Positions 1 to 64,000 of a stretch of 64,000 nucleotides of DNA are shown here, piece after piece; position 1 is the first letter of the stretch, and the number at the start of each line of letters is the position of its first letter. Made by a program: the position numbers and the translations under genes. Under the pieces are notes generated by a model. The model was given only the letters and a program-made list of their open reading frames with translations, did no database searches and was not told the DNA's origin. The stretch comes from Linnemannia elongata (lineage: Eukaryota > Mortierellomycota > Mortierellomycetes > Mortierellales > Mortierellaceae): positions 1,116,001-1,180,000 of the forward strand of contig JAXBDG010000015.1 of the NCBI GenBank assembly GCA_036320915.1. Reading direction: 5' to 3'.

Positions 1-623
1 AGTTGGTGGCGTTGATTCAATTCTGTCTTGCTGACACTTAGCGAGCGTAGGGTAGGTAGTTTGTGAAGTTCAAAAAGGGACCTACACTTTATGGTTCTTG
101 TAGTACATGTGGAAGAGCAAGCAAGGGTCAATATGCTTCGTCTTCTAATTATTAAATTCACAACCTGGTCAGGGAGAGAGGGACAGAGAGATAGAGAGGG
201 ATGACCCTTGAGGAAAGTTCCAGATTGGCATTTACTGCGTACTTATAAATTTTGCCACCAAACCTTTGTCCCAGTGTCAACAGTGCCATAAGTTAAACGT
301 CTAAACGCGCTAACAACTCATTCCTCCTCCTCCAAACCTTGTTCGTTGAACCAGAAGAGAACTTATTAGTTATGGTGCCCGTCCTTTATCCCCATCTACT
401 CACCTCTCATGCCACCAATGCTCGACGTCTGCCTGATGGCGGAGGTCGCCATTTTCCTGGCATACTCAATTTGCTTTCGTGCTTTTTTTTGATATAAAAG
501 GCAAAGACTACGACACATTGTTATCTTTCCTTTTTTTTCTTCCTTTTCTCTCCCTCAACCATCCTCTTCACCCCCCCCCCACACACACACACATCCATCA
601 TAACCCAGCACACTTCAACCACT
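1..623. other. Upstream region of secreted-family gene A
   Basis: No coding potential seen. The stretch 213-335 is similar to 7246-7372, upstream of the Ser/Thr-rich gene. The stretch about 320-500 is similar to about 10500-10661, upstream of paralogue D. It ends in a TATA box and a pyrimidine-rich leader with a short CA repeat. Confidence 0.6.
491..500 (+). promoter_or_regulatory. TATA box of gene A
   Basis: The sequence gatataaaag lies about 130 bp before the ATG at 624. The same ATATAAAAG-like core occurs at a similar distance before all five paralogues, which supports it as a core promoter element. Confidence 0.65.
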
Positions 624-1188
624 ATGAAGACTTCTTTTGCCCTCGTCGCCATCCTTGGGTAACCTTACATTATTGTATGACAAACCTTGATTTTTCCTCC
701 TTTATTCAACATGTCCTCCCCTTCACATTCTAAGCAGACCATCACACATTCATCTTCACTCCACGTACCTTTTTCCTTGTAGAGGCGCTCTCTTGGCCGC
801 TATCCCCACCATCACCGCCCTTCCTGTCGCGCGAGTCCCAATGAAAACTCTCGAGCAGCCAATCTTCCGTGACATCCCCTTGGGTCAGAACCAAGGATTT
901 CCGGGAGGATTGGAACGTATCGCTCGCATTTCCCTCCTGCAGGCCTACCGTGTTCCCACAACAAACGGCCCTGCCACCGACGCTGAGTCTTTGACGTTGA
1001 ATCCTTCCTCCGACGCCCTTATGGAAGCGATCAAGAAATTCGCCAAGGCCTATGAAGACCTTGTCAAGGAAGCCGGATCCCGTGAAACTCTCTCCGAGGA
1101 GGCAATGATCGAGCCCTTCGAGACAGTTAAAGCGCTTGCGAATGGTGTGTGCGTTGACGTTGGTCCTTTCGTCAGAGTTTGTGTTTGA
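624..1188 (+). CDS. Secreted family protein A, internally deleted short form
   Basis: Function unknown. Exon 1 is 624-658 (35 nt) and the intron 659-782 is GT-AG, phase 2. Exon 2 is 783-1188, giving 146 aa. The start encodes MKTSFALVAILG and the signal peptide continues across the intron (GALLAAIP). It is the shortest of five paralogues. Relative to D (643 aa) it keeps the N-terminal region up to about the NQGFPGGLERIA segment. It then jumps in frame to the C-terminal linker helix (SSDALMEAIKKFAKAYEDL) and a type-2 tail ending NGVCVDVGPFVRVCV, which matches D's NGVCVNIGLVTICT. The middle of about 480 residues, including the Cys-rich CxxCWFK motif, is absent. A poly(A)-like AATAAA lies at 1265-1270. 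The frame is intact, so a small secreted protein may be made; a decaying copy is the alternative. Confidence 0.7.
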
Positions 1189-1580
1189 ATTAGCGCCTTT
1201 TTTTTTTTTTGTTCCTGTTCTCCTTTCTTTTGTTCAGCCTTTTTTTCTAAAGCTGAAGTGACTGAATAAAAGTCAAAATATATGCACTTCAACTCATTCA
1301 TGATGATGTCTACACCTTGTTATCCTGAGGTATTGAACTACCTGGGGTTTTTGTTTATAGCAGCGAATGGCGCTGTGGCGAAACAGGAGTGTACTGAGAA
1401 AGATGAGAGTCGTCGTTTTCTATCTCTCTCACTAATTTTTTTTCATGTTCGGTTAATTTTTTTGGTGGCGCTTTGATCATGTTGCTAACCACCAGGCGGT
1501 GGCCATGCTCGAACTGTCAAAAGGAGGTACGGTAATTGAACGGGGGATTTGTGTACACACTCAATCACTCACTCACTCAC

Positions 1581-1940
1581 TCATCCATTCGCCTAATCAC
1601 TTACTAAGTGCACTCAAAGCTGCAAATAAAAGAGACAGCGTAGCAGCCAGACAAACAAAGGATGCTAGATGTAAGGCTTGGATTTTTAGTGAGAATGGAG
1701 GCTGGTAGCCATGGAAAAAGGTCAAAGCACGCGTTGTTGTAAGGCATATTCTTTTGTTGGTCTTTTTGCAAGCCTTTGTTTTTCTCACTCTAGACGTAGC
1801 TGCTCGGGTACTCAAGTGACCAATTCACCTTCTATCGTCATCAATTCACTCCATGCCTCCTCTACCTCAACTTTGTGGTGGTCAGACGATATTTTTTCGC
1901 ATCGCCGATATTTCTTTCTCACTTTGTTTTCGTATAAAAG
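1581..1940 (+). repeat. Duplicated promoter segment, copy 1 (before B)
   Basis: Nearly identical to 13354-13697 over the first roughly 235 bp, from tcatccattcgcctaatcac onward, and clearly similar as far as the TATA box. It shows that B and E were duplicated together with their upstream DNA. Both copies are preceded by a CACT microsatellite, shorter here. Confidence 0.85.
1931..1940 (+). promoter_or_regulatory. TATA box of gene B
   Basis: The sequence cgtataaaag lies about 130 bp before the ATG at 2065, aligned with the TATA box of paralogue E. Confidence 0.65.
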
Positions 1941-2064
1941 GGTTTACTTTTATTTTTTTTGTTTTCAGTTCTTCTTTCTGCTTTCCCTCAAAGTTTCTTC
2001 ATCTTGTCACTCTCCCGCCCACACTCTCTCTTCACTTTGCAAACGCATACACACGCCTCATCCC

Positions 2065-3866
2065 ATGCGCACTGTATTCGCCTTCACGGCGATCCTCGGG
2101 TAAGATTGCTCCTTGTGTGACAAGCCTTGACATCCTTCATTCGACCTGTCTTCCTTTCGCGTTCTCAAACTGACCGTCTCACCGTTTGTTCACCGCGCAC
2201 CCTTTCTTTTCTTAGGAGCGTATTAATAGTCGTCATTCCAACCGCGACTTCGCTTCCACATCCTCAAGTTCCACTGAGCGCTCCTGAACTGCCAGTTCAG
2301 CCCCCATTAACTACAGGGATCGTTCGTGGCAACAGCATCCTATCCGTCCTCCACCAGATCGCCTCGGGCCTGAACCAAGATTACCCAGGGGACTTGGGGA
2401 GAATGATGAAAAATCTGACCACCAATGGACCTTCAAGTATCCAGACGATTGCGCCGTCTGATCTCAAGGCGGTCATACAAACTTGGGAACTCGACATCGC
2501 CTTGATTGACAAAGCTTACCACGATATTCAGGATTTGATTCGATCGGCACTTGAAGAAGGCATCTACATTGCCCAAGGACTTTCGTACAGCTGGTCGCAC
2601 TGTCAGGGTCATACGTATCATCACACCTGCCTGTCGACTCTGATGGTCGTTGTGAGGGTGCCGTATGTGGTCAGTGGCTCCATCTGGAGGGCCGAAGTGG
2701 GACACGTTTACGTAACTTCAGGCGCCAAGACACACATCTGCCACCAACGCCGCTGTGGCTTCCTTGGGTTATGCAAGCCTCGCTGTCACGACTACTCCAA
2801 AGACCCACAAAAACTCCTGCATATTACTGCTGTCATGTTCGCCTCCCAGGCCGACTGGGCCTTGAACCATCTCCTTAAGCCTCCAGCAGACGTGTCCTTC
2901 GCCAGAACGGACGTTTCTCATCCCCCATCTTTGGCCGCTTCTTCACCTCTTCTTTGGCGTGGTCGATTCGACCCCCTGTTGAGACTCTTTCGCGGCAAAG
3001 CGGCGGAAAATCGCGACGTGCATCAGACGTACCGAGGAGGCTTGCTCGCAGCGATCCTGGACCCTAATGTGCTCATAGAGTTTTTGCGCGCTGCATCCGC
3101 GTCGTCCTACTTTAATATCCCTGTCCATGACAAGGTCCCAGTCGATAACCAGCTCCCCAGCCCTTTTCAACAGTATCAAGTCGTTGATGGTTCTGAAACG
3201 TCCGCAGCTGCATTGGCGATGAGCCCCTCCTTTGATGCTTTGAAGGAGTCGATCTACAAGTATGCCGAGTCTTGGGGAAAAGTCGTCGGAGAGATCGGAT
3301 CCAGAGTCAACTCAGACGTCCAGCGACGGGTCTGTCTCGGCTTTGATGCACTCGATTACCAAGCCACCTCTAATGTGCTGCAGGGGGTGCCGACTAGGAA
3401 CATGCCGCGCCTTGTGGAGTATGTTGTTGACAGGGAGGGCCTTCCCAGGCAAGAAGACGTCAAACGCCTCATGTCCGGTGTCAAGTACTCAACCAACTTT
3501 ACTTGGACAGCAGAGTCGATGACATTCACTAACCCGGCCGGCGAGCAGTCGTACTTCTTTTTCGCAAAATATGGTGGCGAAGAGGCCTCGGAGAGGTCAG
3601 ATGTGGTGTACTCGTCGGTCAAGAGTCAGTTTGTCCTTGCGCGCGATATGCTGGTTCTCCATCCCCAATCGAGTTCGCTCTGGGGGCTCTTCAGCAGCGA
3701 GGAGACATATATCGAGTATGTACCACATACGATGACGTTGAAGGACACGTTGGTGTTGGAGATGTACTGGGAAATGATTGCGTTCCGTCAGATTATGATT
3801 AGTCTGGGAGTTGAGCCGCCGAAGGCCCCGGATCTGAGCGGACTTTGCAATCGGTCCATGCCTTAG
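2065..3866 (+). CDS. Secreted family protein B, lacking the middle module
   Basis: Function unknown. Exon 1 is 2065-2099, the phase-2 intron 2100-2215 and exon 2 2216-3866, giving 561 aa. The signal peptide starts MRTVFAFTAILG. It aligns with E through the N-terminal region (SALEEGIYIAQGLSYSW) and a Cys-rich patch that differs from its paralogues (CHQRRCGFLGLCKPRC instead of CxxCWFKxCC). At about 3055-3070 it jumps in frame from the segment LLAAI to LIEFLRAASASSYF. This skips about 180 residues present in C, D and E. The C-terminus is type 1: RRVCLGFDALDY, TNFTWTAESMTFTNPAGEQ, SYFFFAKYG, ending LCNRSMP. A poly(A)-like AATAAA lies at 3983-3988. Expected to be exported from the cell. Confidence 0.8.
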
Positions 3867-4547
3867 AAGAAAGTTGGGAGCTATCATCCTTTTTCCTTCT
3901 GATTTTTTTCTTGTGTTCGCTTTCGCTATTTCCCCTCTATCACTCTTACTTTTTCGAATTGGCTGGAGCGGCATTGAATTGCAATAAACAAAAAAAAAAT
4001 CTCAACATAACTCTGTGACTCAGGGTATTAGGAACAGGCAATCAAGCAACAAGCAGACAAGCCAGCAAATATGCAAACCACATGTAAATATGCAAACAAG
4101 CAAGAAAGCAAGTGTGCAAGGTAATTTTTTGTGACGCCAATGGTTCACCCATGAAAAAATTCCACTATTTGCATGAATGGGACAACAAAAATCCACGCGT
4201 ACTTCTTCGCCACCCACGGTATTTTTCTGTGAAGACGAAGCGCCATTTTTTTGTTTGCTATTGATGCTGCTGTGCCATTTCTGTGAGTACAAGGTCCAAA
4301 CACCCCGAGCCCGTTCAGCCATCTAACACCTCCCGTTCGCACCACGTTTGACAGTCTCCAGTTTCCCATTGTCTGTCGACTTTACAATGGCGAAGATTTT
4401 ATTTTTTTCAGCACCTTTCCTTCTTATATAAAAGCATTCTATCTCACATACAATCACTCCCACTCACACAAAAACAAATCCTCTCCTCTCGCGCCAATAG
4501 AAATACATATAACTCTTACAGTACACTCTATCCCCCTTTCTCACTCC
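3867..4547. other. Intergenic region between B and C
   Basis: No gene seen. It holds the B 3' end (AATAAA at 3983), a stretch of irregular caag/caaa-rich repeats about 4030-4110, and the promoter of C with its TATA box. Confidence 0.55.
4425..4434 (+). promoter_or_regulatory. TATA box of gene C
   Basis: The sequence tatataaaag lies about 120 bp before the ATG at 4548. Confidence 0.6.
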
Positions 4548-6972
4548 ATGCGGTCTTTTCTTGCCCTCACGGCGATCCTTGGGTAATAGACTCAATCGCG
4601 CCACTAGGCTCTTTTTTTTAACATTCGAGCTGTCCCCCTCAAACTAACATTCATATCCTGTCACACATACCTTTATTTTTTTTTGTAGAGGCGCTCTCAT
4701 GTGTGCATCCACCAATGTGTTCGCCATACAGTCTCCTCCACAAATTCCTATGAGAGCCCCCGACGACAACGTCGTCGTCCCAGTCAAATATCCATCATTC
4801 TCCGCTAGTGCCGTGGAACAAGGCAACGACGTCCAAGATGTGCTGTCTCAGATCGCATCCCGTCTCAACCAAGGTCTCCCCGACCGCTGGGAACGTCTCA
4901 TGCATGCACCCAGCACCCAAGGGTCTTCGAGCATTGACATGGTAGCCCCCTCTGACCTCGAGTCGATCATCCGGTCCTGGGGACTCGACAGCGACTTATT
5001 CGACCAGGCCTACCGCGACATCAATACGCTGATTCGACTCGCTGTCGGAGAGGGTGTCTATATCGCACAAGGGTTCTCGTACAATTGGTCACGTTGTCAA
5101 GGAGGTGGTGAACATCCTGCATGTCTCTCTACTCTTATTGTTGTCGTGAGAGTGCCGTACGTGCCGGGTGAGGGGGGCGATGGTACTACTTCGAGAGCGG
5201 AGCTGGGACACATTTATGTAACTACGACGGCAGAAACGGTGCAACAGTACGTCTATTCTCATCCGTGCCACAGATGCTGGTTCAAGACATGCTGCCATGA
5301 CGTCTACACCCCAAGAAATCTTGACACGCAGGAACTCCAGGATGTCCAGGCAGTCATGTCGACCTTCCAGTCCGACTGGGCCTTGAGCCTTCTCTCACAG
5401 CAGTTGCGTCAAACTCAACCAGCCCTGTATAATACCAAGCCTGCCCCATTTCTGTCTTCTGCTTCAAACGCTGCTCCTGTGTGGCCCAGCCTTTTTGATC
5501 GTCTGCTGCGTCTGTTTATTGGTAACTCTGCTGAGAACCGTGACGTTCACAAGGTCTACAGAGGAGGGTTGCTCGAAGCCATCCAAAACGCTACCCTCTC
5601 CCGTCGGCGAGCCTTTCACAACATGCAATTGACAGTCTCTGAGCGAGGGATTGTTCCGCTGTTGGAGGATATGTTGTCAAGTTGCTTTGACCGAGCAGGC
5701 ATCGAGGAATCAGTCGAGGAGTGGTGGAGGCGTGTCTACAACGGGGACCAAGACGATCCTATATCTCTTGAGTGCGAGTTCGCGAGTCAGAGGAGGGTTT
5801 CAGTTGTACCTCCAAGATACAGGTGCGTCACCAACACGAATGTCACGATCGACAGCTCGTATTCTTGGATCCTGGTTGCGCCGCACGACAATGGTCTGTT
5901 TGATATCTTGTTTATGGAAGGCGATCTTGGAGTGGCTTTTGAGGAATGCGAGCCCGAGGACGAGGATGACGATGACGACGATCTGGGTTCACGGACGACT
6001 TCTGTACGCGTTCCTACGGATATCCAAGAATCCGGCTCGATGATACGCTGGGGTTATGTCGACTCCAATGATGGCTCTTTCGGTTCCGTGCAGTATCTGG
6101 CAGAGTGGGAATCTTATCCGAGCCATGTTAGCAAAGTACTACTCGATTTCTTGCGCTTTGCATCCGCCTCATCCTACCTCAAGATCCCAATCTACAAGAG
6201 GCCCTTGTCGTCTCCATCTCTATCACCGTCACCTTGTCCTCATCGACATTCTATTCTCCACCACTACCAACGGCAACAGCTCCAACTACAAGACGCCAAT
6301 ACTGGTGCCGTCGCGCCTTTGGCCATGGACCCGTCATTTGTCGCCCTAATGGAGTCCATCAAGTTGTTTGCCGAGACGTGGGAGAAGCTTGCCAAGGCGA
6401 TGGGATCCACAATCTCCACCACCATCAAGCGCCGCGTCTGTCTCGGTTTTGATGCCCTCGACTACAGAGCAACCTCAAGCGTTATGCAAGGGGTCGCTCA
6501 CAAGAACCTCGTTGAACTTGTCGAAGAAGTCGTCGACTTGGAGGAGCTCCCTCGCCGAGAGGACATCAAACGCCTCATGACTGGCGTCAAATACTCGACC
6601 AATTTCACCTGGCTCGCCGAATCGATGACGTTCACCAACCCCGCCGGAGAGTCGTCGTACTTCTTCTTTGCAAAGTACGGAGGCGATGGGAGCTCTGATA
6701 TGGCGAATGTGGTATACAGCGCTATCAAGAGCAAGTTTGTCCTGGCGCCTGATATGTTGATCGTCCGACGCCAAAAGAGTTCCTGGTTTGGGTTCCGTAA
6801 GAGCGATGAAACATCGATTGAGAATGTGCCACACACGTTGACTCTGAATGATACGTTGGTGCTGGAGATGTTCTGGGAGATGGTTGCGTTCCACCAGTTG
6901 GCGATTAGTCTTGGAGGCGACCCGCCCATGTATCCGGATCTGAGCGGGTATTGCGACCGGTCTATTCCTTAG
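4548..6972 (+). CDS. Secreted family protein C, full-length form
   Basis: Function unknown; the longest paralogue at 772 aa. Exon 1 is 4548-4582, the phase-2 intron 4583-4688 and exon 2 4689-6972. The signal peptide starts MRSFLALTAILGGALM. Modules in order are: an N-terminal region (GVYIAQGFSYNWSRCQ); a Cys-rich patch CHRCWFKTCCHD; and a middle module beginning NATLSRRRAFHNM. The middle module contains EWWRRVY, ECEFASQRR and an acidic run (EDEDDDDDD), and ends in FLRFASASSYLKIP. A variable Ser/Pro/His linker follows, then the helix SFVALMESIKLFAETWEKLAK. Last is the type-1 C-terminal module (RRVCLGFDALDYRAT, SYFFFAKYG, FHQLAISLGG, DRSIP). It lies between the two duplicated pairs and its upstream DNA is not obviously part of the duplication. 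AATAAA lies at 7049. Confidence 0.85.
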
Positions 6973-7578
6973 AAACGAGTTGAGGACATCTCTCCCCTCT
7001 CCTTCTCTTCCGTCCCCACTTCATTGCGTTGTTTTTTTTTGTGCCTTGAATAAAACACTTTTGTCGTTGTTATTTATCATTCTTGTGTTTATTTTGTCAT
7101 CTTTTATGGTGGAAAATGCACTCCGCAGAAGAGTTCTCTCGATGGAGGAAAAATGCAAAGAGACAGAGAGGAGATCTGCGTCCGTGGTGCTTGTTTCCCT
7201 TGACCAGCGCCTTGTCCATAATGCTACCACCATGTAATTTCTTCCCGGGAAGATTCCAATGTAGCATTTACTGTGTACTTATAAATTTTGCCACCAAACT
7301 TGAGTACCTGTGTCGGTGCTACGCCCAAGCTTCTGAGCGCGTTTCAACAGACAACAACTCATTCCTCCTCTTCCCTTCCCATCACCACCAGCTCATCGCA
7401 ACATAGCTACCAGCTCATAGCAGCCAGCAACACTCTTTACCTGACATCAGTTCTCTCTGTTTCTGCCATTTGCCTTTTTGGTTTCTGGCATTCGCAATCA
7501 ACGCAATTCGCATTCAATACACCAGAGCAACCGAGTTTTCTACATTGCAATCAGCACCATCGTCGTCTGAAGTACCTG
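6973..7578. other. Upstream region of the Ser/Thr-rich gene
   Basis: It contains the 3' end of C and, at 7246-7372, a stretch similar to 213-335 before gene A (shared core cttataaattttgccaccaa). This suggests a relic or co-opted A-type promoter. No separate gene seen. Confidence 0.55.
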
Positions 7579-9453
7579 ATGACCATGACATACTCCAAGA
7601 ACTCCGCCATCGAAGCTGTGGACATGTTCATGGATATCGACCCTGAATGTAAGCTTGTTTGTTTGTTTTTATGTTAACTGGCTGCCCTGTAAGCATTCTG
7701 TGTTTGATATGCTGTGCTACAACTTAACTATGTATGTTACACAAATATTTGGAAACTATTAGCCCGCAAGAGGAAGCGGATGGCGCAGGATGACAAAAAC
7801 GAGTACAAGGAACAGGAGACTCTCTACAAGAAGAGCAGGGTCACCACCGTTCTTTCGACCACTACATCCACCACTGCACCCTTTGCTTCTGCCGCCGCTA
7901 CCAGAGAGACATCCATCGTCGCCGCCACTGCCGTCAAGGCCATTACCACCACACCCACACCAACCATGACCACCTCCTCCTTTACTGTCGTCGCAGCCAA
8001 CAGAACCCCTACCGCGTCAACAACCATTAGCGAGGGTTCTACTTCCGCTGCCCCAAAGGCCTTTACTACCGTCACCGAGGCTGTTACTGCCGCCTCCTCA
8101 AGCACAAGCTCACTCGTCGCTGCCATCAAGGCCGTAGCTACGACACTTCCAAGTCAGAACATGGGCCAGCACCACACTGTGGCTACTTCCCCTACCAACT
8201 CTGCCACCACAGCCAATAGCTCGACTTCCACGACGGATAGGTCCCAGGGCACTTTCGTGGCAGTCAACAAGGTCCCTAATTCCACCGCACCCGACGCAAG
8301 CATGGCCTCCTCTTCCTCTACCGTTGTCACGGCCAACAGGGCATCTACCGCCTCAAAAACCATTAACGAGGGTCCTAGTGCCACTGCCCCAAAGGCCTCT
8401 ACTACCGCCACCGGCGCCATTACCGCTGCCTGTTCAACCACAAGCTCACTGATCGTTCCCATCAAGGCCGTAGCTACGACACTCCCAAGTCAAAACATGA
8501 GCCTGCACCACACTACAACTACTTCCTCTAGCGCAATCCTCAAGCGTCCGTACGAGGAGGAGACGGGATCACAGGAGCTTTATCGGGAGCATGCGAAGCG
8601 CCGCAAGGCACACACGCAGTTGGACATGCCACCTTCGGCTTCAACGTCGTCGTCATCGTCGTTATCGTCTATTTCCTCTGCCACCCCTTCGCTTACTGCA
8701 CCTCCGCGAACCGACCCGTCCTCCTCCACAACGTCGCAGTCGCACTCCTCACGCTCCACTCCCTCCGAGTCTGTGTGGATCAGGTTCAAGTTGAGCTCTA
8801 CTTTAAAGAGCAACTCGGACATAACATCATCCTCTTCTTCGTCCACCATCTCGTCTACATCTCCTACTTCGTCTACATCTCCTACCTCTTCCATTTCGCG
8901 TAAATTGTCCATTTATCCCGCCTCGCACTCAAAGCAACCCGAGAAGTCCAAGGAAGAACGTTGTGATTGGGACATTCGCGTCATCGAGAGAAATGAAAAA
9001 TTCATTATCTGCATTAAGCCCAAGAGCACAGGGGACCACGCACCCAAGAGACAGCAGAAGCGAGATAAGCAGGGCAAGAGGACCGCCGAGGCCAGCAGCG
9101 CCATCAACAATTACGGTAGACACCGCAAAACGGATATAACTGTCCACTCTTCTGCCAGCAGCAGCGTCTCCACCAGCAGTAATATGAATGGTGATGACAT
9201 GGACCATATCAACACCACCGCCGCTGCCTCCATCCCTACCAGCCTTGCCCACGCCCCAAACACATCGGTTCAGCACATTGTCCAGAGTCGACGTGATTTC
9301 ACAGACGCACAACAGGAACTGCGAATTCTAGCACAAGAATACTTTAGGCGTCCGCGAAAGAGACTCTCCTCCTTCGACGGCTCTGTCAAACAATTTTTCC
9401 GACTTCGAGCAGGGCAGCTGTATACCTCTCGCCTCCATCAGCATCGATATTAG
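7579..9453 (+). CDS. Ser/Thr/Ala-rich low-complexity protein of unknown function
   Basis: Not recognised. Exon 1 is 7579-7648 (MTMTYSKNSAIEAVDMF). The phase-1 intron is 7649-7762 and exon 2 is 7763-9453, giving 586 aa. The intron joins DPE to SRKRKR, a basic nuclear-localisation-like patch. The body is almost wholly Ser/Thr/Ala/Pro with two tandem copies of a roughly 70-aa unit (IKAVATTLPSQNM in both). Poly-Ser runs and a short charged segment (WDIRVIERNEKFIICIKPK) follow. No signal peptide or membrane span is seen, so a nuclear or cytosolic disordered protein is likely. The 3' end is uncertain. Splicing 9420-9468 and 9570-9632 would bypass the TAG at 9451 and extend the frame to 9829. It interrupts the secreted-family cluster and does not resemble that family. 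Confidence 0.6.
7971..8178 (+). repeat. Coding repeat unit, copy 1
   Basis: About 208 bp, repeated in frame at 8305-8512 with a 334-bp period. It encodes a segment ending IKAVATTLPSQNM followed by a His-His-Thr. Confidence 0.75.
8305..8512 (+). repeat. Coding repeat unit, copy 2
   Basis: Second copy of the 7971-8178 unit. It is the same length with scattered substitutions that keep the frame. Confidence 0.75.
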
Positions 9454-10789
9454 CATAATTAGTTACAGCAACCACAACGGCGACAGATACTTCAGCAGCA
9501 TGGATACCTTCAGAGCAACACCCAATATTACTCCGCCAACCACGGCCAAGGCAACCGTCATCATCTTTTGTGAGTGAGAGCTCTACGGTTCAAGCGCTCA
9601 TTAACAACACGGCGTATGATTTTCCTCGCCAGTCCATGCACACTTTTCCGGCGAAGGCACAGCCACAAACACTACCAACCAACCATCACCGATCTTCCTT
9701 TCTTCACTTTTATCTACTCCATCGACCAATGTCGCCACCAATCCTGCTTCTAAATCATCGCATTTGGAGATCGGATTGTACATTATTTTCTTGAATATTT
9801 CATCTTTTGAATCTATCATTTTTTCATGACCTTCATAGCCTTTCCCATTGCACTCATAACTTTCATTGTTGCTCAATCATAATTGCTTTATCGTCATTAC
9901 CCTCTGTACACAAACGCAAAAAAACAACAAACTTTCACAAAAAAAATCAAATAACCCTCCCAAAACCCACAAAATACATTTTACTATTAGTTTGCACAAT
10001 TCATCGTAAATAAACAACCATTCCATTTCCCATTCGAAAGGGCTCTTGGAATAATTAATCGCATGGAAAAGGAAGTGCTGCTTTATGCTCTGCAGAAAGA
10101 AAAAGTGCGGGGAACATGAATCAAAGCAGCAAGATTTTGGCGGCGTTGCGATTTGAACTTTCGCGACGCGCGATACGAAACATGAATCTAGTGGTGAACG
10201 ACTTGCAGGAAGCCTTGCACAGGCACTTGGAGTAAACACATGAGAAAACTCAAACAGTACTCAAAGCAGATCAAATCAAGAAGGAAGCAAAAAAGTAAGA
10301 AAGCGAGCAAGCGAAGAAGGTAGGATCTCAAGGCTTTGATTTTCGTAAACGAAAGTTGTCTATTTTGCCGGAAAGCAAGAACGAAGCACCAGTATGGGTC
10401 AATGCACGCGTGAGTGCTGAGCATATGTTGAATTTTTCATGCAACTAAATGGTGTTTTGGTTTGTGCTGAGCAAGGCTTGACTTTCAGTTGGCTGTGTAC
10501 GCTGTTCAACGAACCATAAGAGAACTTATCGTTCAGGTAGCCCTTCCACTATTCCCATCCACTTACCTCTCATGCCCCAATGCTTGACGTTTGTTTGATC
10601 GCGCGGAACGCCTTTTTCCTAGCATGTTCGATAACCTTTCGTGTTATTTTTGATATAAAAGATAAAGACCAACGACCCATTCTCTCTTTCTTTTATTCTT
10701 TCTTTCTCCACCCTCTATTATCCTCCATCTCTCCCATTCTCCCATTCTCCCACATACATCCACCAAACACCAACCACTCTTCACCCAAT
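9454..10789. other. Possible extra 3' exons, then upstream region of gene D
   Basis: 9469-9569 and 9633-9829 may be further exons of the Ser/Thr-rich gene (see findings). From about 9830 no coding signal is seen. About 10500-10661 is similar to the upstream DNA of gene A. Confidence 0.45.
10652..10661 (+). promoter_or_regulatory. TATA box of gene D
   Basis: The sequence gatataaaag is the same string as in A and lies about 137 bp before the ATG at 10790. The surrounding DNA is similar to that around the TATA box of A. Confidence 0.65.
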
Positions 10790-12844
10790 ATGAAGACCTC
10801 TTTTGCCATCGCGGCGATCCTCGGGTAGGCGAATGTTTTTGTATGGCAAGCTTCGATGATGTTTATTTCGAACTATACTCCCCCTCACATTTTAAAGCTA
10901 ATCACCTCACTGCCATCATCACCGTATCTATTTTTTCTTCCTTGCAGAGGCACCTTTCTAGCCGCTATTCCTACTGTTGCCCCCCTTCCGCCTCCTCAAG
11001 TCCCGATGAGGGCTCCTGAGCAACTGGAGCAGCAACTCTCCGCTTCCAAGTCCTTCCAGGGTGATGATGTCCAACAGGTCCTCCGCAACATTGCCTCAGG
11101 TCTCAACCAAGGATATCCAGATGGATGGGAGCGTTTCACTCGCGCTCCTGTCAGCGGCGGCTCGTCAAACATCCAGATGGTCACGGCGGATGATCTCAAG
11201 GTAGTCATGCAAACCTGGGGTCTTGACGGAGGTGTTCTTGACCAGGCCTACGACCGCGTCCATACGGCCATCGAGCTTGCTGTCAGTGAGGCCGTCTATT
11301 TCGCCCAGGGGTTCTCGTACAACTGGCATCAATGTCAAAATGGCGGTGATCACCCCGCGTGTCTGGCGACACTCATGGTTGTCGTGAAGGTGCCCGATGC
11401 GGTCGGCGACGACGGAGCTTGGCAGGCCGAGGTCGGTCACATTTACATCTCCACAGTTGCCGAAACGCTGCAGCAGTGGGTTCCCTGGCACCGATGCCAC
11501 CATTGCTGGTTCAAGATGTGTTGCCATGACGGTGCGGATCCGAGAAACCTGAACAACGGAGAACTTGACGTGGTCAAGGCCGTCATGTCCACTTTCCAGG
11601 CCGACTGGGCTTTGAACCATCTCCCAAACCCCCCAGCAGAGATGTCTTTCGCAAGAACCGACGTTTCTCTTTCCTCAGTCCTGGACGCTCCTTCGTCTCC
11701 TCTTTGGCCTGGTCTATTCGACAACCTGTTGCGACTCGTTCTCCGTAACCCGGTCGAGAACAGCGATGTAAGCAAGACCTATCAAGGAGGTTTGCTCGCC
11801 GCCATCCAGAACGCGACCCTGTCCCACCGCCAAGGCTTTCACAATCTGGAGTTGGCTGTTCGCGAGCAAGGTGTTGTTCCGATGTTGGATGACATGCTGT
11901 CAACTTGCTTCAGTGAGGCAGGCATCAAGGAATCGATCGAGGATTGGTGGAGACGCGCCTACGTCAAGGGACAGACCGATCCTATCTCTCTCGAATGCGA
12001 GTTTGCCAGTCAGAGAAAGGTGTCCGTCGTGCCTGCAAGAACCGGATGCGCTACCAGCACTGATGTCGCTGTCGATACCTCTTACGCCTGGGTAGTGATC
12101 GCACCACGTGATGGCGTGTTCGAAATCCTTTTCATGGAGGGCGATGTCAGCGTTACATTTGACGAATGTGTGCCCATCAAGGGAGACGATCAAGATGGCG
12201 ACGGCGAAGTTCACACGTCCTCCGTTCTTCTTGACGACCTAGAGTCCTCCGGTTCCATGGTCCGCTCGGCCGTTCTCAACTCCAGCGACGGTTCTTTCCG
12301 CTCTGTTCAGTACTTGGCGGAGTGGTCTGAGTATCCCAGCTATGTCACCAAGGTGGTACTCGACTTTTTGCGCCGTGCGTCCGCGTCGTCGTACCTGAAG
12401 GTACCCATCTACGACATGCCTCCTGCCTCCTCGCAGCATAGCCAGGCTCCTGTCAAAACCGTTGCTGTCAAGGCACCATCAGAGTGGTGCTTCATCCTTG
12501 AAACTCTGAAGAAGACCCTCAAGGTCTCTGATGAGGACTGGAAATTTGCCGCCAAGTTGTACGGATGCGGTGTCGCATCTACCATCCACCCTTCCTTTCC
12601 GCAGCAGCAACAAGGTCCCAAAGGCCCTACTGCCGCCACAGAGGCTTTATCGATGATCCCCTCCTTTGATGCCGTTCTGAAAGCTATCGAGAAGTATGCC
12701 AAGTACTTGGAGAGGATTGTCTATGGGGGTAGATCCAGTGTGAGCCCCTCCGAGGAAACCATACTGGTCGAGTCCATGGAGCCCACTCAAGCTTTTTCGA
12801 ACGGGGTGTGCGTTAACATCGGCCTTGTTACAATCTGTACTTGA
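10790..12844 (+). CDS. Secreted family protein D, type-2 C-terminus
   Basis: Function unknown. Exon 1 is 10790-10824, the phase-2 intron 10825-10947 and exon 2 10948-12844, giving 643 aa. The signal peptide starts MKTSFAIAAILGGTFLAAIP. The N-terminal region has AVYFAQGFSYNWHQC; the Cys-rich patch is CHHCWFKMCCHD. The middle module runs from NATLSHRQGFHNL through DWWRRAY, ECEFASQRK and an acidic run (DDQDGDGE) to FLRRASASSYLKVP. A unique insert (PSEWCFILETLKKTLKVSDE) follows. The linker helix is SFDAVLKAIEKYAKYLERI. The protein then ends in a short type-2 tail (NGVCVNIGLVTICT) instead of the roughly 200-aa type-1 module. It is the counterpart of A by tail and flanks. AATAAA lies at 12930. Confidence 0.85.
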
Positions 12845-13322
12845 AGTAAACCTACCTTTTTTGTGTTCTTTTCATCCTCTTCTCTGCTATGTCGTCTTTA
12901 TTTCGAAAGTAGCGGCTGATACATCACACAATAAATCTGCTCCAACTCAACTCAACTCAATACCTTGTCTGCACAACTTGAAATGGGAAATAATGCATGT
13001 TGTCGGTGGATTCATCACGTCTCGAAACATTCGACGGTACGATTATGCCTACACTTTTTTCTCCTCGAGGAATTGGACTGCAGGGAGGTTTTTGTTTAAG
13101 AGAATGGTGTTGTGGCGAAATAGAAACTTGTGGTAAGGGGGATGAGAGGCATCGTTTTTCCATTTCTCTCTCCTCATTTTTCTTGTTCGGTTCTAGAAGA
13201 TAAAGAGGGCATCGATACAAAATTTTGGTGGCGCTTTGATCATTTTTGTCAAACACAGTACGGTGACCCATGCTCGAACTACCAAAAGGAGGGACAGCAT
13301 TTGAACAGGGGACTTGTGTACA

Positions 13323-13354
13323 CACTCACTCACTCACTCACTCACTCACTCACT
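13323..13354. repeat. CACT microsatellite
   Basis: About eight CACT units directly before the duplicated promoter segment. The matching tract before B (about 1565-1583) is shorter, so the repeat changed length after the duplication. Confidence 0.8.
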
Positions 13355-13697
13355 CATCCATTCGCCTAATCACTTACTAAGTGCACTCAAAGCTGCAAAT
13401 AAAAGAGACAGCGTAGCAGCCAGACAAACAAAGAATGCTAGATGTAAGGCTTGGATTTTTAGTGAGAATGGAGACTAGTAGCCATGGAAAAGGGTCAACG
13501 CACGCGTTGTTGTAAGGCATATTCTTTTGTTGGTCTTGTTGCAAGCCTTTATTTTTCTCACTCTAGACGTAACTGCTCGGTGGCTCAAGTGACCAATGCA
13601 CCTTCTATCGTCATCCATTCACTCCATGCCCACTCTACTCCAACTTTTGTGGGGGGGAGCAGACGATTTTTTTTTTTGCTTTGTGTTCATATAAAAG
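13354..13697 (+). repeat. Duplicated promoter segment, copy 2 (before E)
   Basis: Partner of 1581-1940. The first part is nearly identical, and divergence grows toward the TATA box. Confidence 0.85.
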
Positions 13698-13698
13698 G
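13689..13698 (+). promoter_or_regulatory. TATA box of gene E
   Basis: The sequence catataaaag lies about 110 bp before the ATG at 13802. Confidence 0.6.
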
Positions 13699-13801
13699 CG
13701 ATAGGTCTGGTCTTCTTCTTGCCTTCAAACTTTCCTCATCCCATCTCTCTCCCACATCCTCTCCCTCTTCATTTTGCAAACATATACAAACTCCTCGTCC
13801 C

Positions 13802-16083
13802 ATGCGCACTTTATTCGCCTTTACGGCGATCCTCGGGTAAGATTGTTTCTTTTGTGACAAGTCTTGAATTCCTTCATTCTTCCCCTTGCATCCCAAACTG
13901 ACCATCTCACAGCATCTACTCACCGCGCACTTTTTTCACTTCTTAGGGGTGCATTGCTAGCCGCCGTCCCAAAAGTTACCTCGCTTCCGCCTCCTCAAGT
14001 TCCAATGAGAGCTCCTGAGCTGCCAGTCCAGCAGCACTTCTTGCCGTCAAATTTTTTTCAAGGCGACGATGTACAAGCGGTCCTCCACCAGATTGCCTCC
14101 AATTTGAATCAAGGCGTCCCAGACGACCTGGAGAGCCTGATGCAAGGCCTTTCGACTACCGGGTCGTCACGAATCGAGATGGTGACAGTGAATGATCTCC
14201 TACCGGTCATGCTGAGCTGGGGCCTTGAACACGAAGCTCTTGATCAGGCGTACGACCTTGTCCACACAAGTATCGAGCGTGCTGTTAGCGAGGCTGTCTA
14301 TTCCGCCCAAGGGTTCTCACTCAAATGGATCGCCACTAAAGTCAACGATGCTGAAACCATACGCCTGTCGAATCTGTTGGTGGTCGTGAAGGTGTCCAAT
14401 GAGCGTGGCGGCGACGGTGCTTGGAGTGCTGAAATTGGACACATTCACGTATCTTCAGGTGCCAACACCATTGTCTGCTATCAGTGCTGGTTCAAGTCTT
14501 GCTGCCGCAACACGACCGAGGGCCTCCGAAACCTGGAGAATATTTTCGCTGCCATATCCACCTTCCAAGCCGATTGGGCTTTGAACCACCTCCCAGAACC
14601 TCCAGCAGACTTCTCCTCTACTAGAACCGATGTTTCTCTGTCGTTGCCTTCTGAAACTCCAATTTGGCCTGGTCGATCCGAAAGTCTGTTGCGTCTCTTC
14701 CTTGGCAACTCGGCTGAGAACCGCGACGCACACAAGACCTATCGAGCAGATTTACTAGCCGCAGTCCAGAACGCGACCCTGTCTAACCGCCAAGGCTTTC
14801 ACAACATGGAGGTAGCCGTTCGCAAGCAAGGTGTCGTTCCGATTCTTCAAGATATGATGTCAACCTGCTTCAGCAAGGCTGGCATTGAAGAGTCGATCGA
14901 GGATTGGTGGAGACGAGTCTATGTCGACGGCCAAATTGATGCTGTCTCCGTCGAATGCGAGTTTGCCAGTCAGAAATGGGCGCCTACTGTGCCGCTCAGA
15001 CCAAGTTGTAACACCAGTGCCAGTGTCACCACCTATACCGAGCACACCTGGGCTCTGATCGCGCCTCGTGACGATATATTTGATATCCTTTTCATGGAGG
15101 GCGAGGTCAGCGCTGCTTTCGAGGATTGCGAGCCCTTGGAGGATGGCGACCAAGACGATGACGAGGAGTCAGTCCATGAGCGATTTGTTTCTTCCAAAGA
15201 TGACCTAGATTTCTCTGGTTACATGGCACGCTGGGCTTATGTCAATCCTGCTGATGGCACATTCCGATCTATGCAGTTCATGGCAGAGTGGCGGGATTAC
15301 CCCAGTTATGTCAGCAAGGTGCTCATGGATTTTTTGCGCTTGGCCTCCGCATCGTCCTACCTTAAGGTCCCAGTCTACGACAGGCGTCCTTCTTTCATGC
15401 AGCAGTACCAAGTCCCCCATGGTACTTTTTCTCCGACGTCAAGCCTGTCCTTTGGTGCCTTGATGGATTCGATCGGCAAGTTTGCCGACACCTGGGGGAA
15501 GCTTGCCAAGGCGATCGGATCCAGCTCCGTCACGACTATCCAACGCCGAGTTTGTCTCGGTTTTGATGCCCTCGATTACAAAGCGTCGACGGGTGTGATG
15601 CAAGGTGTCGCGTCCAAGAACATGGGTCTTCTTGTCGAAGACGTTGTCGATTTTGAAGACCTCCCCCGCCGAGAAGACATCCGGCGACTCATGTCCGGCG
15701 TCAAGTACTCGACCAATTTCACCTGGATGGCCGAGTCGATGACATACACCAACCCCGATGGCGAGCAGTCTTATTTCTTCTTTGCAAAGTACGGAGATGC
15801 GTTGACGGACATGGCAGATGTAGTGTACAGTTCGATCAAGAGCAAATTTGTCGTCGCCAAAGATATGTTGATTGTCCATCGCCAGGAGTCTTCGCTCTTT
15901 GGTTTGGACAAATCTGATGAGATGTCGATTGAGTATGTGCCGCATACGTTAACGTTAAACGATACGTTGATTCTGGAGATGTTCTGGGAGATGATTGCGT
16001 TCCACCAATTGGCTATTAGTCTTGGAGGCGAGCCGCCCAAGTACCCGGATTTGAGCGGTCTTTGCGACCGGTCCATTCCTTGA
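13802..16083 (+). CDS. Secreted family protein E, full-length form
   Basis: Function unknown. Exon 1 is 13802-13836, the phase-2 intron 13837-13946 and exon 2 13947-16083, giving 723 aa. The signal peptide starts MRTLFAFTAILG and continues GALLAAVP. It has all modules: an N-terminal region (AVYSAQGFSLKW); a Cys-rich patch CYQCWFKSCC; and a middle module (NATLSNRQGFHNM, DWWRRVY, ECEFASQK, acidic DGDQDDDEE, FLRLASASSYLKVP). The linker helix and the type-1 C-terminus (RRVCLGFDALDYKAS, TNFTWMAESMTYTNPDGEQ, SYFFFAKYG, DRSIP) follow. It is the best intact reference for B, with which it shares exon 1 sequence and upstream DNA. AATAAA lies at 16189-16194. Confidence 0.85.
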
Positions 16084-19000
16084 AGACCTGGTTTTTTCTT
16101 TAGTGTTCCTTTTGCCTTTTCTCTCCTTTCCTATCCCTTCTTACCTCTTCTTCACCTTCTCTCTATGCTTTTTCTCATTTTCGCGGGAAATAAAAATTGG
16201 TGGCGCCTGTTTCTTGTTAATGTGACATCTTCCAAAGCCTGCAAGAAAAATGAACGCTCACAGCACACTATGTCAGCGGCAAGAGAAGGCACGATATTTT
16301 ATTTTGGCGGGATGGGCGCTGCCTGAATGAGGATGATGAAGGGGGACAAAAGGTGGAGAGGAAGCGGGTTATTTTTGTACTGTGCCGTCCCCGCCCGGCT
16401 AGATGGGATGGAGGGAACTTGAGCTGTTGTGGTGCCACTCCATTGTTGATGTTGTTGAGAGCCCTCCAACGAGCTGGTGCTCTTTTTTTTTTTTTTGTTG
16501 CTGCTTGCCAGACCGTCGGTCTGGCATATTCATTTGTCATGTTGATTTCGAATTAGGGCAAAGGGAGGGAACTGAAGCTCACTTTTTATTCTTGCTCGGT
16601 GGGCGGAGGGTGGGGAAGGAAAGGGAGTGTGAACAGGCTGATGGTCAAGAGACGACTTCTCGCTGGCTTGTTGAGAGAGAGCTTTTTCCACGAGGGCTGT
16701 GTACCTCTCACCATTTTTTTTTTTTTTTTTGTTCTTGAGCCGCGGAGTATTGTGAAGGACGAAGAAAAAAGAAGTGAGCGAAATAGATGTGATAGGAACA
16801 AAAGAAAGGGAAACGAAAAACAAAAAAACCAAAAAAACCAAAAACGGTCGTATGGGCGGTAAGAAAACAGGGGGCCAAATAAAGAGAGGAAAATAGGAAC
16901 ATTCTTGATGAGGGTGAGCTAGATCTGCAAATACGATTAGCGTTTGGTTCCTGTCATAACAAATCGGAGCCAGGCTGGAGACTGTTTGCTTCTCCTATTC
17001 TCCCCTGAAGGGGATTCAATTCTATTTTGTGATATTCTCCGACGTCTGGTGTCCCAAGGATTCCGTATCCTGGGAGGTAAGTAGGAGAGTGAGACGAGAA
17101 ACGAGGTGGTTTTTGTGGTTTGTTATTCTTGGGAACACGACGTTAGTGGTTATTTTTGAGAACGCTTTCTTTTTTCATTTGCTTTGCCCCTGCTTTGTCT
17201 TTGCTTGGGTAATAACAGCGAGGAGAGGGAGAAGGCAGAGGATACACATATGCAAAAGCCCAGCGTAATAAGAAAAGAATGGCAATAATTAGAATGGCAC
17301 ATGGACACAAAAACAAACAAACAAACACTGGGCACACGGAGAGGATGTAGGATAGTAGGCACTCTTTTGAAAGAAGGAGAGTACTCTTACAAACAGCTCA
17401 ATTTCAGAACGAGATGATCTTTTTGCTCACTTCCCTCCTTCCCCCTCCCCTGCTCCTCCCCTCCCTCCTCATTCTCATTGTCTGTTTGCCCGTCGGTCTG
17501 TCGGTCCTTCTTGTTGCTCTGCTCTCTAGGTTAATATCCTCTTTGTAATTGAACATTCAATCGTGCTGATTTCCTTCCATTGTTGAAGGGAGAGACAAAG
17601 GGTACAGGTACACCTGGATAAGTAGCATGATAATCAGCCATGTTTCGCTGACAGGTAGGGGTGGGTGCTCGAACTCCGTTTCTGCATTAGAATCAAGAAC
17701 TCGGAATGGTAATAAGGGGGTGTCTTCGCGCATGCTTTAGTTTTGTTCAGGTATGTTGTGTTGTGCCTTACTGGCTCTCATTCACTACCCACCCATCCAC
17801 CTGTGTCTAACCCAGTCATCCAAAAAAGACGGAAAAAGAAGGAAAAAAAAAGTTAATTGAAACTGCAACAAATGCAATCAACGCAAAAGTCTCTCAGCTC
17901 AGTGGCAGCGACGGTGGGAATGGTTCTGCTTGCGAATGTATCCCTTTTTTTGTATTGTTTTGGTTTCTACCATGAAGTCATTGAAAGAACAAAAGTACCC
18001 CCGGGAAGAACAAAAGGAAATGGACAGTGAGCAGCGACGCTAGCGCGAATGCTAGTAAAATGAGAGTGGAAGAAAGGAAAGTCAAAGGCAAACCTCAATG
18101 GATTTCACTTTATTCTTTTTCTTCAGTGTTTGACTAACTGTTGTCTGTGGGCAGGAAATTGAAAAGAGACGAATGAAAGGGGTCTAAAACCGGTTGGTAT
18201 GGTAAACAGAAGGAGCATCCGTTGGTTGTTTTTGTTGTTGTGGATTGTTTACGTCCTTTGTTTTCTCATGCAAAGAGAGCTCTTTTCAAAGACTATGTTC
18301 TGTTTTATTACGTTTGTTGTGTGTATTTGTTTGTGTGAAGGGAAGGGACGATGAAACGGTCGGGGAAGGAGGAATAAGAAAGAAAATAACCGTTGGGGAT
18401 ACAAGATAAATGGCCGAGAGGATAACTTCGTTCATTTGGGTTGCACTAACACCCAGGCGATTAATTGTCAATGCAATGCAGTGATGAATTGACGCCCAAT
18501 CGATCGCAGCGATACACTTTTTTTTTTATCCATCCTTGGCGATAACGAAACGAAGGTCAGGAAGGAGCTGAAAGTGGGGCAGTTGTTGGTTGACTGGCTA
18601 TGCTCTAGAAAGTGATCCTTGATCTTGCTCTCTTGGTTACGTTTGATATTCAGGAGGACACTGTGTGCCTGAGAGAGCACAGGGGTTGGATCATAGTAGT
18701 GGAGGAAGGGCGTACATCAATGACAGTTAGAAACAAAAAGGGGGGTTGTGTACATAGGATGCGTGCTCTTTGCGCTATTATTTTTCAAAGGCCCAAGTGG
18801 ACAATTTTCGCTTAGTACAAGTAGAATGTCTCATCCTATAGAGTTATAACCCATTCCGTGTTCACTTCATGACAGGCACAGACGACACTAAGAGACAGAT
18901 AGGAAAGTGACAAAAAGGAAGACAACAATGAAAAAAAATAAAATGAAAAAAGAAAGGTCTTTCTTGTTTCTTTTGTTGCGTTTTCAAAGCAGTGCTCAAT

Positions 19001-19401
19001 TAGGGAGGGATGAAGACATGCTCTCAGGAACATTCATTCATACCCAGGCATGGAAACCCTATCGATACTAGTTGCTCTATTACCTACTCTTAGAAAACAT
19101 GCAAGTAGAAGAGTGAATGACTTTGTATAGTGTGTCGTTGTTGTTGTTAATGTTGTTGTTCTTGTTGGTCGTCGATGATTGTTGTAGGAATAAAAGTGGA
19201 GTGTAGTGAGTGGTTCTCTTTATTATTTTTGCGGGTTACAAAGGAGCACGTTAACGAAGAGAATAAACAACAAGGAAGATTTGAAAGCTCTCAATATCAT
19301 CGACATACAACAGCAATAACAAGAACCACCGAGGTAGAGAGTGGAACATAAGCATGAACATGAACATGATGAACAATAAAGGATACCAACAACAGGCTCT
19401 C

Positions 19402-19402
<1 letters not shown>

Positions 19403-19440
<38 letters not shown>
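19403..19440. repeat. Poly(T) tract, 38 nt
   Basis: Uninterrupted run of T between cg and ccc. Confidence 0.9.
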
Positions 19441-19863
19441 CCCTTCGTCCCCCTAATAAAGTTGGACACTCACTCAGATTCGTAGGAGAAATAAAAAGAG
19501 ATGGCCAGACTGTGTGTCGAGGCAAACAATCCCATGTAGTCAATCCATGGCATGGCACACCTTCACTATAGTAAGGATTGAGGAGAGCTGAGTTGGGTAG
19601 GGTTGTGAAAGAAGGGGAGGCAGACACAAGGCGATGGGATATGGCTGACATTGACCACGTTTTTTTAAGTCCTCTCTCACTCCTGAACTTCCTGTCACGC
19701 ATTCGCTCGATGGCCACAAGGGATAAGAGGCCATATTGAACCAAGGAGAATAAAGAAAATTGTGTTGTAGTGGAAGAAAGTGGACATGGGACACTTGACA
19801 GACAATGGTCCATCCTTCCTTCACCCAAAGGATGATCGACGGTCAATCCTCATCCAGGCACCA

Positions 19864-19927
19864 TCATAACCCTCTGTCTCTGATACTGATGCTGAAGTTG
19901 ATGAATTCCTCAAAACTGATAGTGCCC
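19864..19927 (-). other. Possible terminal exon with EF-hand-like half loop
   Basis: On the minus strand a strong acceptor (tttcttgtccctcag) precedes an exon reading GTISFEEFINFSISIRDRGL then TGA. G, I and the second E sit at positions 6, 8 and 12 of an EF-hand calcium loop. A possible preceding exon ends at a donor at 20021 (CG|gtatgg). No first half of the loop was found upstream, so this may be chance or a gene relic. Confidence 0.25.
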
Positions 19928-21555
19928 CTGAGGGACAAGAAACAATTGTTGATCAAAAGTAAGGAACGGTCGTCGCAGACGTAAAAGAAATAATAAGGGC
20001 AAAGGAAACAACAGCCATACCGTATGTATGGAGCAACGTGCTTGTTGTTCCAGTCCCTTCACTTTGTGAGTGTTTGCGTGATATTCATCCTCCTCGGTGC
20101 ATTATCCCCTCCTTCACCTTCCTTCACCCTCCTTCACCCTCTTTTTCAATCCTCCACCCTCTCCCTCGCATTTCCCTTCCCTTCCTCTTCCTTTTCCTTT
20201 CTCCTCTCTCTCTTCACCTTTCTTCCCCTTGCCTCACCTCTCCTACTCTTCACTCCACTCTTCTCCCTCCATCCCTATCCTTCTCCCTCCATCCCTACCT
20301 CTCCTCCATCGACCCTCATCGGCTCTCATCCTTTTCTCTTCCTTCTTCTTTCCCGCCACTTCATCACCTCATCACTCACCTCCCCTTCTCTCACTCTCTT
20401 CTCATTGACGACTCATCCATTCCCATCCTTGTCCAACAGGTATTGCACTCACCCTCCCACTTACCCTCACCACTCACACCCTTCTACTCTTCAAACCAAC
20501 ACAACTTAACTCTGCTCATACCTTCCTTGTCTCCTCAATGGGAGTTGGGTCACCACAACGCCTACTTGTCCCTTTGTTCAATCGGTGGATTATCTGTTCC
20601 TCTTCCGTTCCTTCATCCTCTCCTTCCCCCTGCGTTTCTGTTCAATGCGTATGGGCCATTTATGTTTTCTATGCGTCGAGGAGACGGTGTAAAGGTGCAC
20701 CTCCTCTTAACTTCTCTTCCACGACTTACCCTTCGACACCTGTCCCAGGTTAATCTCAATAGCCTCCTCCCTTTGGTCCAACCTGCCCCTTTTTCGCTTA
20801 GTCTTTTTAGTCTTCCTCCTCCGTTTGGTTGATTTTTTACACCCCCTCCTCCTTCCTCTCTTTCTCCTTATTTTCCCTTTGGCTCAATGCTACCGTTCGA
20901 GTCAACGTTTGGGTCCACGTTTGGGCGGCAAAAAAAAAAAAGAAACTATTATAGCCTCACCTTATATTCACTCACGAAACACTTTTTGAGATTTCCAACC
21001 TGATTCAGTTCAGGTGCTGATCGTTTCCTTTGTTTTTGTTTTTTGTTGTTGTTGTTGTTGTTTTTGTTGCCTGAATGTCGTTTCATCTCCCCTCTCTGCT
21101 CTGCTGTTACTGCATCTCTCACTCCTTCACACTTCTGCGAACCGCACCTCCTTCAGTCTCTCTCACTTTCACTAGTGGTGTGCTCTTTGTTTGTAACCCC
21201 CACACATACACACCAAAACACATCTAATAGCCATTGTACCACCTGCACCACACCGCTCAATGCTTATTAGCGTTCTTTTTGCTGACTCTTTCTCTTTCTC
21301 TCTCTCTCTCTGCTTTTTGTTGGCTCTTTGCGTAACCCTACCCAACCTAGTAGACACTGACATAAAGGACAGATCCAATAGAGAGACGTGCCTGCTCCAC
21401 AATCCCCGACCTGTGCAGACACTCGACCACCCCCAACCTTCCCTCCCTTTTTTTTGTCACTCTCTCCTTTCCTCTTTCCTCCTCATTGCATCCCAACCTT
21501 CAAGTGAGTGAATTAGTGCTCTCAACCCTGGATAGACTGACGATCGCCCTTGACC

Positions 21556-24500
21556 ATGTCAGAAAAGCGTAAAGGTAAGAAATCATCCATAATTACATAC
21601 TCAGATTAGTATGCTGTATACACTGTATAATAAGCACTTTTTCAGACCCGACCATTGGGAGAGGGCGTCGATTCGGTACTGATCAAAAAGTCAGTCGCCT
21701 AAATAATCTCCGGAGTGCCGTGACCTAGTCCCCTTTCTTAATTGCACGCGTCCAATCCATAATCAACCACTATTTGACCGACACCTCTTCCTTCTCCTTG
21801 CTTCCTGTCTACTACCATTACAGAGGTGCGCTATATCGCCCAAAAGTTTGCAAATGCCATTCTGGCAGACACATCGTCCTATATCATCTCCCCAGACGGT
21901 CTGCAGGCCCTCAATGCTTTCCTCGACGAACTCCTCTTCATCCTTGTCGATACCGCAAAGGGCCTCGAAACCACCAGGATCAAATCCGCCGTCTACCAAA
22001 TATTCCCCACGGCCCTGGGAAAAAACGCCATCGTCGAAGCAGAGCTGGAAGCAAAGCACTACATCGACATGGGAGGCAAGGACACCAATAACCATCTCGG
22101 AAACTCAGGCCAGTCAGCAACATCTTCCTTATTCAATGCAGACTCAGATGAGACTCGAGTGGAACAGGTCTTCGAACAATTTCGCACAAAATGCCAATAC
22201 TACAGCAAACTGGGCGAACGTCTGGGATCACCGGCAGGGAATCCCAACAATGCGATTATCGTGCCAACCTTGATCGCCATCTATGTCGCTGCTGTGCTGG
22301 AGCATATTGCAGAATATGTGCTGCAAATCGCCTCGACAATTGCCGATCGTCAGGATCACGCCGACATGGTGACCGTTCGCGAGATTTACGTTGCTTTGTT
22401 GGAGGACCGTCAGATCGAGCACACCTTCGAGATCATGATTCTCAAGACCCAACTTCAAAAGCGATTCCGCCATTCACTCATCATGCCAGGAACAGGTCCA
22501 CGGCGTACGTATTAGCACTACTTGTTTTGTCCATGCATTTCTGAAGTACCTGTCTCCTGGGTGTGTGAAACTCACTATAATATGGGTTACGGACTGAGCC
22601 CATGGATATAAGACGAGGAGCTAACCATTGCGCTGTTCTATTTTTTCTTTCAATAGCGGAAGAGCTGCAACCTGCAACTGTCAAGCGTTCAGGAAGTTGG
22701 GGCAAGCAGCTGCGATTGGGTAATGCCGACAAACCCAAGCTAGATGTTCAGCTGCCCACCGACTTCGAAGAAGAAGATACCCCAATTGATCCAAATCGGC
22801 CCCAGTTCGGTGACTGGGATGAACCACCAGTACGTTTCACTAATGTATATGAGATGCGGCTGCCTTCCAATAGCGAGCGTGCTCTTGTTATTAACGGCAG
22901 TACCCCTTTGCTTAACCGAAATAGGATGAAGAAAACAAGGCAAAGAAGAAGAGCGATTTCGAGATGCTGTTCAGTTCTGGAGAGACCATGAAGGTCTCAT
23001 TGACGCCCAATCGTCTTCGTACTATCGAGGTGCATCGTAAGGCTGGAGGAGCTGGTGGTGCTATGGCTACACGTTCAAACTCACGTGCAGCCTCTGTGAT
23101 GGGTGGCAAGGAGGGCAAGTCTCACGGCCGTCGTCCCAGTCATGGAGCTACTGCAGCTGCAGCAGCCGCCGCTGCCAATGCCAATGGCCCTCCAGCTATT
23201 GGAGCTCGCAAGAGCAGCCAGGCAGCAGCGGCAGTTGATACCCATGCTCAACCTCCTGTCCCAGCAACACCCAGCGTACCCGCCATCCCAGCCAACTTTG
23301 GAGTGTCTCAGCCTATTTTGAAAAAACAAGGCCAGCAAGGCGCTACTCCGGATGCACCACCACTCTCGCCCATGCAAAACATGCAACTTCGTCAACAGCA
23401 ACAGCAACAACAACAACCAACCAAAGGTCAACAGGCCTCCGATTACCATGGTCTTGGTATTGCCAACCAGTCATCCGGCACCCAGATGGAGAACGGACGC
23501 GCCTCCACGTCGACCTTTGAATCTCAGCTCACTCTGTCGACAGCTGGTACTTCCAGCATGGCTCCCCTCTCACCAGTCACCTCCAGGAGTCCCGTTTCGC
23601 CTACTGGAAGTATAAAGACACCCGCTCAGGCTACCAACGACCTGGTCAACCTTCTCGGCGGTAATTCGCCTCAGTCCACGTACTCGGAGCACAGCGAGCT
23701 CCCTATGTCTCCTCCATTCGAGGCCAGTCAAACCAAGAAGGAAAACCCGATCAAGAGCTTTATGGGTCGTTTGGGTCGCAACTCACTCCAGAGGACATCC
23801 ATGGACAGCAATATCAGCAACCCGGCTCCTTCACCAACATCCATCCGCAGCTTCAATGGAGGCGCACATGGATCCGGATCAACCTCCGGGTCCACCCACG
23901 GAAGTGTCAGCAGTGGCCACTCTGGACAAACCTCCATCACTACGGCGCCTTATCAGGGTTCAGGACAGAACTTGTATGACCAACCCCCATTGTCGCCCAG
24001 CAGACCTTCCCCCATCGACCAACGCCAAAACATGGGCTTCCCTATGCCACCCGATAGCTCGACCGCCAACAAGAAGCCCTCCTCTGGTGCTTACAACAAG
24101 CCTCCTCCAAGCATCCCCACACCTCTCAACGTGGCTGCTGCTCATCCCAACAACTTTGCCGCATCTCCTACAACAATGCACCATCAGCAGCAGCAAAAAC
24201 CCATGAGCCCCGATTTGGGTGCCTTCCCCATCCCCTCGCGTAATGCCTCGTTGAACCACGACTTGACTTCACCCACCAAGACGACATTCACGAACAGCTA
24301 TGATACGCGCACCGGACTTGAGGCTGGTCTTCCCCGTCCGCTTTCGCCTCGTCCCCTTTCTCCCCGACCTGCTTCTCCTCGACCAAGCTCACCATTACAA
24401 TCGCCCCAAACTCACCACCCTCACCCGCTTCGTAACAACTCCTTGGAGAACATTGGCCAGGCAGCTGGCCCCGGTGGTATCCTAGCACCTTCACCTTTGT

Positions 24501-26803
24501 CGAACTCGATCTCTGGTAGCAACGTCAGTCCATCGACCAGCAGCACCAGTCTGATCATGTATGGAAAGGTCAGCAACATCCAGGATCAGTTGACCAAGAT
24601 TGCACAACCACCCGCCCACGGATTCAAGCTCCAGGAGCACCTTCAGAAAAATCCCAACAGGATCTCGCTCGAGGGAACCATCCGTGCCAACCCCTTCTAC
24701 CAGCAGGACCGTTCATCGGTTCGCTCCAGTCTTGCAGATTTGTCGTCGACTACAGGATCTAGCCCCAACTCTGCCGAAATCTCGGCTCAAGTCAACAGCC
24801 ACAAATCTGGCTCTGCTCCTGGCACGCCCACTGGTCTGCCTACGAGCGCATTCTTCAAGGTCGCAGCCACTCCTGCATCAGCAGCTTCAGCCGCAGTTGG
24901 ATCTAACAGTGATTCGGACAGCACTGACATGAGGGATGAGGATGAGAAGCGTGGAATGTCTAACAGGGACGGTATGGTTTCGCCTGCCACCTCTCCTGAA
25001 ATGGGTACTCTTAAGAATCGCCTCCCTTCGGCTACCACCAGGACTTTGGTTGCCTCCTCTGCATCCGCCGCTGCCCTCTTTGCCGCCAAGCAGCAGCACC
25101 AGCACCAGCAACATCAGATGGCTACACCCCCTGCCTCCGAGAGCAACCAGCAGTTCAATTCGACTGAGACTGCCGACCAGGACGAGGACGCTTCTCTGTC
25201 TTCGCCCACCAAGAGCAGGGCAAGTGTTGGATCCCAGAACGCTACGACCAACAGGCAGTTCCATGTCTACGCTGACAAGATGGCCTCTGGTGAGGAGTCT
25301 CTTAGCCCCGAGGAGGAAGAAGAAGAGGAAGAGGAAGATGAGGAGGAGGAAGAGGATATTCCATATGTCGCAGTCGTCCCTCGCTCTGTGTCTGGTGGAG
25401 CCAACCGTCACTCGATCTTTGTCGACGAGGCCGCCCAAGCTATGGATGCCCTTTCCAGAGCTCGTCATCGCCAGAGCATGCGTCTTGAGGGTGAAGAGGT
25501 CGACGATGAAGACGACGAGGAGGATGACGATGAAGACTATCCTCACGGCATTGCCCCACCAGAGAAGTGGCACTACTCTGATCTGGAGGATGAAGATGAA
25601 GAAGAGGAGGACGAGAACGATGACGATTCCGTGACCGGAGAACGCCGGAGACGCCACGAGTCATTCATGTCGGCCAAGAGCACACTCATGGCCAACGGCT
25701 CCTCTGTCAGCCTGGTTTCAGCCTATGCCGGTCTGGACGACGATGAGGACGACAGCAGCATTGAAGGCGGCAACAGCCGCCGCCGCCTTCACAAAGATAC
25801 CCAGGAGGAGGTCGAGGGAGACCAAATCCGCGAACGAGAGAATCAGTCCCTGGAGGTCCAGTCCTCGTCCGAGAAGCAGCAGCAGCAGGAGATGTCCTCG
25901 CCTCACCAAGATCTGTCACCCAGCGATTTCATCAAGGGCGACGAATACACTGCAGACCGTTTGATACCCGTCGGTGGATTGGACGACGATGAGGACCGGA
26001 ATGGCGAGGACGAGGATGAGAGTGAGGACTCGGATGATCTGGAGGATAACGATGACGAGGAAGGTCAGGACCGTCGCATCTACCTCCAGCAGCTCCGTCA
26101 CCAGGCCCGGGAGGCCCGTCGTCTGGAACGATTGGCTAACGGTGGAGTCGACTCCAGGAACAAGAAAAAGAACAGTGCCAACAACAGTAATGATACAACA
26201 ACTACCAACAACGCAGGCGGTCGCCATATCAAGAAGGTCCCAAGTCTTGATTCGACTGGTGGCAGCAGCAGTGGCCTCAAGAAGAAAACCCTTCGGAAAG
26301 GTCATTCCAAGGAGAACCTCCGGGATCAGGATCGGCCCCAGACCCCCACGACACCTGTCCCCACCACGCAGATCATCCCTCTTACACCAACCGATCTTGT
26401 CCTCATCCGCCAGAAGCTTTTCGCCGCTGGCAACTTTGAGGCATCGATGCGGATGCTGGACACGATCTTCCATGCGGCTATGGCCAAGATGGTCGAGGGT
26501 CGCGAGCGTGGTATCCAGACCGAACCAATGGCTGTTTCTGAGGTCCAGGTACAAGTACAGGAGAAGGCAGATGTTGCCACCATTACCGGTGTCGTCGCCG
26601 TCGATGAGGCCAAGAAGGAGGAGACCCCTATTGTCAAGGGTGTCTCTGTCTCCACATCGACCTCTACTGAGACTGATGATCTGCAGCAAGGCGACAAGAA
26701 GAAGACATGGGTCGATTCCGCTATTGAGACCCCAGCCGTGGCACCTGTTGAGGACGACGACGATGAGGACCGGGTTGTCGAATGGCTCCTTGCAAGCTGG
26801 TAG
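21556..26803 (+). CDS. Tandem histone-fold-like protein with long disordered tail
   Basis: Five exons: 21556-21574, 21646-21675, 21824-22504, 22657-22829 and 22925-26803, giving 1593 aa. Residues about 22-97 and 160-216 are helical. They resemble the paired histone-fold domain at the N-terminus of the Ras exchange factor Sos: a RIKSAVYQIFP-type segment, then IAIYVAAVLEHIAEYVL, then TVREIYVALLED. No exchange-factor domain follows. A conserved-looking patch (FGDWDEPP; ETMKVSLTPNRLRTIEVH) spans exons 4-5. After it come about 1200 residues of low complexity: Ala and Gln runs, repeated SPRP units, long Glu/Asp runs. Near the C-terminus lie a short helix (LIRQKLFAAGNFEASMRML) and the ending VVEWLLASW. 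The role is unknown. The fold suggests protein or lipid binding rather than chromatin, but that is inference. The second exon boundary (GATTCG|gtactg) was chosen because it alone keeps the frame. Confidence 0.75.
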
Positions 26804-27232
26804 AATAATGAACAAAAACAGAAAAAAAACCGAATCTCATATTTATTTATTTATCCATAATTATCCCGTGTAGCAACAAACACCCCCTCCCTTTTCCATC
26901 CATTTCTCATAAAAAAGCAATAACTCACATGCCTAGTACCCAAGGTTGCGTTGATGGAGATCATGCCTATGTTTGTATTACTTGGTCCACCTTGAGTACC
27001 ATCCGGCTCCTGGGTTCAAATTCCGAAACTTAGCCCGTATCACTTTTCCACCTACTTCTGTAATGAACCTCATTGTCAAGCAATTTCAATACAGCGACAG
27101 GAGCGATGGTGAACCTCTTAACCTTTAGAATCAAAATCTGCTCTTTCTGTCTCCGTTCGAAAACAAAACAAAATATCCTTACCCTGAAAATAGCAACGCC
27201 CACAAGGAGTGTAGAAAAGAGTAGCTGTTTAT
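26804..27232. other. Convergent intergenic region
   Basis: Shared 3' region between the histone-fold gene (+) and KIN17 (-). It is A/T-rich after the stop at 26803 and no gene is seen. Confidence 0.6.
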
Positions 27233-28930
27233 TTAATCACGACCACGATCTCTGTAGCTGCTATCGCGATCCCGTTCCCGGTCCCTGTGATCCCTATCAG
27301 AACGAGAGTCTCGACTTGATGATCCATACTCGCGACCACGATCACGATCATCTCTGCTGTCACGACTAGATCTGTAACTCTCTCTATCACGGTCGTCTCG
27401 ACTGGATCTGTAGTCCCGGTCCCGGTCGTCTCTGCTATCTCGACTTGACCGGTAGTCCCGATCCCTGTCATCACGGTCATCTCGACTTGAGCGATAATCC
27501 CGATCACGCTCCCGATCATGCTCTCGTTCCCGATCTCGAGTATCTCTGATGTCTCGACTGTCACGGCTTGACCTGTGGTCTCGGTCACGGTCATCTCGGC
27601 TCGAATCTCTAGATCGCTCCTTCTCCGGCTCTGGTTGTTGCGTAGCTGAGCGCCCACTACTGCTGTTGTTCAATTCTTCCAGTCGCTTCTTCTTGGCCAT
27701 TTCCCGCTCCATGATCTCTTCGACTGGCGACCGCTTCTTGGTGGGTGCTGATGATGTGACTGCACTCGCCGCAGCTCCATTTCCAGAAACGGTGGTGGCA
27801 CTAGGTGTAGAAGCGCTCTTGGACGAAAAGGGGTTCGTCTTCTTGGCTGCAAGCGCGTTCAAACTTTTGGGTTTCAGCAACCCACCGCCGCCCAACTTGA
27901 TACCTCCACCACCGAGACCACCTGTCAGACCAACCGGCTTAATGGAGATATCCAGCTTAATCTTCTCCTCTTCATTCTCCCTGACCAACTCTGTCGTGAC
28001 ACCATCAGCCTCGTCCTGTTGCTGCTTGAGTGCCAAAGCCTTATCGATCTGCTGCTGAATCAATCTTTGCTCCCGCTGCTCGTCATCGAGCTCCATGCGT
28101 TCCTTCTTTGCAATAGCTTCCTGTCTCGCCAGAGTCTTGGGGGAGTTGTCGATCCACTGCATGAACCAGCCCTTAGGGGTCTCATCTACAATCGCCAGTC
28201 CTTCTTTTCCAAGGTGCATTGTGAACTCGGAGAGAGTCGCCCATTTGGTGGCGTTCATGTGGAGATGTGTCCTGTCTGCAATGAATTCTTGGTATACGAG
28301 GTTTGCATTGACTCGACGAGTTCCATATCTATGAGTGGCAAGGTTTTTTAGTTAGAGACGATGTTTTTGATTTGTCATCCAAGTAGTTGTTTTGCGAGAC
28401 AAGGTAATAAGAGGGTTTGGCGAACAAGGATTTGCAAAGGTACCTGGTTGAGAGCAGCTTCATGAAATCCTTCAGAAACTCTGCAGAGTAGTCATTGACG
28501 TATTTCTCGGGGGACTCGGCCACCAACAGGATCTTGCGCTGATGCGACTCTGAAGCACAGTGACACTAATTTTCAAGATAACAATAACAGAAAAGGCAGG
28601 ATGTGAGCACGAAGGAAAACCTACAACAGAAGTTACTAGGCATGGTATTTTACGGTGTGCAGCCGTTGTTCTTCTGTGGGCGTTAAACATACCTTGAATC
28701 CGTTCTCGTCTCGGCACTGCTTCTCGCAGATCTGGCAGTACCATCTCAGTTTCTGAAGTCCCTTTGCTTTAATGCGGTTGCCAATCTATTTATGTTTGAA
28801 TGAAACGTTGAAAAGAGAATGTGAGTTTTTATATTTTGTGCTTATGGCATTGTGTGACATGCAAGGAGGTGGGAGTCAATGAAAGCAGTGAGCTTACAGC
28901 TTTGGCGGTCAAGAAGCCATCTTTTGCCAT
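27233..28930 (-). CDS. KIN17: KIN17 DNA/RNA-binding zinc-finger protein
   Basis: Exons on the minus strand: 28930-28898, 28785-28693, 28565-28444 and 28328-27233, giving 447 aa. Exon 1 reads MAKDGFLTAKA. The zinc finger (WYCQICEKQCRDENGFK, then CHCASESHQRK) is split by the second intron. The conserved winged-helix region follows (YVNDYSAEFLKDFMKLL, RYGTRRVNANLVYQEF, HLHMNATKWATLSEF, ETPKGWFMQWIDN). KIN17 proteins act in DNA damage response and associate with the spliceosome. The usual C-terminal KOW/SH3-like region of animal KIN17 is not seen. In its place the last 120 or so residues are Arg/Asp/Ser repeats (RDYRSSRDDRD). The start lies about 200 bp downstream of the CWC15 stop, on the same strand. 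Confidence 0.9.
27236..27610 (-). repeat. Arg/Asp/Ser coding repeats of KIN17
   Basis: Degenerate repeats of about 14 codons (core RDYRSSRD, RDDRD) form the C-terminal tail, similar in character to RD/RS domains of splicing factors. Confidence 0.75.
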
Positions 28931-29127
28931 GGTTGGGTGTGGTTGTAAGAGAGAGGTGTGTTCAACAAGAAAAGTACTTCTCCCTCGAACCTTTAAAAGT
29001 GTTCTTGGTGGCTTAGCCTTTTCTGGCCTCAGAAGCCTAATGCCGCATGCTGTACAAATCAAAGATGGCCTTTGTTCAAGAGTCCGGCGAAAGTGCAACA
29101 ACTTCAAGGTTGCTGTTTTATTAGGTG

Positions 29128-30242
29128 TTACTGTACATATTTGTTCATGAACTTGCGGTGAAAGTCCGAGCGAAGAGTATCGTTGATGAACCGCTTCTTG
29201 GGCTTATCATCCATGCCACGGGCTTGGTTCTTGAAGATAACATCCTCGTCCCATCGCCTCTTGACCGAAAAGTCTTTGGGTCCTGATGATGCTGCAGATG
29301 CCTCAGGCATGTCCAACAAGGGGTTTCCTGCAGCAACCTGAGCCTCCCGTGCCTTTTCCTCTTCCTCGCGTTGGATCCTCTCTTGGCGCTCCTTCTCCTC
29401 TGCACGTTCCCGCTTGATCTTCTCCAACTCTCGCAACAGCTCTGCAGTGTCATCTTCTTCATCGCTATTTTGGCGCAAATTAAAACATGAGAGAGATGTC
29501 AGGTTAACGTTGGCGAAATAGTGCATATCCATCCTATATCCATGTCAACAAAACAAAACGAGGCCAAGAGCTCGAAAAGTCACGCACCTGTCACTGTCAT
29601 CACTGTCGCTGTCGTCACTATCCTTGCTTGCATCGCTGTCATCGCTATCATCCTTGTCTAACCGCTCGGCCTCCTGCAACAGCCTCTTTTTCCTCTCAAG
29701 AGGAGTCTCTGTAGAAGTCTCTGCTGCTGCTTCCTCCTCTTGATCGTCATCATTGTCGTCCTTGAAGGAATTGGAAAGTCCGGCACCCAACTTTGACACC
29801 TTGTTGACTTTTTCGTAATGATCCTGCTCCGCCTTCTTCAACTGAGCCTTCAAATCCACACGGTTGAGTTCATCCTGAGTTGTCTGGCCCGTCTGTCTAT
29901 TAGAGTTGAACTCAAAAAAAGAGGAAAAGTTAGAAGGGTCAATCCTGTTTGTTTATGGATACGAATCGAACATTTAGCGACACAAGACTATTTTCGAGGT
30001 TGTCATGAAGCGTATACCTGAACTTGAGCTTTGTGTGGGAGGCGAGATCGCGGGAGCTGTAGATGCGAGTGGGAGCTTGGCTTCCCTTTCCACGAGCTGG
30101 ATCAAATGTGGGCCTAAGTTGTTGTTAATTAAGTTAGGAATGGCCAAGTTAGAGTCTAGTGTACGTCGTGTTGGTTTTTGACTGATTGAAAAGGAGCGAC
30201 GAGGATAGGAGGTTGTGGTACACACCTGGCAGCGGTAGTCAT
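29128..30242 (-). CDS. CWC15: Pre-mRNA splicing factor CWC15
   Basis: Exons on the minus strand: 30242-30226, 30113-30018, 29896-29588 and 29464-29128, giving 252 aa; all three introns are phase 2. The N-terminus [16 protein letters not shown], the [15 protein letters not shown] block, an acidic Asp/Ser stretch, and the coiled-coil [20 protein letters not shown] all match the family. So do the C-terminal block [19 protein letters not shown] and the ending [16 protein letters not shown]15 is a core component of the Prp19-associated (NTC) complex in the active spliceosome, acting in the nucleus. Its length is close to animal homologues. It is head to tail with KIN17 and divergent from the kelch gene at 31787. 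Confidence 0.95.
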
Positions 30243-31786
30243 TGTGCGATGGTCGGTTGTGTGGAGAGGTTGTTGAGACGTCTAGAAACATGCAAACTGT
30301 CCATGTCTTTAGGCTCAGAGACTTGAGCGAGACACTTCCGTCTTGGTATTCTGATAAATCGCAAGCGATGCACAGTTCAGGTACAACTTAGAGTTTTTTT
30401 TGTCGCCACCAACCTAGGAACCTGGGTCCTCAAGGACTGATAGTCTCACTTCGCGACAGACCGTTGGGAATGGGGATCAAACGACCAGGTTCTTATGCTG
30501 ATAGTGGCGAGGAAAAGAAAACCGCGCTGTCCCAGATGATATTAAAAGCTCCTTGCTTCTCTTTTGTCCTGGTTGTTGCATGGCCTTTCTCTTCTGGTCT
30601 GGACCTTCTTTCTATTTCTACTATCTGGGCTGGCTGACTCTGAATCGAACCATCCATTGAATGACCAAGAAAAAAGAATAAATGGAAAAGAGCGAAAAGG
30701 ACAATGACAAAGAATATACGCAGAGAGAAAGATGGAAGACGATGGAAGTGAACCAAGTGATCTATTTGGGTGTGTCTGTCGTGTTTTAGTGTAGGCTGAC
30801 TACCTTTCCGCGGAGGCGTCTGAAGGTGAGTGTTCAAGAAAGTGTAAATTACACAACCATCCAAGAAAAGGAGAGAAAAAGGGGCAGAGGAAAATAGAAC
30901 GGACGTTTGCGATGGATGCTTGGGTATGAAAAATTCAGAGGTCTACAAACCACTGACCATTGACTGAAAGTGACAGCAGCTTGCTTTTTTTGTGATTGTG
31001 TCTGCTTTGTGCTTTGTCCTCAAAGCGCAACAAAGTCAGCAACAAGAACAGACAACGTGAGAGCCACCGTCCCACAGTCGAAAAACGAACAAACAATTGA
31101 AAGGGAGAGAGGGAAGGGAGAGAGAGGGCCGAGCCTTATTCTTGTATTTCCACAGCTTTGGCTGACTTTACTAAATCGACCATTGGCCAGCATACTATCT
31201 TTGCTCTTATCCTCTTTCCCCTTTGTTTTACCTTCTTTCTTCTTTCCTTGCCGTCCTCTCTGGCCCTCTGCCCTTCCACCTTGCTCTTCCTTCCTTGACG
31301 TTCCTTTCTTCCCCTGTTTTGTCATATTCGCCCCTTGGCCCTCTCCCACTAGATCATCATCTCTTTTCTCTCTCTTCTCTCTCTCATTCCAGGCTGTACC
31401 CCTCATCGCCTCACTCACTTTCCGCTATATATACTTTACCTACTACCCCGCCCACACTTACCCAAACTCCTCTTTTCCTCGACGTCTCTCTCCACTGTCA
31501 CCCACTTCGCCTCATCACACCCTCCAAAACAACTACAATTCAAGTACACGCTTCGTCTTATTCTTTTCTTTCTCTCTCCCCCTTCTGTCTCTTCGCTCAT
31601 CGCACTCTCTCCCATCTCACCACAGTTTCCTTTTTCCATAACCATTCAAATTCGACTTAGTCCCTTTTAACTTGTCACACTCCACACACACTTTCTTTCT
31701 GCTCCAACGACAAAGCCAAAAAGAAAGGAAAAAGAAACCTCCGCTCAAACAAACATTAAACAAGAGGGAGAAAGAGAAAGAGGGAA
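30243..31786. other. Divergent promoter region between CWC15 and kelch gene 1
   Basis: No gene seen. 31150-31700 is strongly pyrimidine-rich, giving open but low-complexity frames, and likely serves as promoter and leader of the kelch gene. Confidence 0.55.
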
Positions 31787-34457
31787 ATGATACCATCGCT
31801 CTGCAGCCACTGTAACGGCTGCCGGTTATGGACAATACATAGGACCATAGGCCCGCAGCGGAGCAAAAGGAAACAACAATATCAGCAACGACAACCACGG
31901 CTAGTCCCACGCCAACGTCTCCCTCTCGTCGCCGCTAGTCTAATCTTATCCCTCTCCCTCACCCCCCGCCCGATCCATGCCCAACAGCAACCACCGCCAC
32001 CAGAGCCTTACCTTTACAAACCACGCTTCTCTTCCGGCTCGGCCGTCGCCAACAATCGACTCTACATCGTCTCTGGCTACACTTCTGAGAATTTCCCCAC
32101 GGACGCCGTAGGCGACACCTTCTTTGTGCCCCTCGACCGCCCCTTCTCCAATGACTCTGTCCCCTGGACGGCCGTTAAACCCGCTTGGATCACAGCTAAA
32201 CCTTTTTCTATGAACGGAACCGATGCCACCGTCGTACGAACACTAGATCAATCTCACCTCCTCCTCCTGGGCGCAAGCGGTCAAGGCGACCCCCTCCTCA
32301 TGTCCTACGACATCGGTGCCGACTCGTGGGTTCCCTTCCGTTCAGGTGACGAACCACCACGCTCTGCCGTCGGCGCGGCTCTCGATCTACAGACAGGCGC
32401 CATTGTCGTCCAGGGAGGCTTTATCAGGAACGTCAGTGCCTCTCTTTCGTCAGAAATCGACACTCTCATCTCAAATGGAGGGCTGGACCGGTGGGAATGG
32501 AACAAGGGTGCGCCAACGACGGCATTGAGACCCATCTTTCAGCCCATCGTCGCCTATCTACCGACACTAAAGGCTACCCTCATCATGGGTGGCACTAGGT
32601 TTGAAAACTTCAGCATCCCAGGTCTCCAACAATTCGACACTGGATACCTCGTCACCACTTCCACCGTCAACGGCAAACCGATAGTGAGCAACGCCGTCGT
32701 CAATCTCACAGCATCCGACATGGCGGTACCCATAGGTCGATTGTCCCCCTGCTATACTGTTCTGGAAAACGGCAACCTGTTTATGTACGGAGGAGCGACG
32801 TTCTCAGACAGTTTGAACGAGGCCTGGATTCTCAATGCTGGCGACCTGACATGGAAGATGGTTTCAATCGGCCAAAACCCTACAGCAGGGCGAGCAGGAG
32901 CTACCTGTCAACGGATATCACCAGACCAAATCATGGTCGTTGGAGGCAAGTTCACTTATCCTTACAGTGTAAAACTCTTGTTGAGAGGCCCATGCTTTAG
33001 TAGAAAACTGAGATAACAAAAACATAGGAGAGGAGCGAAGACTGATAATCACGCTCTCCTTTCCTTGGATCTCATCTTTTTGTCTTGTTTGTTTACTTGC
33101 ACTGGTCCAAGCAACAGCTTTTTTAACCCGAATTTGTTTATCCCCCTCCTTCACCCTTGCGCCACACTGTTTGTATCTTTATATAGGGTACAGTGCGGCG
33201 ATTAACAATCCCTCTCGATCATTTACTCAGCCCCAAATTGGCATCATCGACACCAAACAGTGGGTCTGGACAGCAACATATACACCACCACGCCCAGGAC
33301 TACCTCTCGGCGCCATAATCGGGATCATTGTTGGCAGTTGTCTATTATTGGGCATCGCCTTGTTCTTTGCAGGGCGCACAGTATGGAAGAGACGCAAGTC
33401 CAACATCGACAGGAAAATCAACCGGGATTCAATCTCATCACACCCGCTCATGGGCAGTGACTCGGCCCTCACGAACGCCAGCAATGACCGTTTCAACAGC
33501 ACCCGCAATCTGATCTCGCCTTCACCTTCCTCAGGCCCCATCTCCGGCAAAATGGGATCTGAATTCCATTCGGTATCTCTGTCATCGAACAAGGGCGAGA
33601 GGTCACTTCCCTTGATCATCGACCCCTATCCGGCCACGACCTCCTATACCTCCTCGTCGCTTTCAGTCTCAGGAATGGATTCGTCCGAGCGAGGATCGAC
33701 CCCGACCTGGAACAGTTACAGGAGTAAAGGCGCCAAATCCGAAGTGTCCCTGCCCGAGAGCGAACGGTTGCCGAAGACAATGGCCGATATGCAGTATGGA
33801 TACTACGTCAAGACGACACAACACAACAAGCAGTACGAGAAGCGACGGAACGACCTCAACCGACAACATCCCAACAACGGACTCAACCGGAAGATCACGT
33901 CGAACCAGCATGCGATCCTCAAGGACGGGTACCACGATGACATCGAGCTGGCGACGGCGGTTTTGAAGTTGAAGGACGTGGAAATGGGTGAGGAGTCGAT
34001 CATGACTCCTCTGCAGTCGCTTGAGACGGGGACGATCTTGGTGTCGAGTCATCTGGACGATCAGGGTAGTTTTCTTGTATCACCGACTGGACCTACATCG
34101 CCGATTGGACCTACACCACCGATGCCGATGAGGGGGATTCCACGGAATTTTAGTAGTGTCCCCTCCAAGGCCGAGTTGAACGATGATGACGATGAAGAGC
34201 TCTATCAGCCGGGTGTTGGAGGGTCGATCACGAAGCTCAATGCCATTAAGGCTGCCAAAGCTAAGGCCAAAGCTGCTGCTGAAGTATCTGGAGCAGGGGC
34301 AGTACCAGGAGCAGTTCAAGGCAAAGGACAGCAGAACCAGAACCAATTGCAGCAGCAGCAGCAAGCGGGAAGGCGCGCAATGTCACCATTGTCGGAGGAA
34401 CTTATCTCAGAGGAGAGTGAAGTGCTTGTGGACAACCGCCGAGTCAGACGGCCGTAA
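31787..34457 (+). CDS. Kelch-repeat single-span membrane protein 1
   Basis: Exons 31787-32945 and 33187-34457, 809 aa. The intron 32946-33186 begins GC, not GT (GGAG|gcaagt). It sits at the same codon and phase 1 as the intron of the neighbouring paralogue, and splicing restores VVGGYSAAINN. An Arg/Gln-rich N-terminus precedes a hydrophobic signal ending near PIHA. Kelch blades are marked by double-Gly or similar motifs: RLYIVSGYT, IVVQGGF, LIMGGTRF, LFMYGGAT, IMVVGGY. One membrane span (about 427-448, GAIIGIIVGSCLLLGIALFF) is followed by WKRRK and a cytoplasmic tail of about 360 residues with Ser/Pro, Ala/Lys and Gln runs. The kelch propeller is expected outside the cell and may bind sugars or proteins. 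The ligand is unknown. Confidence 0.85.
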
Positions 34458-35532
34458 TAAACAATCTCAGATACCACCTTTCGCATATCCTTGATGACAG
34501 TGATGACTAGGGCTGCTGTTAGTTCAACAGTTGTATGAACAGCCACAGCTGAGAATGATTAAAATGTAATGTGTGATGTTGATTTAGGCAAGTACCTTGG
34601 ACTTTGTATGTTGCATCGCATTATGTTTCTCATTCATCTTGATCGAAAGTAAAGAAACAGAGGGAGAAGGGGGAGAAAAAGTGGGTGAAGAGGGACAAGA
34701 AGAACCGGAATGGGTAAGGATATAGAGGGTGGAGGGACTGATGTTCCCTAAAGAAGACATTTCGGCGCCTGTGAACAGTGTCAACCCATCCGCGGTGTTT
34801 TCTCTTTTGTTATTTTGGGCGCTCTTTTCTCTTGAATTTCGTTTCTAGTGGGTGAAGACAAAGGGTACTAACTGGAGAAGGAAGAAGTGGATCAGGGGTG
34901 ATGCAGATTTGTTTGTCTCAGTCGGTCGGAGGATGGAGGAGGACACGTTGGCAACAAAAAGGGCATACAGGCACACGGATGATGCATCCTTCTTCAATAC
35001 CTATTCCTTCTTTCTCTCTCACTTTCTTTCTCGCACTTTTCAATGAACAAAGAAGAGAATACGAAGAAACGAACACTTCAACCACTTCAACTGATGCGCA
35101 TTGTTTCTGTTTCGCTGTTGTTTGATTACCTTTGTTGTTGTGTTTTTCCCTCTGGAGAGAGAGTCGGCTCTCATAACTTCAGACTCTCTCTCTCTGCATC
35201 TTTCGTCGTCATTGTCCCTCCTATGGGAAATGCAAATCCACGACTCTAACGCCTTTTGTCCCTCATTCATTTTGTTTTCTCGCATAAAAAAACGGTACAA
35301 AACACGCATTCATTGCTACTTACTATCCCTATTTCAATTATAATTGCACACGATACATCAACTGCTTGTTATCCCCTTTCGTCTTGTGCTTGCGGGATGA
35401 GAAAAAAAAAGTAGGGAGCACGACAGTGAACGAGTCCATATCTGGCCAATGGGGTCCGCCAGGACGGGGAAGAAAGGGAGGGAGAGGAGGGAGACAGTAG
35501 AGGGAATTTCGCCAAATGCGTCCCTCGTCTTG

Positions 35533-35560
35533 TTTTTTTTTTTTTTTTTTTTTTTTTTTT
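35533..35560. repeat. Poly(T) tract, 28 nt
   Basis: Uninterrupted T run. Confidence 0.9.
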
Positions 35561-35710
35561 GAGAGCACCACTTCAAGAAAAGTTAGTACATCCATCCAGT
35601 CTACACTTGCACACATGCAGCTCTCTTGTAGGAAGGACTGAAGGAAGAACACAAACGACAACAAACCAGAGTCTAAACAAGCAAGTTAGAGCAAGAATAT
35701 CAACAACATT

Positions 35711-35750
35711 GGCAATGGCAATGGCAATGGCAATGACAATGACAATGACA
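35711..35750. repeat. GGCAAT / GACAAT hexamer array
   Basis: Four GGCAAT-type units followed by about three GACAAT units. Confidence 0.85.
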
Positions 35751-35807
35751 AAGGCTAATAAACAAACGGTCAGTCAGAGAGAGGGAAGGAGAGCCGAGCG
35801 CCCAACA

Positions 35808-35890
35808 GAAGAGAAGAGAAGAGAAAAGGAAGAGAAGAGAAAAGGAAGAGAAGAGAAGAAAAGAGAAAGGAAGAGAAGAGAAGAGAAAGA
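35808..35890. repeat. Purine-only GAAGA minisatellite
   Basis: About 80 nt of almost pure A/G built from gaagagaagaga-like units. Confidence 0.8.
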
Positions 35891-36590
35891 TTAGAGGATG
35901 AGAGCCAGTTGGTCAACCCTGGGTAATGAATTGAAGCTGAAAGAGGTAGAGAAGAGCGCTAAAACGACAGAGAAATGTCCATCCACACATCTCCCTGTCC
36001 AAAATGATACCTTTATGTTAAACAAGAGAGACAAATAAAGACGTTTACTACTTCATTCCTCTTTCTTCTGTCCATCATCCTCTCCTTTCTCTCTCCCCTT
36101 CATCCCATCCACTCCTCTACTCTTTCCCTTTTTTCATCATCAACTTCCTCGTCCCTTTTTGCGACCATTGCAGCACACAACAAACACCACCCCCTTGCTG
36201 TCCGTTGACATCATCTCTCCCTTCCTTCCTCCAGTTGGATCCGTCTTTTTCTGTTCATTACTGCACACTCTCTTCACACACACACACTCACTCATTCACT
36301 CACTCACTCTCCTCTCCTACCCTCCTTTTTCTTTCCTCGTCACAATCACCATTCTCTCCTCTCATTCCTCACACATCGAACAAAGATAAAGCCTCACAGA
36401 TAATAAGGGGCTTTATATTTTCGCCAAATATGTTCTGAGCATCTTGTCTTCCCTCGGTATTCTCCCCCTCCTATCAATCCTTCTCCCCAGCCGCCTTTTC
36501 CCCGGTTAAGCCCCTGGCGGCATATCACCCATCTTCACAGAAACCAAACCATCCCTTCACTCCAACGCCTTTTTCTATTTCAAAGTCGTC

Positions 36591-38485
36591 ATGATCCGCT
36601 CGAACCACCCTTTCTCCCAACAAGTCCCTGCAGGGACAACAACTCCTGCTGCTCACCATGGACACATATCTCGCACCATTGCGTTAACGATCGCTCTGGC
36701 AGCCCTTGTCAACCCAACTTCTGCAGGAACTTACCAACCCGTGTCCTATTCTGCCACAGCCGTCCTCGAGAACCGGCTTTTTGTCTATGGAGGCCTCACA
36801 AATCTCTCTGTACCCACCTCGTACACCTCTCAGTTCCTGACCCTCCGACTCGATGACCAATTCGACACTGACAAAATTCCCTGGGAATTCCACATCGAGG
36901 GCTCCTCTTCTTATTCGTCCATGGCCACAGCAATGGCGTCCGGCTCCCCTAGTAACGACTACAACCGATTTATCGTCACTGGCAACCGTAACAACATTGG
37001 TCGCTCACCGGCAACTGTCTACGATACCGACAGTCATACCTGGAATCCAGCAGCCGATCTTCCAGGGGTTGCAGGAAACGCGACGACTCGAATGCAGGAT
37101 TACAGGCGCGACTCGCCAGGGGTGGCTTTGGACAGGAAGAACGGGATGCTGATAGAGTTTGGAGGACGCAACGCCACCGCGATTACTAATGAAATCTCGA
37201 TCCTCGACACCACCAAACCTTCGGATCAGATGACCTGGTCGTACAGCGGTTACCTCAACGCAGTACCGGCCCTCTACGCCCCTATCCTGACCCACTTGCC
37301 ATGGCAAAATGCGACGTTGATCATGGGTGGATGCGACCAGATGGGCGCTGATGAGACCCCTACCCATTGCGCGTCATTCGATACCGTATATACCCTCTTG
37401 AGCGACAGTGTTCGCTCAGCGACTCCTCAAGCGACGCGAATCAGTCTCCCTGGCACAGTGTTTCCTCCACCGCGTGCATTTACTTGTATCTTCGTGCGCA
37501 ATAACAACATTTACATGATTGGTGGTGGAGAACCCTTGACGATGAAGCCTCTTACGGACGCGTGGATTCTGTACACTAAAAATTGGACGTGGATCCAGAC
37601 AACGATGTCCAACTTTCCTGCGAAGGGAATCATGGGACACAGCTGTCATATGGCCAACTTTGACCAAGTCATCGTTGTAGGAGGTAACACTCAATGACAC
37701 GACTTGTTTTAGTGGCGTTGCAGACAAGCTGATAATTCCTGAAATCAGATCTCGATTAATCAAATATTGATATTAACCCTGGTTTATTTTGAAACTTCTC
37801 CCATTCTTAATTTTCTTTCTACAATGAAGGTCACGATACTGATGGGTTTCTTCAACGACCAATCTCGGTAATCAAGCTGCGCGATATGACCTGGTCAGGT
37901 AACTACTTTGTCCCTGGCGTATCCGTCGGAGCCAAGGTTGGCCTGGGTCTCAGCGTTGCTGTCGTCCTCGGTGCAATCGCCGCAGGATTGCTCCTCCGTC
38001 GGAAGCGCGCCAAGGCTGCTGCTGCGAACGCGTTAAAGAGACAGGCCTCTGTTGATCGGCTGGAAAATAATACTGGACGGAGAAGGCGTGTCAAGCGGTC
38101 TCAATCCAGCCGCCGGGCCGGCGATGTCCTTCCTCAGTACAACGACCATCACCACCAGCATCATCAGCATTACTCATCCGAACCGTCGTCGCCCATCTCT
38201 CTGCACCAGCCGCATAACAACAATGATGGTATTCCATTGGAACCATTGGCAGATCACGAGCGGACATTGCGTGGTGGCACAGAGTGGCCTTCGCCATCCG
38301 GTCCTGGTGACCACGCCTCTCCTTCATCTGGAGTCGATAAGATTACGAGCCATAACCATAGCACGCGATCGACGAATGGGTCCACTTCGAGCACGATCGT
38401 CGAACCTAATTCGCCGCGGTTCGAAAGCCGGCAGCATCAGCCTAGTGTTGTTGTTGACACAGCACCACCGACAAGGTCATCATAG
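36591..38485 (+). CDS. Kelch-repeat single-span membrane protein 2
   Basis: Exons 36591-37683 and 37830-38485, 582 aa. The intron 37684-37829 is GT-AG, phase 1, at the same position as the GC-AG intron of kelch gene 1. An N-terminal hydrophobic signal (IALTIALAALVNPTSA) precedes kelch motifs RLFVYGGLT, MLIEFGGRN, LIMGGCD, IYMIGGGE and VIVVGG. One membrane span lies at about 401-420 (VGLGLSVAVVLGAIAAGLLL), then RRKRAK and a tail of about 160 residues rich in His, Ser and Pro. It is paralogous to the gene at 31787 and in tandem with it. Likely a type I surface protein; ligand and partners unknown. Confidence 0.85.
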
Positions 38486-41400
38486 CATTTTTCTCGTTAT
38501 TGTACATATTAAATTATCCTCTTCCTTCTTCTCGCCTTGTCCTGTCCACTCTTTTTTGTCCTCCAGTTGGTTCATCAAGCAGGCTAAATTATGACGCGTA
38601 GATGGTTGAACAGGCTCAACAGGAATGAGCACTTTCTCTCATGGTGTTGATTGATTGTATGCCGCAATTGTGTTTTTTTTTATCAGCTGTTGTGTTTTTG
38701 GACTTTTGATACACAGAAAAATATACCCACTGATGAGATCAAAGTGTGGCGTAAAAGGAGCAATAGCCTCTTGAAGTGGGCTCTTTAGAGGTCAGTCTTT
38801 GTCCGCTCACCGCCACACTCACACGAATTCTCATCGCCACTCTAAGATTCACTGGCCAAGTGTCTTAGAGCAAGGAGTACTAGCGAGAACGAAAAATGGG
38901 TCTAACGAAGGGCACGCGCCTCGGTTTAACTGCCTCCATCGTTTTCACGCTAGTTCGAACTACAATTTATTTTTGTCGGAGCGGTAGTCCCACAAGGCAA
39001 GAGCAGGATCGGGTATGACCACTGAAAAAAATAGAAACACTGCCGCGCGTTTGTTTCGACTTTTGAGTTTGGAGAATGGAAGGAGATTGAAGGGCGCGGG
39101 CCCTGGACATGGCTCAGTCTCGTCAGTCGGGTACCTGATCCGCCTAGAGTTCACTCAGTTGCACACAAGAACGATGGGCTGTTCAATTTTTTTCTGAATG
39201 GCCTGGGAACTGGACGAAAAAGCTATTCAGTTCACTGTAAGGTATAGGTGTCCGCGATGATAGGAATGAGGGGTCGAAGGACAGGGGTCAGAGTAAACAG
39301 ATCAAAGAGAATAGGAAAGGAGAATTGTAAGCTGATAATTAAGGATATAAAGTACTGTACGACATTCTTGTATTTGTGTTCAAAAGGACTTTGCTCACAA
39401 ATAGTTTATCTTTAGAGAGACGCAAAGGAGGGGGCCAGATTCCTGACTCCCCATTGTTACCCTGGTCTGGTCGTGTTGTTTTTCCTTTGGTTGCGCAAAG
39501 GGAACGCGATAAGCTGTGTGTGTTTTGTTGGTTGGTTAGTGCTTTGCATTTTGTTTGTTGTTTGTGTTTTGTTTGTTGTGTATTTGGGAGAGGACAGGGC
39601 GCGTGATCATTTTTTGTTGTTGTTGGTGTGTGCATACCATGCCAAGTACCATGGGCCACAAAAAGGAAGAAGAATGGAGAAAAGGAGAAAAGGAGAATGA
39701 GAGGATGGAGGAGAGAGAGGATACACAGCGGATGGTGAGCCTGGAGGAAGGAAGGAAGGGATCAAATACTGTCCAAAGGTGTGTATTCTTGGACAGGTAC
39801 AAAACGACATCCACCATTGGACTCACTCGTTTTTTTGTGTACAACAAAAAAAGCCAATGACCCTTGCCCCATCCCTTCTCCCTCCTTCCCTTCTTGCCCT
39901 TGTTCGTTCACTGTTTCTCCTTTCTCTCCTTCTCTCTCTTCTCTCTCCTTTTCCCTGGGAGATCTTCCTTCCTATTTTCCTTCCTTCCTTCCTTCCATCC
40001 CATCTCCCGTTTTCTGTCGCATCTAAATTTTTTTTATTCGCCCATCCGTTCCTTCTACAAACGTTAGATACATCTTTGAGAACGAGGGTGAGAAAAAAAA
40101 TGTATTATTGTAGAACAACGGAGGTGTCCTTCTATTTTCTAGTACCCCTCGAACTATCTCTCCTCATTCCCATTGTCTCAAAAGGCTAGACCATTGAATA
40201 TGTACTAACCGTTGAACGACGTTCTAAACTAGCGTGAAATGGAGACTAGCTAGATTTTTTTATGTTCTCCTTCCTTTGATGCCCCCGATCTTTTGGTAAA
40301 ACTTGAAAAAAAGTAAAACACAAGAAAAAGAGAAAAAGGGTTCGGATGTTATACTTTGATGACAATGGTACCATAGACGATGCTCCCCTACCTTTCTCCC
40401 TTTTCTACTGTACTCCCTGCGTTTTCTCCCCCTCTTTCTCCTCCCCTGCGTTTCTCCTCTCCTGCGTTACCTTTTTTTTTACCGCCTTCCCTTACATCCC
40501 TCTACCCTCTCTCCTATCTCTCTCCCCTTGCGTATACACCTCTGGGTCGCATGAATATAACGAAAGCTCGTTAGACCCCGCTTATTTCTCCAAAGCGGGT
40601 CAAGATGACAAACGCCTTATGTTGACAACTTGTTTTCTTTTTTTGATAGAATATTATTTTGTGCAACCGTTTCTTCGAAGGAAAGAGCGTAAGAAACTGA
40701 CCGTTGAAAAAAAAAAAAAAAAAAAAAGGCAATCTATTTACTTAATGACGGTTGAAGTTTGGTTTGGAAGAAAGAGATGGAGAGAGACGTGTACTAAAAA
40801 CACGAAATAGAACATTGGGCGTTCTTTGTTTTTGTTGTCGTCGTTTTGCTGTCAATCTTTTACTTCGTCAACAATTGACGTCCTTGATTGAACGGGGGAC
40901 CCTTGTGGCACTCTATTTTTTTTATTTTTTTTTTAAAAAAGGATAAACAAAGCGCGCGAGCCATTTGGGGAGAATTTAGTGGAACGGGAATGAAAGGTGA
41001 GTGGATTGAGTGAGCAGTAACGATAGGAAAAGGAGAGCCGAGGATGAGGATGAGGATGAGGACGAAGGGGAAGGGGAAGGGGAAGGGGAATAGGGGGGGG
41101 GGGGGGGGGGGGAAGAGAGGCTGTGAGGTTGTGGCGGAGATGGCTTGTGTTTGCCTTGCTGATGTTATCCTCAACCACATACCGAGACAAGGCTGGATAA
41201 ATTGAAATGTTCTTTACTAATCTTTTTGTTGAGAGGATGGACGGCCCCTCTTCGGAAAAAAACGACCATTTCGGTATTCCGATGGGAACAGAAACGCGAG
41301 TAGAGGGCATATATAGGCAAGAGAAAAAAGGCGAATAAGAAGGAGACAAGACAATGTAAACGTAATAGAGTTAGATGGGAATGGAGAATGGGAGCAGACA

Positions 41401-41809
41401 ATCTATGTCCCTGAAGATCCCACGAAATAATCTGGGAAGGGGGAGAGAAGGAGAAGGGAGAGGGAAGGGACGAGGGAGGGACATGGTCGACAGACGGCGA
41501 GCCATTGAGAGCCTGTGTCAGCACAACAAGGCAGGGTTCGAATAGAAGTAAGGCGAGAAAAAACTTTTTTTTTTCTTTTGCGAACAAATAAAAAGCAGGG
41601 TCCCCCCACTTTCACGTTCCTCTTTTTTCTTTCTTTTTATTTCTTTTCCCCTCTCTATTGCCCTGACATCCAACACATTCCCATAACCACAGCGTCTCCT
41701 CTTTTTTTTCACTTTTTCTACTCATAACGTCCCCTTCCCAGGCCAACCTTTTTACGCCAACAACAAAAACAACAACCTACCAACAAAAACTAGAACACAA
41801 AGCCTACAC
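38486..41809. other. Gene-poor stretch
   Basis: No gene supported over 3.3 kb. Frames open here are low-complexity. It holds a 21-A tract at 40707-40727, a GGAAGG-type tract leading into a 20-G run at 41093-41112, and CT-rich blocks near 39880-40010 and 40390-40530. Confidence 0.55.
41093..41112. repeat. Poly(G) tract, 20 nt
   Basis: Uninterrupted G run following gaggat and ggggaa repeats. Confidence 0.9.
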
Positions 41810-43836
41810 ATGTCGCCGACGAATATGACCGCATCCACTATCGCACTCCACGTTTACACCGATTTTGACAGCACGGTGGTCCTTACAGATACCGGGAACT
41901 CGATACTAGCCCATCAGATGGGACACAAGGAGCTGGACCGAATCGACCGTCTGCCTGAAACCGAGCCTGGACGCGTCTCGCTCCGCAAAGCCGAGGACAT
42001 GAAGTGGGAACATCTCCGGTTATCGGTCAAGGAAGCTGCGGATATCCTTGTCAGCTCTGAGGATAATATTTTGCTGCAACAAAATGGCGCTTCAACAGGA
42101 GCGACGAACGGAACAACAACGGATGGACTCAACAAGGTGCCGTTTGATGACAGGCAACAATACTCTGGAGATACAGCGGAGGAGGTGGAGGCGTTGAATG
42201 ACAAGTACAAGGTTCGCCTGGATCCTGGCTTCCGCCAGTTCCATGCCTTCTGTCAGGAGCACGGGATTCCGATGACTGTTGTTAGCATGTAAGTGATAAT
42301 AAGTAAGACTATTATGGTTTTTGGATGTTTCACTCCCTATGTTTCTCTACCGCGACGGTGATGGTACCTGAAAAAACACATAAAAGGAGACGGCGTCTGT
42401 CATTGCTAATTGAAAAGTTATTCTTGACTTGATTCACTGACGTATGTTTCTTTCTCTCTCTTTTATTTTTATCTTGTTTGCCTCTTGCTCTTTATTTTCT
42501 CTCTCGTTCACTTTTGCTTGTGGTTTTCTTGTTGGTATACTTTGTGGGTGACAACTTAAAATAGAGGCATCCAACCGTTGATCGAGGAGATGCTCGACAG
42601 ATACTTGGGCGTAAACCATAAGATCATCGTCCGCGCCAACGGTCTCACTATTCGCCCCGATGGAACCTGGAGGATCCTCTGGCGTGACAGCAGGTAATTA
42701 TATTTTTTTTCCATGGAAGGACGACGACACACGGTTCGATATTTGTTGCCATCCTTTTACTTTTGTTTGTAGTGTTGCGTTGTGTTGTGTCGTGTTGTTG
42801 TGTGTCTGGGCTTTGTGTCATTGCTGTGGTTGTTTTTTTTTGTCCTTTCCGTTTTTTTTTATGCCCAGCTCTTGCGCAGTGGGCATTGTACCGTGCTTTG
42901 CTCCTTCCCTCGCCAACAACATCAGATATAGGAACCATTTTTCGCCACTTTTCTCGGCGCAAAGTTAAAAAGGAAACCTAAAGGATATGTCTAACCACCT
43001 TTCTACTTTGCTTTTGGTGGCTCACACCTTACCATCTCAACTTTATTCCCCCCTCGCCTTCATTTTCTCTGTACTCTCAATCTACAGCCCATACGGTGTC
43101 GAAAAAGGACGTGGTAAGTTTTCCAGAAAAGAACCAAGAACAATCCTCTCTCAGCCCCCATCTTTCACCTCTCACCCCTTCTTCGCTTCCTAAACCCAAT
43201 CAGATCCTCACATCCTTAATGGCCGTTCGCCTGTTTCGCCAATTCGCCTTCAGGCCACAATCGAGCATCCAATGATACTCCACTCCATCCTCTTTGTCTT
43301 CTCCTTCTCGCCAATACTCGTTTATCCGCCATACATCGACTTCCTCTAACCTTGCGTGTCCACCCCTAGTGTGTTCTCTAATTTCTCACAGTCTGTGCCA
43401 TGGACGACTTTAACCCAATCAAACAAAAGGTCTCACTTCTTACTTCTCCCCCCCTCTAACCGTTTTTTCCCCTCTTCCTTCCTTCTTATCCCTCTCTTAA
43501 ACTTCAATGATAGCGCTCCGAGAAGCACGAGCAAACGACCTCCAGAACCCAAAAACAGACAAGATCCTTTGGTGCGGCGACGGCAGTTCCGATTTCCCAG
43601 CAGCCCTCCATTCAGACATCGTCCTCGCCCGTCAAAACACGTCGCTCGAGAAACTGTGTCGCGCCAACTCGATCCCTCATCGTTCGTTTGTTACTTTTGC
43701 AACTGTTCAGGAGATGGCTCAGGAGTGGCTTGACCAACAACATGAGAGTCGACAGCAGCAGGAAGACTCGAAGACGATGAGTTCTGCTTCCACTAATGGT
43801 AGTGGTGGTGGTGGTGCCGGTGTTGTTGAGCCATGA
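41810..43836 (+). CDS. HAD-superfamily phosphatase
   Basis: Exons 41810-42288, 42565-42693, 43088-43113 (26 nt) and 43514-43836, giving 318 aa. Motif I is DFDST at residues 18-22, with the nucleophile and general-acid aspartates. A Ser at about 159 ends the TVVS strand (motif II). The acidic motif GDGSSD (233-238) provides metal ligands. This is the pattern of the phosphoserine-phosphatase/MtnX-like branch of small-molecule phosphatases. It should hydrolyse a phosphomonoester with magnesium in the cytosol; the substrate cannot be told. No signal peptide. The C-terminus is a Gly/Ser-rich tail. Two introns of about 400 nt flank the 26-nt third exon. Convergent with the monooxygenase gene. Confidence 0.85.
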
Positions 43837-44193
43837 AGGCCTGTGAAGCGCGAGTTCTTTTGTTGTACGGGAAATAACTAGGATTTGTATTTCTTGTCAT
43901 TTTTGTATATACCCCCTCCGTTACTACCTTTCACCATTCCATCATCCCTTCGCCTCTTCCTGAGCGATGACAGCTCTATAGATACAAAAAAGTTCATTCG
44001 ATCTTATTATTTGGTCGATGTAAATATTATCGCGTTCCAACCTCCCCATCCAAAAAGCCTTCCATTCCATATTCATAAAAGTGTCCTATACATATATTAA
44101 GTTGCTTGCTATGTTGTTTACTTATTGGGGTGGGGGGGGGGGGGGGGGGTTGTCCCGGTGTATAAAAAATCGAGAGCAAAGAAGGGAAGGAAC
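43837..44193. other. Convergent intergenic region with G tract
   Basis: 3' flank shared by the phosphatase (+) and monooxygenase (-) genes. An 18-G run lies at 44132-44149. No gene seen. Confidence 0.6.
44132..44149. repeat. Poly(G) tract, 18 nt
   Basis: Uninterrupted G run just beyond the monooxygenase stop codon. Confidence 0.9.
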
Positions 44194-45938
44194 TTAGACG
44201 GAGTTGCCGTCGAAAGAGTAGCGTTTGGACGGCACCTGAGGCAGGGTCTCGATCTCGCCTCGTTCAGGAGCCAGTTTCAAGAAATTGGCTTGTGGTTGGT
44301 AGGCACAGGTCTTGTCCTGCCGTCTTCTGTTGAGGGATTTTGGCATGTAGGCCAGTACCACCTTCCTGATCAATGCCTCCGTCCACGTCTACATTATCAA
44401 AGTAGTAAGAAACAAGAACAGTACGAGGGAAGAAAAAATAAATCGTACATGTTAGAGTGAGTGTGTGTGTATGTGTTGAGGCGGTAATAAATATGAACAC
44501 TCGAACCCTTTCATTTTCGGACAATGATATCTTACCTGACCGCCCATGATGACGGCAAAGCGTTTACTGGTCTCGAACTGAATCTTTGCAAACTGGTACC
44601 GTTGGTCCTGGTAGTCTTTAAGATGGGCCGAGATGCTCTCGCGGTCAAGGCGCTTGATGTCGTTAATGCAGTTGGCGAGGATTGTTGCGTCCTGCATAGC
44701 GTTGATTGCCCCCTGTCCTGCACTTGGGAGCATCTATTTTAGTATCGAAGGTAGGGATGAAGGGGGGTGCATGTTAGATTTGGATACGTCGAATGATGTG
44801 GATCGCTTCTCGATTTGTATTGTTAGCTGCAAATGTGATGTTTCCTTTCTTTACCTTGTGACAAGCTGCAAGAAATAGAATCCCGCCCCCAATGAGAAAA
44901 GACAAAAAGAAAAGGACGGAAGAAGATAGGCATGTCAATAAGAAGCATATCAATCTTACACTTCCTCCAGCACCAATCAATAGAATCCTGTGATAAAAGG
45001 CACCTACCATCGCCAATAAGAACAGTGCGTCCATGGTACCAAGTCTGGAACAACTTCTCCTCAAGCATGACCTTGGACAACGAGTCCTTGGGCGTCACAT
45101 CAATCAGCTCTCCCATGGTCCGGCCAAAGGGTGCCTTGATATGACGGATCTTTTCGCACATTGCCTGAGTTGCCTCTGGACCCCATTCTGAATTGCTGAA
45201 CCGCTCGTCGGGGCTGTTGGCGGAGAGTTGGACGGTGTAAAGCCAGCAGATCTTGTTGTCTGGGATTGTGAAGCATGCCACCTATTTGTTGGATGGGAGA
45301 GAGGGAGAGAGAGAGGGAGAGATGGATGAGTAAGCGTGGAGAGAGGGAGTGAGAGGGAAGGAGGGGTGGCGGTGCGACTGCGAATCGATGGGTGGTGAAG
45401 TCATTCCTAAAAATGGACGTTTATGTCTATGCCTCTAACCAGTAGTTCTTTTACCCATGCACAAAGACTATACACTCCACAACTACAACAAAAACCAGAA
45501 CATGAGGTAATACAGAAATAAACAAAGCACACATTCTCCAACCTCCAACTTACCGACTCTGAAGAATTCTTGGCAAGGACAATCTCAAAATGCGCAAAAT
45601 CATCCCCCAGGAACGGGAACTCCTCGGGATCCAACGACTCAGTAGTTCCCACAAGACAAGTATACCTCATCGCCAGGTCCTCTTCATCATTCTTGGGCAA
45701 CAGTTTCGCAGCCGCCAGTTGACGGTAGAGGGATTGACGGACGCCACTGTAGGCACCATCGGCTCCTACGAGGATATCGCCGACGTAGCGGGACTTATCA
45801 CTGCAGTGGATGGCGACGCCGTCTTCGAGCTCTTGCATGGAGAGAATCTTTTTCGAGAGGTGGATCTTGTGAGGTGGGATTTGGGAGAGGAGGAGGGCGT
45901 AGAGGTTCTTGCGCGCAAAGACTAACGAGTAGTATCCA

Positions 45939-45974
<36 letters not shown>

Positions 45975-46357
45975 GTGAGTGTCGAAATGAAAGAACGTTA
46001 GTTCATGCCATAGCGAATCTAGTCACTTCGTTTTGTAGTCTATCCAAGATGTACAACATAGCTGTGCATGTACCTCTCTTTGGTGTTGGCTTCCACTGTC
46101 CCCAGCTTATCAAGGCTACCATTATAAACATTCAGACACTTGAGCGGCTTGGAGATCTTTTCCATCTGCTTCAGGAGGCCCAACTGAGAAAAGACTGGGA
46201 GAATATTGGGGCCGGCGACCATTGCAGAGCCCAGGGGTTTGACTTGAGCCGAACGTTCAAAGATCTCAAAGTCGATACCGGCATGTTGCAATAAGTTAGC
46301 GAGGAAGAGGCCTCCGATGCCTGCTCCTACGATCAGTACTGTGGGGTTGACTTCCAT
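44194..46357 (-). CDS. FAD-dependent monooxygenase
   Basis: Exons on the minus strand: 46357-46074, 45941-45554, 45281-45008, 44865-44855 (11 nt), 44733-44536 and 44388-44194, giving 449 aa. It has the three signatures of the aromatic-hydroxylase-like flavin monooxygenases. These are the dinucleotide-binding GAGIGG (11-16), GADGA (154-158), and the GD motif IGDACHKMLPSAGQGA around residue 315. The residues ACHK come from the 11-nt microexon. It should use NAD(P)H and oxygen to hydroxylate an organic substrate; the substrate is unknown. There is no signal peptide or membrane span. The first intron has an acceptor preceded by 30 A residues instead of pyrimidines; GYYSLVFARKNLY fixes the joined frame. 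Exon 3 ends at GATG|gtaggt so that the GD motif is kept. Confidence 0.85.
45943..45972. repeat. Poly(T) tract, 30 nt, at an acceptor site
   Basis: On the minus strand this is A30 directly before the G of the 3' splice site of monooxygenase intron 1. Confidence 0.9.
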
Positions 46358-48525
46358 TGCTGTTGTTGTTGGGGTTGGTGAGAGAGTGGAAGGGGAGTTG
46401 AGATTGTTGAAGGGTGAAAGTTGAGAGGAGCTATAAGATGCGAGTGTGCTGTGGCAAGATGTGATTCAGGAACAGAGAGAGAGGTGAATGAGATTCAGGG
46501 CAGAGTTGTGAGAGGCTATGTGTCTGACTGATGGAACAGAAAGTGATCAAAAACACGAAATGAAAGGTTGTTCGAAAGAGGGCGGAGTACTGGCTATTTA
46601 TGCTTCTCTCAATGTTGTTGGACATGGATTCTCCCTCCTTTTTTCTTGTTGTTCGACAACTCCATAAGAGGTCGAGACCGCAGCTTGCAGCATTGTTCAA
46701 GCTCATAAGCACAACTGTTGGTTCTTTGAAGTACAGCCGTAGTCCATGCGTGAAAAAGGGGAGAGAGGGAACACCAATCGTCCTTCGAAAAATATGAAGG
46801 AAGATAAAAAGCGATCGGTCTATCTCTTCTCTAAACAGTTGTGTTTGAGTGGTTTGGCTTTTTTTCATGCTCCTCCAACTCTCCCGCCATTGCATGCTCT
46901 AGGTCGTAATTACGACACTGGTGTAAACAAACCAAGGAGAACTGGCGAAAATGGCAGGTGATCACCATTCCCTCCTTCTCACACTATTCCTAAGCTGGAA
47001 AAGTTGAGAGGGAGTTCAAATCTCCTCGGAGATAAAGAAAAGGTAGCATTAGTAACATGAGAGGGTAAAGCGAGAATGAAAAGGGAAATAGGCGGGAAGA
47101 GGGCTTTGCAACGCTAGAGACTTTTCTGACGAGTGCGTTATACATTCGAGGGAGTGAGTTGTGAGGCGTGTTTGTTATTGGCATATTTGTTTGTTGCTGA
47201 CAGGACGTCTTTGTTTATTGCTTGCATGTTTGTATACATGAACATTTCCACTTTGTGTTCATGCGCTCGAGAGTGAACGAAGGAAAAGTGGAGGTGGAAG
47301 AAAGAGGGAATAGAGGGAGAGCCCTCTGGCTCCCTCTCACGCACACATATTTCTCTTTCCCTCCTCCTTCTTCTACCTCATGCTTCCTTGTGCCCAGGAG
47401 ATGTGGAAAACTAAAACAAACACACAAACAACCTACAAATCAACGCCCACATAACTAAATGGTGCACGGTGCTTTGCTCATCTAACAGAAGGAGGAAGGA
47501 CAGAGAATGGGCGAAGAGAGAGTGAGAGAACAAACTAAAGACACAATCCATTTGAAAACTGAAAGTAGGTCGATGTTCGAACTCTACACGGTATTGGCTC
47601 ACGAGTGGTGAGAGCATTAAGGGAAATGGAAAGAAAGAAGGCAAAGAAGGCAAGGCAGGGGCGGATAGGGGATATTCACACCATTTTCGTGTCATTAACA
47701 CAGTGCTACTTCTAATATTTGCAACGATCGGTCGGCCGATCGAAAAATACAAATGGAAAGGGAAAGGAGGAAAACTGGCTTATAGTTCTACTCCTCTACT
47801 ATTAGCTGTATACAACAGACCCACTAAGTGGTCTCCCTTCAAGAGGGAAATGAGCACTTTTTCCTTCTTTCCTTCTCTTTCTCTCTCTCTCTCTCTCCAT
47901 CTTCATCCGCTTCGCACTACGCCAGACTAGTGTGGCATATGCTTCTCATTTTGCTCTCGCGTCTTTCCCATTCTCCTTTCTTGCATATTTTCTGCGATCG
48001 ATCGCTATCCTTGTCCTCGCTCTCTTGGCTTCATTTACATTTGCATTCATCCCTTTTGTGTTTTTTTTTATTTTCTCGACATTGGTTACCTTGTGGGGCG
48101 CTCGCTACTTCATACGACCCGTCTGCTTCTCTGTTTCAGTCACAAAAGATAGAGTTATGATGTACGTACATACATAAACACCTATCTCAACATTCTTCGA
48201 ATTCTTCACGCATTCTTGCATGTGAACCCATCCCCCATCCATTCGCATACATACACAACAAGTTCATTTTGGCTTGGAAGAATTGAAATGCCGGTTGGGC
48301 GTCGATAGGGGCATAGGGAGTACGTAGTCAAACACCGTTCAACGAACGTTCGCAACAACCGGGTCTTTTCTTCTCCACAGGAACGCCAACAATACCAATG
48401 CCGCGTTAGGGTTAAACACAAAAAAGCAAGATATATAAATCATATCGAAAAGGGTATTGAGCTCATTAGATGCTTAATGCTACATAAAAAAATAAATAGA
48501 TTTGGTTCGTGCCTGTTGGTTTTGT
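46358..48525. other. Gene-poor stretch
   Basis: No gene supported. Promoter of the monooxygenase at the left end. A short inverted repeat (cgatcgg / ccgatcg) lies at 47725-47742 and a TC microsatellite at about 47875-47897. Confidence 0.5.
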
Positions 48526-49991
48526 TCAAAGTGTCAAGGACCCAATGACTGCGACCAGAGCAGCCGCAAAGACTGCTCCTGTCGTCCCGGTTCTGACACT
48601 GGCATCATTAGATTTGTCCTGGATCTGGCTCTGGTCGTCTTGGATAAACCCACGGCCAAAGGGGTTGACCTCGGTGTAGTTAAAAGGTGCCGTTGTCGTT
48701 GGTGTCGATGTCGTTATGGTGGTTGACGAAGGGTTGACGGGAGGAATGATGATCAAGGAGCTGTTCCTGTGAAGTGCTGCGACCAGTTCCATCGAACCAA
48801 CGCCTCCTTTCCCCCCATTCAGACTACGAAGTGCGCTGTTGCTCAACTCGAGTGTCTGAATAAACCGCGCAACGGTCGAGGTGTTCATTCGGTCCGACAT
48901 GGGGACGACATCTCCAGTCTTGAGGGTCAGGGTCGATTTCTGGAGGTTGTAGTCTTGCATCTCGTCCAAAACCTTGAGAATCGTTTGGTCCTGGATCCGC
49001 TGGGTTGCTGACTGGTCAATGGTCTTTTGAATGAGGTTCTTATCGATTCCGTTGATTGTCGAAGAGGGAGTGTTTGTCTCGGCAGCAAGATTTTTGTTGA
49101 GTAGATCCTGACTGCTTTTACTGTAGCTGGCGGCACTATTCCCCGATCCTGGAGGCTGCGCTGCTCCTTCTTTGTTAACTGTGTCGTAAGCCGTAGGTAT
49201 GCCGATTGTGGAGGGAGAAGAAGGTTTGGCAGAAGACAATGGACACCCTTGACTTGCGGTAAGAGGATGCAGATGGAACGTCCCTCTGTCCTCAAGAGTA
49301 AAATCGCAATGTTCTCGTCTAGTGCCGTGTTGACATGGGTAGGAGGCATTCCCGAACGCGCGGACAATATAGTCGCCTGACGGCCAGTTGTTGGGTACCA
49401 TCCATGTCACTGTTTTTGCCCGTGTGTCTAGTGTTCAAAGGAAGGAAAAATGATGTAACGTTAGCGCTGCTGCTGCTGTGTCTGAACGTACCACAGAAAG
49501 AAAATGGAGGTGACGAGTGGGGGTTGCATGTCCTTACCATCCCATTGCGCCCTGGTAGAGTTATCGAGCCCTTCGATCATGAGCGAGTTGTCAGCGCCAA
49601 GCACTTGTAGTTGGACCCATTTGAGTTGTGCAAGGTCAGAGTACTGAACTCGAAACCCAATATCGATGGGACAGCCTAAATCATACAACAAATAGGTATT
49701 CTATTAGTTGTCTTGTCTTTATTTTCAAGTGGTCAGTTCGAATGTTAAAGGATACCATACCTGGGTAGATGTCAGTAGCATCGGCCGTGTTTGTGAGAAA
49801 GACACGGTCTATCATAGAAGATTGGAAAGGAGCCATTTAGAGTGATGCATGTTAAGGACTTTGCATGTCGTTGCCCATTAGTGGTGAAAAGCTGAAGTCA
49901 TCTTACCAGCTGCAGAATTTGATGCGATGGCTAGAAATGCAGTAATTGCTCCAGCGATTGACAAGGGTTTGTTCTTTTTATACGGTGCCAT
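48526..49991 (-). CDS. GPI-anchored cell-surface protein
   Basis: Exons on the minus strand: 49991-49907, 49808-49761, 49675-49538 and 49427-48526, giving 390 aa; all three introns are phase 1. The signal peptide spans about residues 1-28 (LSIAGAITAFLAIA). A compact globular part follows (DIYPGCPIDIGFRV, LKWVQLQVLG, VTWMVPNNWPSGDYIVRAFG), with several Cys (PCQHGTRREHC). It looks like a beta-sandwich/Ig-like wall-protein domain. The rest is Ser/Thr/Pro-rich and probably glycosylated. The C-terminus ends in a small-residue site followed by a hydrophobic tail (AVFAAALVAVIGSLTL), typical of GPI attachment. The protein is therefore expected in the plasma membrane or wall. Family not recognised with certainty. 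Confidence 0.75.
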
Positions 49992-51208
49992 GCTGCTTTT
50001 TGTTCGAGGGGAAAGTAAGAAACGTGAATCAAAGGAAGATGGGTTCATTGCTCATATTTATATACAGCGTCGTACCAGCATCCGCAAAAGTGCTCAATCT
50101 TCTCATGATCTTTTCCAGCCTTTTGGAGCCATTTTCAGGTTTCCAACTGCTCCCTGAAAGGGAACAAGTAAACCGAATCTGGTTGAAGGAAAAAAGCTGT
50201 TCGAGCAAACGGGGACTGTCGTGACTAAACCTAGAAGTTATCCCCGAGGCGATTGATAACAACCATGAGTTGTTTGCACACAAGGCAGTTTACATGGTGT
50301 AGGCAGAAAAGGTATGGTTCAATTCTACCCAGTTTTATTTTCCCCACGCCACAAAAATAATGAGATCGGGATGATGCTGGTTTAAGCTGTGTGGTGTTGC
50401 GAGTTGATGCAGTTACTCAAAGGAATAATGAATACTCTTTCAAACCAGAGATCTCGATTTGATCTATTCTTCCGTTTCGGTGGTTGCTGTCGCGTCATGG
50501 TTTATCCAGTTCATCACCTGGCCTGGATTCCCGTCGAAACCAGACCCTTCGTTAGCATATTTTTTTTCTTATGCTTCCGCCTTGTTTAATTGTGTCCTCT
50601 GCTCTTCTTGTAGAGTATGAATGCACCCAGCTTTTAACGAGCGTTAATCCAAGAGTGGCGTTTGTTTTCTATAGCTGAGCATGGTGGCGCTGAGGGGACA
50701 TGCTCATAGTTACTTCCATACACAGAGAGATCGAAGAGAGTGCAAGAAGAGCGCGTGATTTCGAACGTTATTTCCATGCAGTGTTGACATTCTTTTATCT
50801 GCCTGTCAGTCAGGGCATTCCTGTGCCCCCGACCAACCACTAAAGTTGACAGACCTGTCAAAAATCAAAACATGACAGACAACTCAGCTTCTTGTCGTTC
50901 TACTTTACTCCCCCCCAACCCTCTCTCTCTTTCCCTTGTTCCCACCCTTTCCCCTACTTTGTTCCGCTTTTTTATTTATCTCTCTCACCTCTCTTGCACT
51001 TTCTCTCATAACCATACACACTCTCCACTCTTTCACTCCTCACGCCTCACTTTGCATCTCTTTTTCACATTCACTCTCCTGCATATTTCCCTCTACTTAT
51101 TCCCTTAATCTCTCTTCTCTGCATCCCCTCATCTTTCACCACTCATCACTTCTTACACCCACTCTTCACTGCATTCAACACATATAACCTCATCTCTCTT
51201 CTTCAAAG
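49992..51208. other. Divergent promoter region
   Basis: Lies between the GPI-protein gene (-) and the ferric reductase (+). The right part, about 50900-51200, is a pyrimidine-rich leader. No gene seen. Confidence 0.55.
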
Positions 51209-53513
51209 ATGGACCACAACCACGGCGCGATGCAATCCACTCCGTGGAATGTGAATCTGGACTATGCAGTCGACTGGTCGGTTGCCTTGGGGGTACCTGT
51301 GGTCCTGTTGACAGTTCGCCACTTGTTTCTGAGTATCTCACGGGCAATTGAGGACCGGCGGCAAGGAGGACAGGGTCACGCCCTCCTGGCTACAGTCGAC
51401 AGCACAGAGGTAGAGACGGATGAGCTGGGGGTTGACATACCGACAAGGTACTCATTTCATCCCCTCCCCTTTCTCTCCCACAACACTACAAACAAATCAT
51501 CATTTCATTTTTTTTTTTTTTTAATTCAGTCTCGCACTTCCTTTCACCCCACACGTTGTTCCTCCATTATCATTACCATTACCATCCATCACCCCCTTCT
51601 TTTTTATTCGTTGTTGATGTCTTACGCCCATCCACCCTATCATCGATCTCCCATGCAAACAACTCTCGCTCCCTTTGATTGCTCGCCATCTATCAATCTT
51701 TTGCATCCAAGCGTATCCCTATCTCCTCTTCTTTTTTCATAATCCTCTCCACCTGCACACCTGCATGTTATTAACCACTGTTCAATCGCTCATAACTCAC
51801 TTCATATCTTCAACCATCCCCATAGGTCATCAAAGGCATCAGCAACCACTACGAAGTGGAGCTACAGTCGGATTGAAACCTGGATTACCAACAAGGCATC
51901 GGCAACACTATACCTCGGATCAGTCGTCCACCTCGTCGCCGGCGCAACCCTGCTCGCCCTCATCTTCCTCTCCATCCTCGCTGTCCTCCTCACATCCGAT
52001 GTCAATCTCAAGCTAAACTCCAACCGTGCAGGCTACCTCGGTCTCGCCTGTATCCCCTTCCTCTTTGCCTTCACTGGCAAGAACTCGATCATCACCCTCA
52101 TGACAGGCATCTCTCACCACCGTATCAACCAAGTCCATCGTTTCTTGGGCCTCTCTCTCTTTGTCCTCATCTCGGTCCATATGGGCTGTATGATGAAGTC
52201 TTGGTGGCCGTGGAAGGCTCTGCTGGCACAACAGCTGGCAACTCCCAAGGTCCGATATGGCCTCGCCACCTACGCCACCCTCTGTCTGCTGGTCGTTACA
52301 GCAGCTTGGCCGGTGCGTCGGTATGCCTATGAGGCCTTTGTTGTCAGTCATTCCTTGTTCTTAGTTTTCTTGGTTCTTGTCGGTCTCCACACACCCTACG
52401 CAATGCGGTTCACCGCTGTAGGGATCTTTTTCTACGTAATCAACGTACTCACTGGATGGTGTGTCAAGTCCAAGATGGCCCTCGCTCAGGCGACTGTCTT
52501 CCAAGACCGCTTGACCAGACTAAGGATGGATCGGTCTGTTGCCCATGCACCTGGTCAGCATATCTACGTCTGTGTCCCCTCCATGTCGCTGATCCAATGG
52601 CACCCCTTCACCATTTCGAGCTCGGACCAGACATCCTTGACAGTTCACGCGCGTGCTGTTGGTGGATTCACTAAGAAGCTGTGCCGCTGGCCCGAGAACA
52701 GTCAGAGGCGGGTCCTTCTTGCAGGCCCTTATGGCGAGAGTGTTCAAGTCGGCCGAAGCTTGGATATCCAAAAGGTCGTCTTTGTTGCTGCTGGATCTGG
52801 TTTGGCTTACATTGTCCCTATTCTGATGGACTTTTTGCAGGCCCGTCGACAGTCCAAGGCCAGTTGCGGTCATGTTGAGATTGCTTGGTGTGTCCGTGAT
52901 CCTGGTAAGCATGTCGTTTATTGTTGGCGCCTTCTCAATTGCAATCGCACTCAATAGTGTCTTTTCTTTTTCATTAACAGTTTGCTCTCTTTTTTTTGTC
53001 CAATTGACGATAGATGAGGTGCAGTGGTTCCAAGAGGAGCTTGAAATGGCTTTGGATGCAGCTCAGGGATACCTTGACACGATAGAAAAGGAGAAGGAAG
53101 AGACTGGCTTGATCGCTCCCGACGGTCCTGAGACACAGCTCTGTCTGACAATTCATTATACCCGCCTGGCGTTTGAGGACCATGGGTCCTTGGAGATGCC
53201 GGCTCCTCTTCACCAACACCAAGGGTCCTCAACCAGCACGTCTGGTACCGCTACTTTGGCCACAGAGGTGGCCAAGAAGGCGCTGAACAACGTGCCATTT
53301 GCAGGGGATAATCGTGTGGAGTGGATGCAGTCGAGGTTAGATGTGGGACAGTATGTGCAGAGGCAGATTGAGGAGATTGAGGGTGACCGTGCGGTGGATA
53401 TTGTGGGGTGTGGACCCGCGTTGATGCTTGCACAGCTGCACAATGCTGTTGCAGCCAACGAGAGTCTGACCGGTTGCCGTGTCAACCTACACACTGAGCG
53501 TTTCTACATGTAA
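51209..53513 (+). CDS. Ferric-chelate reductase / NOX-family transmembrane oxidoreductase
   Basis: Exons 51209-51447, 51826-52904 and 53014-53513, giving 605 aa. It moves electrons from cytosolic NADPH through FAD and two haems across the plasma membrane to reduce extracellular iron or copper. Haem ligands fit His184/His198 (VHRFLGLSLFVLISVH) and His255/His268 (SHSLFLVFLVLVGLH), the paired spacing of this family. Several membrane spans lie between about residues 25 and 330. The FAD-binding HPFTISSS motif, the dinucleotide-binding VFVAAGSGLAY and the C-terminal DIVGCGPALML are all present. Ferric reductase is more likely than a superoxide-producing NOX, but sequence alone does not settle this. 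AATAAA follows the stop directly (53520). Confidence 0.9.
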
Positions 53514-54584
53514 AACCCTTAATAAACACACGTGATGTTAGACAGTGGCTTGGCAAAAAATGAAGTATTGAATCCAATCTCCGATGGATGGAAAGGACAT
53601 AAAAATTTTCTCTTGTCGAGAAGACAGTGTTCTCCCTCTTTCCACTGCAGAATTTCGAAATGGTAAACACCACCACCAGCACCTCCGGCTACCAGGACGC
53701 GGGATTGGGATAGCTCAACATCTTTGGATATGCCCTTCAACAACACCTTACTCCACCCTATCCCTACGGGACACGGGAAGGAAGGAAGCAACGTGTCGGA
53801 TACACCACCTCCACCACCACTCCCTTCTCTTTTTTTCTTTTCATCCTTCACACATTTGCCACATTCTCCTTTTGATCATTGGTCCGACATTCAAAATGGA
53901 TTCACTTTTCCGTTTTTCTTTTTTGTATCATGCCCTTCACGGGTTGTATGCGAATAAGAGAAAGAAGTGACCTTCCGCGTTGGCTTGTGATCGTTATAAA
54001 AGGATGAGGTTCAGGTACTTCAGCTTGTTCATTCAACTTGAAGTACTCTGAGGCTATATGTTTTTACTTCCTGGTGGAGAGCATTCCTTCGTTCGTCCCT
54101 TGCACCCTTCTACTTAACAAGTTGAAGGGATACATTGTGGGGGTCGATTGAAGTTCTTATCGCTTACTCCGTAGAGCTCTTGGGTGGCTATTCTTCGTTT
54201 TCTCCATGAGGCGCGCTATTGAGGACTTGCGAGTTATTTTTCAGTTGTTTGGGTGATCTTGCTCTGGCGAATGTGGGATTGAATCTTTTTTTGGAGGATG
54301 AGTGCTGGGTCTTTTGCTCATCGCACTTCTGATCCTTGGATCAGAGGGTGTCTGAGCAAGGGATCTACATTCACCTCTGAAAAAGTTTTTCTTTCTCGTG
54401 TTTGCTCTTTGCTTATTGCCTCCTTATGACTTGAAAGGTAGTCTCCTTGTCCTCTATATCGCACCGAAAGAGGAAAAAAAGAAGAAAGGCAATATCTCCC
54501 TATCCTCAATGACCCGTACCAGAACCCTTGTTTCTAAACAACAACCCCTCCCTCTGTCCACTTTTTTCGTTCAACTATAAAAAG
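53514..54584. other. Proposed first exon and long first intron of eL8
   Basis: No separate gene seen. The eL8 reading frame lacks an ATG in its main exon. Upstream, ATG|gtaaac at 53660-53662 is the only ATG found that sits on a donor in phase 0 with the acceptor at 54584. The intron would be about 920 nt. Confidence 0.4.
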
Positions 54585-55358
54585 GCTCCCGTCAAGAAGT
54601 CCAAGGTCGCTCCCGCTCCTTACCCCGCCAAGAAGGCCGGCTCCAAGGCCCCCGTTAACCCCTTGATCGAGAAGACCCCCAAGAACTTTGGTGTCGGTCA
54701 GGACATCCAGCCCATCAAGGATCTTTCGCGTTACGTCAAGTGGCCCGAATACGTTCGCCTCCAGCGCCAGCGCAAGATCTTGAACCAGCGTCTCAAGGTC
54801 CCCCCAGCATTGAACCAGTTCACCCAGGTCCTTGACAAGAACACTGCCACCCAGTTGTTCAAGCTCGTCAACAAGTACCGCCCCGAGACCCGCGTCGAGA
54901 AGAAGGAGCGTTTGACCGCTGCTGCTGCCGCTCAGGTCGAGAAGGGTGCCAAGGCCGAGACCAAGAAGCCCTTCGTCGTCAAGTACGGTATCAACCACAT
55001 CACCGCCCTCGTCGAGGCCAAGAAGGCTTCCCTCGTCGTCATTGCTGACGATGTTGACCCCATTGAGGTTGTCGTCTGGTTGCCCGCTCTCTGCCGCAAG
55101 ATGGGTATCCCATACTGCATTGTCAAGGGCAAGGCCCGTCTCGGAACAGTCGTCCACAAGAAGACTGCCACCGCTCTCGCCTTCACCGAGACCCGTGCCG
55201 AGGACAAGGCTGAGCTCGCTTCCTTGGTCTCTGCCATCAAGTCCAACTACACCGAGAAGAACGAGTCTGCTCGCAAGGCTTGGGGTGGTGGATTGATGGG
55301 CTTCAAGTCCAACATGAAGATGACCAAGCGCGCCAACGCCGTCAAGAACTCCCTGTAA
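54585..55358 (+). CDS. RPL8: Large-subunit ribosomal protein eL8 (L7a/L8), main exon
   Basis: Main exon of a cytosolic 60S ribosomal protein. It starts [17 protein letters not shown] after the acceptor aactataaaaag and runs 257 codons to the stop. Family blocks are [19 protein letters not shown], the [20 protein letters not shown] segment, [19 protein letters not shown] and KYRPET. The L7Ae RNA-binding domain lies at about residues 130-202 ([40 protein letters not shown]). With an initiator Met from an upstream exon the protein would be 258 aa, close to the family norm. There is no in-frame ATG at the start of this exon, so a spliced first exon is required; ATG alone at 53660-53662 is my best guess. 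Codon use is strongly biased to C-ending codons, as expected for a highly expressed gene. Confidence 0.95.
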
Positions 55359-55745
55359 AAAGCTTATTATAACTTTTTAGATAGGTGCTGACTCTTTTAA
55401 AAAAATCTACGCGGTTTTGGAAGAATGAGCGATTCATGGAAAAACAAATACATATTTTGCAGTTCTTTCTTGTGATTCCATCTCTTGTTTGCTTTTTGGT
55501 TTTTTTGTTAGTTGGTTGATTGTACTTTATGTGGAGGCTGGAAAAATTGAGGGGTTGAGGTCGAGCAGGATTTGAAGCTTCGCCCAGGCACATCTAAGGT
55601 CAAGCAAGGCAGGGCAGAGCAATTGCTATTTGTGAATATTCTTTTAGCATGCACAGAAAATACTCAAAGGGGGTAAAAAAGCGTTTGCATTTGGTTGGGA
55701 TATTAGACGGCGGCGACTGATGGCTCGTGGGATATAATGTGTTAT
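55359..55745. other. Convergent intergenic region
   Basis: 3' flanks of eL8 (+) and the first P450 (-). No gene seen. Confidence 0.6.
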
Positions 55746-57477
55746 CTAGGTTTGACTAGGGTTGATTGAGACATCGTGCTCAAACCGCTTAATGATGAGG
55801 TTCATTCCAGGAGACGGCCGCATAGTAATCCGAGCAGACTTCTTGACCTTGAAACCAGGGACAGGAGCATACTCAAGGTCGATCAAAAGGTAGTACAGTA
55901 TGACCTTGATCTCGATGAGGGCTAGCTTGGATCCAATACAACTACGGGGACCCGTCAAGAAGGGCATATACGCCCACACCATGTCGGGTGTAACAAAGTT
56001 GATCGACTGCTGTTCCTCCTCAGAAAATGATGAAGGATCCATCCACCTCTCAGGCTTGAACTCTTCTGCATCCTCGCCCCAGACACTCTTGAGCTTGTGG
56101 AGCGTCGCGGGGCAGAGTTGGATCTCGGTGCCTTTGGGGATGTCGTAGCCAAGGATGTTGTCGTCCTGGGATGCGACTCGTGAGGTGTAGGGGACTGGAG
56201 GGATGAAGCGGAAGAGCTCCTTGATGCAGATGTTTAGGTAAGGTAATGCCTGTAGGGCTTCGTAGGCGAGGGCGGAGGAGGAAGAGGAGGTCTTGTCGGT
56301 GGGGCGGCCAATGTGTGTCAGGAACTCTTGACGGAGTTTGGATTGTACCTCGGGGCGGGTTGAGAGGACGTGGAGCATCCATGTCACGGTGACCGAGGAG
56401 GTCTCGTGTCCAGCAGCTAAAGAGTTCTTAATCTACATGGACGAAAAGGGTGAATGGTAAGCAGTTGTTCCTGGTTCATTAACATATTCAGTGCTCATAG
56501 AAGGGCACTTTTGAAACCTTTACCTGCGCTCGAAGATCGTCATCTGTAAGCATGTCATTCCCCGACGACTCGCTCGCGCGGATCATGATGCTGAGGAGGT
56601 CCTTGCCGTCATCTTTCCCCGTTGCCATCTTTTCTCGCTTTTGGCAAACGATCTTGCGAGCGGCCTCATCGACCGACCGAACACACTGCAATCGAACTTG
56701 ATTATGCCTGAAAGGGATCTTAGAGTAGTACGGCACAAAGTGACGAAGCAACTGGACTACAGCTGGGACCTTTTGATTAAAGTACTCCTCAATCGACTTG
56801 ACCACCACATTCCCAGGCTTGGCCAACGCCTCAAAGTCAAATCCAAACCCAGTCAGTCCAATTATATCCAGCGTGCACGAGGTAATATCCGTGAAAACGT
56901 TCATCTCGACCGACTTTGTCTCCGACTCGTCAATGCGCTTCTCCTACATCTTGACCAGACACTCGGCGGGACCTGCCATACTGGGCACCATCTGCTTGAT
57001 ACTCTTGTGGCTGAACGCTGGGGTGAACATCTTGCGCTGCACGCGGTGGACATCCCCCTCGACTAGTAGCAAGCCAGCGCCGATAGCGGAGCTCAACACG
57101 CGGATGACACGGTCAGGTTTCGGGTACTGGTAGGCATGGGTGTTAAAGACATGATGGATAGCCTCAGGGTCGGCGAGGTGGATGACTTGGCTGTTGAAGA
57201 GGCCCTTAAAGCAGAGGATACCGCCGTATTGTTCTGTCCATTCCCGGAAGGTGACACCGGCTTCTCTGCGGATGACATCAAAGAAAAGACCGAGGAAGGG
57301 GAGGTTGCGTTTGTTGTGTTTGGAGATGTTGGGTGGGCCGGGGATGTTTCGGAGAGGGGATATGTAATTGGGGTAGAGGAATGTTGTGTAGAAGACGTAC
57401 GATGAGAGTAGTATGAGGAGACTAGTGAGTGTGGAATAAAAGTCGAGTGACTTTACGAGAGTGGCGACAATAGACAT
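55746..57477 (-). CDS. Cytochrome P450 (1), interrupted by an in-frame TAG; possible pseudogene
   Basis: Exons on the minus strand: 57477-56524 and 56432-55746, 547 codons in one frame, broken only by a TAG at codon 178 (56946-56944). The two paralogues have Trp there (MWEERV, QWEKHV), so a TGG-to-TAG change explains it. Everything else is intact: an N-terminal membrane anchor, the proline hinge NIPGPP, I-helix AGHETSS, K-helix ELFR, PERW, and haem loop FLTGPRSCIG with Cys at about 483. P450s of this microsomal type oxidise hydrophobic molecules with electrons from NADPH-P450 reductase. Alternatives to a null allele are removal of an in-frame 45-nt pseudo-intron (gtgccc to gatgtag, which would delete conserved helix residues), stop readthrough, or a sequencing error. 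Confidence 0.7.
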
Positions 57478-59553
57478 TTTGTTGTGTGTGTGTGAAGGTT
57501 ATAACGCGAGGTGCGACTGAGTAAGCGAGGTTACAGAGAATAAAACTTGGCGCGAACAAAGGAATATATGAGGTTGAAAAGCAGGAGTATGTGTGAAAGA
57601 GAAAAAAAAAAGGTGAGAAAAGGGCACATCCACCTATATATGCACATTTTGTCGGCGAGAGAGGAGTGCTACATTGATGTTGTTCTTTTGCTCAGAGGGC
57701 ACTCTGTAGTCCTAATTCCCATGATTCTCTCCTCACGATAGCGAGCCTAGATCAAGGTACCGATTCCTTACGCAAGATAGCACTGCAATTGAAAAAGAAC
57801 AAAGGGGATAGGATCGGACAATATTTTTGTTTCTTGTTTAGAGCAGCAGTTATCTTCCCCGCCTTTTCCTTCTTGGAGTCCCTTTTGGAGCAAAAGAAGC
57901 AGCCACATCACATCATACACATGCATAATACCATTTGCGCAATCCTCGCCCTTGCCCTTTTTCGCGATAGGACGACGTGTCATTAGAGTGGTTCATCCGT
58001 GGCACACAAACACACTTACATGTACCGCACACATAAATTGGCAAGCAATCGGGCGAACATCAGAATAAAAACGCAATAACGTCCCCTTACTGTTGTTGTC
58101 TTCCCCTTCAAGATCTAAATCGAATTCTATTCCTTGTTTATTTGTTACCAGCGAAGGTTCATCCCTTGACGGGTATGTTGCTTAATTGCTGACAATTTCT
58201 ATTCCTTACCATACCATCTCTATCATCTCTCATATTAACTTACCACTCGCTCCTACTGAGATGACAATGCCAATTTTTTTTGCTGCACTACAGACAATGG
58301 TCTTTTTGTTTCGTCAACAAGAATCATCATTGGTGTGATCATTAACACCTTTCTCACCTAAGAGTTGTTCTTGTTCCTGCCGAATTGTTTCTGAAAAAAA
58401 ATGTCACTCGTTTTAGTTGGAACTCACGATATATTCTTTTTTTTTTTTTTTGCTCTTCTAATGACCCCCAAAAAACTCTCATCTGTGTCTGTACATGTAC
58501 CTATCCTTGTAATTGCCGACAATTCGGGGTTCCATCTATGTGGTCCTGCACTTCGCTCGTTCTATATGTCTCCTCTCATATTGTGTTTCGTGGCATCCAA
58601 CTGTTGCCCTCCACTTGGCTTGTTTTCACGCAAAAAATACCCCGCCCTCTCAACTCCTTTGTCTCCTAGAACCTTCTTGGTTCTCGGCGATTTACGCCCT
58701 ACCCAATAAATGGCCGATCCTCCCCTTCAATTCAGGCACTCCTATCCACTTTTTTTTTTTCCTTTTCGTTTACATGTACCCACCCCTTGTATTTTCCCCT
58801 TTCCCCCCTTGAACCCTCCTGGCTTTTATTTTTATTTTGTGGCCGCTCCTCGTCTCCTAGTGGGATTATGGACTATTCTGCTGTTACCATGTGCCGTACC
58901 TTATTCTTTCATTGGTCAGCGAGCACAACGAGGATCGTGGTTCGCTCGCTACCTTGCTCGCTACTTTTGTCCGCTTTTCTGGCGCAACTTCTTCTTGTCT
59001 ATCCAATGTACGACCGATAACCCCATAGGGCATAAAAGAAGACAGCTTACTGATCATTATAGTATGCCTTTCTTTCTTTTTCTTTACGAAGCAGGAAGAG
59101 GGTTTTCATAGTCGATTTAATTGAGGACCTAAAGCGATATCTCAATCATGTTTGTCGGTCTCACTCTATTCTACTTCTGATCGACCTGCAAACCTTTGAT
59201 TGTCATTGTGATCGGCACGCGATTAGCAGGTTGGATAAAACGGCATGGTCGACTCTGACAGAGGGGGAGTCATCTTGTGGCTAGTCAACTGCGACCACGA
59301 AAAAAGGACATGTAGAGCGCGTTTTCAGTTTGATCTCTTTCATACCTGCTGTACTTGCTTGATTTTTCTTTTTCGTCAATCGCGGAGTTGAGGACTTCTT
59401 TTTTTTAACGTTTTTTTGAATTTCATTTTGCCACAACTCAAAACTCGGAGTAAAAACACAAATAATTGCAGTGACATTTTATATTGTTTCTTGTTCCTAT
59501 GTTCACAAGGCCACCAAAAAATAAATAAATAAATAAATACATATACATCCCGA
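57478..59553. other. Intergenic region between P450 1 and P450 2
   Basis: About 2 kb, AT-rich with T tracts (58438-58450). No gene supported. The promoter of P450 1 is at the left, the 3' end of P450 2 at the right. Confidence 0.55.
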
Positions 59554-61304
59554 CTACGCCTCAACGACGACAGAGGCCTCATGCTGGACCCGCTTAACGA
59601 TGAGTCGCATTCCAGGGTAAGGTTTCATGGTCACACGGGGGGACTTTGAGAACTTGAACCCAGGCACGGGGGCATACTCAAGATTGATCAACAGGTAATA
59701 CAACAGGATCTTGGTCTCGATGGTCGCAAACTTGGACCCGATACAATTGCGAGGTCCAGTCAGGAAAGGGACATAGGCCCATGTCATGTCCGATGTCACA
59801 AACTTGATGGACTCTTTTTCTTCTTCGGAAAAGAGGGACGGATCCATCCATCGCTCGGGTTTGAACTCCTCGGCGTCGTCACCATAGACACTTTTGAGTT
59901 TGTGCAGGGCTGCGGCAGAGAGAATGACTTGAGTGCCCTTGGGGATGTCATAACCGAGGATGGTGTCGTCCTGGGTGGCGACACGGGAGGTTGTGGGGAC
60001 TGGGGGGATGAAGCGGAGGAGTTCTTTGACGCATGCGTTGAGGTAAGGAAGGGTGTTAAGGGTGTCGTAGGAGAGGGGGCAGTTGTTGGTCTCGCTGGTG
60101 GTGGGAAGACCGATGTGATCCAGTAGTTCTTGACGGACTTTTTGTTGGACCCTGGGGTGGGTTGAGAAGACGTGGAGCATCCATGTTACTGTGGCGGATG
60201 TAGTTTCGTGACCTGCTGCCATGAATGTCATAATCTAGCATATCGTTTACATGGGTTGAAATATTCAATTGTTTTGTTCTACAAGCAGCATGTTGCAATT
60301 GCACCAATTTGGACCATACTTCTGCTTACCTGGGCTTTGAGCTCAGTGTCTGTCAGTTTCCCATCGTCCAGTGTCCCGACCTGCTCATTGGCTCGCATCA
60401 AGATACTCATAAGATCCTTCCCATCCCCTTCCACCCCCAAACCCTTGCCCTCAACAATCTGAGCACGCTTCTCCTGAATGATCCTTGTCGTCACTCGATC
60501 AATCGTCCGAGCGCTCTGCTTTCGGATCCGGTTGTGCTTGAACGGAATATCAACATAAAAGGGCACAAAGAGTCGAAGAAGCTGGATCACGGGTGAAGCA
60601 CTGACAAACAGCTGGCGGTAAGCATGACTCAGTTCATTATCCGGAATTGTCAACGCCTGAAAGTCGTACCCGAACCCAGCCCGTCCAATAATATCAAGCG
60701 TGCATGACCCCAAGTCGCGCGCAACATCAAACTCAACACACCCATCCTCAGACATATCAACCCGTTCCTCCCACATCCTGCCCAACATCTCAGCAGGGAT
60801 AGCCATCGTCGACACCATCTCCTTGATATGTTTATGACTGAAAGCCGGGTTCAACATCTTGCGCTGCTTCCGATGGACATCCCCCTCGACCAACAGCACG
60901 CCTTTTCCAACGACCTGCGACAACAGCCGGATAGCACGTTCCGGCTTGTGGTACTCATCAGCATGTGTCAAAAAGACATGTTGAATCGCCTTGGGGTCTC
61001 CAAGAACGATCTGAGGGGCATTAAAGAGTCCCCTATAGGCGACTATGCCGCCATACTGATCGATCCAATCGCGGTAGGTCTTGCCGGGCTCTTCACGGAG
61101 GAGGTCCAGGAAATGACCAAGGAGGGGGATGTGGTACTTGTTGTTTTTGGAGGTGGTGGGTGGTCCTGGGACGCGTCGAAGGGGGGAGAGGAAAGTTGGG
61201 TAGAGGTAGGTTTTGTACAGAAGGTAGGTTGAGAGGACGGTGAAGAAGGATTTTAGGATGAGGGCCGGTTGAATTGACTTTGCAAGGGTGGAGATAACAG
61301 CCAT
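59554..61304 (-). CDS. Cytochrome P450 (2)
   Basis: Exons on the minus strand: 61304-60330 and 60234-59554, giving 551 aa. An N-terminal hydrophobic anchor is followed by the hinge RVPGPP. I-helix AGHETT lies at about 332-337, the K-helix ExxR is E396-R399, PERW follows, and the haem loop FLTGPRNCIG has its Cys at 489. The single phase-0 intron lies just before the I-helix, exactly as in its two neighbours. A membrane-bound monooxygenase of the endoplasmic reticulum is expected; the substrate is unknown. It is closest in sequence to P450 3 and clearly a tandem duplicate. Confidence 0.92.
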
Positions 61305-62024
61305 TTTTCGGAGATGGAAAAATAAAATAAAATAAGAAACGTGCAGAGTGGATAAGGTAGAGGAAATGAGAGAAGAGAGGTCAAAGTGACATGTAACAAG
61401 AAAAGGTTGAAGCGAATGAGAATGAGATCTCAGAGATGAGTGTGTGGAGTAAAGCGTGGAGAGTGGAGTGAAGAAAGAGTGGAGTGAAGAAAGAGTGGAG
61501 AACGAAGAGTGGAGAGTGGAGAGATAAACAAAAAGAAAGGCTGATGAACAATAACAAGGATGCTTCGGCTCGCCTGAGCTTATATGTGTTTTTTTTTTGT
61601 TGACGTTGGTTGTCGATTGTACTACACTTTGGGCTCCTTTCTTGAAGCGAGGGAAGAAAAAAAAGGAGGTGGAAAGGCACGCTCGTGCGCAACCCTGCCC
61701 AAACTTGATTTACCTTCTCCCTTCGGCAATTGGACGCTCCGAGAAGCCCGGGCTGCCAAGCTTCATGACGACAATACAAATTGACGTTTTAGATCCAATT
61801 GGTCGTGATCTCTTGCTCAGAAAAGGAAGGACTGCGACATACGCGGTGGATTATGTGCATTGGATCACAAAAAAGGGCTGTTGGACAATTGCTATCCTCA
61901 ATAGTATTTCTATTTATTTTTTCTTAAATACAACCAATCCATTGGTCCGGATAAACGACTTGAATGATGCCCTTTATCCCATCCGCCTCATTTCCTTCCG
62001 CCTTCCAAGGTAGACAACCCTTTT
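61305..62024. other. Intergenic region between P450 2 and P450 3
   Basis: Promoter of P450 2 with a run of gagtgaagaaagagtg-like repeats (about 61450-61520), then the 3' flank of P450 3. No gene seen. Confidence 0.55.
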
Positions 62025-63786
62025 TCAAGGTTCAACCAGAGTGGCGTCGGCTCCTTCGCTCTCCGAGAAGCGTTTGACGATGAGGCGCATTCCGGGAAAG
62101 GGTCTCCATGTGATACGACTCGCCTTCTTGAACTTGAATCCAGGCGCAGGAGCATACTCAAGGTTAATCAGGAGATAATACAGAATAACCTTGGTCTCCA
62201 TGGTCGCAAACTTGGATCCAATGCAATTGCGCGGTCCAGTCAAAAAAGGCAAATACGCCCACGACATCTCGGACGTAACAAACTTGGTCGATTGCCGTTG
62301 CTCCTCCGTCAGCTTGGCCGGATCCATCCATCGCTCCGGCTTGAATTCCTCAGCATCCTCGCCGAAGACGCTCTTCAACTTGTGCAGAGCTGCGGGGGAG
62401 AGAAAGACCTGGGTGCCCTTAGGGATATCGTATCCGAGGATGGTGTCGTCCTCTGCTGCGACGCGCGAGGTGGTTGGGACAGGGGGAATGAATCGGAGGA
62501 GTTCCTTGACACAGGCACTCAGGTATGGCAGCGCATTGAGAGTATCGTAGGTCAAGGGACATCTGTTGGAGTTGGTAGGACGACCAATGTGTTGCAGCAT
62601 CTCTTGCCGAACTTTTTTCTGCACGTCCGGGTAGATGGAAAAGACATGGAGCATCCATGTCACCGTGACAGACGTCGTCTCATGTCCAGCCGCCAGAAAA
62701 GTCATGATCTAATTTTAAGATATTGGCAGAAATTGAGTTAGATGATGCACATGGCATTTGGAATGACAGACATACATAGGAAAGAAATTGTTATTCTCAC
62801 AGCAGAGTACATACTTGGTCTTTGAGCTCAGTGTCGGTCAGTTTGCCATCCTCCAATGATCCGACCTGCTCATTGCCTTGGATGAGAATACTCATCAGAT
62901 CCTTGCTACTGTCATCATCAACATGGTTCTCGGCATTAGCCAAGGCGCGCTTCTCATTGATGATCTGCATCGTGACTCGGTCAATCGTCTCGATAGCCTT
63001 CTTCCGATCGAGATTGGCCTTAGTAGGGAGGTTGGCAAGGAAAGGGATAAAGACTCGCAGGAACTGAGTCGACGTGGTCTCCTTGTAGAACAGCTCGCGA
63101 TAGGCCAAACTCATCTCGTTGTCAGGGTTCGTCATTGCCTGAAAGTCGTACCCGAACCCGCTCAATCCAATGATGTCCAAGGCGCAGGATCCGAGGTCTG
63201 CGGTAATGTCCAGCTCAAACGGCTTCTCCCCCGACCGCTCGACATGCTTCTCCCATTGTCTCCCCAGCGCCTCGGCAGGCCCTGCCATGATATGGACCAT
63301 GTCCTTGATATGCTTGTGACTGAATGCTGGGTTGAGCATCTTGCGCTGCTTGCGATGGACATCCCCTTCAGCTAGCAGGATACCATGTCCGATGACCATC
63401 CCCAGAAGACGGACAAGATTGTCTGGTTTAGGGTACTTGTAAGAGTTGGTGGCAAAGACGTGTTGAATAGCCTTGGGGTCGGCCAAAAGGATGCGTCGGT
63501 TGTTGAAGAGACCGCGGTAGCATACAATTCCGCCGTATTGTTCAATCCATTCACGATGGGGGATGCCGGCTTCTTCTTGGATGATGTCGGGAAAGTTGCC
63601 GAGGAAGGGGAGGTTGTACTTGTTGTGCTTGGACTTGTTGGGAGGGCCGGGGATGTGACGGAGAGGGGAGAGGAAGTTGGGTAGGAGGTAAGTTTTGTAG
63701 AAGAGGAGGGAGGATAGGAGAGCGAAGAGGGTGCTGAATGCAGTGACTGGGTCGACAGTCCGCACAAGGGTAGAGGCAATTGGCAT
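62025..63786 (-). CDS. Cytochrome P450 (3)
   Basis: Exons on the minus strand: 63786-62815 and 62708-62025, giving 551 aa. The start MPIASTLVRTVDP at 63786 is the first ATG in the frame. Membrane anchor, hinge HIPGPP, I-helix AGHETT, K-helix E393-R396, PERW and haem loop FLTGPRNCIG (Cys about 486) are all present. It is the same length as P450 2 and shares its phase-0 intron position. Substrate unknown. It keeps the Trp (QWEKHV) that is TAG in P450 1. Confidence 0.92.
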
Positions 63787-64000
63787 GTTTTTTTTGAATA
63801 AGTGGAGTGAAGTGAACAAGAAGGACGAAAAAAAAAGGGCTCAAGCTAAAGGAATGAATGAAAGAAAGGGAAAGAAAGAATGTCAAAATGTGGGAAGAGA
63901 GCTGTCTGATATGGAGTGAACAAGTTGCTTCGGTTCGTGCAGTTGTGTGTTGAATGAGAGTTTTGTGTGTGTAGTGGGAAAAGAAATGGGCTCCTTTTTA

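Follow-up and report, generated by a model that had tools for sequence, protein, structure and literature searches.

A tandem cluster of secreted-looking, cysteine-rich Mortierellaceae proteins with a weak predicted likeness to Cyt/volvatoxin cytolysins

To our knowledge, little is known of the proteins by which Mortierellaceae act on their neighbours. These fungi are described as among the most frequent in soil (PMC8283828, in the part cited). What, then, do five adjoining genes of Linnemannia elongata encode, whose products look secreted and which an initial annotation could place in no known family? The genes lie in the window, i.e., the whole 64,000-bp stretch analysed here (C7:1116001-1180000), which belongs to a genome of 51.1 Mb in 32 contigs. 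They supply a concrete candidate, testable in a harmless laboratory fungus: secreted-looking proteins of 560-770 residues, under constraint, with a possible membrane-acting fold, and found only in Mortierellaceae among the named rows of our searches.

Gene structures and protein modules

The cluster comprises five genes (A-E) within 624..16083, all on the plus strand, in agreement with the five same-strand paralogues first described. In each of the five the first exon is 35 nt long and supplies 11 codons plus two bases (M[RK]xxxAxxAIL); one GT-AG intron of 106-124 nt follows, the reading frame is uninterrupted, and AATAAA or ATTAAA occurs no more than 200 bp downstream. Genes C (4548..6972; exons 4548-4582 and 4689-6972; 772 residues) and E (13802..16083; exons 13802-13836 and 13947-16083; 723 residues) encode N, middle (M), and C modules in that order. 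Gene B (2065..3866; exons 2065-2099 and 2216-3866) has the N and C modules without the middle module, with a junction at ∼3060, and encodes 561 residues, or 560 with an alternative acceptor three bases downstream. Gene D (10790..12844; exons 10790-10824 and 10948-12844; 643 residues) has the N and M modules and a C-terminal segment of its own (12662..12844), which replaces most of the C module. Gene A (624..1188; exons 624-658 and 783-1188; 146 residues) terminates in a similar tail; it lacks all three modules and has in common with the others only its signal-like head and this D-type tail.

Within the E protein (P0001), the N module (14053..14586, residues 36-213) carries CxxCWFKxCC, the middle module (14674..15363, residues 243-472) has four invariant cysteines and an acidic loop, and the C module (15445..16020, residues 500-691) is the best conserved between paralogues. 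C, D, and E, in which it had been reported, have the exact CxxCWFKxCC motif; B has a degenerate form and A has none. A middle module with an acidic run had been claimed for all five genes, which is correct for C, D, and E (3/5) but not for B and A; in the structure prediction the acidic run, present in those three only, is a low-confidence loop of the module.

By hydropathy, a hydrophobic N-terminal segment is present in 5/5 proteins, consistent with the proposed signal peptide. A second hydrophobic stretch occurs only in B, near residue 150, and is marginal (1.62 vs. a threshold of 1.6). A search of the genome with the E protein found this locus only, with at least five matched stretches, one each for E, C, and D and two for B, and without A among the matches. 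Pairwise protein identity among A-E is 38-59% over aligned codons, and DNA matches among parts of the cluster reach E = 0 (BLASTN), both far beyond chance. Related copies adjoin at the level of protein and DNA alike, as expected from tandem expansion, and together with the putative N-terminal export signal (judged by hydropathy only) this makes the locus a secreted-looking tandem paralogue cluster. The TATA box that had been placed at a fixed distance exists as TATAAAAG upstream of all five ATGs on the plus strand, at 493..500 (A), 1933..1940 (B), 4427..4434 (C), 10654..10661 (D), and 13690..13697 (E), although the distances of 131, 132, 121, 136, and 112 bp are similar (112-136 bp) rather than fixed. 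This sequence occurs six times on both strands of the 64,000-bp window compared to 1.34 expected, and five of the six are those upstream of the A-E ATGs.

Relatives and searches for a known family

The homologue count proposed in the initial annotation yielded at least 30 proteins with E as the query (E-value up to 0.01), and a 24-row profile found at least 32 (E-value up to 0.1), 30 of them common to both searches. Both scored ∼8,000 candidates sharing most words, and since such searches reach only relatives that share short words, deeper relatives may exist. A profile of the N module added three proteins, two of which are named, both from Linnemannia hyalina. Among named proteins, the one nearest to E shares 96% identity with it and comes from L. 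elongata. Every row with an organism name (10 rows have none) belongs to Mortierellomycota, specifically Linnemannia, Mortierella, Haplosporangium, Dissophora, or Podila; the named relatives represent 14 species or strains, and all five genera are placed in Mortierellaceae (taxonomy, one lookup each).

That no known domain could be assigned also stood, with no significant match in Pfam or NCBIfam and no clear match to any characterised family among the Pfam, NCBIfam, and PDB-sequence searches. Pfam returned chance-level rows only for the five proteins (DUF5499, E = 0.21; FliD_C, 0.1; I_LWEQ, 0.19), while for 24 members dCache_3 appeared in 5/24 (best 0.01) with four single-member rows at 0.18-0.23, all judged to be at chance level. 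NCBIfam gave one chance row among four proteins (E = 0.069), and the PDB sequence search gave nothing significant; rows for photosystem I subunit IV and MtPhBP were judged to be chance. The Cyt family, PF01338, matched 0/5 proteins at E-values up to 5 and is absent from the five families found for the 24 members at E-values up to 1. It also had no match in the genome at E-values up to 10, a search without a positive control, as none of 14 control genomes passed either. Among the literature matches listed, from a source whose coverage excludes most subscription papers, no publication deals with this protein family.

Predicted fold and possible action

Structure was predicted for E from exon 2 only. 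The single model shows three tandem alpha/beta modules in which the order of elements is repeated. Comparison of the N, M, and C profiles with hhalign gave a probability below 1% for an internal repeat in 3/3 pairs, and the three-module reading is therefore a reading of the predicted structure. In Foldseek, the confident N-module model ranked Cyt structures first (compared with Cyt1A/volvatoxin A2), and the low-confidence C-module model has VIA rows for volvatoxin A2/Cyt2Ba. The likeness of the predicted fold to the Cyt/volvatoxin cytolysins is weak but topologically consistent.

Our preferred reading, to which we assign a probability of about 0.4, is a secreted, cysteine-rich Mortierellaceae family with three tandem alpha/beta modules (in C and E), most similar to Cyt and volvatoxin A2, that acts on membranes or lipids outside the cell. 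The proteins would be exported via the secretory path; once outside, the helices of one or more modules would open, and the long beta-strands would attach to a target membrane, insert into it, or hold lipid, with the possible effect that soil competitors or grazers are harmed or repelled. Whether shared or reached by convergence, the arrangement of the modules would be that of the cytolysins. This role, probably directed against other soil organisms, is drawn from the published action of Cyt/volvatoxin proteins, where the layers of helices swing aside, the sheet attaches to the membrane, and oligomers assemble (PMC5390079, in the part cited). The faint resemblance to membrane-attacking proteins of a mushroom and of insect-killing bacteria also suggests that these proteins may be directed at other organisms. 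The paralogues that lack a module (M in B, C in D) could partner the full forms, as alternatives or as regulators, comparable to volvatoxin A1/A2, where the larger partner A1 regulates the pore former A2 (PMC9230820, in the part cited).

Like volvatoxin A2/A1 of Volvariella volvacea, the family is fungal, and A2 appears among the Foldseek/VIA rows of its N and C modules. It differs from volvatoxin in its two or three predicted modules and its Cys motifs; PDB sequence searches gave no significant match, and its structural score is far below that given for known members among themselves. With the Cyt cytolytic delta-endotoxins (Cyt1A, Cyt2Ba; PF01338) it shares the predicted order of helices and strands in each module, but there is no PF01338 match and TM is 0.29-0.41. 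CytC has one cytolysin domain according to the excerpt of PMC5390079, whereas three (C, E) or two (B, D) are predicted here, although a one-domain criterion is doubtful as a family definition because A1 of volvatoxin is twice as large as A2 (excerpt of PMC9230820). As the PF01338 profile test failed, we do not file proteins A-E as Cyt/volvatoxin members. If the fold is right, they would form a further group beside the three named clades of volvatoxin, Evf, and bacterial Cyt (PMC5390079, same excerpt), with an unusual three-in-one design. Entomopathogenic Beauveria carries a volvatoxin-A2 precursor gene (PMC7794557, in the part cited), so proteins of this type have a precedent among fungi; the novelty lies in the family itself, its Cys motifs, and, as modelled, the three-module design.

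A possible, if doubtful, alternative is a cell-wall, spore-surface, or adhesion protein of Mortierellaceae with a fold of its own, whose likeness to Cyt would reflect a common alpha/beta arrangement. The first rank of Cyt structures for the confident N-module model argues against this, as does the lack of a second strong hydrophobic segment, with none at the C-terminus.

The proteins could also carry lipids or other hydrophobic ligands outside the cell, with each module serving as a ligand-binding helix-grip (Bet v 1/START/PYL-like) cup that forms no pores. The helix-grip order of strand-helix-helix-sheet-long helix resembles that of the modules, and Bet v 1, PYL, and START structures supply many lower-ranked structural rows. 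We consider this unlikely, as the Foldseek probability and Z are lower, and the rmsd mostly larger, than for Cyt/volvatoxin. The predicted modules also have extra N-terminal helices. No helix-grip (Bet v 1/START) Pfam family was found for the proteins, and one weak PDB sequence match (E = 0.098) is probably chance, since it pairs the helix and strands of the model with a part of that fold that is all-strand.

Giant-virus proteins of uncharacterised function in BFVD (Hyperionvirus, moumouvirus, Edafosvirus, Terrestrivirus) match the predicted fold of the N module with a probability of 0.98-1.00. The two best rows have E-values of 3.6e-5 and 8.3e-5, below any PDB row but from another library. 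TM is 0.33-0.43, and 17, 11, and 8 pattern matches in viral and prokaryote contigs included no confirmed relative. A bolder reading, which we regard as quite unlikely, is a secreted pore-forming or membrane-remodelling protein of a new kind. With three cytolysin-like modules fused in one chain, a ring that free subunits normally assemble would be partly pre-built, and the paralogues one module short would be partners or brakes; the family would be a weapon or lipid tool of ancient origin, confined to Mortierellaceae and with structural look-alikes in giant viruses.

Constraint, decay, and exchange between copies

A fast-changing surface or interaction role had been suggested for the family, but the substitution rates do not bear out the fast change. 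Among paralogues within this cluster (Nei-Gojobori, own script, with bootstrap), Ka/Ks is 0.19-0.49 in 10/10 gene pairs, although Ks is rough because synonymous sites are near saturation (pS 0.51-0.74). By module, 11/11 comparisons among B-E gave 0.11-0.41 with bootstrap upper bounds of at most 0.60, while A vs. D gave 0.30 for the head (bootstrap 0.14-0.57) and 0.43 for the tail (0.15-0.93); all 13 values and their upper bounds are therefore below 1. No positive selection was seen among these near-saturated paralogues at the gene or module level, and the open reading frames of A-E are under constraint. Protein identity among paralogues is 42-56% for N, 55-60% for M, and 65-78% for C.

Of the uneven decay that had also been suggested, what remains is gene A, which is a possible relic; the architectures of B and D are in frame and recur in relatives. 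B lacks ∼180 residues corresponding to the middle module with its frame preserved, and the same gap occurs in P0032 (M. hygrophila) and P0037 (Mortierella sp. GBA39, partial); the B-clade relatives P0024, P0028, and P0034 retain the module. The terminal segment of D is conserved in P0033 and P0036, and the D relative of M. hygrophila (P0035) has a shorter or gapped model. Gene models of this kind (P0021, P0022, P0026, P0027, P0034, P0035, P0038, P0039) may reflect faulty annotation or genuine loss. That the cluster is decaying and by now has little function, A and B being remnants, would fit these models, the reduction of A to head and tail, and the upper Ka/Ks bound on its tail, but is very improbable given the intact frames, the low module ratios among B-E, and the recurrence of the M-less form and the D tail. 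The public gene model of P0029 (L. elongata BGZ90_008435) appears to fuse A and B, and public annotations of this cluster may thus be wrong.

BLASTN self-comparison of the first 17 kb of the window shows that A-B and D-E carry duplicate upstream and spacer regions. The promoter and start of A (340..857) are similar to those of D (10503-11022; 71%), and the A-B spacer with the 5′ part of B (1302..3052) to the D-E spacer with the 5′ part of E (13041-14762; 70% overall), all on the plus strand. The two copies are separated by gene C together with a Ser/Thr-rich reading frame (7780-9453) that is unrelated. A simple block duplication in either direction predicts B as the sister of E, but the tree of 36 proteins instead joins D and E (12 rows, support 100/99), with the B clade outside them (7 rows, 100/99) and the C clade apart (12 rows, 100/100); C is the class with most named relatives (9 of 12 rows). 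Among the modules compared, N and M of E are most similar to those of D (56 and 60%, respectively), and its C module to that of gene C (78% vs. 68% for B). Because upstream and spacer DNA, protein tree, and C-module partners disagree, the copies are mosaics and exchange between them is likely.

Upstream of B and E, a 300-bp stretch (1555-1854 and 13328-13627) is 95% identical, and only these two copies were found in the genome. It has four 60-column blocks at 92-98% identity, whereas other blocks, coding included, are at 45-88% and one is all gap; gene conversion or a conserved control element may account for this. A 67-nt element, 82% identical, has only two copies found in the genome, one upstream of A (212-278) and one upstream of the Ser/Thr-rich frame (7248-7314), and may be the trace of a unit that the cluster has lost. 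The Ser/Thr-rich frame itself, inside the cluster, encodes 557 residues without a Pfam match and contains a 249-bp direct repeat (7946-8194 and 8282-8530, 80%). Elsewhere in the window, two frames with Kelch-repeat matches (31760-33013 and 36510-37694; E down to 2.9e-20) may be a second paralogue pair, and a KIN17 winged-helix domain protein (E = 5.7e-37) is encoded on the minus strand at 27236-28351.
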